Shown here: positions 1 through 56,268 of the stretch, piece after piece
Layout of the letters: each line of letters begins with the position of its first letter
How positions within the stretch are numbered: position 1 is the first letter of the stretch
Notes under the pieces: generated by a model
What the model was told of the DNA's origin: nothing
Databases searched by the model: none
The model's input: only the letters and a program-made list of their open reading frames with translations
Translations under genes and position numbers: made by a program
NCBI GenBank assembly: GCA_029564595.1
Contig: JAKQPS010000076.1
Span: 1-56,268, forward strand
Length of the DNA stretch: 56,268 nt
Direction of reading: 5' to 3'
Source: a bacterium
GTDB lineage: Bacteria; UBP15; UBA6099

Positions 1-1
1 C

Positions 2-3000
2 ACGGCGACGGGAACAGTGAGCGCGGTTGACGTTATTGCGTCCGGTGCGATCACGGCAGACACAGTTGGAGCAAACGGAATAGATATAACTGGAACGGCG
101 ACAGCGACGTTCTTTGTGGGTGACGGGTCACAACTGACGAACGTGCCGCTTAGCGCGCATAACCATGATGCGGATTACGTGAATCTTACCGGCGATACGA
201 TGACGGGCGCTCTCACCGTCAACAATGACATATTCGCTACCGGAACAGTAATGGCGGCAACGCTGCAATCGGGCGACACAATCACCGGAGGAAGCATAGA
301 AGTAACTGGAACAGCGACCGCCGCGCAATTCTTCACATCCGGGGCGCTGACGGCGGACACCATACTTGCCACAAGCGGACTTGAAGTGACAGGCAACGCG
401 ACCGCCGGGTTCTTCATCGGGGACGGCTCGCAACTGACGAACGTGCCGCTTAGCGCGCACAACCATGACACAGATTACGTGAACCTGACCGGGGACACGA
501 TGACAGGCGCGCTGAGCGTGACGCAAAGTGGGGCGACGGCGTCGATATCTGTGACGCAGACGGGGGCGGCGGACCCGGCGGCGGTATTCTATGTGACTGA
601 TCCGGCGAACCCGTCGGCGGCGATGGTTGTGGACAGCATGGGAGCTGGGAATCTGACCGAGTTACATTACAACGGATCGCCGATGTTCGCGGTAGACATT
701 TACGGGAACGTGTTTGCAAGCGGGGCGGTGTACATGTCGGACAGCAATCTGGTGTCGAGATACGGCGACACGATGACGGGCGCGTTGAGCGTGGCGCAGG
801 GAGGAGCGACGGCGTCGATATCGGTGGAGCAGGCGGGGCCGTCGGACAGCGCGGCGGTTTTCTATACGACAGAGGCCGCAAACACGATGCCGGTGGTGTC
901 GATATGGAATGAAGGAACTAACGGAGCTTTGGATATTCAAATAATAAACGCCGGCGCGGATGGAAACGTGATAAACGTTTCAAACAGCGGTTCAGGCGCG
1001 ATATTGTCAGGCAACGCGGCAGGCGGCGGAAGGCTTCTTGAACTTGGGGCTGTGGGAGTGAACAAGCTTTTAGTGGACAACGCCGGAACAACATGGGCCA
1101 GCGGGACAGTGGTCTTTTCGAACGGCTACATGAATTTCGGATCGGCCTATGGTTTCACCGGCTACGGATTCCGAGACAACGCGGGGATTCTTGAATACAA
1201 GAACGACCTCGGCGCGTGGGCTCCGGTGGGCGGCGGCGGAAGCTATGTGCCGCTTGCCGGAGGGGCGATGACAGGCGGGCTGACGATATCAAGCGCAAGC
1301 GCCACCGGGTCGCTATATGTTGACAATACAAACAACGCCAGTTCCGCGCGATTCATGAACGCTTTCGCGACAGCTACGGTGTATGCTGAGAATTCAAACG
1401 CAGGCCCGGCCGTATATGGACGAAACACAGGAGCAGGCGTCGGCGGATATTTCGACACGAACGGGTCTAACTTCGCTGTTTACGGTCTGAACACGGGAAC
1501 CGGAACCGCCGGATATTTTGAGATATTCAACGGAGCGAACGCGGCCCCGGTTTTGAAGGCGGAGACGGACGGAGTGGGCAGCCTGCTTGAGTTGCATAAT
1601 TCCGGCTCTCCAGTCTATACAGTTGGCGCCAGCGGAAACATAGCGGCAAGCGGCACGGTAAAAGTAGGCAATGACACGGGAATAGACGGCTATGACATTA
1701 ATTTCTACGGCGCAATGGGCGGCGGCAACACGGGCGCGCGGATGTACTGGGATGCCGACAAGAGCGCCTTGCGCGCGGGCCGCGCGGACGCCGCGCAATG
1801 GGACGACCCGACTGTCGGCGAGTATTCTTTTGCGGCAGGCTTCAACGCTATAGCAAGCAACAACAGCTCCGCCGCGCTGGGAGCCAACACGGTCTCCACC
1901 GGAATCACATCGACGGCGATGGGAAACAACACAGTGGCAAGCGGCATGGCCGCCACCTCTATGGGAGCCGAGACTGTGTCGAGCGGCGTCGCCGCAACAG
2001 CTCTGGGCTACAGCTCGACAGCCGGCGGATACGCTTCACTGGCAGCAGGAGAATGGGTGACTGCAGGACCGAACGCGAACACGTTCGCCATAGGCAAAGG
2101 CGTGGACAACGTCAACCGCCTTGTGAACAACACCACCAACTCTCTCGGCGTCGGTTTCAACAGCGACGTTCCCACATTCTTCGTCGGCCCGGCGAGCGGA
2201 ATCGGCACATACGGCAAAGTGGGTGTCGGGACAACCGCACCAGCATATGCTTTGGATGTAAATGGAACAGTAGCCGCCACAAGCGCCATCTTCGTTGCGA
2301 ACGGGCACATCAACTTCGGCGCGACCCTCGGAGACGGCGGCTACGGGTTCCGGGACAACGCGGGAACGATTGAATACAAGAACGATCTCGGCGTATGGGC
2401 TTCGTTTGCTCCGGGCGGCGGAGACTACGTTTCAACGTCAGGCGACACGATAAGCGGCGGCCTTGTGCTGGACTTTGACCCCGCGACAACAACTCTCCAT
2501 GTGAAGGCCGGAAGCGTAGGCGGCGGCAGCGCGGCTTACTTCGAACATCTCGGAGTTCCGGATTCGGCCACCGCCACCGTTTACATTAAAACAGACAATA
2601 TCAATGTCGGCAGCAACGCGCTCCGCGTAGAAAACGCCGTAGGCGACACCATCCACGCCGAGACCTCAGGAAACGGGAGCGTAGGATATTTCAAGACGCT
2701 AAACGGGGCGAATATTAATGCCACCGTGTTCGCTCAGACTAACGGGCAGGGGCAAGGCTTCTACGCAAACCACTCTGGAAGCGGGCTTCTTTACGGCGGC
2801 AACCAGACAGGCACGGGCGACCTGATGGAACTTAAGGCCAGCAACGCCACAAAGTTCACCGTTGACAGAGACGGCGTGGCATACGCTGCGGCAACTATAG
2901 CATCGGGCGCGAACGCGCCGGGACAATACGCTTTTCACTCTGCCGGGAACAATGTTATAGGTTTCAAATACGAAAATTTCGGACTTGACGGGCAAGGCGC

Positions 3001-6000
3001 TTCTTTCGTGTCCAGCAGCGGTGGGAACAACTTCCCGGTGGTTGAGATATCTAATCAGGGTTCCGGCAGTTCGTTGCAAGTGACCTCCATCGGCGCAAGC
3101 GTCGCAACCTCGGCGGTTTACATATCATCAGACAACACGGACATAATGAGCAACGCGCTGCTCGCCGAGCACAGCGGCTCCGGAACCGCAATCCAAGGCT
3201 ACAACACCGGAACCGGGATTGCCGGGCACTTCAAGATTGACGACAACGCGAATCCGAGTTCCTCGATTCTTGCGGAGACAATCGGCACAGCAGGTCGCGC
3301 GATAACAGGAACTCACACGGGAACATCCGGATACTCCGCGTTTTTCAACATTTCAAACGTCGCGAACACAGGCGACGTCGTTCGGGCTGAGACAAACGGC
3401 ATGGGCGGCCTTTTCACCGGCAACCACACAGGAGCCGCCGGGCATCTGATTAAACTCGACTATGCGGCCTCTCCAATGTTCGTTGTGGACAGGAGCGGAA
3501 ATGTTTACGCGTCGGGCACAGTAAGGTCTGAATCAGCGTCCGCCTTCGCGGCGCCGGTCAACGGCTATTACGGTTTCGGCCCGGTGGTCGGCCCTGCCGG
3601 ATACGGATTTAGAGACAATGCAGGAACTCTCGAATACAAAAACGACCTCGGAGCGTGGACGCCATTCACAGCGGGCGGAAACTATGTGTCCAAATCCGGC
3701 GACACGATAACCGGCGGGCTTGATATCACTTTCAACACCGCGACCGACGCCTTGAAGATAACAAACGGCGACATAGCCGGCTTTGCGCTGAACGCGCAGG
3801 GAGCCGTTAAAGTCGGCGACAACACCGGCTTCGACGGCTACGATGTGAATTTTTACGGAACAGTTGGAGGTTTTACAGGCTCAAGGATTTACTGGGACGC
3901 CTCCAAAGCCGCCTTCCGAACGGGCAGAGACTCTACGGGCGCGTACTGGGATGACGCGAATGTCGGAAACTATTCTTTCTCGGCAGGCTTGGACTCACAA
4001 GCAAGCGGAGCTTCATCGGCAGCCTTGGGACAATATGCAGTGTCAAGCGGCTCTTCTGCCGCTTCAATCGGGTATAACACGGAGGCAAGCGGCGACTATT
4101 CTATCGCATCAGGATTTTTTACCAGCGCAAGTGGGCTTTATTCGACAGCAATGGGAGCTAACACCAGCGCAAGCGGGGACGGGTCTTTTGCAGCCGGGAA
4201 ATGGCTGACAGCGGGACCGAACGCCAATACAATAGCCATCGGCAGCGGCGTCGACGAACCCAACAGAATGACTAACAATGTCGCCAATTCCCTCGGAATC
4301 GGCTTCAACAGCAATATCCCCACGCTGTTCGTCGGCCCCGGCAGCGGCGTCGGCTCTTATGGCAATGTGGGAATCAGGACGACAACGCCCGCAGTTTCCG
4401 CAGCGCTTGAGATCGGGGGAGTGGATGGCGCGCTCCTGCTTCCGCGTTTGGACAATATAGATCAGGGAGGCCTTACGGCCGTTAACGGGATGATGATTTA
4501 CAACTTTACGGATAATAAATTCAGGGGATACCAGAACGGCGCGTGGATTAATTTAGCGGGCGGCGATTTCATGGCGGACGGAAGCGTGCCGATGACCGGC
4601 TCCTTGACGGTCGGATCCGATTCTGGTTTCAACGGTTACGACATAAACTTCTATGGCGCGATGGGAACGGCAGGGTCGCGGATGTTCTGGGACGCGAGCA
4701 AGAGCGCGTTCAGGGCCGGCTACGACTCGATGGGAACCAACTGGATAGACGCCAACATAGGAATCGATTCTTTCGCGTCCGGGTTGAACTCGAAGGCGTC
4801 AGGATTAGCGTCCACCGCGATGGGCGGAGGGACTACCGCCGGAGGGATGTATTCATTCGCCATCGGCGACGGAACCACCGCAGGCGGGGATATGTCTGTG
4901 GCAATGGGCGGATACACCACCGCCTCAGGCACATCGTCGTTCGCCATGGGAGACAGCGCGACGGCGGGAGGAGTCACTTCAGTGGCATTAGGAAGAGAAA
5001 CCACCGCGAGCGGGGATTACTCGATGGCTCTCGGCCAATGGCTGACCGCAGGGCCGGCCGCTAACACGATAACGCTAGGCAAAGGCGTAGGCAACGCGAC
5101 TCGACTTAACAACAACATCGCCGGTTCGATGATGGTCGGATTTGAAAGCGACGTTCCCACTCTGTTCGTCGGCCCGGCGAGCGGAATCGGAACTATTGGA
5201 AATGTGGGCATAGGCACTGCTTTCCCGGCGGTCATGCTCGACGTGCGCGGCGCGTTCAACGTCGGCAGCGATGTCGGCGCGGATGGATACGACGTCAATA
5301 TGCACGGAGATTCAGTTGGATCGAAACTTTTCTGGGACACCTCGAAAATGGCCATCCGCGCAGGCAGAGACGCCGCCGGAACAAACTGGAACGATATAAA
5401 CGTAGGGCAATACTCAGCGGCGTTCGGCTATAACACAATGGCCGCCGGGGCAGGCTCCTTCGTAACAGGCAACCTATCCTCCGCTTCTGACACATATTCA
5501 GTGGCGATGGGAGACACCGCTCAATCGACAGGGATAACTTCCGTGGCCATAGGAAATATCGCATCCGCTGCAAACGATTTCGCGGTCTCAATCGGAGACA
5601 ACACGACGGCAAACGGCATGTCTTCCACGGCTTTGGGTTATTTCACGACGGCAAACGGTTCTTACTCAACATCTATGGGCAAATGGGCGACAGCGCAAGC
5701 GGGCTCTTCCATTGCCATAGGCGCCGGTGTAAATGACTTTAACCGCATGTCGAACAACGTGGCAAACTCTCTCGGCATCGGGTTCAACAGCACTATTCCC
5801 ACGCTCTTCGTCGGTCCCGGCGCAGGCGCGGGCACATACGGCAACGTGGGCATCCGCACGACGACTCCGGAAATGTCCGCCGCGCTTGAAATCGCGGGCA
5901 CGGACGGCGCGCTCCTGCTCCCGCGCTTGACCACCTTCGAGCAGGATGCCCTTACGGGCGTCAACGGCATGTTGATATACAACGCCTCCACGAATAAGTT

Positions 6001-8476
6001 CAGGGGATACAGGAGCGGCGCATGGGCGGATTTCGGTGGCGGCGATTTCATGGCCAACGGCAGCGTGCCGATGACAGGCTCGCTGACAATCGGCGACAAC
6101 ACCGGCTTCGACGGCTACGATGTGAACTTCTACGGCGTTTACAACGGCTTTGCGAACTCCCGAATGTTCTGGGACGCAGACAAGAGCGCCTTCCGCGCAG
6201 GCCGAGACTCAACGGCCGCAAACTGGAACGACGGAAACGTGGGCGCATATTCTTTTGCGGCCAATCTTGACACTAAAGCAAGCGGCATGTATTCCGCGGC
6301 GTTCGGAAACCAGACTGCCGCGACGAACTTGGCGTCGGTGGCTTCAGGCATGTTCACATACGCATACGGCTCGTATGCGAACGCGACAGGCTATAACACC
6401 GAGGCCAGCGGGGACTACTCGTACACCATGGGCAATTCAACTACCGCTAGCGGAGCGTACTCTCTTGCGGCAGGACATTGGGTGACGGCGGGAATAGCAG
6501 ACAACACCGTGGCAATCGGGAAGGGCGTAGACGATGTCAATCGCATGACGAATAACACGGCCAACTCGTTTGCCGTCGGCTTCAACAGCAATATACCCAC
6601 GCTCTTCGTCGGCCCCGCAAGCGGAATCGGAACTTATGGCAAAGTCGGCATAGGCACTGTAACGCCCGCCACGATGCTTGACCTTCGCGGAGAATTCAAC
6701 GTCGGCAGCGACACTGGCGCGGACGGTTATGACGTGAGTTTCTTCGGCACGTACGGAGGCAACACGGGCGTCCGCATGTTCTGGGACGCCTCCAAGGGGG
6801 CTTTCCGCGCGGGTCGCGACTCGGACGGCACTTTCTGGAGCGACGCCAACACTGGCATTCATTCGTTCGCCGCTGGATATAATTCCAAGGCGATAGGCGA
6901 TTATTCGATTGCTATGGGCTATGAGGCGACAGCCACCGGCGCGCGCTCGGTTGCTCTTGGTTGGCAAACATCAGCGGGAACTTACGCGACCGCGCTTGGT
7001 TACAGCACCACCGCCAGCAACACTGCGGCAACAGCGATGGGAAGCACGAATACCGCCAGCGGCATATACTCGACCGCCATGGGCTATGGCACGACGTCGG
7101 ACGGCAACTCTTCAACAGCGATGGGAAGGGAAACGGTCGCATCCAACTCGTACGCCACCTCGTTGGGATACCAGACGACAGCCAGCGGCACAGCCTCTCT
7201 TGCCGCCGGGCAATGGGTGACTGCAGGTCCCGGAGGCAACACAATCGCAATCGGAAAAGGCGTGGACGATCTCAACCGCATGATTGTAAGCGCCGCCAAC
7301 TCATTTGGCGTCGGCATCAACAGCACCGTTCCCACGCTCTTTGTGGGAGCTGCAAGTGGCATCGGCACATACGGCAAGGTGGGCATAGGCACTAGCTCTC
7401 CCGCCACAATGCTTGATTTGCGCGGAACGTTCAACGTCGGCGCGGATACGGGCGCGGACGGCTATGACGTGAACTTCTACGGCTCGAACGGCAATACAGG
7501 GTCCAGAATGTTCTGGGACTCCTCTAAGATGGCCTTCCGCACAGGCCGCGACGACGACGGCGCTCACTGGAACGACGCCAATGTGGGTTTATACTCTTTC
7601 GCGTCAGGGTTCAACACCATAGCAAGCGCCGATTACTCTACGGCTATGGGCATCGGAACGACGGCGAGCGGCATGTATTCAACAGCTCTGGGCGGTAATA
7701 GCACGGCATCCGCAAACTACTCGACAGCGATGGGAATGAACACGCTCGCGAGCGGCGAAGCGTCAATCTCCATCGGCGGCAACACGACAGCGAGCGGCTT
7801 ATACTCTCTCGCCGCCGGGCAATGGGTCACCGCCGGTCCCAACTCCAACACTATCGCTATCGGCAAAGGCGTTAGCGACATCGTCCGTTTGGTAAATAAC
7901 AACGTCAATTCTCTCGTAATGGGATTCAATAGCGATATTCCGACGCTCTCCATCGGCCCCGCCGGCGGTTCCGGCAAGATAGGCCAAGTCGGCGTCGGCA
8001 CGACCGCCCCCGGCGCTTTCCTCGGCGTCGATAATCCTGACGCGACTGACCCCGGAATCGTCATCAGGGGAGACACCGAGGGCGCGGGGCATCTTCTCGT
8101 TCTCCAAAAAGCTGGTGTCGATAAGTTCATCGTCAACAACAACGGCGTGGTCACTTTGAAAGGCTGCCCGGCGGACATGAAGAGCGCGGGCGCTTACTGC
8201 ATCGAGATAGATGAGCGCGCAGGCCAGCCTTACGCTGCAGCCGCAAATGCCTGCCAGAGCGCGGGAAGAATGATGTGCAGGCCTTCCCAGTGGATTGCCG
8301 CCTGCAACAACGTCGCCGGACTTAACACATTGACCGACAACGGCGAATGGGTGGATTCCGTGTTCTATAACAACGGAACCGCGCAGCTTCAGAGCATATT
8401 CGTAGGCAACGCTGGTTGCGGAAACATCGGCAACGACAACTTGGTCAACAACCGCACCTTCAGATGTTGCCTGTGA
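2..8476 (+). CDS. Giant repetitive surface or fibre protein with YadA-like head repeats, 5-prime truncated
   Basis: The reading frame is open at the left edge, so the N-terminus is missing; about 2,824 codons remain. The first ~900 residues mix collar-like units (GDGSQLTNVPLSAHNHD), units of the type GYGFRDNAG...EYKNDLG, and serine/glycine-rich strands. Then comes a ~200-residue module seen seven times: a GYDxNFYG...MFWDxxKxAFRxGRD lead, a run of YadA-head-like heptads (SxAxGxxTxASG), a conserved SLAAGxWVTAGP block and a VPTLFVGPASGIGTYGKVGIGT tail split by variation. Such repeats form left-handed beta-rolls in trimeric adhesins and phage fibres. There is no YadA membrane-anchor domain at the end. 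The last ~110 residues are a Cys-rich globular domain (CPADM, CIEIDE, GEWVD, ending FRCCL) resembling the formylglycine-enzyme/C-type lectin fold. The role in adhesion and the surface location are inferred. Serine codons and GC content match the chromosomal neighbours. Confidence 0.85.
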   Translation, partial: TATGTVSAVDVIASGAITADTVGANGIDITGTATATFFVGDGSQLTNVPLSAHNHDADYVNLTGDTMTGALTVNNDIFATGTVMAATLQSGDTITGGSIEVTGTATAAQFFTSGALTADTILATSGLEVTGNATAGFFIGDGSQLTNVPLSAHNHDTDYVNLTGDTMTGALSVTQSGATASISVTQTGAADPAAVFYVTDPANPSAAMVVDSMGAGNLTELHYNGSPMFAVDIYGNVFASGAVYMSDSNLVSRYGDTMTGALSVAQGGATASISVEQAGPSDSAAVFYTTEAANTMPVVSIWNEGTNGALDIQIINAGADGNVINVSNSGSGAILSGNAAGGGRLLELGAVGVNKLLVDNAGTTWASGTVVFSNGYMNFGSAYGFTGYGFRDNAGILEYKNDLGAWAPVGGGGSYVPLAGGAMTGGLTISSASATGSLYVDNTNNASSARFMNAFATATVYAENSNAGPAVYGRNTGAGVGGYFDTNGSNFAVYGLNTGTGTAGYFEIFNGANAAPVLKAETDGVGSLLELHNSGSPVYTVGASGNIAASGTVKVGNDTGIDGYDINFYGAMGGGNTGARMYWDADKSALRAGRADAAQWDDPTVGEYSFAAGFNAIASNNSSAALGANTVSTGITSTAMGNNTVASGMAATSMGAETVSSGVAATALGYSSTAGGYASLAAGEWVTAGPNANTFAIGKGVDNVNRLVNNTTNSLGVGFNSDVPTFFVGPASGIGTYGKVGVGTTAPAYALDVNGTVAATSAIFVANGHINFGATLGDGGYGFRDNAGTIEYKNDLGVWASFAPGGGDYVSTSGDTISGGLVLDFDPATTTLHVKAGSVGGGSAAYFEHLGVPDSATATVYIKTDNINVGSNALRVENAVGDTIHAETSGNGSVGYFKTLNGANINATVFAQTNGQGQGFYANHSGSGLLYGGNQTGTGDLMELKASNATKFTVDRDGVAYAAATIASGANAPGQYAFHSAGNNVIGFKYENFGLDGQGASFVSSSGGNNFPVVEISNQGSGSSLQVTSIGASVATSAVYISSDNTDIMSNALLAEHSGSGTAIQGYNTGTGIAGHFKIDDNANPSSSILAETIGTAGRAITGTHTGTSGYSAFFNISNVANTGDVVRAETNGMGGLFTGNHTGAAGHLIKLDYAASPMFVVDRSGNVYASGTVRSESASAFAAPVNGYYGFGPVVGPAGYGFRDNAGTLEYKNDLGAWTPFTAGGNYVSKSGDTITGGLDITFNTATDALKITNGDIAGFALNAQGAVKVGDNTGFDGYDVNFYGTVGGFTGSRIYWDASKAAFRTGRDSTGAYWDDANVGNYSFSAGLDSQASGASSAALGQYAVSSGSSAASIGYNTEASGDYSIASGFFTSASGLYSTAMGANTSASGDGSFAAGKWLTAGPNANTIAIGSGVDEPNRMTNNVANSLGIGFNSNIPTLFVGPGSGVGSYGNVGIRTTTPAVSAALEIGGVDGALLLPRLDNIDQGGLTAVNGMMIYNFTDNKFRGYQNGAWINLAGGDFMADGSVPMTGSLTVGSDSGFNGYDINFYGAMGTAGSRMFWDASKSAFRAGYDSMGTNWIDANIGIDSFASGLNSKASGLASTAMGGGTTAGGMYSFAIGDGTTAGGDMSVAMGGYTTASGTSSFAMGDSATAGGVTSVALGRETTASGDYSMALGQWLTAGPAANTITLGKGVGNATRLNNNIAGSMMVGFESDVPTLFVGPASGIGTIGNVGIGTAFPAVMLDVRGAFNVGSDVGADGYDVNMHGDSVGSKLFWDTSKMAIRAGRDAAGTNWNDINVGQYSAAFGYNTMAAGAGSFVTGNLSSASDTYSVAMGDTAQSTGITSVAIGNIASAANDFAVSIGDNTTANGMSSTALGYFTTANGSYSTSMGKWATAQAGSSIAIGAGVNDFNRMSNNVANSLGIGFNSTIPTLFVGPGAGAGTYGNVGIRTTTPEMSAALEIAGTDGALLLPRLTTFEQDALTGVNGMLIYNASTNKFRGYRSGAWADFGGGDFMANGSVPMTGSLTIGDNTGFDGYDVNFYGVYNGFANSRMFWDADKSAFRAGRDSTAANWNDGNVGAYSFAANLDTKASGMYSAAFGNQTAATNLASVASGMFTYAYGSYANATGYNTEASGDYSYTMGNSTTASGAYSLAAGHWVTAGIADNTVAIGKGVDDVNRMTNNTANSFAVGFNSNIPTLFVGPASGIGTYGKVGIGTVTPATMLDLRGEFNVGSDTGADGYDVSFFGTYGGNTGVRMFWDASKGAFRAGRDSDGTFWSDANTGIHSFAAGYNSKAIGDYSIAMGYEATATGARSVALGWQTSAGTYATALGYSTTASNTAATAMGSTNTASGIYSTAMGYGTTSDGNSSTAMGRETVASNSYATSLGYQTTASGTASLAAGQWVTAGPGGNTIAIGKGVDDLNRMIVSAANSFGVGINSTVPTLFVGAASGIGTYGKVGIGTSSPATMLDLRGTFNVGADTGADGYDVNFYGSNGNTGSRMFWDSSKMAFRTGRDDDGAHWNDANVGLYSFASGFNTIASADYSTAMGIGTTASGMYSTALGGNSTASANYSTAMGMNTLASGEASISIGGNTTASGLYSLAAGQWVTAGPNSNTIAIGKGVSDIVRLVNNNVNSLVMGFNSDIPTLSIGPAGGSGKIGQVGVGTTAPGAFLGVDNPDATDPGIVIRGDTEGAGHLLVLQKAGVDKFIVNNNGVVTLKGCPADMKSAGAYCIEIDERAGQPYAAAANACQSAGRMMCRPSQWIAACNNVAGLNTLTDNGEWVDSVFYNNGTAQLQSIFVGNAGCGNIGNDNLVNNRTFRCCL

Positions 8477-8529
8477 CGCGCGAAAAAGACAAATAGCGTC
8501 AACGCAATGTCGCATCTGGCTTGCTGATT

Positions 8530-8566
8530 AACCCGAATCCTAATGATGGATTCGGGTTTATTTGCA
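8530..8566 (+). terminator. Rho-independent terminator of the giant gene
   Basis: An 11-bp perfect stem (AACCCGAATCC / GGATTCGGGTT) with a TAATGAT loop is followed by TTTATTT, 54 bases after the stop codon. A very similar hairpin with the complementary loop recurs near 15,993, so the hairpin may itself be part of the dispersed repeat family. Confidence 0.75.
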
Positions 8567-8881
8567 TTGATCCCCGGTCGCGGGCAGAACCGAATCGGAT
8601 TATCCCGAATATTTCGCGAGAACAAATTAGGAAAATCAAATAAGATGCGATCTACGTCGTTGAACCCGAAAACAATAGGAAAGTCTTTTTCCAATCGCAG
8701 AAGGCGAAAACCTTATAGGTTTTTTCGAGTTCAATGCAACGCCGAATGCGAAAGGACCTTGCTTTTTTCCATCAGTTTTCTTTTCATTTTGCCAGACACT
8801 GTAAAGAAGGAGTTTATTGCCCGCGCGCGGCAATGGGCGTATATTAATAGGGTTTTGATTCAGATGTCGGAGTGAAAACAG
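8567..8881. other. Intergenic stretch upstream of the TRAP permeases
   Basis: No convincing gene. It holds one copy of a dispersed repeat (8,601-8,664, matched at 11,518-11,580) and an AT-rich run near 8,780-8,850 that could contain the dctQM promoter; no clear -35/-10 pair is claimed. Confidence 0.5.
8601..8664 (+). repeat. Dispersed intergenic repeat, module A copy 1
   Basis: Runs from TATCCCGAAT through GCGATCTACGTCGTTGAA and matches 11,518-11,580 with scattered substitutions. It is non-coding in all frames in both places. Confidence 0.7.
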
Positions 8882-9388
8882 ATGCGGAAAGCATGCGGAA
8901 AAATCGACCGGGCGCTGACGGTGTTTGAGACGGCGTTTCTGGCGACCGCATTGTTTGCTATGGCTGGCGTGTTGTTCGCGCAGGTGGCAGGCAGCGCGCT
9001 GGGGCGCTCTCCAGCGTGGGCGGGAGAGTTGGCGATGTATCTGATGACATGGACGATGTGCGTCGGCGCCGGAGCCGCCGCAAGAAGCGGCAGGCACATC
9101 GCGATAACCGTGGTGGCGGACAAGCTGAAGGGCAGGGCGGGCACAGTCGCGGGCGCGGCGGTTAGGCTGTTGTGCGTGGCGTTCTGCGCCGGGCTGTGCG
9201 CGGTCGGCGCCGACTTCGCCATGATGTCTCGCGAACTCGGGCAGAAATCGGTCGCTCTCGGCGCTCCCATGTGGATTGTCTATATGGCTCTGCCGGTGTC
9301 CGCCGCGATGATGGCTTTCAGGTTCGCTATGCCCGCGTCGGCGGTGGGAGCCGCCCCCCTCAAGGGAACTTTGGAGGACGCGTCGTGA
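8882..9388 (+). CDS. dctQ: TRAP transporter small permease, DctQ type
   Basis: A 168-residue inner-membrane protein with four predicted hydrophobic segments and the family pattern around GELAMYLMTWTMCVGAGAAA (residues ~43-62), followed by a basic RSGRHIAI loop typical of DctQ. In tripartite ATP-independent periplasmic transporters it pairs with the large permease to import organic acids or other small anions using an ion gradient. It overlaps the next gene by 4 bases (GTGA), so the two are translationally coupled. No DctP substrate-binding protein gene lies next to it; upstream there is only the giant surface gene, so the binding protein must be elsewhere. The substrate cannot be predicted. 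Confidence 0.88.
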   Translation: MRKACGKIDRALTVFETAFLATALFAMAGVLFAQVAGSALGRSPAWAGELAMYLMTWTMCVGAGAAARSGRHIAITVVADKLKGRAGTVAGAAVRLLCVAFCAGLCAVGADFAMMSRELGQKSVALGAPMWIVYMALPVSAAMMAFRFAMPASAVGAAPLKGTLEDAS

Positions 9389-10662
9389 TTGTGGCCGTCG
9401 CCTCAGTTCTTTTCGTCGTCCTCATTCTGGCGGGCGTTCCTCTGTTCGTCTCCATCGGCTCGGTGACCGCCCTTTGCCTCGTGTTCGGCGATTACGGGCT
9501 TGCGATGGCGGCCCAGCAGATATTCTCGATCTCCGACCGCACCGCCCTGCTGGCTGTCCCTCTTTTCATCCTGACATCCACCATGATGGCGAAAGGAGAG
9601 GGCGCGCGCAGGCTTGTAGATTTCATCCACGCGCTCGTCGGCTGGCTTCCCGGCGGCACGACCCTGACGGCGGTCGCCGCCTGCCTCATCTTCGCCGCCC
9701 TCGCCGGGCTTTCCCCGGCGGCCATCATCGCCGTCGGCTCCATGATGTATCCGGCTCTCGTGACCGCCGGTTACGGCGAGCGCTTCTCTCTCGGCCTTCT
9801 CACCTCGGCAGGCTCTCTCGGCATACTTGTGCCGCCGAGCATCGTCGTGGTTGTGTTCGGCGTCGTCGGCGAGGTCAACATCGAAGCGCTGTTCATCGCC
9901 GGCGCGCTCCCCATCGCCCTCATCGCCTCCCTGTTCATCGCTTACTCTTTCTGGGTCGGCGTCAAGAAAGGCGTCTGGCGCGACAGGTTCGACGCTTCCG
10001 CCATCGTCAAAAAATTCGTCGCCGGCTTCTGGGCCATCATGCTCCCGGTAATCGTCGGCGGCGGGATATACACCGGGCTTGTCACCGTCACGCAGGCCGC
10101 CGCCATCGGCGCAGTCTACGCCTTCGTCATGGAGATTCTCTTCTACAGGTCTCTGAAAATAAAAGACATCCCCGCGCTCTCCCGACAGGCGGGCGTTATG
10201 ATCGGCGCGCTCCTAATCATCATCGCCGTCACCTTCGGGTTCAACTGGATACTCACAGTGGAAGGCGCGCCCGACGCCCTCACCTCTTGGATAGTCGAGA
10301 ACTTCCATTCCCGCGCAGCCTTTTTGCTCGCCGTCAACATCCTCCTCCTGTTCCTCGGCTGCGTCATGGACATACTGTCCGCCGTCTTCATCACCGCCCC
10401 TCTGCTCCTGCCCGCCGCGGTCGCGATGGGCATCGACCCCGTTCACTTCGGCGTTATCTTCATCGTCAATTTCGAGATAGGCTACCTCACCCCCCCGGTG
10501 GGGATTAACCTCTTTACATCCGGCGCAGCGTTCAGGAAACCAGTGTCCGAAGTGGCGCGCGCCTCCTTCCCGTTCCTCGTCATCATGCTGTTCGCTCTGG
10601 CCCTTATAACCTATTGGCCTCCGCTCTCACTTTGGCTCGTCCGCCTCTCCGGCAATATGTGA
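9385..10662 (+). CDS. dctM: TRAP transporter large permease, DctM type
   Basis: 425 residues, the usual DctM length. I chose the GTG at 9,385 because it overlaps the dctQ stop, is preceded by TTGGAGG (9,371-9,377) and gives the family N-terminus (VIVAVASVLFVVLILAGVPLF). The frame stays open upstream, but that part is a shadow of dctQ. The protein is hydrophobic throughout, with about a dozen membrane segments. It carries DctM signatures such as SAGSLGILVPPSI (mid-protein), GCVMDILSAVFITAPLLLP and the C-terminal INFEIGYLTPPVG-like stretch (here VNFEIGYLTPPVGINLF). It forms the transport channel of the TRAP system with DctQ. The gene is followed by ~235 bp without a gene. Confidence 0.92.
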   Translation: MIVAVASVLFVVLILAGVPLFVSIGSVTALCLVFGDYGLAMAAQQIFSISDRTALLAVPLFILTSTMMAKGEGARRLVDFIHALVGWLPGGTTLTAVAACLIFAALAGLSPAAIIAVGSMMYPALVTAGYGERFSLGLLTSAGSLGILVPPSIVVVVFGVVGEVNIEALFIAGALPIALIASLFIAYSFWVGVKKGVWRDRFDASAIVKKFVAGFWAIMLPVIVGGGIYTGLVTVTQAAAIGAVYAFVMEILFYRSLKIKDIPALSRQAGVMIGALLIIIAVTFGFNWILTVEGAPDALTSWIVENFHSRAAFLLAVNILLLFLGCVMDILSAVFITAPLLLPAAVAMGIDPVHFGVIFIVNFEIGYLTPPVGINLFTSGAAFRKPVSEVARASFPFLVIMLFALALITYWPPLSLWLVRLSGNM

Positions 10663-10897
10663 GCGGAGAAAACTGGCTCGAAGAAATAATTTTGATATTC
10701 AGACTACGGAATTACGGTATTGTTCATATAATGTATAAATCACGCGGCGCGTGGCGGCGGACGCCGAAATTACCCGCATCCGTTCAAAATATCCGCCCGA
10801 TAGGTTAGAATTCACTCCGAATCCGCCGGCTCTGCGGGCGGTTCAGGGCAAAAACACCGCCGCCCGGCGGCGGAAATATTAAAGGAGCGTCACAGCA

Positions 10898-11116
10898 ATG
10901 GAAGAAAAAGTAAAAGAAATACTCTCCAAGATACGCCCTCAGCTTCAGGCCGACGGCGGGGACATCGAATTCGTCTCCATGCAGGACAGCGAAGTGAAAG
11001 TGAGGCTCAAGGGAGCTTGCCACGGCTGTCCCGGCGCTCAGATGACCCTCAAGATGGGCGTCGAGCGCGCGCTCAAACAACACGTCGACGAAAGCATCAC
11101 CGTAGTTTCCGTGTGA
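10898..11116 (+). CDS. Small Nfu-type (NifU C-terminal domain) Fe-S scaffold protein
   Basis: A 72-residue protein consisting only of the NifU C-terminal domain. It has the LQADGGDIEFV motif at residues ~16-26 and the cluster-binding pair in CHGCPGAQMTLK at ~43-54 (Cys-x-x-Cys). Family members assemble or carry a 4Fe-4S cluster to apo-proteins in the cytoplasm. AAAGGAG sits 11-17 bases before the ATG. It appears to be a single-gene unit; the upstream 235 bp contain GC-rich dyads (around 10,835-10,870) but no gene. Confidence 0.93.
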   Translation: MEEKVKEILSKIRPQLQADGGDIEFVSMQDSEVKVRLKGACHGCPGAQMTLKMGVERALKQHVDESITVVSV

Positions 11117-11177
11117 GCGCGGCGAGCAGGAATAAATTCAAATTCACAATCAGGGAAAATGATTTTTGTATGAGTTT

Positions 11178-11215
11178 GCGGGGAAACCGTTTTTTGCAAA
11201 AAATGGTTTCCCCGC
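11178..11215 (+). repeat. Long hairpin after nfu
   Basis: GCGGGGAAACC and GGTTTCCCCGC form an 11-bp stem. It continues inward through a GT wobble and six T/A pairs to a 2-base loop, making about 18 pairs. No U-run follows, so it may act as an mRNA 3-prime end stabiliser rather than a classical terminator. Confidence 0.6.
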
Positions 11216-11240
11216 GCCCCTTCCCAAAAAACTCTTAGCC

Positions 11241-11278
11241 GCCGATTTTTATTGAACTTCGTTCAATACGAAATCGGC
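11241..11278. repeat. Imperfect dyad in intergenic region
   Basis: GCCGATTT ... AAATCGGC flank an inner TTGAAC/GTTCAA pair with a TTC loop, giving a bulged hairpin. No function is assigned. Confidence 0.5.
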
Positions 11279-11359
11279 CTTGATAATTTTGAGCTGAATT
11301 TTTCAATAAGCCGAATCCCGCCGTTATACGACGTATTATTTGATTTTGCCCGTTGTGAC

Positions 11360-11422
11360 GGGTGCCACCCACAACCCCGTTGTGGGTGTGAGATGGGTAA
11401 ATCCAATTAAGAACTGGTATAG
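11360..11422 (+). repeat. Dispersed repeat, module B copy 1
   Basis: Contains CAACCCCGTTGTGGG followed by GATGGGTAAA and an AACTGGTATAG tail. The same order occurs at 15,835-15,896. Confidence 0.65.
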
Positions 11423-11436
11423 TATTCGGAAGCGAA

Positions 11437-11507
11437 TGTTCAGAGCGGATGAAACGGGGAACACAAGGCGCATATTTGAAGTAGGGGCGGGGTTGCCCCG
11501 CCCCAAA
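11437..11507 (+). repeat. Dispersed repeat, module C copy 1, with GC hairpin
   Basis: Starts TGTTCAGAGCGGATGAAA and contains a perfect 9-bp GC hairpin (GGGGCGGGG, TTG loop, CCCCGCCCC; 11,484-11,504). The second copy is at 16,026-16,097. Confidence 0.75.
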
Positions 11508-11517
11508 TTGTCGCCGT

Positions 11518-11580
11518 TATCCCGGATTCTTCACGAGAAAAATCCGAGAAATCGAATAAAGGGCGATCTACGTTGTTGAA
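11518..11580 (+). repeat. Dispersed repeat, module A copy 2
   Basis: Matches 8,601-8,664 from TATCCCG through GCGATCTACGTTGTTGAA. Confidence 0.7.
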
Positions 11581-11695
11581 TCATCGACTCGAACTGCCGT
11601 CACATACGAGAAACAGTATGCCCTCTCGTTCTCGCTCGATTCGCCTCGTATCTCATCCCTTTCTTCGATTTCAGCTCGCATTGGTAAAAAATGCG

Positions 11696-11808
11696 GGTTA
11701 TTGGGCGCGGAAACCGCGCCCCTACTGAACAAAAAAACACGGCGGCAACGAAGCAGGTCGCCGCTATGAAAATCGCCCCGGTTAGCCGTTTCTATCGGCG
11801 AATCCGGG
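11696..11808 (+). repeat. Dispersed repeat, module D copy 1
   Basis: Begins GGTTATTGGGCGCGG, has an 8-bp hairpin (GGGCGCGG AAA CCGCGCCC) and ends in ATCGGCGAATCCGGG. It matches 16,104-16,215 closely over ~112 bp. In this locus modules C and D are separated by ~190 bp; at 16 kb they abut. Confidence 0.75.
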
Positions 11809-11857
11809 ATAAAAAAATCCGGGCTGAAAACAAATCCGAAGTTTGATAAAATCCTGT

Positions 11858-12670
11858 TCAGTTCAGATATTCGCGGAGCATTCCGGCGGAATTGGTGGCG
11901 CGCAGTTTGGTCAGCGCGTGTTCCTCTATCTGCCGGATGCGTTCGGGGGAAAGGCTGAACACCCTGCCGACTTCGCGCAACGACATCGTTTCGCCGCCGC
12001 CGATGCCGAACCTCATCTCAAGCACGCGGCGCTCCTTTTCCGAAAGATTGCCGAGCGCGCGTTTAAGGTCGTCCCGCATCCTGTTGGCGATGCTTATCTC
12101 GACCGGGCTTGAAGCGTCGCGGTCTTCGATCACGTCCAGATAGTTGCCGCCCGAATCTTCCGATTCCGAAATCGGCGCGTCCAGAGACGCCGTGCCGGGT
12201 ATAAGCGAGAGAAGCTGTTTGACCATCGTTTTGTCTATTTCGGCGCGCGCGGAGATTTCTTCAAGGGTAGGCTCGCGGCCAAGCTCTTTTTCCAGCCCGT
12301 TCGTCGCCCCCATCAGATTTTTCAGATGCGAAGCGTAGTTCGAAGGCTTCCTTATGGTGTCTCCGTGTTTAAGCAGGGAATCGTCGATAGCCTGCCGTAT
12401 CCACCAAGTGGCATACGTGCTGAACCTGAATCCGCGCTCAGGCTCGAATTTCTCGGCGGCGGTTATCAGTCCGAGTATTCCCTCCTGCACCAAATCCTCG
12501 AACTCAAGTCCCTGACCCAGCCTTTTGCGGGCTATGCTAATAACCAGCGGCAGGTTCTTCTCGATAAACCTGTTCCTGTCGTCGAGGTCGTTCTTTGTGA
12601 AACCCTGAGAATAAATATCCTCTATTTTATTAGCGTTTTTTCTTCTTTCGGGCGCTTGTCCCGTTCTCAT
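11858..12670 (-). CDS. Sigma-70 family RNA polymerase sigma factor (RpoH/RpoS-like)
   Basis: 270 residues from the ATG at 12,670, which follows GGGAGGGGAAGGCG; the frame is open further upstream (to a TTG at 12,721), but that start has no site. It has region 2 (NLPLVISIARKRLGQGLEFE, then FSTYATWWIRQAI for the -10-binding region 2.4), region 3 with the second helix LGREPTLEEISARA, and region 4 ending in SLSPERIRQIEEHALTKLR, the -35-binding helix-turn-helix. It lacks regions 1.1 and 1.2, so it is an alternative sigma factor rather than the housekeeping RpoD; RpoH- or RpoS-like sub-family cannot be settled by eye. It directs polymerase to a subset of promoters. No anti-sigma gene is adjacent. 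Confidence 0.88.
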   Translation of the reverse strand: MRTGQAPERRKNANKIEDIYSQGFTKNDLDDRNRFIEKNLPLVISIARKRLGQGLEFEDLVQEGILGLITAAEKFEPERGFRFSTYATWWIRQAIDDSLLKHGDTIRKPSNYASHLKNLMGATNGLEKELGREPTLEEISARAEIDKTMVKQLLSLIPGTASLDAPISESEDSGGNYLDVIEDRDASSPVEISIANRMRDDLKRALGNLSEKERRVLEMRFGIGGGETMSLREVGRVFSLSPERIRQIEEHALTKLRATNSAGMLREYLN

Positions 12671-12824
12671 CGCCTTCCCCTCCCTTCGTTGCGACTTCCC
12701 TTTTTCGGCATTCCGGCGCAAATATACATGTTCACATTGTTTAGAACATTACATAAGACGCGAAAGTTCCAGAAAAAGTTAAAATGTCCTGACGAGCCTG
12801 AGAATAGCCCGCGCCGCGCGCGCG

Positions 12825-14057
12825 TCACTGCGGGGAGAGAAAGAGGTTTCTTTTTGTTATTCGGAAGACGCCCCGGTGGTTGAGCGCCCAGAGGTATTCG
12901 CGGTCGGAGATGAGCCGCTTGGGGACCATCAGAGATCGGTATATGTGAATGTTGACGTCTTTCCTTTTCAGGGTGTTGATGTCCAGAACGTTGATGCCGC
13001 GCGCGGTTCCGACGTACAGATGGCTGTCGTCTGCGGCGATTGTGACGATGTCCGAGCTGTCCAGCCCCTTCGACGCGTCGATGAGCGACCACTTGCCGTT
13101 TTTATAAATGACGAGGCCGGGGGTTACGGCGACGAACTTGTAGAAGATGGTTCCGTTTTCTATGTCCCGGATAAGTTTCTCGCGGTCTTCGTTCTTATAG
13201 TTGTGCCAGCGTTTGGTTTTTTTGATATAGACGGAGAAGGAATTTCTTGTCAATTTCGTTTCGTCGCCGAGGATGCCGTTCTGGTTTCCGGAAGTGGCGA
13301 AGGCGAGGCCGCCGGGGATGCGGATGATGTCGTTGACGAGCGAGCCGCCGCCGTGTTCGTCGGGTTGGAAAAAGGTGTATTCTTCAGTGACGCGGTTTAT
13401 CCTGAGAATGCCGGAGGGCACGCCCAGCCACAGATGTTTGCCGTCTGTCACCATAGCGGCGGCGGGTTTGGACGGCAGCAGCTTGACCCACTCGCCCGTT
13501 CTCCTGTCGATGATGTTTACGCCTTGCCATTCGGGGCCGCCCTGAGATGCGATGTAAATGCGCTCCGGGGTGAAGATGACCGGTCCGCCGGGGCCGAGAT
13601 GCTCTTTGACTGTCCAATGGTCGTGCGAGAACCATGAGCCGTCCGCCTCGTTCAGCCTGCACAAGGCCCCCGTGTTCGCGACTCTCGCCCACACATGGGG
13701 AGCCTCGAAGAATATGCCGGACGTGCCTGTTCCCGGACATTGATTTCCTTTATATGGAAAGAAGTCCCATTTGCCGGAATGTCTGTCGAATCTTCTTATG
13801 CCGCCAGAGCGCCCGACCCAGAGGTGTTCGCCGGCGGCGACCGCCGCGGTGGTGGGGGGGCTGGAGTCGATTTTCGCGCGCGCGGCGTCGGGATTGGCGG
13901 CGGTGTCGAACTGAATCACTCCCGTGGGCAGCCCGCTCGGTTTGGCCGCCTTCGGCGCGGACGAAATAGGGCTTGCCGCGATCGCCAGCGCCGCCGCCAG
14001 CGCAAACGCCGCCGCTTTTGCAGCCGTCCCTTTCTCTTTTATCCTTATCCGTTTCAT
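12825..14057 (-). CDS. Exported beta-propeller (two-component-regulator propeller-like) protein
   Basis: 410 residues from the ATG at 14,057, chosen because it starts a clear signal peptide: basic MKRIRIKEKG, then an Ala-rich hydrophobic core (residues ~13-29) and a cleavage region near ISSAPKA. The frame continues upstream only as a shadow of the patatin gene. At least three blades show the Reg_prop pattern: HLWVGRSGGIRRFDRHSGKW (~65-84), HLWLGVPSGILRI (~190-202) and HLYVGTARGINVLDI (~335-349). Such periplasmic propellers bind ligands or partner proteins; no catalytic domain or kinase is attached. The start lies 33 bases downstream of the end of the patatin gene, so the two probably share a transcript. 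No precise function is known. Confidence 0.8.
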   Translation of the reverse strand: MKRIRIKEKGTAAKAAAFALAAALAIAASPISSAPKAAKPSGLPTGVIQFDTAANPDAARAKIDSSPPTTAAVAAGEHLWVGRSGGIRRFDRHSGKWDFFPYKGNQCPGTGTSGIFFEAPHVWARVANTGALCRLNEADGSWFSHDHWTVKEHLGPGGPVIFTPERIYIASQGGPEWQGVNIIDRRTGEWVKLLPSKPAAAMVTDGKHLWLGVPSGILRINRVTEEYTFFQPDEHGGGSLVNDIIRIPGGLAFATSGNQNGILGDETKLTRNSFSVYIKKTKRWHNYKNEDREKLIRDIENGTIFYKFVAVTPGLVIYKNGKWSLIDASKGLDSSDIVTIAADDSHLYVGTARGINVLDINTLKRKDVNIHIYRSLMVPKRLISDREYLWALNHRGVFRITKRNLFLSPQ

Positions 14058-14089
14058 CAATGCCGTTTTCCGCGCCGGGCGCTCGCCCG

Positions 14090-15505
14090 TCAGCTTATCA
14101 GCTCGTAGTTGTCTTTTAAAATCAGCTTTGCTCTGTTGTACCCGCTGTTGACCAGTTTCCTCATGTAGTGCGGGAATATGTTGAAGTGGTCCATCCAGAA
14201 AATTTCGGAAGACGATGGGAAGTACAGATACTGAAGGTCGAGGTCGATTTGCAGGATTTCGCACACCTTGTCTTTGAGGAATCCGGTGAGCGCCTTCTTG
14301 GCTTTTCTGCGGTCGCCCGTCCTCATGTCTTTCAGAATCACGTCCAGTTCCTTCTGAAAGTCCGGCGACGAGAAATAGTCGAACACCTGCCGCCTTATCG
14401 TGTGCGCTTGCCACGAGGACCGGATTTTCTGCGCGACCATGATATAGACCGATTGCAGGAAGATGCTGAAGAAGCCCGACCGCGTCAGCGATCCCCACCG
14501 CTCGTCGTACTGATATGGCTCCAGCGTGTGGGAGATGATAATGAGGTCGGCGCCATTCTCGCGGGGCACGCCCGTGCTGAGCGTCTTCTTCACCTCGCCG
14601 TCTATGAAAAAGAGCTTTTCGCCCTCGACGGTTAGGAGTTTTGGGCGGTATATGCCGGGCAGGGAGCAGGACGCCGCGCAGGCCGCCGAGATCGGCACGC
14701 TGTCTATCCAGCGGTCTTCCCACGGGTCGGTGGTGAACGGCGAGCGCTTCGGCCCGAATATCGCCTTCCTCGGCCTGTCCAGTTCGGTTGCTATCACGTA
14801 AAAATCTATCCCGCGTTCCCTCTTCAACTGGTGGAAATCGTTTATTTCGAGAATGTCTTCCAGATACTTCTGAATCCTGTCAGTGTTGGAAAGCGCGGGG
14901 AACCTGATAATCTCGCGCAGGATGTTTTCGAGTCCGAAATAGTTGACGTCGCCGTAGTCGGAGAGGATGCGCTCATAGCCCGCCTCGATGTCGCCCGTCC
15001 TGAGAAATTCCGGGATGAAAGAGCGCGCGTACTCGCCGATGTCGTTGAGCAGGTCGGCGAACCTGCCGATGTCGGCGGCGTCCTTGATTTTTGCCGCAAG
15101 CTCGTGGAAGTCCGGGATGTTCGGCGGCAGCACGTCGTAGTAAGAAAGGCCCGTCATTTTTCCCTTTTCGCGGGGAGCGAAGTTGACGAAGTGCTGGATG
15201 AACTCCTTTTCGTCGAGGAAGCGGGCGATAGTGTCGTAAGAAAAATTGTTGCAGGCGAAAGCGCCGAAGAGAGAGCCGGCGCTGGAGCCGACCACCTCGA
15301 CAATCTCGTGCGGGCGGCCGTAGCCCCGCAACCCGATTCCTTCCTCTTCCAGCGCCTTGATTACCCCCAGATGATACCACAGGGCTTTCGCCGCGCCCCC
15401 GCTGCCGACGAACGCGATCCTCTTTTTCGACCTCAGGTCGATAGTTTCCCTGTCGCCGTCCGTCCTGTTGATATACTGGTTGATTTGTGCGGCTATGGCG
15501 TCCAC
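14090..15505 (-). CDS. Patatin-like phospholipase
   Basis: 471 residues from a GTG at 15,505. The patatin core is intact: a glycine-rich oxyanion loop (AFVGSGGAAKA, residues ~31-41), the nucleophile elbow GSSAG with Ser75, and the catalytic aspartate in FIDGE near residue 300. Family enzymes are lipid acyl hydrolases using a Ser-Asp dyad; many bacterial members act on membrane phospholipids. There is no signal peptide. The C-terminal ~150 residues are an unrecognised charged and aromatic-rich extension. It lies just upstream of, and on the same strand as, the exported propeller gene. No strong ribosome site is visible at the GTG, so the exact start is less certain. Confidence 0.87.
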   Translation of the reverse strand: MDAIAAQINQYINRTDGDRETIDLRSKKRIAFVGSGGAAKALWYHLGVIKALEEEGIGLRGYGRPHEIVEVVGSSAGSLFGAFACNNFSYDTIARFLDEKEFIQHFVNFAPREKGKMTGLSYYDVLPPNIPDFHELAAKIKDAADIGRFADLLNDIGEYARSFIPEFLRTGDIEAGYERILSDYGDVNYFGLENILREIIRFPALSNTDRIQKYLEDILEINDFHQLKRERGIDFYVIATELDRPRKAIFGPKRSPFTTDPWEDRWIDSVPISAACAASCSLPGIYRPKLLTVEGEKLFFIDGEVKKTLSTGVPRENGADLIIISHTLEPYQYDERWGSLTRSGFFSIFLQSVYIMVAQKIRSSWQAHTIRRQVFDYFSSPDFQKELDVILKDMRTGDRRKAKKALTGFLKDKVCEILQIDLDLQYLYFPSSSEIFWMDHFNIFPHYMRKLVNSGYNRAKLILKDNYELIS

Positions 15506-15834
15506 CTCGCAAGCTGAAACTGCGCGCGGCTAACTTGCGGTCCTCGCCGCGCCTCTCTTATGTTACCTTATTATGCCATGTCCGCGCAATAAACGTAAAA
15601 GACGCCCGTATTCCCCGCCTCGTCTTGGCCTGTCCCAAGATGTTTTCTGATAGAGATGTTGCGTCGCGCAGAGGAGCTGTTTTTCAACCCGAACCCGCTA
15701 CCTCTGAAAAAGACTTTCCCGGAGGCTCCCCCATGCTGCGCTTTGGGGCGCTCTGCAGCGAAGAACAGCGCCGGTTTTTCTTCATCAAGGCGCACATTGC
15801 GTCAGTTCAGAGGCCCCGTATTTGCATTGTGCCG

Positions 15835-15896
15835 GGTGGCGTCCGCAACCCCGTTGTGGGCGCGCGATGGGTAAAACCGATTAATGATTGGCATAG
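15835..15896 (+). repeat. Dispersed repeat, module B copy 2
   Basis: CAACCCCGTTGTGGG, GATGGGTAAA and GATTGGCATAG in the same order as 11,360-11,422. Confidence 0.65.
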
Positions 15897-15936
15897 AAAC
15901 GGCTCCGCAAAATTCGCCGAAAGCGCCGCCGTCATT

Positions 15937-15995
15937 CTCTCGAAAGAGGGAATCCATTTTCATATTACACACATTGACGGACATTAACTTTCAAC
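15937..15995 (+). repeat. Dispersed repeat, module E (5-prime part)
   Basis: From CTCTCGAAAGAGGGAA through CACACATTGACGGACA to CTTTCAAC. It matches the first half of 18,004-18,136; the second half is replaced here by the hairpin near 15,993. Confidence 0.75.
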
Positions 15996-16025
15996 CCGAA
16001 TCCATCATTAGGATTCGGTTGCGAT

Positions 16026-16215
16026 TGTTCAGAGCGGATGAAATGCGAGGCGCAAAGCGCATTTTTGAAGTAGGGGCGGGGTTGCCCCGCCCCAAACTAT
16101 CGTGGTTATTGGGCGCGGAAACCGCGCCCCAACTGAACAAAAAATGCGGCGGCAACGACGCAGTTCGCCGCTATGAAAATCGCCCCGGTTCGTCAGTTTC
16201 ATCGGCGAATCCGGG
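16026..16215 (+). repeat. Dispersed repeats, modules C and D adjoining (copy 2)
   Basis: 16,026-16,097 equals module C with the same GC hairpin (16,073-16,093), and 16,104-16,215 equals module D. In the copy at 11.4-11.8 kb the same two modules are separated by ~190 bp. Confidence 0.75.
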
Positions 16216-16320
16216 TTCAATATCCCCATAACTGATAACAGCCTCGACCTGCCCCTAGACAATCCTGCTGTCATAAATGTGTTATTCGGCGCTGCCGGCC
16301 CTGTCGCCCGTTTCCGGTTT

Positions 16321-16806
16321 TCATAATCGCTGTAGATGAAATATTATGTAATAAACGAGCAAAAACAGCTCTCCCCACCAGCCGAAGAAAGATATGATAA
16401 AACTGATGGTTATCTTAATCTGCCAAGACGACGGAAGCAGTTCGCCCGCTCTTCCTTCCCGTTCTCGCCGCAGCATGTAAGGACTGACCCGGAAGGACAG
16501 AAAAAGGCCGTTAAGAACTAGCGGAGCGACAATAAGCGCTTGCGCCGCCGGGACTATGCTCATATCAACATCGCGATAAAAAATGGCGCCGCCAATGATT
16601 CCAAGAGCCAACCCGACCCAGATAAGAGGCTTCGTCACTTTGTGCGTGCGAGTAGTGGCTTCAGTCCAATACGAAGACTTGCGGCCGAGAAAACCGTGCA
16701 AATCAATCACAGTCACCGCGCCGAGGCCGATCACGAATCCCGCGATAAACAGGAACAGGCCCGCGATGTCCAGCCATTGATTCGTAGTTAAACCTGTCAA
16801 CAACAT
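16321..16806 (-). CDS. Small integral membrane protein of unknown function
   Basis: 161 residues with about four hydrophobic segments (residues ~13-35, ~60-80, ~85-105 and ~130-155), separated by basic loops such as MLRREREGRAGE. The first segment carries acidic and histidine residues (TVIDLHGFLGRKS). I do not recognise the family with confidence; similar four-helix proteins occur next to respiratory or DUF2269-like genes. GAGG precedes the ATG. It stands alone, bordered by repeat-rich DNA on both sides. Confidence 0.7.
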   Translation of the reverse strand: MLLTGLTTNQWLDIAGLFLFIAGFVIGLGAVTVIDLHGFLGRKSSYWTEATTRTHKVTKPLIWVGLALGIIGGAIFYRDVDMSIVPAAQALIVAPLVLNGLFLSFRVSPYMLRREREGRAGELLPSSWQIKITISFIISFFGWWGELFLLVYYIIFHLQRL

Positions 16807-17120
16807 AATAATGCCTCGTAGAATATCAATTGATATTATAGCAATAATTGAATGAAATTTAATATCCCGGACGCCACCCCCAAAAATTCGTTTGGGGGAT
16901 AGCGCCTTTCAACATCTCCACAACTGAACAATAGCCAAACAGAGCCCCTCATAATCCATCAACAGCCTCCGCCTGCCCCTAGATGTCCATGATGTTTCTA
17001 GATGTTTCGGAATTGATTACAATGAAGATGATTGACGGGCGATGTGCGAGGTTGACAAGCGAATTTGTGAGATATTTGGAGCGCCGTTTGTTTGACTAAT
17101 TTTGATGGAGGAGTAATCAA
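16807..17120. other. Intergenic region at the start of the AT-richer accessory zone
   Basis: Contains module E 3-prime part (16,906-16,986), then AT-rich sequence before the nuclease gene. No gene is supported. Base composition shifts here from GC-rich chromosome to about 40-45 percent GC (estimated by eye). Confidence 0.55.
16906..16986 (+). repeat. Dispersed repeat, module E (3-prime part)
   Basis: CTTTCAACATCTCCA ... CCCTCATAATCCATCAAC ... CCCTAGATGT, matching the second half of 18,004-18,136. Confidence 0.75.
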
Positions 17121-17951
17121 ATGGCAATTGACTCTGCGCAATGGTTCGAAATCAATCAGGGTAAAATGAGAAAGATAACTGTTGAAGAAGCGCCCGAAGA
17201 GTTCAAGTCGCGCAGTCTACGCAGGTTTAAGACCGAAGGACAAATGACTGAGTTACTGTTAGAGCGCCCGGATGTTATTGAAAATGGGCTAATGGTCGCA
17301 AGATCAGATTCTGCAGGAAGCGGTGGCGCTGATCTAATAGGGATTACCTTGGATGGGCAGATACTCGTTGTAGAAATGAAAAGAGGGACAATTAATACAT
17401 CAACTCTTGGACAGGCTTTTGGATACGCGCTCGAAGCTGAGAAGTGGCCTAAGAACGGCTATCTGCTATCGAAGATGAAGTATTGGCAAATAAGAGATAT
17501 CGGAGAGCTGTGTCGGAGGATAGATAACGGAGCGAAATCGAACGCTTTTCCAGTGATTGTTGTTGTCGGAAACAACGTAACGGGTTCTATACTTGAAATG
17601 GCGAAGCACATGACAGAAAATAGTTTTTCGGGAAAGAAGATGGATATTCGCATCTTATCCGTTGGATTCTGGGAGAAAGGCGTTGAGGGCGATGGATATG
17701 TTTGCAGGCGGATACATAAGATGGAGAATGGACAACCTGTGAATTGGAAAGAATTGAAACAAGGCGATATTTTACAGAGCATCAATTGGCTTGATACTGA
17801 CGGATGTGATGTGCCGTATTATGTTGTGGGATACGCTGAAGATGGGCAAACCATCGTGAGAAAGACCAGAAGAAACAAACAAGGAAAGATCCTGCCATGC
17901 GGAGAAGAGATGCTTTTGCCGTTCTTGGTGAATTACAAAAGGGTTCAATAA
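17121..17951 (+). CDS. NucS/DUF91-like PD-(D/E)XK nuclease-domain protein
   Basis: 276 residues. The nuclease core reads GGADLIGI (Asp71), then ILVVEMKRGT (Glu85, Lys87), with Glu44 in an upstream helix, matching the D-(x)n-E-x-K catalytic pattern of NucS-like and related restriction-fold enzymes. It continues with LGQAFGYALEAEKWP, typical of this family. The C-terminal ~80 residues are a separate domain, possibly DNA-binding or regulatory. The site GGAGGAG lies 8 bases before the ATG. DNA cleavage is inferred from the intact motif. The gene is AT-rich relative to the chromosome to its left, flanked on both sides by module E repeats and followed by two other possibly defence-related genes. 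Confidence 0.75.
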   Translation: MAIDSAQWFEINQGKMRKITVEEAPEEFKSRSLRRFKTEGQMTELLLERPDVIENGLMVARSDSAGSGGADLIGITLDGQILVVEMKRGTINTSTLGQAFGYALEAEKWPKNGYLLSKMKYWQIRDIGELCRRIDNGAKSNAFPVIVVVGNNVTGSILEMAKHMTENSFSGKKMDIRILSVGFWEKGVEGDGYVCRRIHKMENGQPVNWKELKQGDILQSINWLDTDGCDVPYYVVGYAEDGQTIVRKTRRNKQGKILPCGEEMLLPFLVNYKRVQ

Positions 17952-18211
17952 GTGTCTTTTTTAACATATTGAATACGTCGAGAGTTCAAAGATGCCAGAG
18001 ATGCCCTCGAAAGAGGGAACCCATTTTCAAATCACACACATTGACGGACAGTAGCTTTCAACATCTCCATAATTGAGCAATAGCCATTCAGCCCCCCTCA
18101 TAATCCGTCAACCGCCTCAGCCTGACCCTAGATGTTCACGGGCGTAGTAGGCACAAGGTTGAGAGACTGAAGTGAAAAGACAATTTGTTTTTTTGATAGT
18201 ATAATTGCGAC
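17952..18211. other. Intergenic, mostly a full-length module E repeat
   Basis: 18,004-18,136 is the longest copy of module E. An AT-rich stretch at 18,176-18,205 may supply the promoter for the next gene. No gene seen. Confidence 0.6.
18004..18136 (+). repeat. Dispersed repeat, module E, longest copy
   Basis: Starts CCCTCGAAAGAGGGAA (a small CCCTC/GAGGG hairpin) and ends CCCTAGATGT. The 5-prime half matches 15,937-15,995 and the 3-prime half matches 16,906-16,986. Confidence 0.8.
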
Positions 18212-18661
18212 ATGTTATATTCAGGTCGCAGCGACATCCAACAAGAGGCCGAAAAAGAGATTCTCGTATCGCTTGCCAAGGTTATTGGCGTTGATTTTGA
18301 TAAGATACAAAAAAAGACAATTCAAGGAGTAGAGCTTGACGGATATGTAGGAGGCGGTGAAAAACCGATTTGCATTGAGATATGGGCGCATCAAGGCAAA
18401 GCGAAAAGCGCACAGAAAAACAAAGTAATGAATGATGTCTGCAAACTTATCCTGTTTGAAAAGCTATGCAAACGAAAATGCCGGAAGATATTCTGCGTTT
18501 CAGATAAAAATGCAATATCGTTTTTGGAAGGAAAAGGATGGCAAGGACAATTTGTTAAAGCATTTGATATTGAAAAGAGAGTAGTGGATATTCCTGATGA
18601 AACCAGAAACGCAATAATTGAGTTACAGAAAAAGCAAAATATGTACAAAAAACCAGAGTAA
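18212..18661 (+). CDS. Small protein of unknown function, possible restriction-fold domain
   Basis: 149 residues, lysine-rich, cytoplasmic. I do not recognise it. The central pattern (VELDGYVGG, then ICIEIWAHQGKAK at ~60-72) places an acidic residue, a beta-strand and Glu-x-x-x-x-x-x-Lys in an order reminiscent of PD-(D/E)XK folds, but the classical E-x-K is absent. The later strand KIFCVSDKNAISFLEGKGW suggests an alpha/beta domain. No clear ribosome site precedes the ATG. It sits between a NucS-like nuclease and a HEPN-like gene, so a part in the same accessory (perhaps defence) cluster is plausible but unproven. Confidence 0.55.
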   Translation: MLYSGRSDIQQEAEKEILVSLAKVIGVDFDKIQKKTIQGVELDGYVGGGEKPICIEIWAHQGKAKSAQKNKVMNDVCKLILFEKLCKRKCRKIFCVSDKNAISFLEGKGWQGQFVKAFDIEKRVVDIPDETRNAIIELQKKQNMYKKPE

Positions 18662-18724
18662 AAACAGTGTGTCTTATCTCGTAATATGGAATTATTGATT
18701 TGGGCATAAGCCCAAGGAGGAGTT

Positions 18725-19525
18725 ATGGAAGTTGAAGCCAAGGCAAGATTAAGTGAATTGATAATTCAAAGCCTAAAGAAAGGCGCAAAGCAAATAGACA
18801 TAGGGTTTGAGCAACAAAGATCCTACGGAATAGAAAATATTCAACAGGAGGAGGTATATAGAGAAGCGCTAGAGATTTTGCACAATCATAGTCGGAATGG
18901 GATTGTCAATTTCAAAACGATAGGCCCCGTAACTGATTATAAAATGCTACCTCCGATTGAGATTACAGGGATAGGCAAGGAATATCTGGAAACCGATGAA
19001 ATACCTGTATATGATCCAGACGAATATCTGAAAGAGATTCAGGCAAGCGTTTCAAACATAGACCCGATTATTTTCGAATACATAAAAGAGAGCATACGAG
19101 CTTTCAATAGAGAATGCACGATGTCTTCTGCCATAGCATTGGGAGTAGCCTCTGAACGGATGATTCAGATGCTGTATGAATCATTGAAAAACGCTTTTAA
19201 AGAACCGTCTGATAAGAAAAAACTGCAAAAGGTAGAAGACCAATCGATCTTTAAGAAACACTCTGCATTAGAAGATATGTTGAAGGAAAAGATAAGGCTG
19301 AAGCTACTGCCAAAAGAATTGACTGAGAATTGGGATGTCTACATGAGTAGCTTGTTTCACCTGATGCGATTGTACAGAAATGAGTTTGGACATCCTACAG
19401 GAGCAAAAGTTGAAAAGAGCGTTGTGAGAGTATTTCTGAAGAGTTTCGGAGTCTATTTAATAAGGCTGTATTCTTTGAAAGAATATCTCGACAGTATGCC
19501 GGACAAGATTAAAGGCAAACAATGA
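18725..19525 (+). CDS. HEPN/DUF4145-like protein
   Basis: 266 residues, with AAGGAGG just before the ATG. The N-terminal third is a small alpha/beta segment; the C-terminal half is helical and carries RNEFGHP at about residues 218-224, the R-N-x-x-x-H pattern of HEPN ribonucleases and DUF4145 proteins, preceded by ALGVASERMIQMLYESL, also typical of that group. HEPN proteins often cleave RNA in toxin-antitoxin or abortive-infection systems; activity here is inferred only. The ATG lies 63 bases after the previous gene. No obvious antitoxin partner is next to it unless it is the 149-residue protein upstream. Confidence 0.6.
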   Translation: MEVEAKARLSELIIQSLKKGAKQIDIGFEQQRSYGIENIQQEEVYREALEILHNHSRNGIVNFKTIGPVTDYKMLPPIEITGIGKEYLETDEIPVYDPDEYLKEIQASVSNIDPIIFEYIKESIRAFNRECTMSSAIALGVASERMIQMLYESLKNAFKEPSDKKKLQKVEDQSIFKKHSALEDMLKEKIRLKLLPKELTENWDVYMSSLFHLMRLYRNEFGHPTGAKVEKSVVRVFLKSFGVYLIRLYSLKEYLDSMPDKIKGKQ

Positions 19526-19593
19526 TTTTAGTTATTGGATTTTCGCCTTCTATTGAGGGGCATTCGAGACAAATGCGCGAATCAAGTTAATAA

Positions 19594-20862
19594 TCAAAGT
19601 TCAAAAAACGGAAACGCAGTGGCGTCAGGGCCGAGCGGCAGCGACGCTTCGCATGGGCATATCACATATCCCTTTGAGGCTTTTTTGCCGTAATCTCTTC
19701 TGAAGGCCTCTATGCCTTTTGCCATGCCCCGGTTCGGCGTGGCGGAAGTTTTTATTTCGATGGGGATCAGCCGGTTCCCCGCGTCAATAACAATGTCAAC
19801 TTCAGCGCCGTTGGATGTCCGCCAGAAATACATCTGTGGTGTTTCTCCGCGATGTGTCAGAGACCTGTGGATTTCGTTCACAACCGCCGTTTCCATTATC
19901 GCGCCGCCCATGGGGCCTTTAGCGGCGTGTTCGGGGTTTTTGAGTCCGACGAGGTAGCATAGCGTGCCGGTGTCAGTGAAATACACTTTCGGCGATTTCA
20001 CAAGTCTTTTCCCGATGTTCTCAAAATACGGGCGAAGGATTATCACCTGATAGGAGGCCTCAAGAACCGACAACCACGATTTGACAGTGTTTACCGCTAC
20101 GCCGATATCCCGCGCAAGTTCGGAGAGATTCAACAACTGGGCGCTTCGGGCGGCGAGCGCCCGCAGGAACGTCTGGAACTGCGTGAAATCGCCCACCTGT
20201 CGCAGCGCCCGCACGTCTCTTTCAAGATATGTTTGCACATAACTTCCGTGCCAGAGCGATAAATCCCGGGGCCTGCCGGCGACAAGCTCGGGATACCCGC
20301 CGCGCAGAATGTTTCGCCATAGTTCGGTCGGCGATATCTTTTTTCTTTCTTTCCTTTTCCCCTTTTCCCATGGCAGCGGTTGCCCCGGGATCCCCACCTG
20401 TTCGCGGTAGGAAAAAGGCAGCAGCCTGAGCATTGCCGACCTGCCGGCAAGAGTTTCCGTCACGTTTTGCGCGAGAAGAAGGTTCTGCGAACCTGTCAGA
20501 ATGAATTGTCCCGGAATGTTTCTATTTTTATCAACCATTTCTTTTATATACGGGAACAAATCGGGAACATGCTGAACCTCATCGAATATGACCGGAGGAG
20601 AAAACATGTCGAGAAAACCGCGAGGATCATCCGTCGCCGAAGCGCGAATATCCGGAGCGTCGAGAGAAACATACTTGTGGCTCTTTCCTAGCAGATGTTT
20701 CAAAAGAGTTGTTTTTCCTGCCTGCCTCGGCCCGGTAAGCGCGACAACGGGAAACTCCTTTGCGGATTTCTTTAGAAACGGCTCAATAGAGCGTTGGATA
20801 TATTTCACATTTATCACCTTGCCATCAGCTCGGCAAATGCTTTTATGTATGTAATTATGCAT
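19594..20862 (-). CDS. AAA-family ATPase with C-terminal DUF4143 nuclease-like domain
   Basis: 422 residues from the ATG at 20,862; a GTG at 20,808 preceded by AAGGTG is an alternative start. The ATPase part has Walker A GPRQAGKTTLL (residues ~44-54), Walker B VIFDEVQHVPDLFPYIK and a sensor LTGSQNLLL. The C-terminal part (~195-400) is DUF4143-like, with FWRTSNGAEVDIVID and LIPIEIKTSATP: Glu/Asp and E-x-K residues of a degenerate PD-(D/E)XK fold. These orphan ATPases are widespread and mobile in bacteria and archaea; their cellular role is not settled. It is convergent with the HEPN-like gene and is the last chromosomal-side gene before the tRNA fragment. Confidence 0.9.
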   Translation of the reverse strand: MHNYIHKSICRADGKVINVKYIQRSIEPFLKKSAKEFPVVALTGPRQAGKTTLLKHLLGKSHKYVSLDAPDIRASATDDPRGFLDMFSPPVIFDEVQHVPDLFPYIKEMVDKNRNIPGQFILTGSQNLLLAQNVTETLAGRSAMLRLLPFSYREQVGIPGQPLPWEKGKRKERKKISPTELWRNILRGGYPELVAGRPRDLSLWHGSYVQTYLERDVRALRQVGDFTQFQTFLRALAARSAQLLNLSELARDIGVAVNTVKSWLSVLEASYQVIILRPYFENIGKRLVKSPKVYFTDTGTLCYLVGLKNPEHAAKGPMGGAIMETAVVNEIHRSLTHRGETPQMYFWRTSNGAEVDIVIDAGNRLIPIEIKTSATPNRGMAKGIEAFRRDYGKKASKGYVICPCEASLPLGPDATAFPFFEL

Positions 20863-21030
20863 TTCTACTGCAAATATGCAAGCTTATTAATTGATTCCCC
20901 TCTGCAAAAATAAGCAGACATGATACTTCCAGACATGTATAAGTTGTGGTGTTATGTTTGGAGGAGGGCATTTTTTGTTACGGCGCTAATGGCTATATTT
21001 GCGGTATGACATAAAACCTATAAAACAAAA

Positions 21031-21051
21031 AACCGCCTTGTTAGACGGTTA
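21031..21051 (-). terminator. Rho-independent terminator downstream of the tRNA fragment
   Basis: Read on the minus strand: AACCGTC, loop TAACAAG, GGCGGTT with one GT wobble, then a T-rich tail (TTTTTTGTTTTAT). It lies 9 bases past the tRNA 3-prime end, the place expected for the native terminator of the tRNA-Ala gene. Confidence 0.75.
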
Positions 21052-21059
21052 TTTGTCGA

Positions 21060-21107
21060 TGGAGCTAATGGGATTCGAACCCATGACCTTCTGACTGCCA
21101 GTCAGAC
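21060..21107 (-). other. tRNA-Ala(GGC) 3-prime fragment, probable attachment-site duplicate
   Basis: Minus strand from 21,107 down: base 26, anticodon stem TCTGA/TCAGA with loop CTGGCAG (anticodon GGC, 21,090-21,106), 5-base variable region, T-arm ATGGG TTCGAAT CCCAT (21,068-21,084), acceptor 3-prime strand TAGCTCC and discriminator A. U70 of the tRNA-Ala identity pair G3-U70 is present. No D-arm or 5-prime acceptor strand is found beyond 21,107, and CCA is not encoded. This is what remains when an element integrates into a tRNA gene: the displaced chromosomal 3-prime end. Polarity means the element is on the higher-coordinate side. A 9-bp direct repeat ATGTTACAG at 21,161 and 21,172 (11-bp period) nearby could be a recombinase arm site. 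Confidence 0.8.
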
Positions 21108-21234
21108 GGCAATCCTAAAAAACCGCATAAACACAAGCTTTTTTGAGCGCCCACATCCGTATGTTACAGCTATGTTACAGATTTTCGCCTCCGCTCTGAC
21201 AGTTTGAGATTCATTTCGGTAAAGCGCAATCAAT

Positions 21235-21618
21235 CTATTTCTCAACAGGTTTCAAAATGCTTACTGGGATTCTTGTCCATCCGAGCGACAGATATGCATA
21301 ATACGCCGCGTAGTCGTCACTCATAATGTATCTCTCACCTTTTTTGTAAACGAATATCTCCGGTTTATCCCCATCTTGTATCTGCATTTTTATGGCATCT
21401 ATATACACTTCAGGAACCACAACGTCTTTTGAGAATGGATCGACCATAGCAATGTCCATCAACGTTTCCTCTAACACAACACCTTCATTTTTCATACATC
21501 GCATGAACAGATCTTGAAATTGCTCATCTCTGGGCATGTGATGGGCGGGTCTGAGCTTTTGAATATCCGCCTTTGACAAGTTTATTTTTTTGGGGCCTTT
21601 GCTGAATTTTATATCCAT
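21235..21618 (-). CDS. ParB-like (Srx/ParB-fold) small protein
   Basis: 127 residues. The second half fits the ParB N-terminal-domain pattern: VPEVYIDAIKMQIQDG, then a strand EIFVYKKGERYIMSDDYAAY and LGWTRIPVSIL near the C-terminus. The usual GxxR-like catalytic box is weak (SDDYAAYYA in place of D-G-x-H-R), so nuclease or CTPase function is doubtful. It is the first gene inside the integrated element, reading toward the border, and may have a partitioning or regulatory role. I do not assign a precise function. Confidence 0.55.
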   Translation of the reverse strand: MDIKFSKGPKKINLSKADIQKLRPAHHMPRDEQFQDLFMRCMKNEGVVLEETLMDIAMVDPFSKDVVVPEVYIDAIKMQIQDGDKPEIFVYKKGERYIMSDDYAAYYAYLSLGWTRIPVSILKPVEK

Positions 21619-21738
21619 ATCACTTTACCTGCGACCGCTCGTCTATTTTGAACATATCGCCCGTACTGTGAGCGCAAAATAATTATACAGTCGAACAGCG
21701 CTGAATAACAGAATCAGTTTTTTTCATTGCCACGATGT

Positions 21739-22545
21739 TTAACTCAAGAAATGCCTACCGGTTTTTTCATCCCCGAAGTAATTTCGCAATCTGCTGATTG
21801 CTCTTTCATACTTTCGACAGAGCGTTTTGTAATTGACCCCGCTGGATTCGGCGATTTCGGAAAGATCGCGGTCGTGGAATATGTGAAGCACGATGAGAAG
21901 TGATTCCTGCGGGCTGATCACATCCGCAGCTACAAGACGATCAAGAACGGCTGCACAGTTTCTTTCTTCAACCATCATCTCAACGGTCTTCTCATCTTCA
22001 ATTTCATCGGCTCCTCCTACAAACGATCCGGCATCTACGTCCTCCTCGGTGTTGTCTGGCGGTGCGAAAGGAATCATTTTCTTTTTCCGGATGAACTCGT
22101 ACAGCCTCATAACCCGCTTTTTCACGTCCATCAAAATGTTGACGGCAATTCTTTCTCGTTTTTCCATGTCCCAGGACTGAATTTCATGAAGCGCCGCAAA
22201 GTACACTTCCGCGAAAGAATCCTGAATTGCCTCAGGTGCGGGTTCGACCTGTTTTGAAATCCGATCCAGCCCCGGCCAGAGCACGGCGATCAAGAGGGTC
22301 TGCGCCGCCGATCCCTGAGTTCGTGAAAATCTCGCCGCGACGATCAAATCGAAAAGCGCGCTATTTTTCATGTCCCAATCCTCGTCGCTTTCATCATGCA
22401 TGAAGCGGATAAAAGCGCCTACATCCGAAAAGCGATCCAACGTCTCGGAACTATCTTGCATCTTTTCAAACTTCATTCTGAACTTTTTTGAATGAACCTC
22501 CGTGAAAATACCATAACGAATCTCGTTCTTTGATGTGCGTGACAT
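21739..22545 (-). CDS. Sigma-factor-like regulator of the element
   Basis: 268 residues. The N-terminal half is helical with a sigma region-2-like layout (MKNSALFDLIVAARFSRTQG ... SFAEVYFAALHEIQSW), an acidic linker (residues ~170-195: PDNTEEDVDAGSF then DEIEDEKTVE), and a C-terminal region 4-like helix-turn-helix (SEIAESSGVNYKTLCRKYER then AISRLRNYF). This resembles ECF sigma factors but is longer and divergent, so it could be a phage late-gene regulator rather than a true sigma factor. No anti-sigma gene is evident. It is transcribed toward the tRNA border. Confidence 0.6.
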   Translation of the reverse strand: MSRTSKNEIRYGIFTEVHSKKFRMKFEKMQDSSETLDRFSDVGAFIRFMHDESDEDWDMKNSALFDLIVAARFSRTQGSAAQTLLIAVLWPGLDRISKQVEPAPEAIQDSFAEVYFAALHEIQSWDMEKRERIAVNILMDVKKRVMRLYEFIRKKKMIPFAPPDNTEEDVDAGSFVGGADEIEDEKTVEMMVEERNCAAVLDRLVAADVISPQESLLIVLHIFHDRDLSEIAESSGVNYKTLCRKYERAISRLRNYFGDEKTGRHFLS

Positions 22546-22634
22546 TTGCCCGCCGCCCTTTCCGGCTGGGCGTCACGCACCTCGTATTGCCTATGTTTTC
22601 AGGGCGTCTCGCGCCTCAAATATTTACATTGTGT

Positions 22635-22820
22635 TTATGCCAGACTCCCTGTGGTGACTGGCACCACAATGGTGTTCGTTCTGTGACATTTTCTGCACAC
22701 GGCCATCGTCTGACCCTTGGTTACGACATATTCCACCCCCTTGTATCGAAGAATTAAATTACCATTTTCTATCACACCAAGAAGAGTGCTGCAGTTTGAG
22801 CATCTCCATTCTGTTTTCAT
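22635..22820 (-). CDS. Small zinc-ribbon protein, Com-like
   Basis: 61 residues from the ATG at 22,820, chosen because GGAGG lies 8 bases upstream and gives MKTEWRCSNC; an in-frame start further out (22,871) would add 17 residues. Two Cys-x-x-Cys knuckles (CSNC near residue 7, CRKC near 45) flank a short beta segment (GNLILRYKGVEYVV). Length and spacing resemble Com, the zinc-finger translational activator of mom in Mu-like phages. No mom-like modification gene is next to it, so the RNA-binding role is only a family analogy. Confidence 0.6.
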   Translation of the reverse strand: MKTEWRCSNCSTLLGVIENGNLILRYKGVEYVVTKGQTMAVCRKCHRTNTIVVPVTTGSLA

Positions 22821-23172
22821 ATTCACGGCCTCCATTTTCATCCCGCATGAAACGTTTCGGTTCGTTTGCAATCAGCTGCTCTCAAGATAATTCATCGCCT
22901 ATCATGTGGGGAACAACTTCTGTACAACTTACCCCTCGCGGAGGGGCAACATTTCAAACAGAATGAATGGTGGAAACAGCGCGTTTCAGGCATGTAATTT
23001 CTGCGTGGATTTACCCATATGTTATTTCCATGTTGTCCTCATGTTGCATGGGGCAACACGAGACACAACGTATAAAAAAAGGCTTTATCTCTTGGATATT
23101 TGACGCCACATGCAAAAAGGGCCATCCACAAGGAAATGGGACAGCCCTCTGAAATAATTTCTCGCCAGCATA
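22821..23172. other. Intergenic region
   Basis: About 350 bp. I see no gene. The half near 22,900-23,050 is AT-rich with repeated GGGGCAAC-type words and may hold the leftward promoter for the Com-like gene; nothing firm. Confidence 0.45.
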
Positions 23173-23199
23173 GGCGACCGGATATGTTATCCGGTCGCC
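23173..23199. terminator. Perfect hairpin overlapping the helicase stop codon
   Basis: GGCGACCGGATA, loop TGT, TATCCGGTCGCC: a 12-bp perfect stem. The helicase stop codon is inside it (23,187-23,189). No U-run follows on either strand, so termination is probable from position but not from a classical tail. Confidence 0.5.
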
Positions 23200-25904
23200 G
23201 AAAGACTTGTGACTTCTTCAGACAACTCCTTGATGCCGTGCATCCAGTGGCATGCCAGCGTTTCCGTGTCGAAAATCAGATTCTCAGGAGGCACCGACAG
23301 CCTGTACGCACCGAAAGCGTTGTTTTCTATGATTTCTGATTTGCCGTCCAGCAGGAATGGTTCAATCTCCCGCCGGGCTCGTGACAGGTATTGAGTTGTG
23401 TTGTCCGGGGCAAGATCGTTCTTTTCGACCCACCCGATACTATCTTTCCTCATCTGCACGGCGAGCCTGAGCAAAATCTCAAACATCCTGTTGGTCATGG
23501 TCGTCTGCTTGCCATTGATAACAATATAGGTCCGCTTCTTCTCAACCCTTCCGTCAAACATGAACTTATCCCGGCACTTGAACAGAGGCTTTTCCTTTGA
23601 CGACTTCGAAGCTTTCGTTAATGATGGACCCGGCTCATGTGGGGTTTCTATCGGTCTTTCTATCGCTGTGTTTTTGACCACAGGCGTCGCAACCGCCCCA
23701 AACCGCTTCACAATTCGACGGGCAAGTGTTAGTGGAATAATCCCAGTCAGATCATCTAAAGAGCGTGAACGTAGCGTTTCGACATCGGCGATTCCAGCCT
23801 TCACAAGTTTGGCTATCTGGTGTCGGTTCAGCCCTTTAATTCGAAGCACGGCGAGGGAAAGTCCCTGTTGTTCGATGCCTACAAGAAGTCTGCGTGAAAG
23901 CTTTCCGAACTGGAGGACTCGGGTTTCACCCACATTCATTACGGCCGCAATTCCGGTGATGGCATCAACTATCCAGCTTATCCCTTCGGCCAGCCGCTGT
24001 ATGCTGCCGGAAAAAGTGTTGTACTTTGTTTCGATGTCGATGAACGGCGTCTCAGAAATCCACTCGTTCATAATGAGGGCAACTTTCATTTCCTTGACGC
24101 GTTCGTATGTCCGGTAGATGGAATTATCAATATCCTGCCGGAACAATGCCCTTGCATCAGGGCCGAGCTGGCTTCCAAGCATATCGTGATAGGGAGCTTC
24201 TCTGTATTCCCGAGTGGACATGTTGATGTGATAGTTGTGCGCATCACTGGTGCGTGAAGCCACGTACAGCGTTTCAAGATCGCTTGTTGCACGGTTCCGA
24301 GCTTCGTTCAACCATGAAATGATGCTCAATGCCGATTCCACGGAAATGCCTTTTGTCGCGCATGCGAATCCAAGCCTGCTCGCTTCGAGTTGTTTGTTCT
24401 TGTGATTGAACAGCCCCGCCTGGATGCAGTTTTTAATCACGGCGACGATCCGCTCATCGAATTCGGCATCAGACAGCGTGCCTTTCTTACGCGCCATGTA
24501 CCAGCTCAAAGAGTTTCGAATGAAATTTCTTATCGAGCCCCCGGTCTTACAGATACCGCTGGCTACAATGTTCAAAACCAGCGTGCCGAGATCGCTATCC
24601 AAAAGGTGCGTCCCCATCTCTTCTATATCATTGTCGAGGTATCTGTGCATATTGGACTCGAATTCAAACTCGGAAGCGGCAACAACAATCGCGCGCCCGA
24701 ATTCCTTTTCAAGCGAGAGGCGTCCGGCCCGACCCGCCATGTTCTCGAACTCGGCTTTCGTAATCGCGGCGTTGTATGGCCGGTTGAATCTTTTGTTTGT
24801 GTGCCACTTCTGCGTTTCAAGAAATACGTTCCTTGCTGGAAGATTCACTCCCATGGCGAGCGTCGACGTGGAACACAGAATGCGGATCGCGCCGGCGCGG
24901 AAATGCCGCTCCACAACTTCGCGCTCTTCAATGTTCATGTCGGCATTGTGGAACGCGACTCCTTTCTGAAGGCATTCCACGAGCTGGTGCTTTGATGATG
25001 TGTCCTCCAGGTGCGCAAGCTCCTCAATTGCGGCATCCGCTGAAGGCAATTTCGATTTTACGGCAAACGTGGCAGCAATATCGCGCGTTGAACTTTTGTC
25101 TTTGAGGAACACGAGGCTTTGTTCGCCAAGTTCAGCAAACCTCTTCACATTGGTCGCCAGACTGCCGGAACAATCGGTTTCACCGGGTTCCACGAGTTTT
25201 TCCTGCCCCGTCTCACCGGTGTTGAATGTTTCGTAATGAAAAACACCTTTATAGAGAATACCACGCCGTAGTTCGACCGGTCTCTGGAAGTATTCGAGGA
25301 ACTTCGCATCGAGCCATTCGGGCACGACCTGGCAGTTCTTCATGACCGCGGACAGTCCGAGGATTTTGAAATTGCCCTTATAAAGCTTCAACTTCGTCAA
25401 AAGAAGCTCAAGCTCGGCGCCCCGCGTATCGTCCGCGAGCATCTGCAGTTCATCTATGATGACAATTCCGATTTCATCGAGCAAACCAATATTCTGAGTC
25501 AGCAACTGCTGAAGCTTCTCGTAAACCACTATTGCGATGCCGAACTCACCGGCGTTGATTCTCTCGTCATACTCGCGCCGGTCTCGTGTCGAGATGGCGA
25601 CGCGGAAACCGTACTGATCGTACTTCCTTTTGAAATCATGATATTTTTCCTCGGCGAGCGCTTTGAGGGGCACGCAGTAGAACACCTTTTTATTTTCAAG
25701 TGCGTTTCTGACCGCCGCCATTTCGCCGATGAATGTCTTGCCGGACGACGTCGGCGCTGAAACAATCAGGTTGCCCGGTCCGAAAAGATCGAATTTTCTC
25801 ACAGCCATTGCCTGAACGGGCAGTAAAGCCTTCAAGCCGGATTTTTCCCAGACATCGATAATGCTCGATGAAAATCCGTATCTGATGAGTTCGCCTGTCT
25901 TCAT
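23187..25904 (-). CDS. Ski2-type DEAD/DEAH helicase with HhH and C-terminal winged-helix-like domain
   Basis: 905 residues. Helicase core: Q-like motif LLPVQ (27-31), Walker A APTSSGKT (50-57), motif II DELQ (151-154), motif III-like LSAV (184-187), motif V STSTLAMGVNLPA (345-357) and motif VI ENMAGRAGR (387-395). The order and the DELQ box fit the Hel308/Ski2 superfamily 2 group. Residues ~690-730 (IAKLVKAGIADVETLRSRSL) form a helix-hairpin-helix as in Hel308; after a linker, residues ~790-890 form a winged-helix-like domain (TNRMFEILLRLAVQMRKDSI). The strong site AGAAGGAG precedes the ATG. It probably unwinds or translocates on nucleic acid; in this setting it may be a one-gene defence or replication helicase. 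Which of these applies cannot be told from sequence. Confidence 0.85.
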   Translation of the reverse strand: MKTGELIRYGFSSSIIDVWEKSGLKALLPVQAMAVRKFDLFGPGNLIVSAPTSSGKTFIGEMAAVRNALENKKVFYCVPLKALAEEKYHDFKRKYDQYGFRVAISTRDRREYDERINAGEFGIAIVVYEKLQQLLTQNIGLLDEIGIVIIDELQMLADDTRGAELELLLTKLKLYKGNFKILGLSAVMKNCQVVPEWLDAKFLEYFQRPVELRRGILYKGVFHYETFNTGETGQEKLVEPGETDCSGSLATNVKRFAELGEQSLVFLKDKSSTRDIAATFAVKSKLPSADAAIEELAHLEDTSSKHQLVECLQKGVAFHNADMNIEEREVVERHFRAGAIRILCSTSTLAMGVNLPARNVFLETQKWHTNKRFNRPYNAAITKAEFENMAGRAGRLSLEKEFGRAIVVAASEFEFESNMHRYLDNDIEEMGTHLLDSDLGTLVLNIVASGICKTGGSIRNFIRNSLSWYMARKKGTLSDAEFDERIVAVIKNCIQAGLFNHKNKQLEASRLGFACATKGISVESALSIISWLNEARNRATSDLETLYVASRTSDAHNYHINMSTREYREAPYHDMLGSQLGPDARALFRQDIDNSIYRTYERVKEMKVALIMNEWISETPFIDIETKYNTFSGSIQRLAEGISWIVDAITGIAAVMNVGETRVLQFGKLSRRLLVGIEQQGLSLAVLRIKGLNRHQIAKLVKAGIADVETLRSRSLDDLTGIIPLTLARRIVKRFGAVATPVVKNTAIERPIETPHEPGPSLTKASKSSKEKPLFKCRDKFMFDGRVEKKRTYIVINGKQTTMTNRMFEILLRLAVQMRKDSIGWVEKNDLAPDNTTQYLSRARREIEPFLLDGKSEIIENNAFGAYRLSVPPENLIFDTETLACHWMHGIKELSEEVTSLSATG

Positions 25905-25931
25905 GATCGTTTTCTCCTTCTCTTTCGGATT

Positions 25932-26150
25932 TTAGTCATGGCGTGTGACACTTCTGTCCCAAAGATACCAGCCACGCGCGTTAACGAAAATGAAAATGAT
26001 GTTTACGATTGTGATGCTGGGAATGCCTGTCCTCAGTCCAAAGATTGCCCACAACACGCAGCCAAAGATGCTAAGGAGAAAGCCAATGCGTTTTTTGCTG
26101 CCGATGAGCCAAAGGCCCGTGAGGATAAAGGCTGTTCCGCACCAGTCCAT
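25932..26150 (-). CDS. Small membrane protein
   Basis: 72 residues with three hydrophobic stretches (residues ~5-17, ~21-40, ~44-56), ending in a charged tail WDRSVTRHD. AAGGGGTGATAGC precedes the ATG. It resembles small PnuC-like or YgjV-like membrane proteins in size and in the NARGWYLWD end, but no assignment is made. It ends 27 bases before the helicase start and is probably cotranscribed with it. Confidence 0.6.
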   Translation of the reverse strand: MDWCGTAFILTGLWLIGSKKRIGFLLSIFGCVLWAIFGLRTGIPSITIVNIIFIFVNARGWYLWDRSVTRHD

Positions 26151-26740
26151 GCTATCACCCCTTTACTGCTTTTTCGCCGAGGCGTTGTGTCTCTGGAGGC
26201 GGGGATGCCTTCCTTGAGTCACAATCGTCCGGCGGGTCTTGGGGTGGTGCATGGGCCGTGGGAATCGGCCCTACAGGGGAACCCGCGAGGTACTTTTATA
26301 ATCCAAAATAATTATACTGGACAAATGTCAGGTGGTCAATCCCGGAAACATTTATTTTTCTCTGTTTTTAGCTTTTTATATGTTTTCTTACACACCATCG
26401 TTTTATAAAGGCTCCTCAACAATGCTGGGCGTTGAATACAGTCAAAATCGGCTGCGCAAATCGAGACCGGGTTGTTTCTGAAAAGACAACGGACCGCATA
26501 AACACGAATCCGTGCTATTTTGTCACACCCAGCAGATATAATTCCTGCCGAAAGATCATGATAGCATTGGCCTGTGACATTTATTGGATATATAATGGAT
26601 CGGTCAGAATGTAGGCATATCGAATGTTCAGGATCGGATTATATGGTAAAATTTGAAAACTCCGAACATAGTCCGCTTTTAAAGAGCCTCCTTCTAATGC
26701 CCAATGCTAACAAATTTAGTGATTTGCGAGGGTATTTCTT
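26151..26740. other. Non-coding region upstream of the helicase/methyltransferase operon
   Basis: About 590 bp with no supported gene. It contains a GGGCCG/CGGCCC hairpin (about 26,249-26,267) and AT-rich DNA from 26,290, including AAAATAATTATAC, which also occurs near 21,676. The plus-strand operon promoter is most likely between 26,580 and 26,720, but I cannot name the boxes. Confidence 0.5.
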
Positions 26741-29700
26741 ATGAATGTCTTTCAGACACACGCTCAAATTGTATCGGACTATGAGAACTACATCCGCAGC
26801 TTCCTTAATATTTCAGATGAAGGCATACGAAATGTTGTCGAGGATGAGTTGAGAAAGAAGAAGCTCTGGCCAGAGCCATTGCTCCAATTCAATCCATCTT
26901 ATGAAACCGAAGAGAAACTCGACGATCTCGTGAATTCAGGAACCCTACATAAAGACATCCGGGACATTTTCAAAGGTTATTCTCTATACAAACATCAGGT
27001 AGAAGCAATTCGGTTAGGTACAAGTGGAAAGGACTTCGTTGTAACGTCAGGAACCGGCTCAGGAAAATCGCTGACATACATAGGCTCCATTTTCCACCAC
27101 CTGTTGTTGCATCCAAACAGCGAGGGTGTTGCCGCAGTTGTTGTTTATCCCATGAACGCCCTTATCAATTCGCAGTCAGAGGAATTCTCGCGATACAAAG
27201 GCAACTATGAAAAGGCAACCGGGAAAGAGTTCCCTATTACATTCGGTCAGTACACAGGTCAGGAAAAAGAGGAAGTTCGCAAAAAGTTACGTGAGAAGCC
27301 GCCACAGATTCTCCTGACCAACTACATGATGCTGGAGCTTCTTTTAACGAGGCTCAGAGAACGAAGCATACGCGACGCTATCTTTGCCAATCTTCGCTTT
27401 CTTGTGTTTGACGAACTTCACACATATCGCGGTCGGCAGGGAGCCGACGTGGCAATGCTTATTCGCCGTATCCGATCACGCTGCGCAAACACTGTTTCCT
27501 GTATTGGAACATCCGCCACAATGGTTTCTGTTGGAAGCGTTGCTTCCCAGAAAGAACAGGTGGCGAAAGTCGCAACAACGCTTTTCGGGCAACAATTTAC
27601 ATCCGGACAGGTAGTCAATGAGAAGCTCACGCGGTCACTTGCCTATGGAGGGACAATTCCCACAGGCAAAGAACTCGCCGATGCGATCAAGTCGGGCATC
27701 GATACGCAGCAAGATTCTGAACGGCTCAAATCACACCCTGTAGCCGTCTGGCTTGAAAACCGTGTTGCTCTCCAAAACATCGAGGGCGATCTGGTAAGGG
27801 GCAAGCCCCAGCGCATCAATGATGTCGTTTCAAGCCTGTCCGAGGAATCAGGCATGGCGGAAACAGAATGCCGTAAGTTTCTTGCAGACATGCTTCAATG
27901 GATTAGCCTTGCAAATAAAAGGCTACAGGACTCAGGCCAGCGTTATACCATTCTGCCATTCAAGCTTCACCAGTTCATTTCACAGACTGGCTCGGTTTAC
28001 ACAACGCTCGACCAGGATGAAAACAGATTCATCACCCTTGAGCCGGGATTCTTCAAGCAGGACGAAGCAGACAAGAAACCGATCTTTCCAAATGTGTTCA
28101 GCCGTGCAACAGGACATGAATTTATTTGTGTGTCCCGTACCGGGGACCGCTTGGAACCGCGTGAGTTCCGTGAAAGCTCGGATGAAGATGAAGATGCGAC
28201 GGACGGCTACCTGATTATTGGGGACGATGTCTGGAGGCCAGAAGAAGACATGGAATTGCTTCCTGATTCATGGCTTCGCAAAACAAAAAAGGGGTTGGCG
28301 CCAGACTCGAAAAAGAAAGCTTTCTTTCCAGTCGAACTTTACTTCGACGAATTCGGCAACTGCTCTGAATCCAAGCCGTTGAAATGGCGAGGCTGGTTCA
28401 TGAAGTCACCACTTCTGTTTGACCCTACGGGAGGAGTTTTCTTCGACACAAAAACGAGCGAAGGAACAAAGCTCACGAAGCTGGGCAGTGAGGGAAGAAG
28501 CACATCGACTACCATAACCGCCTTCTCCATTCTGAATCAGCTCAATGATGCAGGTTATCATGCAAAGGATCAGAAGCTACTCAGCTTTACGGACAACCGC
28601 CAGGATGCCGCATTGCAGGCAGGCCATTTCAACGATTTCGTTCAAGTCATACGACTGAGGGCGGGAATTTACAAAGCATTGGAACAGTCGGAGGATAAAC
28701 GCCTCAACTTCAAGAATCTCGGCGAGGCTGTTTTCAAAGCCCTAAATCTCCCGTTCCTTGATTACGCCACAAAAAATGAAGAGCCCCAACTTGCGAACGT
28801 TCGGCGCATTTACGAACAGTGTTTTCAGTCTTTTCTCTTTTACCGTGCGATTGCCGATCTGCGACGCAGTTGGAGAATCATTCTCCCAAATCTCGAACAG
28901 TGCGGCCTGTTGAACATCGATTATCTGGATTTGGAGGAAGTGGCGCAAACTGACGCTTTCTGGCAGGACACCCCGATTCTGAATGAACTTAATCACGAGG
29001 ACAGGGAAGATTTTATTTGCACCATACTGGATTATTTCCGCCTTGAATTCGCTATCCACAGCGAAAACTTTCTCACGCAGTCGAAAATCAAAGAGTATGA
29101 AAAGGAGTTCAGAGAATCACTGCGCGCCCCATGGACGCTTGACCGTAACGAATCCTTGCGAGAGCCTTATTACATCCGTTACGATACGCTCAAGAAGTCA
29201 GCAAAGCTGTTCTCAAAAAGCATGGGGCCGGCCAGCGCATTGGGTAAATTCATCAAGCTCTATGTCCGCCAGCAGAATCTCCCTGTTGACCTCAAAGGCG
29301 AGAACTACCGCGACTTTATTCTGCACCTTATGAGCAAACTCGAAGAAGCGGATTACCTCATCAAGCACACCGCGAGAAACGAGGGGAATGAGGAAGTTCC
29401 GATCTACCGGCTCAGGATTGAAAAGATTATCTGGAGCATCGGCGACGGCGAAAATGTAAAAGCCGATGTCGTGAAACGGCGCGCATACAAAGAACAGGTA
29501 AAGAAGCCCAATTACTTTTTCAAAGAGATGTACCAGCGTGATTTTTCGAAGATGAAGAAACTGCGCGGCGAAGACCATACTGGACAACTTAAAAACGAGG
29601 CGCGACAAGATCGGGAAGACCGATTCAGAGCGGATTGGTATCTCGACGACGACAAGAAAAACCTTGATGAAAAAAAGATACGAAGCGAGTCAATCAGCGC

Positions 29701-31918
29701 ATTGTTCTGTTCGCCAACGATGGAACTCGGCATAGACATCGGTGGCCTGAGCGTGGTCCATCTTCGCAATGCGCCTCCAAATCCCTCCAACTACGCCCAG
29801 CGTTCGGGCCGGGCCGGTCGAAGTGGACAAGGCGCACTTGTGTTTACCTACTGCTCCAGTTACTCTCCTCACGACCGCCATTATTTTCAGCAACAGGTGG
29901 AACTCGTTGCTGGAACCGTGCAGGCTTCCCGACTCGACCTTTGCAACCGCGAACTGCTTCTGACTCATCTCAACGCGCTCGCGGTTTCCGAGATAGGCAT
30001 GCCCGGTCTTGAGGCTGATGAACAGGGAGGCGACCGGCCATCCATAATGAAGTTCATTGTGGACGACAACGACACGCTTCCGCTTTCGTCTCAGGTTGTT
30101 GCCGGACTTGAGATTTCTCCAAAGACCTTCAATGAACTCAAAGCGACTTTCAAAAGAGTCATTAACGATTTCGCGCCCGACCTCGAATCAAAGGCATCCA
30201 ACTGGTACTCAGACCAATGGATTGAGCAGAACCTCAGCAAGCTCGCAGAGCACCTGGACGGTTCTCTCAATCGCTGGAGGCGGCTGTACCGTTCGGCAAG
30301 GACCATCCTAACCAGCGCGTCCCAGAAAATCGAAAGCGGCACGCTCCAGCATGGGAGCGATGAGTACAAAAAGCAAAAGCGGAATCAGGATCAGGCCTTG
30401 CGGCAAATCGATCTGCTCAGGAACGATCTCGGCGGCAGGTCATCGGAATTGTCCGAGTTCTATCCTTACCGGTATCTTGCTTCCGAAGGGTTCCTGCCCG
30501 GATACAATTTCACTCGTCTGCCGCTTCGCATCTTTCTTCCAACAGGCGATTCATCCGGCGAATTCATATCCAGACCGCGCTACATCGCTCTCCGGGAATT
30601 CGGCCCGCTCAATGTCATTTACCACAACGGAAGGAAGTACAAGGTTTCCCAGCTTGTTGTTCAGGACGCCGAATCAGCCTTGACGGATGCGAGAATCAGC
30701 AAGAAGGCCGGATACTTCCTGACCGACGATCAGAAAGACATGGAATTCTGCCCGTTCACCGGCCTGAGCCTTGGCGACAACGCAAACAAAGAGCATCTTC
30801 ATCATCTTCTGGAAATGTCCGAATCCCGCGCAGACGAAGTTGACCGCATTTCCTGTGAGGAGGAAGAGCGGGTGTCGCGCGGTTATGAAATCAAAACATT
30901 CTTCTCCGTCGACGGCGGGAATCTTGAGCGCTTGCAGAAAGCCATTGTGCGCTCAAGCGACAACTCATATCTCAATCTGCGTTATGTGCCCGCCGCGCGG
31001 CTTATACATGTGAACTACCAGTGGCGGTACCAGAAAAACGAGGGTTTTCCCATCGGCATGGTATCCGGCGACTGGCGCAGTTCCATGCCTGAGCCCGGCA
31101 GCAACATTAAAGAGGAATACCGTCTAATTAAACTGTGGACATCCAACCTTGCGGATTCACTTTACATTGAACCCATCCAGCCGCTTGGACTCAAAAAAGA
31201 AGGCGTCGTTACTTTGGAGCATGCTCTGAAACGCGCCATCGAAAGTGTGTTTCAGGTCGAACCCAGCGAGATAGGTGTTGTCGCTGTCGGAGACCCCGAA
31301 GCTCCCAACATCCTTCTTTACGAAGCTGCGGAGGGAAGTCTCGGCATCCTGTCACAGTTCATGGAAGATGTGAATGTATTCCACAAGGTTGTTGAGCAGG
31401 CGATTGCCATTTGCCGTTATGATGACCCGGAATACAAAGGCCCCGCAACCTACGACGACCTCCTGAGCTATTACAACCAGCGCGACCACAAAACCATAGA
31501 CCGCCATCTTATAAAGGATGCTCTGGAAAAACTGCTCATTTGCGACATTGAGATTCAAACCAATGTCGGGTTTGCCAATTATGAGGAACAGTATCAGAAC
31601 ATGCGCCGCAATCTCGATCCAAACTCATCGACAGAACTGAAGTTCCTCTCTTATCTTTATGATAACGGTCTGCGCCTACCTGACGCGGCGCAGAAACGCG
31701 TGGAAGGACTATATGTCCAGCCGGACTTTTATTATGAGCCGCGAATCTGGGTGTTCTGCGACGGCACTCCGCATGACGACCCCGCCGTGCAGGCGGATGA
31801 CGAGCAGAAACGCCAGGCGATCATCGCAAAGGGCGATGAGGTCTGGGTTTACTATTACAGGGACAACCTCGCCGAAAAGATCGCGGCGCGGCCCGACATG
31901 TTCAGGAAGGTGCGATGA
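26741..31918 (+). CDS. Large DEAD/DEAH helicase with DUF1998-type C-terminal region
   Basis: 1,725 residues. Walker A TSGTGSGKS (102-110), motif II FDELHTYRGRQGADV (223-237), GTSAT (256-260), SFTDNRQDA (~615-623), CSPTMELGIDIGG (~990-1002) and motif VI QRSGRAGRSG (~1019-1028). The DELH box, TDNRQDA and the long tail with LLYEAAEGSLGIL (~1525) are the layout of DUF1998 helicases, including DruE of Druantia, MrfA/YprA, and the DrmA-plus-DrmB functions of DISARM if fused. It is a superfamily 2 translocase, probably acting on DNA. GAGGG lies ~9 bases before the ATG. It overlaps the next gene by ATGA, so the two are translationally coupled. Anti-phage function is inferred from family and neighbours; the last ~60 residues (VWVYYYRDNLAEKI) are a conserved short C-terminal domain. 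Confidence 0.88.
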   Translation: MNVFQTHAQIVSDYENYIRSFLNISDEGIRNVVEDELRKKKLWPEPLLQFNPSYETEEKLDDLVNSGTLHKDIRDIFKGYSLYKHQVEAIRLGTSGKDFVVTSGTGSGKSLTYIGSIFHHLLLHPNSEGVAAVVVYPMNALINSQSEEFSRYKGNYEKATGKEFPITFGQYTGQEKEEVRKKLREKPPQILLTNYMMLELLLTRLRERSIRDAIFANLRFLVFDELHTYRGRQGADVAMLIRRIRSRCANTVSCIGTSATMVSVGSVASQKEQVAKVATTLFGQQFTSGQVVNEKLTRSLAYGGTIPTGKELADAIKSGIDTQQDSERLKSHPVAVWLENRVALQNIEGDLVRGKPQRINDVVSSLSEESGMAETECRKFLADMLQWISLANKRLQDSGQRYTILPFKLHQFISQTGSVYTTLDQDENRFITLEPGFFKQDEADKKPIFPNVFSRATGHEFICVSRTGDRLEPREFRESSDEDEDATDGYLIIGDDVWRPEEDMELLPDSWLRKTKKGLAPDSKKKAFFPVELYFDEFGNCSESKPLKWRGWFMKSPLLFDPTGGVFFDTKTSEGTKLTKLGSEGRSTSTTITAFSILNQLNDAGYHAKDQKLLSFTDNRQDAALQAGHFNDFVQVIRLRAGIYKALEQSEDKRLNFKNLGEAVFKALNLPFLDYATKNEEPQLANVRRIYEQCFQSFLFYRAIADLRRSWRIILPNLEQCGLLNIDYLDLEEVAQTDAFWQDTPILNELNHEDREDFICTILDYFRLEFAIHSENFLTQSKIKEYEKEFRESLRAPWTLDRNESLREPYYIRYDTLKKSAKLFSKSMGPASALGKFIKLYVRQQNLPVDLKGENYRDFILHLMSKLEEADYLIKHTARNEGNEEVPIYRLRIEKIIWSIGDGENVKADVVKRRAYKEQVKKPNYFFKEMYQRDFSKMKKLRGEDHTGQLKNEARQDREDRFRADWYLDDDKKNLDEKKIRSESISALFCSPTMELGIDIGGLSVVHLRNAPPNPSNYAQRSGRAGRSGQGALVFTYCSSYSPHDRHYFQQQVELVAGTVQASRLDLCNRELLLTHLNALAVSEIGMPGLEADEQGGDRPSIMKFIVDDNDTLPLSSQVVAGLEISPKTFNELKATFKRVINDFAPDLESKASNWYSDQWIEQNLSKLAEHLDGSLNRWRRLYRSARTILTSASQKIESGTLQHGSDEYKKQKRNQDQALRQIDLLRNDLGGRSSELSEFYPYRYLASEGFLPGYNFTRLPLRIFLPTGDSSGEFISRPRYIALREFGPLNVIYHNGRKYKVSQLVVQDAESALTDARISKKAGYFLTDDQKDMEFCPFTGLSLGDNANKEHLHHLLEMSESRADEVDRISCEEEERVSRGYEIKTFFSVDGGNLERLQKAIVRSSDNSYLNLRYVPAARLIHVNYQWRYQKNEGFPIGMVSGDWRSSMPEPGSNIKEEYRLIKLWTSNLADSLYIEPIQPLGLKKEGVVTLEHALKRAIESVFQVEPSEIGVVAVGDPEAPNILLYEAAEGSLGILSQFMEDVNVFHKVVEQAIAICRYDDPEYKGPATYDDLLSYYNQRDHKTIDRHLIKDALEKLLICDIEIQTNVGFANYEEQYQNMRRNLDPNSSTELKFLSYLYDNGLRLPDAAQKRVEGLYVQPDFYYEPRIWVFCDGTPHDDPAVQADDEQKRQAIIAKGDEVWVYYYRDNLAEKIAARPDMFRKVR

Positions 31919-34782
31919 GCGTATCACTACAACCCGGAAAGCTTATTACCCTTCGGGGAAGAGACTGGATTGTCCAGCCATCAGATGATCCCGATCTTCT
32001 GGTCGTTAGGCCTCTCGGCGGCTCCGATGAAGAAATCACCGGCATTTTCATGCCTCTCGGCATTGCATCGGACAATCCGAAAGATGCCAGATTCAATGAA
32101 CCCACTTCGGCGGACCTTGGCGACATCAGCACGGCGCGGCTGATTTACGACTCCGCCCGTCTCGCGTTCAGAAACGGAGCCGGTCCGTTCCGCTGTCTCG
32201 CCAAGCTCTCATTCCGCCCGCGCTCATACCAGATGGTTCCCCTCATCATGGCTTTGCGCCAGGATTCCGTGCGCATGCTCATTGCCGATGATGTCGGCGT
32301 CGGCAAGACCATCGAAACGATTCTCATAGTCAAGGAACTGCTTGAACGGCGAAAAATCAGACGCTTCGCCGTCGTGTGCCTGCCGCACCTCTGCGAACAG
32401 TGGCAGGCTGAAATCCGGGCTAAAATTGATCTGGAGGCCGTCATCATTCGCTCCAGCACTCAGGCGCGGCTCGACCGCGAAATCCACGGCGACACCAGTG
32501 TTTACGAGTATTACCCTTATCAGGTTATCAGCATTGACTACATCAAATCCCAGCAGCGTTCGAGCGTGTTCGTGGAGCAATGTCCGGAACTCGTAATCGT
32601 GGACGAGGCCCACACCTGCGCCCGGCCCGCCGGCAAATCAGCTTCACAACAGCAGCGTTATCATCTTATAAACAACATCGCAAAGAAACCCGGACAGCAG
32701 CTTATTCTCCTCACGGCCACTCCCCACAGCGGCAAGCCTGAGGAATTTCATTCCCTGCTCGGGCTGATAAAGCCATCATTCGAATCCATTGATCTGCCAA
32801 GCTCAACCCAGCCGGAACGCAAAGAACTCGCGCGTTACTTCGTTCAGCGCAAGCGCGCCGACGTGGAGAAATGGATGGGAGAGGAAACGCCATTCCCGGT
32901 GCGCGAGGCTACCGAATGGCCTTATGATCTTTCAAAAGACCACGCCGCTTTTTTTGAAGACATCCTCGACTTTGCCCGCAAACTGATTGCTCCCGATCCG
33001 GAGGGCAGACAAAAGAAGGTTCAGTATTGGACCGCGCTTGCCTTGCTTCGTGGCATCATGTCCAGCCCGGCTGCCGGAATCGAAATGCTGAACACGAGAC
33101 TATCCAACCTTGCCTCTTTTGTGGAAGACGACACAAAGGCCACCAGCGAAGAAGCTGTGGACGCGGAGCAAAACCCGGTCGGAGACACCGAGTTCGGATT
33201 CGAGGGCGACAATGCCCCCACCCATGTCGTTGAAAGCAACGACTGGAGCGCCTACCAGCGTCAGCAGCTTCGTGAGTTCACCAAACAGTTGGAATCATTG
33301 CGCGGCATGGGGCATGACCACAAGCTCATATCCGCCGAGATGATCATCGAGGACTGGCTCAAGCAAGGATTCAATCCAGTTATCTTCTGCCGCTACATCA
33401 AGACAGCCGACTACGTGGGTGAGCATCTCGCCCCGTTTCTGAAAAACAGATTCCCCAAGCTCGATGCGCAAGTCATTACAAGCGAGATGCCCGACGAACT
33501 GCGGAGAGCGCAGATTGAGGGCATGGGCAAATCCCAACAACGATTGCTCATCGCCACCGACTGTCTGAGCGAAGGTATAAACCTCCAGGACTATTTCACG
33601 GCTGTGTTGCATTATGACCTGCCGTGGAATCCGAACAGGCTCGAACAGCGTGAAGGCCGTGTTGACCGTTTCGGCCAGAATGCCAAGATGGTGCAAGCCT
33701 GTCTCCTGTACTGTTCAGGAAAAACAATCGACGCCATAGTGCTCGATGTCCTGCTTCGCAAGGTGCGCGAAATCAAGAAGGACACCGGCATAAGCGTGCC
33801 ATTCCCGGAAGATTCACAAAGCGTCATTGATACCATTACTCAGGCATTGCTTCTCAACCCAAACAGGCAGATTCAGACACGTCGGTTCGACCAGCAAATA
33901 ACGTTCGACTTCGGGGACTTCGGCGAAGCTGCCGAGGCCAAGGTCAACGTCTCCCGCAAACTGGCTGAAGCCGCTGCCCGTGAAAAAGTGTCGCGTAGCA
34001 TCTTCGCCCAAAACGCAATCAAGGCGCAGGAGATTGAAGCCGACCTCAAAGAGATGGATGAAGCCATCGGCGATCCCAAAGCCGTCGAGGAATTCGTCAC
34101 CAGCACGCTCAACAACCTTTTCGGCGTGCAGGTCATTCCCCATAAAAAGGGATACCGCGTCGTCATGGGCAACATGCCGCCGCAGTTGCGCGACCTGTTG
34201 CCGCCCGGCGATCCAGTTCAAATCAGCTTTCTTTCACCAACGCCGGAAGGGTATCACTATCTCGGGCGCAATAACCGATTTGTCGAGCAACTCTGCCAAC
34301 TGGTGATGGCGAACACAATAGCCCGCGTGGACAAACGCGCCGCTCGCGCCGCCGTCATCCGCACAAAACAGGTTTCCATAAAAACCACTCTGCTGCTCTT
34401 CCGCTGCCGTAATGTCATTGAGCAGCAGAAAGGCCGTCAGCAGATTGTCGCCGAGGAAATGATCCTCTGGGGCTGGCGCGGCACGCCGCAGCAAAAGGAA
34501 TTCCTCGAACACGCGGAAGCCAAAACTCTTCTCGCCAATGCGCGCGCGGCTTCCGAACTGTCCCCGCAATCAAAGGCGAATTTCCTCGACAACGAACTCA
34601 AGTTGCTGGACACGCTCGTCGCGGATTTCGACACTGTGGCTGAACGTCAGTCAAAGAAACTTGTCGAAGCCCACGAGCGTTTCAGTTCCCTAATGGATGG
34701 CAAACGGTTTCAGGTCGTTTACCCGGTGTTGCCCATGGACCTGCTCGGCATATACGTCCTTCTTCCGGAGGGCGCCCAATGA
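31915..34782 (+). CDS. SNF2/RapA-like helicase (DrmD-like)
   Basis: 955 residues. Walker A ADDVGVGKTIET (~121-132), motif II VDEAHTCARP (~227-236), LLTATPHSG (~262-270), motif V TDCLSEGINLQDY (~546-558) and motif VI REGRVDRFGQ (~578-587), all intact. An acidic insertion (EDDTKATSEEAVDAE) lies between the two RecA lobes. The C-terminal ~300 residues are helical and charged. This architecture is that of RapA-like SNF2 ATPases and of DrmD in class 1 DISARM. It starts inside the stop of the preceding helicase (ATGA) and overlaps the methyltransferase start in the same way, so the three proteins are probably made in fixed ratio and act together. Remodelling or translocation on DNA is expected; the partner requirement is inferred. 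Confidence 0.88.
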   Translation: MSVSLQPGKLITLRGRDWIVQPSDDPDLLVVRPLGGSDEEITGIFMPLGIASDNPKDARFNEPTSADLGDISTARLIYDSARLAFRNGAGPFRCLAKLSFRPRSYQMVPLIMALRQDSVRMLIADDVGVGKTIETILIVKELLERRKIRRFAVVCLPHLCEQWQAEIRAKIDLEAVIIRSSTQARLDREIHGDTSVYEYYPYQVISIDYIKSQQRSSVFVEQCPELVIVDEAHTCARPAGKSASQQQRYHLINNIAKKPGQQLILLTATPHSGKPEEFHSLLGLIKPSFESIDLPSSTQPERKELARYFVQRKRADVEKWMGEETPFPVREATEWPYDLSKDHAAFFEDILDFARKLIAPDPEGRQKKVQYWTALALLRGIMSSPAAGIEMLNTRLSNLASFVEDDTKATSEEAVDAEQNPVGDTEFGFEGDNAPTHVVESNDWSAYQRQQLREFTKQLESLRGMGHDHKLISAEMIIEDWLKQGFNPVIFCRYIKTADYVGEHLAPFLKNRFPKLDAQVITSEMPDELRRAQIEGMGKSQQRLLIATDCLSEGINLQDYFTAVLHYDLPWNPNRLEQREGRVDRFGQNAKMVQACLLYCSGKTIDAIVLDVLLRKVREIKKDTGISVPFPEDSQSVIDTITQALLLNPNRQIQTRRFDQQITFDFGDFGEAAEAKVNVSRKLAEAAAREKVSRSIFAQNAIKAQEIEADLKEMDEAIGDPKAVEEFVTSTLNNLFGVQVIPHKKGYRVVMGNMPPQLRDLLPPGDPVQISFLSPTPEGYHYLGRNNRFVEQLCQLVMANTIARVDKRAARAAVIRTKQVSIKTTLLLFRCRNVIEQQKGRQQIVAEEMILWGWRGTPQQKEFLEHAEAKTLLANARAASELSPQSKANFLDNELKLLDTLVADFDTVAERQSKKLVEAHERFSSLMDGKRFQVVYPVLPMDLLGIYVLLPEGAQ

Positions 34783-37700
34783 ACTTTCCCAGCATTCGCA
34801 TAGAAGGCGCAATCCTCTCTCCGGACATTCTCGACCGCTTGGAGGACATCCACGGCCAGCGTCCCGTGGACTTCGGCTTCGATTCCTCCACAAAAGTTAA
34901 GGATGAGATCGTTCGCGCATGGGCGGACGCGCAGGATTACTGGCGCATCTTTCAGCGCAAGGTCGATGGCCTCAGAGCCGATTCCCCGGCCACAACTGAA
35001 ACGCGCAACCTCTGGATCGTTCCGCTGCTCGGACTCCTCGGATACCAGACTGAATACCAGCCTCGTGCCGTGGAGGTCAGCGGAAAGACCTATGCCATTT
35101 CCCATCGCGCAACCAATCGCGGACAGACTCCCGTCCACATCATCGGTTGCAAGGAACCCTCCGGACTGGATAAGAAGCCTGAGAAGGCAGTCCTGCGCAT
35201 GTCCGCTCACGCCATGCTTCAGGAGTTCCTCAATCTTCAGGAGGAACTTTACGGCATCGTAACCAACGGTCGCCTCCTGCGCCTGCTGCGCGATAGTTCC
35301 CGCCTTGTCAAACTCTCCTATCTCGAATTCGACCTCGACCGCATCTTCACGGACGGCCTATTCGCCGATTTCGCCGTCATGTTCCGGCTACTGCACGCAA
35401 GTCGCCTGCCGGCCACAATCGAAGGCTCATCAGAAAGCCTCATCGAGCGATACCATCAGGACTCTCTCGATTCCGGCGCGCGCATCCGCGACGGTCTCAG
35501 CCGCGCTGTCGAACAGGCTATCCGCGACTTCGCAAACGGATTCCTCTCGCATCCGGATAACGTATCTCTGCGGGAATCCATAAGCTCCGGGACGCTGCTC
35601 CCAAAAGACTACTACCAGCATTTGCTCCGTCTCATCTATCGCATCCTCTTTCTGCTCGTTATCGAGGAACGCGACCTTGTCTATCCCAAGGATGCCGACA
35701 AAGCAAAGCGGGACATCTATTACGACTGCTACAGTCTCCAGCGTCTCCGCCGCTTGTCGGAGAAACGCTGGCTTGCCGACCGTAGCAAGCACGACCTCTG
35801 GCTTTCATTGCTCACTGCTTTCCGCCTCTTCGAGGCTGGAGGCCCCGGCGCAAAACTCGGCATCGCTCCGCTTGCCGGAGATCTCTTCAGCCCAAACGCC
35901 ATACGCGAACTCGGCCAGTGCATGCTCGGCAACGACGTCCTTCTCGGTTGCCTTCGCGCTCTCAACATGTACGAGAATCTCGATACCCATCAGACCATCC
36001 GCGTTAATTACGCCGCGCTCAATGTCGAGGAGTTCGGCTCCGTATATGAAGGACTGCTGGAATATGACCCTGTTTTTAACATCAATGGAAACCGGATTGA
36101 ATTCGCGTTCGCACAAGGTGGCGAGCGTGCCGCTACTGGCTCACACTACACGCCTGATGACCTCGTGCAGCCGCTTCTCAAACATTCGCTCGATTATCTC
36201 ATCGCGGACAAGCTCAAAGAATCGGACAAAGAGAAAGCTCTTCTCTCGCTTCGCGTTGCGGACATTTCTTGCGGCTCCGGCCACATACTGCTCGCCGCCG
36301 CACGCCGCATTGCAACCGAATTGGCAATCGTTCGCACAAAGGAAGACCAGCCTTCTCCAAAAGCGTTCCGCGAGGCGCAGAGGGATGTCATCCGCGAGTG
36401 CATCTATGGCGTGGACATCAACCCGCTTGCCGTGGAACTTTGCAAGGTTGCGCTATGGCTCGAAGCCCACAATCCCGGAATGCCGCTCAATTTCCTCGAC
36501 CACCACATAAAATGTGGGAACGCCATTGTCGGTTTCACGCGACGCGGTGAGGTCGAAAGAGGTGTGCCGGATGAAGCCTTCAAAACCATGCCAGGCGATG
36601 ATAAGGAGACCATTGCGGAACTTCGCAAGCGCAATAAGATGGAGCGTGCGAAACGCGAAAAGATTGTCGAGACGGAACTTGAACTCTCGCCGGAGATCAG
36701 CAAATACCTCGAAGGCATTCTGACGAGGTGGCGGGACATCTCCAACCTGCCGGAGCGCACACCAGAGGAAATCGAAACAAAAAAACAACGCTACATCGAA
36801 TTCACTCAGAGTCCGGACGCATGGCTGCTCAATCAGATTTCGAGCATCCCAATAGCTCAGTTCTACCTACCGAAAACTCAGGATATCGAATCAAAAATCA
36901 TCACAGACGCCGAGTTCCGACTTTACTGGACAGGAAAACATCATCCGCAGGGTCAGGGAACGGCTGCCGCGCTCGCGCTCGCCCATCAGAAACGATTCTT
37001 TCATTGGTTCCTCGAATTCCCGGAAATTATTCAGCGCGGCGGATTCGACTGCATACTTGGAAATCCACCGTACATGGGCGGAACGAATCTTAGTGGTACT
37101 TATGGCTATCCCTTCTGTGAGTTTGTAAAGTGGGAGTATGCCCCAACCGGTCTCAGTGATCTTGTTACGTATTTCGTACGCCGTATTTACAATCTGTTGC
37201 ACAAAAACGGATTCACTGCATTTATAACAACAAACTCAATTAAGGATGGGGACATTCGTAAGGATGGTCTTGAACAGGTGATTGCCAATGGTGGAGCAAT
37301 CAATTTCGCTGTTAGAGGTATCAAATGGCCGGGGCGTGCAAATCTGGTGGTCTCACTCGTTGCTATTCACAAAGGGAAATGGAATCGCAAATGTTTGTTG
37401 GATGGCAAAGAAGAAAATGTAATTAGCGCACACTTAGAAGGGTACATAGATGCTGGTCCCCCGATCATCTTGGGCAGTAATACCAACTACATGTATGAGG
37501 GGTCCAAGCCACTATCAGACGGATTTATTCTTTCTCATGAGGAAGCTGAAAGAATCGTTCAGTCTGATCCGCGTTATAAGGAAGTGATTTTTCCGATCAT
37601 AAATGGTAATGAATTAAACAATGAACCTTGTCAGACACCAGGAAAAAGCATAATCAACTTCTTCAACTGGACGATGGATAAGGCCCGTGAATACGAATTG

Positions 37701-38561
37701 CCTTTTCAGATCGTAGAACAACGAGTGAAACCTGATAGGGAAAAACAGAATGACAAGATAGGCAAGGAGAAATGGTGGCTGTATCTACGTCCTCGAATCG
37801 AGATGTACTCAAAAATTAGCCATTTATCTCGCTGCTTCACGGCTGCTCGTACAACTAAGCATCTCAATTTCTCTGCTGCCCCTACCAACTATGTTTTCAC
37901 GGAGGCACTTAAAGTCTTCACCACGGACCGATGGGATCTCTACACAGTGGTCCAATCCACCCTGCACGAAGTTTGGGCGCGAAAGTATAGCGGATCACTT
38001 GAAACACGACTTCGTTATTCACCAACAGACTGTTTTGATAATTTCCCATTTCCCGAAGGCCTTTGGAAGACGGCAAATCCCACGCTTGCGGAGACCGGCG
38101 AACGCTATCACGAATTCCGTCGCGCACTCATGAAGCAACTCTGGCTTGGGCTCACGGACATCTACAACCTGTACCACGCTTGCGACCTCTCTTCGGAGAA
38201 AGTCGCGAAGGTCAGTAAGAAGCCGCTGGCCGAGGCTGAGGCGGGTTATATCGGCATCCTCGAACTGCGCCGCCTGCACGTGGAACTGGACACCGCCATC
38301 CGCGACGCCTACGGCTGGAGCGACCTCGATCTCGGCCACGACTTCCACGAACTCGAATTCCTTGCCGAGAACGACCGCGTCCGCTACACCATCAGCCCCG
38401 ACGCCCGCCGCGAAGTCCTCAAACGCCTGCTCGCCCTGAACCACGAACGCGCCGCCCAGCAGTCCGCCGCACCCGCCCCCAAGAAAACAACCCACCGCAA
38501 AAAGGACTCAACCGGCCAACTCTTCGCCGATGAAGGGGAACTCTTCGATAATTCCAGATAG
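34779..38561 (+). CDS. Large adenine-specific DNA methyltransferase (Eco57I/PglX/DrmMI-like)
   Basis: 1,260 residues. Motif I VADISCGSGHILLAAARRI (~492-510), an ATP/AdoMet fold LYGVDINPLAVELCKVALWL-like stretch (here IYGVDINPLAVELCKVALWL), and catalytic motif IV LGNPPYMGG (~756-764), the N-P-P-Y signature of N6-adenine methyltransferases. A target-recognition part probably lies in residues ~950-1,150, where codon use is AT-richer than in the rest of the gene, as in recently exchanged recognition domains. The N-terminal ~150 residues resemble the start of Eco57I-type proteins, but I see no clear PD-(D/E)XK nuclease motif. It would mark host DNA so that the helicases act on unmodified DNA. The 4-base overlap with the upstream gene and 18-base gap to rhuM define the operon. 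Confidence 0.88.
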   Translation: MNFPSIRIEGAILSPDILDRLEDIHGQRPVDFGFDSSTKVKDEIVRAWADAQDYWRIFQRKVDGLRADSPATTETRNLWIVPLLGLLGYQTEYQPRAVEVSGKTYAISHRATNRGQTPVHIIGCKEPSGLDKKPEKAVLRMSAHAMLQEFLNLQEELYGIVTNGRLLRLLRDSSRLVKLSYLEFDLDRIFTDGLFADFAVMFRLLHASRLPATIEGSSESLIERYHQDSLDSGARIRDGLSRAVEQAIRDFANGFLSHPDNVSLRESISSGTLLPKDYYQHLLRLIYRILFLLVIEERDLVYPKDADKAKRDIYYDCYSLQRLRRLSEKRWLADRSKHDLWLSLLTAFRLFEAGGPGAKLGIAPLAGDLFSPNAIRELGQCMLGNDVLLGCLRALNMYENLDTHQTIRVNYAALNVEEFGSVYEGLLEYDPVFNINGNRIEFAFAQGGERAATGSHYTPDDLVQPLLKHSLDYLIADKLKESDKEKALLSLRVADISCGSGHILLAAARRIATELAIVRTKEDQPSPKAFREAQRDVIRECIYGVDINPLAVELCKVALWLEAHNPGMPLNFLDHHIKCGNAIVGFTRRGEVERGVPDEAFKTMPGDDKETIAELRKRNKMERAKREKIVETELELSPEISKYLEGILTRWRDISNLPERTPEEIETKKQRYIEFTQSPDAWLLNQISSIPIAQFYLPKTQDIESKIITDAEFRLYWTGKHHPQGQGTAAALALAHQKRFFHWFLEFPEIIQRGGFDCILGNPPYMGGTNLSGTYGYPFCEFVKWEYAPTGLSDLVTYFVRRIYNLLHKNGFTAFITTNSIKDGDIRKDGLEQVIANGGAINFAVRGIKWPGRANLVVSLVAIHKGKWNRKCLLDGKEENVISAHLEGYIDAGPPIILGSNTNYMYEGSKPLSDGFILSHEEAERIVQSDPRYKEVIFPIINGNELNNEPCQTPGKSIINFFNWTMDKAREYELPFQIVEQRVKPDREKQNDKIGKEKWWLYLRPRIEMYSKISHLSRCFTAARTTKHLNFSAAPTNYVFTEALKVFTTDRWDLYTVVQSTLHEVWARKYSGSLETRLRYSPTDCFDNFPFPEGLWKTANPTLAETGERYHEFRRALMKQLWLGLTDIYNLYHACDLSSEKVAKVSKKPLAEAEAGYIGILELRRLHVELDTAIRDAYGWSDLDLGHDFHELEFLAENDRVRYTISPDARREVLKRLLALNHERAAQQSAAPAPKKTTHRKKDSTGQLFADEGELFDNSR

Positions 38562-38579
38562 TTCAAGAGGAAACAAATT

Positions 38580-39671
38580 ATGGCTAAAAAAGACAAACGT
38601 AATCTACCAATGAAGCCGGAAACAGCGTCTGAGTTCATCTTGTACCAGGCCGATGACGGCCAGACGAAGATTCAGGTCCGGCTCGTGGACGGAACTGTGT
38701 GGCTGCCGCAGCGTTCGATTGCGGAGCTTTTCCAGAAATCCACGCCAACCGTAAATGAGCACATAGCCAACATCTACGAGGAGGGTGAACTGGCCCCCGA
38801 GGCAACTGTTCGGAAATTCCGAATAGTTCAACCGGAAGGAACCCGACGGGTGGAACGGCTGGTGGACTTCTACAACCTCGACATGATTCTCGCGGTTGGC
38901 TACCGCGTCCGGTCCCACCGGGGCACGCAGTTCCGCCAGTGGGCCACACGCACCCTCAGCGAGTTTCTCGTCAAAGGGTTCGTGATGGACGACGAGAGGC
39001 TCAAGCAAGGCCGCAACATCGGCGAAGATTATTTCGATGAGCTTCTGGAGCGAATCAGAGCCATACGGGCATCCGAGCGCCGCTTTTACCAGAAGATCAC
39101 GGACATTTACGCCACGAGCATCGACTACGACCCAAACGTGGAGATTACACAAACATTTTACGCCACGGTCCAGAACAAGCTTCACTGGGCCATCCACGGC
39201 CACACAGCTGCGGAGGTCATCGTGGAGCGCGCCGACGCATCCAAGCCGCACATGGGACTGACTACATGGAAGAATTCTCCGCGCGGCCGCATCCGGAAGG
39301 CGGACGCCACGATTGCCAAAAATTACCTCTCGGAAAAGGAAATCAGCGACCTTGACCGCATCGTGACCATGTATCTGGACTATGCCGAGCTTCAGGCCGA
39401 CAACCGGCGTCCGATGCACATGGCGGACTGGATCAAGAGGCTCGACGCGTTCCTGCAATTCAATGAGAAGAATATCCTGGCGAATCCGGGCAAGGTGTCG
39501 CACGAGCTTGCCCTTGAGCATGCGGAGGCCGAGTTCGAAAAGTTCGACGCCGCGCGCCGCAGTCTGGAGGCCACACAGCCCGTCAGCGACTTCGACCACG
39601 TCGTGGAGCAGGTCAAGCAACTGGGCAAGGGCTCCGCAAAACCACCGAACAATAGAAAAAAGCGGAAGTGA
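38580..39671 (+). CDS. rhuM: RhuM family protein
   Basis: 363 residues with the RhuM signature: an N-terminal winged helix region (DGTVWLPQRSIAELFQKS, ~39-56), TVNEHIANIYEEGEL, then VERLVDFYNLDMILAVGYRV, RGTQFRQWATRTLSEFLVKG and the C-terminal DYAELQADNRRPMHMADWI-like block. The molecular function of RhuM is unknown despite its virulence name; it is found again and again beside restriction-modification and related loci. The gene starts 18 bases after the methyltransferase stop, so it belongs to the same transcript. A role as regulator or accessory to the helicase/methyltransferase system is inferred. Confidence 0.88.
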   Translation: MAKKDKRNLPMKPETASEFILYQADDGQTKIQVRLVDGTVWLPQRSIAELFQKSTPTVNEHIANIYEEGELAPEATVRKFRIVQPEGTRRVERLVDFYNLDMILAVGYRVRSHRGTQFRQWATRTLSEFLVKGFVMDDERLKQGRNIGEDYFDELLERIRAIRASERRFYQKITDIYATSIDYDPNVEITQTFYATVQNKLHWAIHGHTAAEVIVERADASKPHMGLTTWKNSPRGRIRKADATIAKNYLSEKEISDLDRIVTMYLDYAELQADNRRPMHMADWIKRLDAFLQFNEKNILANPGKVSHELALEHAEAEFEKFDAARRSLEATQPVSDFDHVVEQVKQLGKGSAKPPNNRKKRK

Positions 39672-39675
39672 GCAG

Positions 39676-39876
39676 ATGATTCCCGACATGGATCACGACG
39701 GAGATATCGACGGCAGGGATTACTACGACGATCTCGGCGGCGCGTATCATTTTGCTCCGAAAGAGCTTAAAGACGATCTGTCCGCACCGCCGTCACCGGG
39801 TATGATAACCGCCGCACGCGTACTATCTGCGTTGTTCTGGATTGCGGTGCTTTTTTTATTGTTGTGGGTGTTCTGA
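39676..39876 (+). CDS. Small membrane protein with an EF-hand-like calcium loop
   Basis: 66 residues starting 4 bases after rhuM, with GGAAG upstream. The N-terminus has a DMDHDGDIDGRDYYDD loop whose acid spacing fits an EF-hand or dockerin-type calcium site (D-x-D-x-D-G-x-I-D-x-x-D). A single C-terminal hydrophobic segment (residues ~43-66, ending LLLWVF) would anchor it with the loop on one side of the membrane. I do not know the family. It is probably cotranscribed with rhuM and the next gene, which starts 1 base after its stop. Confidence 0.6.
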   Translation: MIPDMDHDGDIDGRDYYDDLGGAYHFAPKELKDDLSAPPSPGMITAARVLSALFWIAVLFLLLWVF

Positions 39877-39877
39877 C

Positions 39878-41236
39878 ATGGTTAAGATACCTATATCATC
39901 CGAAGAAAAGAATAAAGGCGATAATCCCGCTGACAGACTGACTGCCGGTGCCCGCTCGCTCGAATCTAGGGCATTTCAAAAAGCCATAGACATCTTTGTC
40001 TCCATCTTGCGTGACGAACCGGAGAACGGTAACGCTTACCTGAATCTTGGCAAAGCCTATGTTCAAATGGGAAGGATGCAGGAGGCGGTGAACGCGCTCT
40101 TGAAGGCCGCGGAACTGCTTCCCGGCAATGTTGAGGCATATCTGCTGCTGTCTCAGGCCTACGCCGGAACTGGAAGCCATGACGATGCACTAATGACTCT
40201 CAGAAAGGCGGAGAGTCTTTTCCCGGATGAACCTTACGTCCCGTTCAAGCTCGGAATGTTGCTGGGGGAAATGGATCGTTTGAATGAATCCGCCGAAGCA
40301 TACAGTAAAGCCGTGACAATCAAGCCTGAGTTTGCCCAAGCTCACAACAACCTCGGAGCGTTATATGTGAATTGCGGGCTGTACCTGATGGGGGTAAAAA
40401 CACTCGAAAAGGCTGTGGAATTTGACCCGCAAAACCCGATCTGCAGGGACAACTACGGGCGTGCCCTTGCCGGGCTGCGAAAGTTCGATCTGGCAATCGC
40501 ACAGCAACTGGAAAGCATCAGGCTGAATCCCGGCAGGGCTGCAACCCACAGACACATCGCCGACACTTATTTCAAAATGGGAAACAGAGAACTGGCGTTG
40601 AAGGCAATCAGGAAAGCGGTGGAACTCAACAGTGACGACCCGGCGAACTGTCTCGGCCTCTCTGAAGTGCTGACAGACCAGTTTGAGGATCAGGCCGAGG
40701 GGCTGAAATTGTGCAAGACATGGCTGAAGAAATGGCCGGAAGACATTGAGGTTATAAGCCGGGTGGCAATGATCTACACAGCCTCGCGTGCGACATACGG
40801 TGGAAAGGACACTCTCAACATAAACGGCGTCGAAAAAGCGGAGGAGCTGCTTGAACAGGCGTTGAAAAAAGCGCCGGACAATGTCCGTTTGCATAAACAG
40901 ATGGTGTTGACAATTCAGAACCGCGGCTGGGGTGGGGAATATACCGAAAGAGCACTCCGGCATTTGTCCGAAGTCGTGAGAATCCGGCCTGATGATCCCC
41001 AGGCGCACTTTGAGTTGGGGGAATGCTATTACAGCGCAAGAGGGAACGTAAACATATACTCCCCTGACATCGAATGTCTTCAGCTTGCAGAGCAGAGCCT
41101 GAGAAAAGCCATCCGCCTTGACCCCTGCATGCTGGATGCCTACGAGTGCCTCGCAAAAACGTATGAAGCACTCGGATGGGATGCCCTCGCGCAGGACACT
41201 CGCAAACAGGCCGAGTCTGTCAAAAACCGTGAGTAA
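39878..41236 (+). CDS. Tetratricopeptide-repeat protein
   Basis: 452 residues from the ATG at 39,878, one base after the preceding stop; an upstream ATG at 39,842 would run through the previous gene and is unlikely. It is built of about ten TPR units, for example AYLNLGKAYVQMGRMQEAVN, AYLLLSQAYAGTGSHDDALM, AHNNLGALYVNCGLYLMGVK and THRHIADTYFKMGNRELALK. No signal peptide or enzymatic domain is visible. TPR superhelices bind partner proteins; here it could be a scaffold for the upstream helicase/methyltransferase set or an independent cargo gene. A small stem (GTTATC/GATAAC, around 41,360-41,378) follows downstream. Confidence 0.85.
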   Translation: MVKIPISSEEKNKGDNPADRLTAGARSLESRAFQKAIDIFVSILRDEPENGNAYLNLGKAYVQMGRMQEAVNALLKAAELLPGNVEAYLLLSQAYAGTGSHDDALMTLRKAESLFPDEPYVPFKLGMLLGEMDRLNESAEAYSKAVTIKPEFAQAHNNLGALYVNCGLYLMGVKTLEKAVEFDPQNPICRDNYGRALAGLRKFDLAIAQQLESIRLNPGRAATHRHIADTYFKMGNRELALKAIRKAVELNSDDPANCLGLSEVLTDQFEDQAEGLKLCKTWLKKWPEDIEVISRVAMIYTASRATYGGKDTLNINGVEKAEELLEQALKKAPDNVRLHKQMVLTIQNRGWGGEYTERALRHLSEVVRIRPDDPQAHFELGECYYSARGNVNIYSPDIECLQLAEQSLRKAIRLDPCMLDAYECLAKTYEALGWDALAQDTRKQAESVKNRE

Positions 41237-41400
41237 GATATATGGTATGCTTATTGTAAATGAAATGAATATTTCTTGCGCATCGAAGGGAGAACTTGTC
41301 GCCAAACGTCTGAATGAGTTTCTTGTGATTTGAGGATGCTGCTAATAGCAGTGGGCCGGGGTTATCGTTTACTGATAACAGAGATACTAATGGCTAACCT

Positions 41401-41832
41401 TTAAAAATGGGAAGAAGCACAGCGAATCGATGTCATTAGAAATCTACGCCAGCAACCGGATGGAACTGGTATGAAATCGGGGCGCTGTCTTTCTTTCGGG
41501 TACACATAAACCCAGGCAGGTGCTTTCTTCCCACCATTCAGGATCGAAACGCTTTTTTCAATCCTGATGTAGTGGCTTCGGCTATCGCCGGGGCGATAAC
41601 CTTCAAGCCGGTCGAGGTGTTCGAGCGTTTTTGCGATATCTGGAAACGTCATGACCTCTCCGAGGACCTGCCCGTCGAGCGCATCAAACATCGCGGGGAA
41701 TCCATAGGGAAGATGATAAAGCCGCCCGGTAGTGACAGCGGGCTCAATAGTGAGCGCATCGCGGCAGTACCTTTCGTGGTTCCAGAATCCGGACATCAGA
41801 CTTCCGTAGACAAATAATCTTGATATCCCCAT
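41401..41832 (-). CDS. Gamma-glutamylcyclotransferase-like (GGCT/AIG2 family) protein
   Basis: 143 residues from the ATG at 41,832; the frame is open further upstream only as a shadow of the preceding gene. The family N-terminus is present (LFVYGSLMSGFWNHE), with the YGSL substrate-binding loop at residues ~8-11, and the catalytic-acid region lies around LEHLDRLEGYRPGD (~86-99, with Asp/Glu). C-terminal AWVYVYPKE is typical. GGCT-fold enzymes cyclise or cleave gamma-glutamyl amide bonds, releasing 5-oxoproline or related products. The start overlaps the end of the glutamine amidotransferase gene by 37 bases. With that gene and the amidoligase it forms a set known from comparative genomics of amidoligase neighbourhoods. 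Confidence 0.8.
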   Translation of the reverse strand: MGISRLFVYGSLMSGFWNHERYCRDALTIEPAVTTGRLYHLPYGFPAMFDALDGQVLGEVMTFPDIAKTLEHLDRLEGYRPGDSRSHYIRIEKSVSILNGGKKAPAWVYVYPKERQRPDFIPVPSGCWRRFLMTSIRCASSHF

Positions 41833-42593
41833 GATGAATAGCTCCTCATCCGTCCTTTGAAATAAAAATCGTGTTGCCGGAAGTCCATCAGGTCGGCAAC
41901 ATTGAATGCCGACAGCGTGTACGCAGCGATATCCAGCGGAATGACATCCTGTCTTCCGCCGTTGACCCGCTCGAGCGGCCATTCCTCGGACGAGTAGAAC
42001 ACGGCCCGAAATCCTTTGTGATACCACAGGGTTAGCGGCTTGTTGCCTTTGATGACCAGAATCGTATCGGGCGCCGATGTGCGCGTGAAAACGGCGGACA
42101 TGCCGCCACGGACGTCGCTGACGCAAGCCGTGAAGTTCTCGATGCTGTCTTTTTTATCCGCGAGCCGGAAGATGAACTCGCTGTCAACTTCGCCAACACG
42201 CGGCAGCCGGTATTTCTTGAAAAGCCGGTCCGCGTTCAGGATCGTGCCCGCGGCGGTGCCTATTACGGCTCCCGCCCTAATCGGATGGTTGTTCAGGCTG
42301 TTCGCCTCCGTGCCGCGCGTTTTCCATCGAGTGTGCCCAAGGATACAGGTTGTCGCATTATCGAATCGTCCGATGATTTCTGAATATTTCTCTTCCATGA
42401 CCAGCTTCGCCGCAGGGCCCGGACGCTTGAAAAGCGAGTACGTGCCGTCGCGCCGTATCATGGCGAGACCGGCGGCGTCTTTCCCGCGCGCCTGATTGAG
42501 CAAAAGCAGCTCAGTAAACATGCGCCCGATTTCTTCGAGTTCCGTTTTACGGCGGCGTTTGTTGCCAATTAAAACCCCGGTTAATCCGCACAT
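41796..42593 (-). CDS. Class II glutamine amidotransferase
   Basis: 265 residues with the N-terminal nucleophile Cys2 after Met1 (MCGLTGVLIG), as in Ntn-type amidotransferases where Met is removed. Further motifs: RGKDAAGLAMI (~35-45), ILGHTRWKTRGTEANSLNNHP (split as GHTRWKTRG and NSLNNHP), and EVDSEFIFRLAD (~134-145). It lacks a synthetase domain, so it is a stand-alone glutaminase supplying ammonia to a partner, most likely the amidoligase encoded further up the same operon. Ribosome site GGAG precedes the ATG, 15 bases after the stop of the remnant gene. Confidence 0.85.
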   Translation of the reverse strand: MCGLTGVLIGNKRRRKTELEEIGRMFTELLLLNQARGKDAAGLAMIRRDGTYSLFKRPGPAAKLVMEEKYSEIIGRFDNATTCILGHTRWKTRGTEANSLNNHPIRAGAVIGTAAGTILNADRLFKKYRLPRVGEVDSEFIFRLADKKDSIENFTACVSDVRGGMSAVFTRTSAPDTILVIKGNKPLTLWYHKGFRAVFYSSEEWPLERVNGGRQDVIPLDIAAYTLSAFNVADLMDFRQHDFYFKGRMRSYSSWGYQDYLSTEV

Positions 42594-42608
42594 ATTATTT
42601 ACACTCCA

Positions 42609-42739
42609 TCAAAGGTTGTGTTCTCTTTTCTTTGGTTCCATCCAGACCTGGGCGCTATCGAACTGGCGCATTAAATCCGCCGCCTGGCGCATGCTTTTTC
42701 CTTCGTAGTTTCTGACTTCACTGATACCGCCCGCGGCCT
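42609..42739 (-). pseudogene. 3-prime remnant of a gene cut by the RIT element
   Basis: An in-frame 3-prime end (last residues ISEVRNYEGKSMRQAADLM, then RQFDSAQVW and MEPKKREHNL) ends in TGA at 42,609-42,611, 15 bases before the amidotransferase start. Toward higher coordinates the frame stays open through the 31-bp terminal repeat and up to a stop at about 42,812 inside the RIT element, but no start or ribosome site is found. The fragment has normal coding character, so the gene was probably split when the RIT element inserted. No homologous 5-prime part is obvious right of the element, and the function is unknown. Confidence 0.6.
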
Positions 42740-42770
42740 GATTTATGTAAAGCCGCAAATTATGTTGAGT
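42740..42770 (+). repeat. Left 31-bp terminal inverted repeat of the RIT element
   Basis: Perfect reverse complement of 46,323-46,353. Identity stops at both ends of the 31 bp, which fixes the borders. Confidence 0.88.
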
Positions 42771-42836
42771 CGGGCGAAAAAAACTAGGATTCTCAGGGGC
42801 TTCTGTTTTTTTGACTCAACATAATCACAACACCCC

Positions 42837-43847
42837 TCATAGAGAAGAGAGCCAATCCAGGATGTCTTTGTTGTTTTGCCATGACGGTGCCTGCATGCTT
42901 GGTAATAACTTCGGGGCTTTGTCCAGCGCCTGCCGTTTCATTTCCATGTCAGCGCGCGCGTAGATATCTGTCGTTCGTATGTCCGTGTGTCCCAAAATCT
43001 TCTGAATTACAGATATCGGGTTTCCTGATTGATGAAGATGCATCGCCTTTGTGTGCCGCAAGGTATGAGGGCTGAGACGCTTTTTCAGAGAGCGGCTGTC
43101 AAAACCGGCCCTTCCCGCATGCTTTTTCAGGATGTAATTGATTCCTGATCGTGATAGTCTCGCGCCGTAACGATTGGAGAACAAAGGAATCGTTGCGTGC
43201 TCAGGCCAGATGAATCCATGCTCTTGAAGATATTCCTTCAGCAGATTTACCGTTGGTTCCATCAAAGGGACCGAACGGATTTTTCTGCCTTTCCCCGACA
43301 GACGCACTTGTGCCGGCGCTTCCAATCTGATATCTCCCACCGATAAGTTGATGATTTCCTGCACTCTTGCGCCGGTATCGTAAAGCACACTGAGCAAGAC
43401 GGTGTCACGGCGCCCCGTTCTCGTTGTAAGGTCTGGCTGCGCAAGAATCGCCTTCAATTCTTCTTGGGATAGATACTCTACCTCGGAATGACCGAAACGT
43501 TGCAAAGGGATAGCGAGGATTCGCTGACACTGGAAAAGGAGTTGGGGTTCTTCTGTCTGAACATATCGAAAAAATGAGTGCAAAGCGGCCAACCTGTGAT
43601 TTCGCGTGCGGGTGCTGCATTTGCGATCACTTTCCAAATGTTCGAGGAATCCTAAAACCAATGATGTGTCCATGTGTTTCATATCCAGTTTTTCAGGGGG
43701 CAATTCTCGAACATCACGGCAATATCTGAGAAAGAGAGCGAATGTGTCACGATATGCCATGATGGTGTTGGGACTGACGTTGCGCTGACTAGGAAGATAA
43801 TCACTCAAAAACTCGGAAAGGTGAAACGCAAAGTTCATTCTCTTCAT
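42837..43847 (-). CDS. ritC: RIT tyrosine recombinase, third gene
   Basis: 336 residues. N-terminal SAM-like core-binding domain (LSDYLPSQRNVSPNTIMAYR), then the catalytic domain with Arg in YDTGARVQEI, Lys in LSGKGRKIRS, HTLRH box (PHTLRHTKAM), His in ILGHTDIRTT and the tyrosine nucleophile in TTDIYARAD. All five catalytic positions are present, so it should be active. It starts in the ATGA overlap with the second recombinase gene. In RIT elements three such proteins, from distinct subfamilies, act together to move the element. The gene stops 12 bases from the inner repeat copy at 42,815-42,825. Confidence 0.9.
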   Translation of the reverse strand: MKRMNFAFHLSEFLSDYLPSQRNVSPNTIMAYRDTFALFLRYCRDVRELPPEKLDMKHMDTSLVLGFLEHLESDRKCSTRTRNHRLAALHSFFRYVQTEEPQLLFQCQRILAIPLQRFGHSEVEYLSQEELKAILAQPDLTTRTGRRDTVLLSVLYDTGARVQEIINLSVGDIRLEAPAQVRLSGKGRKIRSVPLMEPTVNLLKEYLQEHGFIWPEHATIPLFSNRYGARLSRSGINYILKKHAGRAGFDSRSLKKRLSPHTLRHTKAMHLHQSGNPISVIQKILGHTDIRTTDIYARADMEMKRQALDKAPKLLPSMQAPSWQNNKDILDWLSSL

Positions 43848-44875
43848 GGGTCTTGCCTCCTTGGGATTATGTGGCCGAAGGCTTTTTCTGTGCGTTTTGT
43901 CAACTCCGGAAATAAGTCGGCGGTGAAATGCAGATAATACTGCGTTCCCTCTAATGTTTCGTGCCCCATGTAATCTGCCAGTACAGATAATTTTTTGTTA
44001 AGGTCGGCGCCTTCTCTGTACCACTGAATTAATCGGTGCACGGCATACGTGTGACGAAGGTCGTGGGCTCGCGGGCCTTTCCCGCGGCCGCCATGAGGAA
44101 TTCCGGCTTTTCTCAACACTTCACGATAGGCATCGTAAACGGTTTTTCTCCCGTATTGGCCGCCATCCGGTGCGGGGAAGAAAAACGCATTGGGGCTTTT
44201 GACCGTCAAAAACATTGCGTACTTTTGCAAACGGCGCACAATAGACCAGGCCAGCGGAACCAATCGATCTTTTCCACCTTTTCCATCGCGTATAGTCAAC
44301 AAACCTCTTTCCAAGTCGACGTCTTTTAAACGCATACATCTTGCTTCTCCGCTGCGAAGGCCGCAGAAATACAGGAGCCGAAAATACTCGGGCATTATCA
44401 GATGTCTCATAGGCGAATGGATTGTGTACTGTAAACCGTCGACCGCGCGTAGCAACGACCTGATTTCATCGTATGTGAAAATTCTGGGGATGAAGTCTCT
44501 TTTGAACCTCCCATTCTGTTGAATGAACGAAGTGTCTACGGCATCTCCTTGACACTGAAGGAAAAGACATATCTGCCGCACAGCGGATTTTCGCCCATCC
44601 TGGTTCCTTGGCCGTTCGTTGTCTTTTCTTTCCATCCACTTTTTCAGCAGTTCTCTCGGAAACTCATCCGAATGCCATCCTTCCTTGTAAAGAAAATTGT
44701 CAAGACACCGCAGACGCGCAGAGTCGGGACTGTAGCGATAACCACAGGCTCTTTTGAATCGGATGAATCTGTCCAACACCGGGCCAAAACCACTGTGGAA
44801 GGTGATAATTTCCTTTTTCTCACGCATACGGCACCTCCTCGGGATCGAGAGCGGCGCTCCGCAATTCATCCACAT
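43844..44875 (-). CDS. ritB: RIT tyrosine recombinase, second gene
   Basis: 343 residues. N-terminal domain around RFIRFKRACGYRYSPDSARL, catalytic Arg in FCGLRSGEARC, Lys in DGKGGKDRLVPL, HDLRHTYAV, His in YMGHETLEGT and Tyr in TQYYLHF. It is a complete integrase-fold enzyme. It overlaps the first recombinase gene by 56 bases and the third by 4, which indicates obligate coexpression. Its sequence is clearly different from the other two, as expected for the three RIT subfamilies rather than tandem duplication. Confidence 0.9.
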   Translation of the reverse strand: MWMNCGAPLSIPRRCRMREKKEIITFHSGFGPVLDRFIRFKRACGYRYSPDSARLRCLDNFLYKEGWHSDEFPRELLKKWMERKDNERPRNQDGRKSAVRQICLFLQCQGDAVDTSFIQQNGRFKRDFIPRIFTYDEIRSLLRAVDGLQYTIHSPMRHLIMPEYFRLLYFCGLRSGEARCMRLKDVDLERGLLTIRDGKGGKDRLVPLAWSIVRRLQKYAMFLTVKSPNAFFFPAPDGGQYGRKTVYDAYREVLRKAGIPHGGRGKGPRAHDLRHTYAVHRLIQWYREGADLNKKLSVLADYMGHETLEGTQYYLHFTADLFPELTKRTEKAFGHIIPRRQDP

Positions 44876-46067
44876 TCACTTTTGCGTATATCCTGGTGGA
44901 ATCCAGCGAGGAGTGCCCTAAAATGTCCGAGATGGTTTCAAAGGGGACATCGCTTTCCATTAACTGGCAAGCCAGAGTATGCCGCAGAGAATGCAGGCCG
45001 CCATGTCCTTTCGGCGGAAGAGGTATCCCGGCACGCCTTCTGTAAGTAGTGATAATGTTGTGAAAAGCGACGGCTTTGACAAAAGGCTCATACGGGGCAA
45101 GAGCACGGAGAAAAACTTCGCGGTGTGCCGTAACGGGCCGCCCGTTGCGCAGATAATCAATCAAGGCTTCCCCGATCTCTTCGGTCAATGGTAGCGACAA
45201 AATCCTCCCTGTCTTGGTTTGGGGACATACGATTTTTGATTCTTTCCAGTTTATGTGGTCAAGTCTCAGAGCGCGAATATCACAACCTCGCATTCCCAAT
45301 CTGCATGCGAACAATAAAATCGCATAATCTCGTTTGCCCATGGGGGAGCTTCTATCAACTGCGAGCAAAAGCCGATTAATATCTTCTGGGTTCCATACCA
45401 CCGGAAGACGTGAATCTTTGGGTATATAAATATGCGGCACGTATGTCGAATAATCTCTATCCACGATTCCCTGAATCCACAGATGGCGCAAAAATCGTCC
45501 GCAGATGCAGGCAAGGGTTTTTCTCGTCCGGGGAGAATAATCCGGCCGCGCGAACAAGAATTCGGAAATCAAGTCAGGGCGAAATTCTTTCCACTTTTCG
45601 ATGTTTTTGCTGTAAAGATAATGAAGAAACAATGTCAGGTACGCACGCTCATTGTACATCGAAACGTGACGTAGTGTTTTGCGCCTTATCCGAAGATATT
45701 CTTTCGCGGGCTCAGAAAGGGGGCCAGACAACGAACGCGCATATGATCCGCTTGGTCTCTGTCGCCAGTAACCCCAAGCATCGAACTCCTCTAAATACCG
45801 CATGGCAGTTCGTACTTTCTGTTGCGAAGTTTTCAAGGAGGAAATCTTCACGTCGCACGGGATGCCCATCTTTGTAATGTATTGTTCCGCAAGTTCTTTC
45901 GAATAATGCCGAACTCCTTTCTCTTCGGAATATTTTTGAAATCTCCTCATTGTCCTTGCGTATGCCAGTACGCACCTCCTTGTATACCCGGTTTCCTCCA
46001 TGTGACAGACCACATCTTTCACCAATCTTTCTAATGAATTCTTGCTGTCTTCTTTTCTCTCCTTCAT
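44820..46067 (-). CDS. ritA: RIT tyrosine recombinase, first gene
   Basis: 415 residues, the longest of the trio. Core-binding domain around LTLFLHYLYSKNIEKW, catalytic Arg in CRLGMRGCDIRAL, Lys in PQTKTGRILSLPL, HSLRHTLACQ, His in ILGHSSLDSTR and Tyr in RIYAKVNVDEL. It is the promoter-proximal gene; the ~70 bases to 46,136 and the right end repeats probably carry the operator/promoter, which would couple transposition-site binding to expression. All catalytic residues are intact. Confidence 0.9.
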   Translation of the reverse strand: MKERKEDSKNSLERLVKDVVCHMEETGYTRRCVLAYARTMRRFQKYSEEKGVRHYSKELAEQYITKMGIPCDVKISSLKTSQQKVRTAMRYLEEFDAWGYWRQRPSGSYARSLSGPLSEPAKEYLRIRRKTLRHVSMYNERAYLTLFLHYLYSKNIEKWKEFRPDLISEFLFARPDYSPRTRKTLACICGRFLRHLWIQGIVDRDYSTYVPHIYIPKDSRLPVVWNPEDINRLLLAVDRSSPMGKRDYAILLFACRLGMRGCDIRALRLDHINWKESKIVCPQTKTGRILSLPLTEEIGEALIDYLRNGRPVTAHREVFLRALAPYEPFVKAVAFHNIITTYRRRAGIPLPPKGHGGLHSLRHTLACQLMESDVPFETISDILGHSSLDSTRIYAKVNVDELRSAALDPEEVPYA

Positions 46068-46322
46068 TTCTGAAGCCTCCTATTGATTTATTTCGGCGAC
46101 ACTTTTGCTCGCCGTTGAGGCTTCATTGTCAGATAATTATGTTGAGACGATCAACTTCTGTGGTGCCCCATCCCGCAAGTGATTTTCAATTATCTTCCAT
46201 ACCCTCCTTTTTTAAATCGCTGAAAAACGTTTCTATTATTGACAATTCTGTGATGTGGCTTAAAAACCCCACCGCTGTCGGTCTAAACCGTTTGTCTTGT
46301 TGACCGCTTCGAGATGATGGCA
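46068..46322. promoter_or_regulatory. RIT right-end control region
   Basis: Non-coding. It contains the inner ATTATGTTGAG copy (46,136-46,146) 177 bp from the outer one (46,324-46,334). The left end has the same pair spaced 45 bp apart. The region must hold the recombinase promoter; exact boxes are not resolved. Confidence 0.5.
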
Positions 46323-46353
46323 ACTCAACATAATTTGCGGCTTTACATAAATC
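46323..46353 (-). repeat. Right 31-bp terminal inverted repeat of the RIT element
   Basis: Perfect reverse complement of 42,740-42,770. Confidence 0.88.
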
Positions 46354-46356
46354 GCG

Positions 46357-46376
46357 TTATGTAGAGCTCTACATAA
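46357..46376. repeat. 20-bp perfect palindrome overlapping a stop codon
   Basis: Half-site TTATGTAGAG followed directly by its reverse complement, with no loop. It starts 3 bases outside the RIT terminal repeat and spans the stop codon of the 106-residue gene. Its TTATGTA word echoes TTTATGTAA in the terminal repeat, so it could be a recombinase target or a protein-binding dyad. Confidence 0.6.
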
Positions 46377-46689
46377 TTCTGTATAAAAATTGGAGAGCCT
46401 GCACAGCCTTCCAGAATTTGTCTTTCGGCGCATCATTCATGTACAGAAGGTTGAATTTCTTTTCGCATGTTCTGTCAGGCCCGACGATTCCTTCATAGAT
46501 AACGGCATCAATATTTCCATTCGCCAGTTTTTTTGACATGATACGGCGCATGCGAGAAGTGCCAGGAAGCGAGAAATCCGCAATCACATAAAGCGATTCA
46601 TCAGGCTCATTAATTGTGATAATCGGCTTTAGATTCCGTTGCAGATTCTGAATTCTGCGCTGTGCGTTTCTCTTTTTCTTATTCGACAT
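46369..46689 (-). CDS. Unknown small basic protein of the amidoligase operon
   Basis: 106 residues, with a strongly basic N-terminus (MSNKKKRNAQRRIQNLQRNL) and an alpha/beta remainder (SLYVIADFSLPGTSRMRR, IDAVIYEGIVG). No family recognised. GGAG precedes the ATG. It overlaps the upstream gene by 11 bases, so it is in the same operon. The basic tail suggests nucleic-acid or polyanion contact, an inference only. Confidence 0.65.
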   Translation of the reverse strand: MSNKKKRNAQRRIQNLQRNLKPIITINEPDESLYVIADFSLPGTSRMRRIMSKKLANGNIDAVIYEGIVGPDRTCEKKFNLLYMNDAPKDKFWKAVQALQFLYRIM

Positions 46690-46900
46690 TCCGTTCTCCT
46701 TCTGTTTTGATGTCCGGCCCGGCGATTCCGGCTTTCTCCTTCATGTATGAAATCCAGCCTTGCCGGTTCATGCCCATGGCTTTGTGGATGTCCGCTTTTG
46801 TAAGAACACCGAGACGCTGGAACTGTCCCATCACAACGTAGCAATTCTCTTCTGTGATGAAACGCTCGATTTTTTCAATGGGGTCATCGTCCATACTCAT
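46679..46900 (-). CDS. Unknown small protein of the amidoligase operon
   Basis: 73 residues. The helical segment LGVLTKADIHKAMGMNRQGW suggests a helix-turn-helix-like domain. An internal ATG at 46,894, 7 bases after GGGAGGT, is a better-placed start than the first ATG, so the protein may be 71 residues. It overlaps the upstream gene by 4 bases. Function unknown. Confidence 0.6.
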   Translation of the reverse strand: MSMDDDPIEKIERFITEENCYVVMGQFQRLGVLTKADIHKAMGMNRQGWISYMKEKAGIAGPDIKTEGERNVE

Positions 46901-47139
46901 ACCTCCCGAGCGAGACCGCGCTCGATCAGCTCGGAAACAAGCGACCGTGTGAGTTCTTCGTCTGTGTTTCCCTTGACCGTAAGCTCGATGTTCTCCATCA
47001 TCTTCGCGTTGCGAAGCACCATGTCCACGTATTCGCGGATGGTCCGCACGTCCGAGAACATCGTGGAGCCTTTCATCTGGGTGACGATTTTCATCGGCGA
47101 ACCGCTGAATTTCTCGCCGCCCTTCAGTTCAATACGCAT
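46897..47139 (-). CDS. Unknown small protein of the amidoligase operon
   Basis: 80 residues from the ATG at 47,139, chosen because AAGGAGG lies 8 bases upstream; an earlier in-frame start (47,190) would run into the preceding gene. Sequence begins MRIELKGGEKFSGSPMKIV and ends in a helical segment (DEELTRSLVSELIERGLARE). It looks like a small alpha/beta fold; no family recognised. Confidence 0.6.
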   Translation of the reverse strand: MRIELKGGEKFSGSPMKIVTQMKGSTMFSDVRTIREYVDMVLRNAKMMENIELTVKGNTDEELTRSLVSELIERGLAREV

Positions 47140-47161
47140 TGCAACCGCCTCCTTTAGCAAT

Positions 47162-47386
47162 TTACGCCAACCCAATCGGATGTGACGCACTATGTACGCT
47201 CAGGTCGATCATTCCTTCGAGGAGATCGCCCGATTCAAAGCATCGCGGACAGACCGGTATATCGACGATCTGTCCGCCATGCTCGAGCCGGATAAATAAT
47301 CCGCCGCGCTCGAACGGCTCGCGGCAATGGCCGCATGTGAATCTGTTGTTGTAAGGGTTCTTTCCGAACTTCACTCTGATTTTCAT
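47162..47386 (-). CDS. Small Cys4 (zinc-knuckle-like) protein of the amidoligase operon
   Basis: 74 residues with CGHC (residues ~18-21) and CPRC (~46-49), giving a probable zinc-binding treble-clef or ribbon. It lies directly between the amidoligase gene and the 80-residue gene, with small gaps (13 and 22 bases). Such small metal-binding proteins often accompany modification enzymes as substrate or adaptor; which applies here is unknown. Confidence 0.65.
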   Translation of the reverse strand: MKIRVKFGKNPYNNRFTCGHCREPFERGGLFIRLEHGGQIVDIPVCPRCFESGDLLEGMIDLSVHSASHPIGLA

Positions 47387-47399
47387 CTGATGCCCTCCA

Positions 47400-48299
47400 T
47401 CACGCCGCCTGCTCCGCTTGCGGTCGTCCGTTTTTGAATGCGCTGTCTCCCTCGAGGTTTGCGAGCAGGTGCTGCCGCGCCGTTTTGAACTCGTCGCCGA
47501 TGAGCCCGAGGCCGAGCAGGAACACCCGGAAATCGTATTTGCTGTTTATTGGATTCAGGTCGCGTTTGCGGCTGCTTGCCGCGTTGCTGTTGATGGCTTT
47601 CGCGCCGAGCGCGAGACAGAACTGAATGTATGATTTTATTTTTCCGGCGTGGAGCGTCCCATTGAAATAACGGAACTCGACCGTCCCGCGATACCACACG
47701 TTGTGAAGGTTCAGTCCTCGGTAGCGGGTCGAATCGTAGTGCGTCGGGCTTTGATTCTGGTAGCCGTACCAGAGTTGATTGAGTTCGTCTTTTGACTTCG
47801 GTTTCCGCTTTTCAATTTTCTCGATGAACTCGCCGTTTACCTTTTTCGCGTAAGAGGCGAGCCGTCGTTCGTTTACGTCGAGGGCTTTTACAATGAGGTC
47901 TTCCTGTTTGTTGACGATTTTTGTGAGGTTGACGAGGGCTTTCGCGGTGAAGGCGTCCGCGTCAAGATGAACATGGACACCGCATTGGCTGCTTATGTGC
48001 GCTCCGGCGTTTCGCACCGCCCGGACCACTTCCTGAAGCTGGTCCATGTCCCCGTAAACAAGTATCGGGCTTACGATTTCAGCCCGATACTTTGCATCCA
48101 CGTTTGTGAGCGACCCGTCGGCGACCACTTTCCATTTGCGGCCGCGGTCGTCGGTGACCTCCCATGGGTCGTGGCATTGCGGCATTCCGGTGTGCAGCAC
48201 CGTGCCGCCGACCACCGATTGGATGGCCCGCGCAACCTTCTCGCGGGTCTGTCTTACCGTTTCGATCTCGATCCCGAATCTGATGTCTTTCAAATCCAT
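47400..48299 (-). CDS. Amidoligase (Amidoligase_2, glutamine-synthetase fold)
   Basis: 299 residues. N-terminal [10 protein letters not shown] (~7-16) is the acidic metal-binding strand of this family; [14 protein letters not shown] (~67-80) and [12 protein letters not shown] (~106-117) supply further ATP/metal residues; [20 protein letters not shown], split as RGLNLHN and GTVEFRYF (~195-215), matches the family C-terminal block. Amidoligases use ATP to join a carboxylate to an amine, forming peptide-like or isopeptide bonds. With the class II amidotransferase (ammonia source) and the GGCT-like enzyme in the same operon, it points to amide modification of a protein or metabolite, probably during phage or element replication. 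It is the first gene of the operon. Confidence 0.82.
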
Positions 48300-48323
48300 G
48301 TTTTCCCGCCTCCGTTTCCGTAA

Positions 48324-48350
48324 AAAACCCTTTGTTTATCAGGGTTTTTA
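48324..48350. terminator. Leader hairpin before the amidoligase gene
   Basis: AAAAACCCT, 9-base loop, AGGGTTTTT, terminator-shaped on both strands. It lies only 25 bases upstream of the amidoligase start and just after a possible minus-strand promoter, so it could be an attenuator in the leader as well as a terminator for the phage genes to the right. Confidence 0.5.
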
Positions 48351-48361
48351 ATTCTACACAC

Positions 48362-48389
48362 ATGTTACGCCGGGGGCGGGTTAAGTCAA
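48362..48389 (-). promoter_or_regulatory. Candidate promoter for the amidoligase operon
   Basis: Minus strand TTGACT (48,384-48,389) and TAACAT (48,362-48,367) with a 16-bp spacer. This is a fair sigma-70 match; the start point would be near 48,355, just before the leader hairpin. Confidence 0.4.
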
Positions 48390-48626
48390 GCCAATTTATA
48401 AAGATAAATGTTAAAATGATGAGATAACCGTAGAATTGCAATCTTAAACGCTATTATAACCTATTATTGGCGTTTTGAGACTGAAACAAGTCGTAAACGA
48501 CAAAAACTGGAGTCGGAACAAGCGACGACCAAGTCCGGAATATGTATCAAAACAAGTACCTGCCTGAACCATAAAACTGGGCAAACTTCCTGCATTTTAT
48601 TGAATCACCGCATATAAAGTAGTATC
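48390..48626. other. Intergenic region between the amidoligase operon and the phage lysis genes
   Basis: AT-rich, no gene seen. There are short repeated words (GAAACAAG, GGAACAAGCG) but no CRISPR-like periodicity. Confidence 0.45.
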
Positions 48627-48935
48627 CTACACAGCGACACTACAATTTAGATGGTTGGAAGAAGAAAGAATAATGTTAGAACAGAATGTCATGGACGTGG
48701 AATTCTGAACCACGAGTTCCTTGAGCGAGCAGAGAAAACGCTCGGTCAGTTCCTTTCTTTCCCTGCACACCTCGTCGAGTGCGGTGCTCTGTTTCGCCAG
48801 AACGGTATCTTTGTCCGAGAGCCGTTTCTCGAATGAGCTGAGAAGCTGCGGGATCAGTCCTTTGAAAATGCCGATCAATGTCACCACCAGCGTGAGAAGG
48901 ATGCCGCCGAGCTGCACGAGAAGATTATTCTCCAT
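48627..48935 (-). CDS. Holin-like small membrane protein
   Basis: 102 residues with one N-terminal hydrophobic segment (GGILLTLVVTLIGIFKGLI, ~10-28), followed by a charged helical, coiled-coil-like stretch. The site GGAGGTGAATAATCA precedes the ATG. Size, topology and position beside an amidase/tail module suggest a holin or spanin-like lysis protein, but sequence alone does not prove pore formation. Confidence 0.6.
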   Translation of the reverse strand: MENNLLVQLGGILLTLVVTLIGIFKGLIPQLLSSFEKRLSDKDTVLAKQSTALDEVCRERKELTERFLCSLKELVVQNSTSMTFCSNIILSSSNHLNCSVAV

Positions 48936-48938
48936 TGA

Positions 48939-49421
48939 TTATTCACCTCCTTCGGAAACGGGAACCGTGTAGTCTTCGCCCCACGCGGCGGGCGGCTCCA
49001 GGACGACAATAGATTCCAGGATGCGATAGCTTTGCAAAAGCCTCGTCGGAACTCTTGTGAGGAATGCGAGAACCTCCTCGGCGGTCAGTTCCGTAATGAT
49101 CAAGTCGTGACACACGATGGTGTCGTTCCACACGGGTCCGCCGCGGTCGAGGATCATCGCGTGCGCGTAGATCGGCTTTTCGCCCGAGATCATCCTCCGC
49201 TGGAGTCCGTCCGGTTTTACGACTTTCCTCTGCGCGTTCGGGGCAAGAAGCGGGAATTGGAAACCCGGCTCCCGGAACGGGCAGAACAACCCGCCGGTCT
49301 CGCCGAATGTTTTCTCCTGACCATCCTCCGGGTCAGTCACGGCGACTTTCGGTATGCCCACCTCGTAGTCGTCTGTCGCGGCGCTGTACACCGCGCCGAA
49401 ATCTCCCTCAATCGTTCTCAT
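48939..49421 (-). CDS. Unknown phage-module protein
   Basis: 160 residues, no membrane segment or signal peptide. It is rich in Pro, Gly and acidic residues (VTDPEDGQEKTFGETGGLF) and has a mixed alpha/beta look. AAGGAG precedes the ATG. It lies 3 bases upstream of the holin-like gene and 21 bases downstream of the tail-spike gene, so it belongs to the late phage operon. A tail-fibre assembly protein is possible; not recognised. Confidence 0.65.
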   Translation of the reverse strand: MRTIEGDFGAVYSAATDDYEVGIPKVAVTDPEDGQEKTFGETGGLFCPFREPGFQFPLLAPNAQRKVVKPDGLQRRMISGEKPIYAHAMILDRGGPVWNDTIVCHDLIITELTAEEVLAFLTRVPTRLLQSYRILESIVVLEPPAAWGEDYTVPVSEGGE

Positions 49422-49442
49422 GTATAAAAACTCCTTTCCGGC

Positions 49443-52400
49443 TCAGATCACCGAGCCGTTGATGATGTTGTGCGCTATCTCGTTCGTGTTGTCCGGCGTG
49501 CCGGAGAACGGATAAGCCTTGGGCCATCCGGGTTGAACAGCTTTTGAGTTCGTGAAGATGTTTCCGATCACCACGTTCTTCTTTGCGGCCGCAGTGGTGA
49601 CCATCATGCCGAGAACGCGATTGCCGTTGACTACGCAGGACGAGCCAACGAACGTGCAGGACAGATTCACCCCGCCTGTGACATTGATGTCCCCGCACAC
49701 GAAGTTGCCGGTGACCACCGAGAGCGACGACACGCCGTCGATATGCGCGAGATTCGTGTACGCCCACGCTGTGTTGGACGAGCCGCCGTAAGAGGAATTG
49801 AGCGCGTCGGACCAGTAGATAGTGTTACCGGACACACTGGTTATCATACGCGTCTCGATGTCTTTGCTGCTCTGGAACGTTACGCAGTAGCCGGGCTGAA
49901 AGTTGTCCACGAGCCCCGCCGTGTAGAACGAGCATGACGTGCCCGTGGCGTAGAATTTCTGGCTTCCGTCGTAGGAGTAGATGTTGAACTCGTCGATGCA
50001 GGCGTTTCCCGCGATCTGCGCCCGGGGAACGATGGCGCTGATGGCTACTGACTTTTGAGTGCGGATGACATTGCCGGTCGCAGATCCCCAGAAGCCGAGC
50101 GTCAGGGTGCCTCTCACGGAATTGCCGGACGCGCGGGAGCCTTTGCCACCGACGCTCAAACCGCCGTCCTCGATGACATTGTTCGCCGCGACGCTATAGT
50201 CCCCGGCAAGCGTCATTCCGTAGCCAACAAAATTCCCGACCGCCAGCGTCTTCTCTGTTGTGCCGCTGATGACCTGCAGGTTGCCCGCGACGTAGTTGCC
50301 GTTGGCCGTGGCCGCGTTTTTCAGTTTCACGTTGCCGTGACACAGGTTGTTGTTGAAAATGACCCGGCCTTCATAGGCTGTCGCATCAATCGAACCGATG
50401 TTGTTGTTGCAGCAGATGAAGGCGACTGTGTTTGAGCCATCCACGAATATTTGTCCGGCGAAAGTGTTGCCGAGAAACAGGATGTCGCCGCCGGAGAAGG
50501 AGTACGGGCTGGTCTGGAGTTTCACGGTCGGTTTATCCACGCCCGTAAAAAGCGTGGCGGACGTGTTACCGATGATGTATGCGTTGAGAAGCCCGATATT
50601 CGTGCCGGGGTCTCGCGCCGCGTTGATGTCGAGATATCCGTTGCCGCCGCCGTCGAAGTAGTTGAAGCAGATGAACGTTTCGTAGGTGTTGTCACCAGCA
50701 GTGATACCGGATGACGGAGGTTGGCTGTAGAAGCTCTGGCCCGGTGAGCCGTCATATCCGTGTTGAAATCCTCCGTTGACGGTGCAAATGTAGAATCCAT
50801 ACATGCTGTCGTACACCATGTCCTGAATCGTTTTGCTTTCGCTGTTCGTGCCGTCGCTGAAGCTAACCGACATGCCCACGGCAATCAGACCCGCGTTTAC
50901 GACAGCGGAAGTTGCGCGGAACTGGTTGCTTCCCTGATTGATGGATGAGTAGATGACATCATCGAGTTCGTACCGGAACCCGCCGCTGCCCTGGAACCGG
51001 TTGTATTCGATGACCGTGTTGTTGTTCAGTTCGCAGTAAATTCCATGCCGCAGCCGCCGAAACACACAGTTGCGGATTTTGCCGTTCATGATTTCCTGTC
51101 CCCAAACGCCCCACTCGCCACCGATTCCTATTGTGGTCGCGGTGAAATCACTTCCGAAGTCCGTGGTCGCCGCTTCGATAAAGCAACCGTCCACATCAAG
51201 CCGGGAACCGTAATACCGGAATGGACTGATGCCGATGCTGTTTTTTGGAACCTTGATCCAGAGATTTAGAAACTTATTTCCTGGAGACGCCTGAATCATG
51301 CAGTAATCGGTGAACCCGGCTGCTGGCACCAGCGTCGGCATGACATCCGGCATGCCTTCCTCCATCGAGCCGAGCCCGTAGAGGATGGTGTTGTGCTTCA
51401 TCGTGACATGCGAACTGAGGGTATAAATGCCCGGTTTTATCCAGACAACTCCTCCGTCGTTCCCGAGCGCGTTGATGGCTGTTTGCAAATCCGAATAAGT
51501 GCCCGGCGCGCCGGAAGTGTCCATGACAACCCACGAGGCATTCGTGCCGCCAGCGCCCACGAGGTTTTTGACCCAGCCCATGGTCGCGGCATCCTGCGGG
51601 TTGTCCGGGTTGAGCAGGTTGACGATTTTGCGGTTGCCCGCGCTGTTGCCCTTTGTGAGAACCGTCGAAAGATCTGGAACGGAAGAAGACATCTTGAACC
51701 ATCGGCCCGAGCCCGACGTAGGCGTTATCACGCCATCTCCATCGTCCGTTCCGGTTCCCGTATCGTCAAAGCGATAGAGAGAGCCCTTGTCCTCCACGAG
51801 CCGCACCTGTTTGTCAGAGCGGTTCACAGCCGCGATGTCGCGGAGATTCTGGATGGACTGAACCGGCGACGCGAATTTTGCCGCCACACCAGATATGTCG
51901 CCGACCGTGGCAAATGGATTGGCTGCGTTCGCGCCAGCCGCGCCAGTTGCGGCATTGTAGAGATCAAGCGCGAGGTGATAACGCTCGGTCGCGGAACCGC
52001 CCTGCACGGAGAGAAGATCGTTGTGATTTTTTCTGTGAATTGCGGCATCAGAAAGATGCTCGCCGAGGGATGCATTGCCGTTCACGTCCGGCGATACGGG
52101 GAGCCCGCCATTGAACGACGCAGTGTGCAGACCCGAATGCGCCGAAGATACCTGTGACTGCGTGCATTGCCCTAGCAGGTTTGCGATATTGACCTGATCC
52201 GAACCGCCCGCGCCGTGCGTCGCCGCGTGAGGCGTCACAACTCCGATGCCGCCCTGAACCACGTCGATGCGGGAATCGATCTCGTCGAGAACCTCATCGA
52301 GCGTGTCCCCTGTGTAGTTCGGATTCTGGACATCTATGTCCTCATCTTTATGTCGGTGGCCGCTGCCGGGGCGGCCACCGACTCTGTTCTGGTATCCAGT

Positions 52401-52961
52401 GTCCGCGCCAGCGATCACCATACCCGTGTTTCTGATGTCGGTAAGAATGCCACCGGCTTCGATTGCGATGCCGATGTAATAGTGGTCGGGTTCGGGAGTC
52501 GGCAGCGTAGCGCCGAGGACTTTTCGCAGCGTCCAGTCGGTCTTCCACACCTTGACCGGCGTTTCCACATTGGCGGGAAGCCGATAGTCCCGGATCGCGG
52601 GGTCTTCAGCATTCGTCAGGAGTTGCTCCACAGCGTCCAGAAACCAGATACCGTTTCCGATTGGGGACGGCACCGGCGCGTTCGGCTGTTCCGATGCGGA
52701 AATATCCTCGGCCAGCTCAATCTTGAGTCCGGCGACCCAGACAGCGCCCGCGTGAATGGTAGGATTTGTAGCCAGCCCGGACAGTTTGAACCCGTCGTTC
52801 GGCGATCCGTTCCCGAGGAAATCACACACGGCCCGGCGCAGACCTGTCTTGCCAATCTTCATCGCCAGATTCAGGTCCGCGTCCATGACGGGCACACCTT
52901 CCTGCCATTCCGGCTCCGTCCAGTTTTTCGTTTCATCAAACTGATTGCGCGATACTGTCAT
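49443..52961 (-). CDS. Right-handed beta-helix tail spike or fibre protein
   Basis: 1,172 residues from the ATG at 52,961, chosen for the GGAGGTGAAGAA site and its ATGA overlap with the amidase. The N-terminus (MTVSRNQFDETKNW ... VPVMDADLN) looks like a baseplate-attachment domain; residues ~255-350 contain a collar-like region (HAATHGAGGSDQVNI). From about residue 490, starting with DLQTAINALGNDGGVVWIKPG (written here as DLQTAINALGNDGGVVW), a pectate-lyase-type parallel beta-helix runs to the end, with many short N-rich turns (GNTSATLF, ARASGNSVRG, CCNNNIGS). Such spikes bind and often degrade host surface glycans; catalytic residues cannot be identified by eye. Confidence 0.8.
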   Translation of the reverse strand: MTVSRNQFDETKNWTEPEWQEGVPVMDADLNLAMKIGKTGLRRAVCDFLGNGSPNDGFKLSGLATNPTIHAGAVWVAGLKIELAEDISASEQPNAPVPSPIGNGIWFLDAVEQLLTNAEDPAIRDYRLPANVETPVKVWKTDWTLRKVLGATLPTPEPDHYYIGIAIEAGGILTDIRNTGMVIAGADTGYQNRVGGRPGSGHRHKDEDIDVQNPNYTGDTLDEVLDEIDSRIDVVQGGIGVVTPHAATHGAGGSDQVNIANLLGQCTQSQVSSAHSGLHTASFNGGLPVSPDVNGNASLGEHLSDAAIHRKNHNDLLSVQGGSATERYHLALDLYNAATGAAGANAANPFATVGDISGVAAKFASPVQSIQNLRDIAAVNRSDKQVRLVEDKGSLYRFDDTGTGTDDGDGVITPTSGSGRWFKMSSSVPDLSTVLTKGNSAGNRKIVNLLNPDNPQDAATMGWVKNLVGAGGTNASWVVMDTSGAPGTYSDLQTAINALGNDGGVVWIKPGIYTLSSHVTMKHNTILYGLGSMEEGMPDVMPTLVPAAGFTDYCMIQASPGNKFLNLWIKVPKNSIGISPFRYYGSRLDVDGCFIEAATTDFGSDFTATTIGIGGEWGVWGQEIMNGKIRNCVFRRLRHGIYCELNNNTVIEYNRFQGSGGFRYELDDVIYSSINQGSNQFRATSAVVNAGLIAVGMSVSFSDGTNSESKTIQDMVYDSMYGFYICTVNGGFQHGYDGSPGQSFYSQPPSSGITAGDNTYETFICFNYFDGGGNGYLDINAARDPGTNIGLLNAYIIGNTSATLFTGVDKPTVKLQTSPYSFSGGDILFLGNTFAGQIFVDGSNTVAFICCNNNIGSIDATAYEGRVIFNNNLCHGNVKLKNAATANGNYVAGNLQVISGTTEKTLAVGNFVGYGMTLAGDYSVAANNVIEDGGLSVGGKGSRASGNSVRGTLTLGFWGSATGNVIRTQKSVAISAIVPRAQIAGNACIDEFNIYSYDGSQKFYATGTSCSFYTAGLVDNFQPGYCVTFQSSKDIETRMITSVSGNTIYWSDALNSSYGGSSNTAWAYTNLAHIDGVSSLSVVTGNFVCGDINVTGGVNLSCTFVGSSCVVNGNRVLGMMVTTAAAKKNVVIGNIFTNSKAVQPGWPKAYPFSGTPDNTNEIAHNIINGSVI

Positions 52962-53485
52962 TTCTTCACCTCCGCGAGAGACATCTTCTCTGCGACAGCT
53001 TTCCGCACGGCGGTCATGCTCACGTTTTTGCCAGGACACGTTTTGCTGTAGCCTTCTTTTCCGATCTTCCGTTGCATCTCGCCGTGTCCGAAAATCGCCG
53101 TGCGGGGATCGAGTCCGTACTTCCGGCACCAGAACGCGAGAAGGTCCGTGAGCTTTTCCATCTGGCGCTCAGTCGGAGCGTCCTTATCGAAATCGCCGAT
53201 GAGACACACATGGAGAGAATCTGCGTTTGCGTATTTGCAGCCGTTCGAGGGTTTGTCCTCCGGCCAGATGCGGTCGACGCGTCCGTCCGCGGCCGCGACT
53301 GGTTTTCGTTTGCTCCATGCGTTGTAGTTGGGATATCCATTGCAGATGACCGCGTGATAGCCGGGGGCGCTCCATCCGTTGCCTTTCGGTTTGGGATTTG
53401 TGTGCCACCCCATGATGACATCGCCGTCGCCCCAGGCGCTCACGGAATGATGGACGATGAGATTCCTGATTTTTCTGTTTGCCAT
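52958..53485 (-). CDS. N-acetylmuramoyl-L-alanine amidase (endolysin)
   Basis: 175 residues of the T7-lysozyme/PGRP amidase fold: LIVHHSVSAW (His12, His13), GYHAVICNG (His44), LIGDFD (~95-100), FGHGEMQ (His134) and KTCPGKN (Cys150). His13, His134 and Cys150 fit the zinc ligands. The protein cuts the bond between N-acetylmuramate and L-alanine in peptidoglycan. There is no signal peptide, so it needs the holin for access to the wall. It overlaps the spike gene by ATGA, unusual for a lysis gene, placing it in the middle of the tail operon. Confidence 0.88.
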   Translation of the reverse strand: MANRKIRNLIVHHSVSAWGDGDVIMGWHTNPKPKGNGWSAPGYHAVICNGYPNYNAWSKRKPVAAADGRVDRIWPEDKPSNGCKYANADSLHVCLIGDFDKDAPTERQMEKLTDLLAFWCRKYGLDPRTAIFGHGEMQRKIGKEGYSKTCPGKNVSMTAVRKAVAEKMSLAEVKK

Positions 53486-53503
53486 GAGTTGTTCTTCCTT
53501 TCG

Positions 53504-54028
53504 TCAGTTCTGTTCGCGACGCACCGTGACCCGCATGATGCGTTCGAGATTGAAGTTGTCGGACTTCGAGATGCGCTCGTGGATCACGTAATTGAAAAGG
53601 ACGTGTTCCGGGTCGGGCCCGACAAGTCCGAATTCGCGGAGCTGCGCGTTTGCTTCCTCGGCCATGAAGACGACGCGAACATCAATCGTGTCGGTGGGCG
53701 TCGGCGAGAATCGGTTGTTCGCCGCGTCCCAGTAGGAAACCGTGACCGGCTTCATGAAAATCGGTGTAACGAGGCAAGTCCTGTCCGCCGTCGCTTCGAC
53801 CGGGGCCGTATCCCATGCGGGATCGCCGCTTCCGACCTGCCATTGCACGATGCCGTTCATAAGATTGCCGAGCGCGCCCACAACGAGGCCGAGCCCGGAA
53901 TCGGTCACTATGTTGTGCCCCTCGCGGATGACTTCGGATCGGCCATCGGGATAATGAGCTATGTCCGTGAAAAGGCCTTCAATCGTGAATGCCGTTTTCA
54001 CAGGGATGTGAGTAATGGAGTTCTCCAT
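53504..54028 (-). CDS. Phage tail-associated protein
   Basis: 174 residues. The N-terminal GLFTDIAHYPDGRSEVIREG is followed by a beta-rich body ending RIMRVTVRREQN. It resembles tail-fibre-related proteins that follow the tail-protein-I gene in contractile-tail modules, but I cannot name the family. It overlaps the upstream tail gene by 31 bases and ends 18 bases before the amidase start. Confidence 0.65.
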   Translation of the reverse strand: MENSITHIPVKTAFTIEGLFTDIAHYPDGRSEVIREGHNIVTDSGLGLVVGALGNLMNGIVQWQVGSGDPAWDTAPVEATADRTCLVTPIFMKPVTVSYWDAANNRFSPTPTDTIDVRVVFMAEEANAQLREFGLVGPDPEHVLFNYVIHERISKSDNFNLERIMRVTVRREQN

Positions 54029-55053
54029 AAGAGATTGTTGGTCGTCCTTTCAGATAGGATTTGCCACTCGCTTCCAGTGAACGCGTCTGTGATAAGCCAG
54101 TTGTTTGAAAGAAGGTCCGCCTGCGTCGGTCGCCAGTCACCGATGAAGCCGGATTCCTCGTTGTATGTGGCGAGTTCGAGAATCACGGACATACACGCGG
54201 GCACCCAGAACCGGAGAATACGAAACAGCTTGTTTCGCACCTTCTCGAACATGTGGAAGTCGTAAGTCGCCTTGATCTTGATGCGGATTCTGTCCGGGGA
54301 TTTGTCACCGCCAAGGATGTAGTCCGCAGTGTCTGCGGACGTATCCATGTTCATCGTTACGTTCGGATCATTCACCTTGAGCGTCGTGCTGTCGGGATGG
54401 CCGGTCATGAGAATGTTGCGGTTGTATTTGATGACCTCCATGTCCCAGTTCATGATTCCCTGAATGAGGTCGATGAGTCCCCGGCGCGTGCCTTTCTTTC
54501 GGTAGATGGCAACGGCGCGTTTTATCTCGGCGCGCTGGCGAAGCACAGGCAGTTCCCGATTCAGAAGCCAGCCGACATTCCACGCGAGATGTTCGAGCAG
54601 GTCGTCGCGCACTTCATTCACATTGGATGTGTCGTTGAGGCCGGACTGCGTTGCCCTGAACTTCTCCAGTTCCCATGCGATGATTCCGAGGAACCGGCAC
54701 ATCTCATCGTTCTCGTCATTGCGTTCATAAAGCTCCGGGAGATTGCCGTACAGCTTGCCGTGGTAATCGAACGAGGCTTTACATCGTATGCGTGCGCGGT
54801 CGTCCTCCGCTGATACATCAATCCACGCATCTGCCGCGTCCTGAAAGAACACGCGGTAGTAGTTGTAGTAACCGTGCGCGGGAGACGCGTCGGCAAAGGA
54901 CTCCACAGCCGGGGCGGCGTCGGACACGACTATTCCGTCATGGATGTTCCGAGGGTAATCCCTCGTCTTCCTTACGAGAATGGTCCGCGCCGCGCCCGGA
55001 GGGCTTGTCCAGGACACGACCACAGAGTTGTCACGATCAAGCGATGTCAGCAT
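53998..55053 (-). CDS. Phage tail protein I-like baseplate protein
   Basis: 351 residues. Residues ~1-95 form a fibronectin-type-III-like domain (VVVSWTSPPGAARTILVRK); the middle has the tail-protein-I pattern LPELYERNDENDEMCRFLGI, then DDLLEHLAWNVGWLLNRELP, RQRAEIKRAVAIYRKKGTRR and GLIDLIQGIMNW. In P2-like and related contractile systems this protein sits in the baseplate wedge. The FN3-like N-terminal fusion is an unusual addition. It starts 10 bases after the upstream partial gene. Confidence 0.8.
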   Translation of the reverse strand: MLTSLDRDNSVVVSWTSPPGAARTILVRKTRDYPRNIHDGIVVSDAAPAVESFADASPAHGYYNYYRVFFQDAADAWIDVSAEDDRARIRCKASFDYHGKLYGNLPELYERNDENDEMCRFLGIIAWELEKFRATQSGLNDTSNVNEVRDDLLEHLAWNVGWLLNRELPVLRQRAEIKRAVAIYRKKGTRRGLIDLIQGIMNWDMEVIKYNRNILMTGHPDSTTLKVNDPNVTMNMDTSADTADYILGGDKSPDRIRIKIKATYDFHMFEKVRNKLFRILRFWVPACMSVILELATYNEESGFIGDWRPTQADLLSNNWLITDAFTGSEWQILSERTTNNLLWRTPLLTSL

Positions 55054-55062
55054 GGATGCTCC

Positions 55063-56268
55063 CTACTTCTTCAGAAACGGCGCGATGGTGAGAAACGCGG
55101 GCAGCAGATTGTGAAGGTCGTTCATGACGCTGAACGCCGCGAGCATGGATCGGAACTGATCGGCGCGGGATACCGTCGCCATCGAATAATCCGGCTGCGT
55201 AAGGACTGTGAGCGGCGCACCGTCCGCGTCCGGCGGCACGTGAACCTCTCCGACCTTGATATGGCCGGACGACGCATCCTGCGCGACGGGCTCGTCATAA
55301 GGCGTGAATTCGAAGATTGCCGAATAAGGAATGCCGGAGAGCGCGATGCCCGGGGCGTAGAACTTTCCTTTGAAATATGCGGAGCCGAGCGCGACCGCGA
55401 TTGCGGACGGGAAGTTGTATCGTCTCCCCGAAAAGAGAGGCTCCTGATAGGGAAGCAGCTCGACGGTGACATAGTCGGGATCGATGACGTCGACTGTAAG
55501 AATCGGAATGTCTGTCCCAACCGTGCATTTGAAACCGTCCGAGGCAAGCTGGGTGTAGTCCGTTCCGCCGCCACCCTGAACCGGCAGCCCGCTGCTGGAT
55601 ATGAGCGTGGCGTCGTCGCAGATGAAGACATCGTTGCCGCCATTCGTATCCTGCCAACTCGCCGCGACACCGTTCTTGTCATAGGTCACGGTATTGGAAG
55701 AGCTTGGCGCGCCTGTGGTGTTGTTTTTCTGAAACGCCACATAATTCTCGGATCGGGATATGATGACCGGCGTGAATTCCTGCGCGAGCGGCATGGACTT
55801 TGAGTTGTTGGAATTGAGAACGTTCCAACCAATGTGGATGTCGCCTTTGCAGGTTTCGCGGTAAACGGTTCCGAGCCAGTCCGGGAACTCGTTGTTGTTG
55901 TGATCGCGAAGATTGTCCGAGCCCGCATAACACTCGCGGATTTCACCGTCGCTGCAGATGAAGGAGATGCAGGAGAGTTCGAGCCCGTCGTGGTCGTATG
56001 TGATCTTCACCGGTTTGCCGACATCAGCGTCGGCGACACCGTCAAGATGCAGGACGCGCTCGGTGTAGTTGTTTCCATTCATGATGCGGTAACCGGCGCG
56101 AATCTTCATATTGCCGTTGTACTGAAACCCGCTAAGGCGGTAGTAATCGCTGATCGAGCCGCCCCGGAAGATGTGTGCGTTATTGAGGACGACGCCGATC
56201 TTGCCGTCGCCGGGGAGCGCCTGCACCACGACCGACCACATCGTGTCGTATTTCGTGTTGTCCTGTTC
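55063..56268 (-). CDS. Phage tail-module protein, 5-prime end outside the window
   Basis: The frame is open to the right edge (an ATG at 56,241 is internal), giving about 401 residues of the C-terminal part. It has beta-rich segments (VRLDGVADADVGKPVKITYD-like, here LHLDGVADADVGKPVKITYD), a Gly-rich turn LPVQGGGGTDYT, and a helical C-terminus MNDLHNLLPAFLTIAPFLKK. I do not recognise the family; its position just before tail protein I suggests a baseplate or tail protein. Confidence 0.65.
   Translation of the reverse strand, partial: EQDNTKYDTMWSVVVQALPGDGKIGVVLNNAHIFRGGSISDYYRLSGFQYNGNMKIRAGYRIMNGNNYTERVLHLDGVADADVGKPVKITYDHDGLELSCISFICSDGEIRECYAGSDNLRDHNNNEFPDWLGTVYRETCKGDIHIGWNVLNSNNSKSMPLAQEFTPVIISRSENYVAFQKNNTTGAPSSSNTVTYDKNGVAASWQDTNGGNDVFICDDATLISSSGLPVQGGGGTDYTQLASDGFKCTVGTDIPILTVDVIDPDYVTVELLPYQEPLFSGRRYNFPSAIAVALGSAYFKGKFYAPGIALSGIPYSAIFEFTPYDEPVAQDASSGHIKVGEVHVPPDADGAPLTVLTQPDYSMATVSRADQFRSMLAAFSVMNDLHNLLPAFLTIAPFLKK

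Follow-up and report, generated by a model that had tools for sequence, protein, structure and literature searches.

The DNA analysed here, referred to as the window, is a stretch of 56,268 nucleotides from an uncultured bacterium in which a prophage carries, on the minus strand, an operon of enzymes that make and cut amide bonds. This theme of amide chemistry, recognised in an earlier note on the same DNA, is real. The gene at 47,400-48,299 (minus strand) encodes an Amidoligase_2 protein of 299 aa (phrog_2443, E 1.3e-88) that matches PF12224 with an E-value of 2.3e-65 and a score of 221 bits (cut-off 22), over positions 2-244 of 245. The GIEIE, GVHVHLD, and TVEFR motifs are intact, and residues E11, E13, D61, E74, R93, H109, H111, R192, E208, and R210 are invariant in 27 amidoligase homologues. 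A sequence search of the PDB gave no match at E ≤ 1. The structure model (pLDDT 93.4) is predicted to have a glutamine-synthetase/YbdK/PafA-type fold; the top PDB fold matches are glutamine synthetase and YbdK, with PafA and Dop lower down. The amidoligase fold on which the earlier note had staked its reading of 47,400-48,299 is borne out by this model.

Two further enzymes are encoded at the other end of the operon, both on the minus strand. The stand-alone class II glutamine amidotransferase domain (GATase_6, 265 aa) lies at 41,796-42,593 and matches PF13522 with E 1.6e-13. The gamma-glutamyl cyclotransferase-like protein (GGCT, of the GGACT/AIG2 type, 143 aa) lies at 41,401-41,832 and overlaps the GATase stop; its start is at 41,832 and not at 42,126. 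It matches PF06094 with E 4e-25 (89 bits, cut-off 22.8) and phrog_2520 with E 2.8e-17, and both YGSL and LDRLEGY, with the conserved Glu, are present. All three families that the earlier note had named for profile searches, Amidoligase_2, GATase_6, and GGCT, were therefore matched. The N-terminus of the GATase, MCGLTG, keeps MCG with the Cys directly after the initiator Met. The oxyanion motif HNG has become AAG in the window and in the related copies L015 and L013; among 73 other viral homologues, 72 have HNG or VNG and the remaining one is truncated. The window protein belongs to the class II fold family, but with its oxyanion Asn-Gly motif replaced its activity is doubtful. Compared between the two copies in the host genome, the AAG GATase has a dN/dS of 0.24, indicating purifying selection, and the protein may therefore work in an unforeseen way. 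Its earlier casting as the ammonia source is doubtful, since ligases of the GS/GCS fold normally use an amine directly and the AAG copy is without the HN of the motif.

Small genes lie between the enzymes, again on the minus strand. A Cys4 protein of 74 aa (47,162-47,386) has weak zinc-ribbon-like Pfam matches and relatives in L013-L019, L028, and L029 only. It is followed by an 80-aa protein without a Pfam family, here called X (46,897-47,139, within the ORF 46,897-47,190), which recurs with the amidoligase in distant phages, and by a 73-aa protein (46,679-46,900) that comparison with relatives showed to be lineage-restricted. The Cys4 protein and the small ORFs at 46,369-47,190 are thus present as first described. 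X, Cys4, and the 73-aa ORF look like real genes (dN/dS 0.10-0.32; Cys4 0.11-0.32, and X 0.10-0.20 between relatives). A diverged second 73-aa copy precedes the amidoligase in the sister prophage. The 73-aa protein was also considered as a hidden DUF5049 or X, and it had no profile match to either. Of the three small proteins counted alongside Cys4 in the earlier note, X and the 73-aa protein stand; the third, the 106-aa ORF at 46,369-46,689, is a truncated gene, because an insertion splits a gene that is intact in L014, L015, L017, and L028.

The insertion, missed previously, is a RIT (recombinase in trio) element at 42,740-46,381 (minus strand), recognised by its inverted repeats, its three recombinases, a clean empty site in L015, and three further copies of its end sequence in the genome, with 1-2 mismatches. 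The terminal inverted repeats are 31 nt long (left arm 42,740-42,770, plus strand; right arm 46,323-46,353, minus strand) and 100% complementary to each other; a 28-nt outer extension at one end (46,354-46,381) holds the palindrome TATGTAGAGCTCTACATA. The three tyrosine recombinases are adjacent and on the same strand (minus): 415 aa at 44,820-46,067, 343 aa at 43,844-44,875, and 336 aa at 42,837-43,847 (PF00589, E 1.1e-25, 6e-23, and 3.2e-35, respectively). The element divides a gene of 146-147 aa into a 5' part (46,382-46,689), whose ORF runs on into the RIT end, and a 3' part (42,609-42,739), which shares 91% identity with the C-terminal end of the intact L015 gene; both parts are on the minus strand. 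The operon is therefore physically split in the window. The genes do lie on the minus strand, as the earlier note had it, but they are not one intact operon, and the window copy probably does not function as a single unit. As an insertion, the RIT element has no connection with the amide chemistry of the enzymes.

In relatives the unbroken operon runs amidoligase, Cys4, X, 73-aa, 146-aa, GATase, and GGCT, and operons with all seven genes intact are found in the near relatives L014 and L028. Purifying selection was seen on the six genes other than the split 146-aa gene, with dN/dS of 0.07-0.32 in all pairs except the near-identical window/L015 pairs of GATase and GGCT. In L017 a recombinase trio sits within the amidoligase gene, and in L027 another abuts an amidoligase remnant, so inactivation recurs. 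With its RIT insertion and altered GATase, the window copy is a poor choice for study. In a scan for promoters and terminators, terminators were at the shuffled level and promoters slightly above it.

The cassette occupies one end of the prophage in a contractile-tailed family that has several copies per genome. The prophage end in the window (48,627-56,241, minus strand, cut by the contig end) encodes a small holin-position protein, a 160-aa protein, a 1228-aa tail protein, an endolysin/amidase (52,958-53,485), a phrog_5417 protein, and a baseplate-like protein; holin-position, endolysin, and tail genes are thus the neighbours of the cassette. In the sister prophage copy we found a terminase, a Mu-F-like head protein, sheath, tape measure, baseplate, and a large serine recombinase. 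The description of the element as prophage-like holds, given the genes for tail, baseplate, and endolysin in the window and those for terminase, Mu-F-like head protein, sheath, and tape measure in the sister copy. A tailocin or capsid-less injection system was rejected, because upstream in the sister copy there are a terminase and a Mu-F-like head protein. A Mu-transpos_C search, for a Mu-like transposable phage as source of the multiple copies, gave no match, and the controls were equally without one; the phage has contractile-tail genes, the Mu-F-like head protein and, in the sister copy, the large serine recombinase. The family also encodes a D12-type adenine methylase, and a defence island adjoins the prophage end. 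Searched against an anti-phage defence database, the amidoligase and the GATase had no match.

Co-occurrence of the enzymes, as the earlier note expected, was seen in many viral contigs and from two independent anchors. With the GATase as sole anchor, an amidoligase was found within 5 kb in 65 of 72 viral loci; where both flanks were available (n = 57), 51 loci had a same-strand amidoligase and 32 a GGCT. Downstream of the amidoligase, GGCT was present in 22, X in 14, and GATase in 12 of the 23 loci with at least 2.8 kb of sequence. The GATase is therefore not obligatory, being undetected in 11 of these 23. X, surveyed from the enzyme anchors only, was found in 20 of the 39 amidoligase-anchored viral loci. 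Since many viral contigs are near-duplicates, these counts are not independent events. Amidoligase, GGCT, class II GATase, and X travel as a unit through diverse phages. Whether the small genes travel with the enzymes depends on the gene: X does, and the Cys4, 73-aa, and 146-aa families were met with only among the phages that belong to this host family. The recurrent small genes beside the enzymes are X and, elsewhere, DUF5049 (PF16468), which matched 6 of the 23 small proteins scanned (best E 1.8e-13) and none of the small proteins of the window. The idea that the Cys4 or basic proteins are the substrate is consequently unsupported, and X and DUF5049 are the small genes of interest beside the ligase.

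In hhalign, the homology between separately built groups of X came out at 97-99%, and X is fused to DUF5049 in L032 and L054. In the host genome it is confined to the two cassettes. The structure model of X (pLDDT 91) matched no PDB structure at E ≤ 0.001, and its sole invariant residue is one Tyr. A viral contig scan with the single X of L057 matched itself only. Vibrio phage Aphrodite1 yielded an apparent homologue (E 0.009) that was rejected: there was no profile match to the annotated proteins of that phage and no enzyme beside it. We also rejected the idea that a conserved CADK/CADR end of the X and DUF5049 proteins is the modification site. Neighbouring cassette genes overlap, and these C-terminal ends are the GATase start, ATGTGCGGACAAG, read out of frame.

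The best explanation of the locus as a whole, which we put forward tentatively and at somewhat less than even chances, is an accessory operon of a temperate phage whose ligase joins a gamma-glutamyl amide that GGCT and GATase reverse, with a cell-wall target and the exclusion of rivals as the outcome. The operon would lie at the genome end of a contractile-tailed phage family in an uncultured bacterial lineage. With ATP, the amidoligase would activate a carboxylate (the gamma-carboxyl of glutamate being the likeliest) and join it to an amine in an isopeptide-type gamma-glutamyl amide. GGCT and GATase would trim or reverse this bond, the GATase acting as a gamma-glutamyl or amide hydrolase rather than an ammonia pump. 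X may be a dedicated partner of the ligase, an adaptor or carrier, and not the bearer of the modified residue; its single invariant Tyr argues against its bearing the modification and is no proof of an adaptor role. The most likely target would be a host cell-wall peptide or precursor, changed during lysogeny or infection in a way that shuts out competing phages. This cell-wall and exclusion reading is preferred because of a published proposal (PMC5498523) and the position beside holin-position, endolysin, and tail genes. A cell-wall target of such cassettes is an old inference, and none of the reports cited here shows a substrate. In the window, the RIT element breaks the 146-aa gene and separates GATase and GGCT from the genes upstream. 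A stronger claim for X seems to us rather doubtful: that it represents a hitherto undescribed family of small folded proteins devoted to phage amidoligases, and that it serves as substrate carrier or adaptor in a phage ligation and deligation system separate from that of the podoviruses, in which the GATase erases the bond.

The window cassette may instead be a decaying, functionless prophage remnant, with only the intact sister copies of importance, a reading compatible with any other and one that we regard as possible without thinking it probable. The RIT insertion, the AAG GATase, and the recombinase trios at the L017 amidoligase gene and the L027 remnant point that way, but the amidoligase, Cys4, X, and 73-aa genes are intact upstream of the insertion, and the GATase and GGCT frames are open and conserved in pairwise comparisons. 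Modification of protein is unlikely: here X or its fusion with DUF5049 would be the substrate or a ubiquitin/Pup-like carrier on phage or host proteins, later removed by GATase and GGCT. The place of X between ligase and GATase, its presence beside the ligase also in loci without a detected GATase (L042, L046, L053, and L057), and the Pup ligase PafA and depupylase Dop among the amidoligase fold matches are consistent with such a system. Yet in X no Lys, Glu, Asp, or Cys is invariant, nor is there an invariant C-terminal tail (CADK being an overlap artefact), it is a compact folded domain where Pup is disordered, and about half of the amidoligase loci have no detected X.

Amide chemistry occurs in some phage base modifications, and the D12-type methylase and the adjoining defence island would suit a cassette that hypermodifies phage DNA or other nucleic acid with amino-acid or amine groups against restriction. 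We find this very improbable, as no base-hypermodification genes were found in the subset of genes scanned and the window cassette is grouped with tail and lysis genes. Auxiliary metabolism, in which gamma-glutamyl compounds (glutathione-like, or for nitrogen storage) would be made or recycled for the infected host, has been proposed for Phage-ZRK32, where the three enzymes occur with a glutathione synthase; the phage promoted growth of a Pseudomonas on nitrate or ammonium, but the effect is not tied to these genes (PMC10945688). Among the genes scanned, no glutathione synthase or other pathway enzyme lay beside our cassette, and dedicated small partners such as X and DUF5049 are unexpected in a metabolic pathway, which leaves this reading distinctly unlikely.

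Phage operons of amidoligase, GATase, and GGCT have been noted since 2009 and occur in many environments, the reports cited here show no target for them, and the precedent invoked in the earlier note is real (PMC5498523, PMC3890496, PMC10945688, PMC10580990, PMC11253131). The podovirus "peptidoglycan modification cassette" (phiEco32, LUZ24, tf, PaP3, PA11, RIO-1, PSA-HP1, and UFV-P2) likewise clusters Amidoligase_2, GATase_6, and in several cases GGCT in one gene block, for which superinfection exclusion was proposed (PMC5498523, PMC3890496). The window and its relatives share this core of amidoligase, class II GATase, and GGCT clustered on a phage. The podovirus cassettes also encode an R2K enzyme of the ATP-grasp type and a second ligase (COOH-NH2_lig in UFV-P2), with a class I/C26-type hydrolase in FBPa8; they are placed among early genes, and their GATase is only about 26-28% identical to that of the window. 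The FBPa8 amidoligase is a weak PF12224 match in a Pfam scan. A search for COOH-NH2_lig (PF14395) across the host genome, the sister genome, and 24 viral records gave no match, and its positive controls gave none either; R2K ATP-grasp (PF14243) had no match in the host or sister genome, and a single viral record held one match, below threshold.

Several phages of the gut (Ca. Heliusvirales, Terrisporobacter phage TPDSL_ph1, and C. clostridioforme prophages), a number of them temperate (PMC11318856, PMC11253131), have an amidoligase about 40-45% identical to that of the window, followed by GGCT. No GATase is annotated alongside, other small proteins replace X (two of them DUF4314-like by eye), a second amidoligase-like protein is often present, and the genes lie near the terminase. 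Phage-ZRK32 has amidoligase, GATase, and GGCT on one phage together with the glutathione synthase (PMC10945688), and an OM43 phage has amidoligase and GATase (PMC10580990); neither X nor DUF5049 is mentioned in the accessible parts of these two reports. The RIT archetype has recombinases of 315-410 aa and 34-bp repeats (PMC10214605); the window element has 415, 343, and 336 aa, repeats of 31 nt and, unlike the archetype, the extra 28-nt palindromic extension at one end. YbdK, glutamine synthetase, and PafA/Dop, of the GS/GCS superfamily, share the fold of the window amidoligase at 8-14% identity. Amidoligase, GATase, and GGCT cassettes of phages are thus already published, without demonstrated function, and the window holds a damaged copy of a variant of them.

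The operon lies on the minus strand of contig C149, part of a 4.4 Mb draft genome in 203 contigs, and its named relatives come from bacterial MAGs that are unclassified, ADurb.Bin236 among them. An amidoligase (47,400-48,299; Amidoligase_2, Pfam E 2.3e-65) is followed by a 74-aa Cys4 protein, the 80-aa protein X (46,897-47,139, ATG start at 47,139, the enclosing 97-aa ORF beginning earlier), a 73-aa protein, a truncated ORF of 106 aa, three tyrosine recombinases (all Phage_integrase in Pfam), a class II glutamine amidotransferase (GATase; 41,796-42,593; GATase_6, E 1.6e-13) and a gamma-glutamyl cyclotransferase-like protein (GGCT; 41,401-41,832; GGACT, E 4e-25) overlapping it. PHROGs assignments agree with Pfam.

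The recombinase trio is flanked by 31-nt inverted repeats (42,740-42,770 and 46,323-46,353) that are 100% complementary, and its site is empty in L015, a locus of genome G003 (contig C43) with the same operon and the same chromosomal flank. L015 reads ...CAATTTTTATATCAGGCCGCG... where the window reads ...CAATTTTTATAC-(RIT)-AGGCCGCG..., RIT being the recombinase-in-trio element (42,740-46,381). The operon has therefore been split by a mobile element, and the gene broken encodes 146-147 aa in L014, L015, L017 and L028. The earlier note, made from sequence alone, was right about the enzyme families but wrong to describe one undivided operon. The same RIT end, with 1-2 mismatches, was found in this genome at position 62792 of C76 (62,928 bases) and at position 112 of both C11 and C35. 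Since these near-identical ends all lie close to contig ends, the sequences suggest that the RIT is a multi-copy mobile element that breaks the assembly. In a sister prophage (L017, 6479-9934) another such trio interrupts the gene for the amidoligase, and a third abuts an amidoligase remnant (L027, 112-3486); the cassette has been struck repeatedly.

Phage genes occupy one side of the window operon, encoding a 1228-aa tail protein, an endolysin/amidase and a baseplate-like protein. The sister copy on C173 of the same genome has a terminase, Mu-F-like head protein, D12 methylase, tail sheath, tape measure and baseplate proteins. Adjoining its cassette are genes for a large serine recombinase and RepB/ParB proteins, which occupy the stretch separating the lysis genes from the amidoligase (L013, 4321-8177); L015 has similar-sized ORFs there (10931-15304), and the window, L014 and L017 lack such genes in that position. 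The host genome holds two cassette copies and G003 at least four. The sequence common to the copies stops directly after the GGCT gene, which places the cassette at an end of the element or close to it. The holin-position protein (48627-48935; 102 aa versus about 130 aa in relatives) matches its relatives over the first 83 residues only and was possibly shortened by a frameshift. A defence island (26741-39671, plus strand) adjoins the prophage end and encodes a DruE-like DEAD helicase with an MZB domain (1725 aa), an SNF2 protein (955 aa) matching DpdE (E 9e-176) and DrmD, a DrmMI-like methylase (1260 aa) and a RhuM-family protein (PDC-S05), by similarity a mixed DISARM/Dpd/Druantia-like set. 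Positions 17-8476 (plus strand) encode a giant adhesin-like protein of 2819 aa with YadA-head repeats.

Viral contigs were scanned twice independently, anchored on the amidoligase (39 loci) or on GATase (72 loci), both locus counts including near-duplicate contigs. Where at least 2.8 kb followed the amidoligase, GGCT was present in 22/23 loci, GATase in 12/23 and X in 14/23. An amidoligase lay within 5 kb of GATase in 65 of the 72 loci; with both flanks available (n=57), it was on the same strand in 51 and upstream in 47, and GGCT was found in 32. This linkage in phages supports the earlier note's view of one enzymatic theme, but not the small Cys4 or basic proteins it offered as possible substrates: the Cys4, 73-aa and 146-aa families were found only in L013-L019, L028 and L029, that is, in host-family genomes and one viral contig.

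The lead of value from the whole analysis is X. It is present in 20 of the 39 amidoligase-anchored loci, whether or not GATase is present, and in its own genome is confined to the two cassettes. X groups built separately match by profile comparison (window group against three others, 97.2-99.3%), and single members match by BLAST. X has no Pfam family; its confidently predicted structure (pLDDT 91) found no PDB match and resembles two unnamed viral proteins (TM 0.7-0.8, E 1e-3). In 17 loci the position of X is occupied by DUF5049 (PF16468), and L032 and L054 carry a fusion of the two.

Twelve amidoligase residues are invariant among 27 sequences (E11, E13, D61, E74, R93, H109, H111, R146, R192, Y193, E208 and R210). 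The sequence has no match among PDB sequences; in its modelled structure the protein is similar to glutamine synthetase, YbdK, PafA and Dop. Second amidoligase-like proteins in gut phages (L067, 6109-6873; L068, 6560-7288) seemingly retain the C-terminal part, and the match to Streptococcus Javan phages is limited to that part, from about residue 207. GATase retains Met-Cys, the HTR arginine and VDSE; HNG is replaced by AAG in the window copy, L015 (7547-8341) and the C173 copy (L013, 11077-11871), and 73 other viral homologues have HNG (70) or VNG (2) or are truncated (1). The AAG enzymes of the window and C173 differ with a dN/dS of 0.24. For the six genes tested, dN/dS between copies is 0.07-0.32, the exceptions being GATase and GGCT in the window/L015 comparison, where the sequences are nearly identical; these genes, small ones included, have therefore been under purifying selection.

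The amidoligase would use ATP to couple carboxylate and amine in what is most likely a gamma-glutamyl bond, which GGCT, and possibly also GATase, may reverse, with X a putative partner in the system. Phage cassettes have been proposed to target the cell wall and to keep other phages out (PMC5498523), a proposal repeated in PMC10580990, PMC11253131 and PMC11318856. We favour this putative role because of those proposals and because the operon lies close to lysis and tail genes; neither of these amounts to proof. A metabolic role is the alternative in PMC10945688, which reports a growth effect, although there that effect is not tied to the cassette genes.

The window cassette is a variant of a phage cassette already published but unsolved in function, and this copy of it is damaged. 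Its closest amidoligases in annotated phages, at about 40-45%, are those of gut phages labelled Ca. Heliusvirales and of clostridial prophages, where the amidoligase is followed by GGCT.
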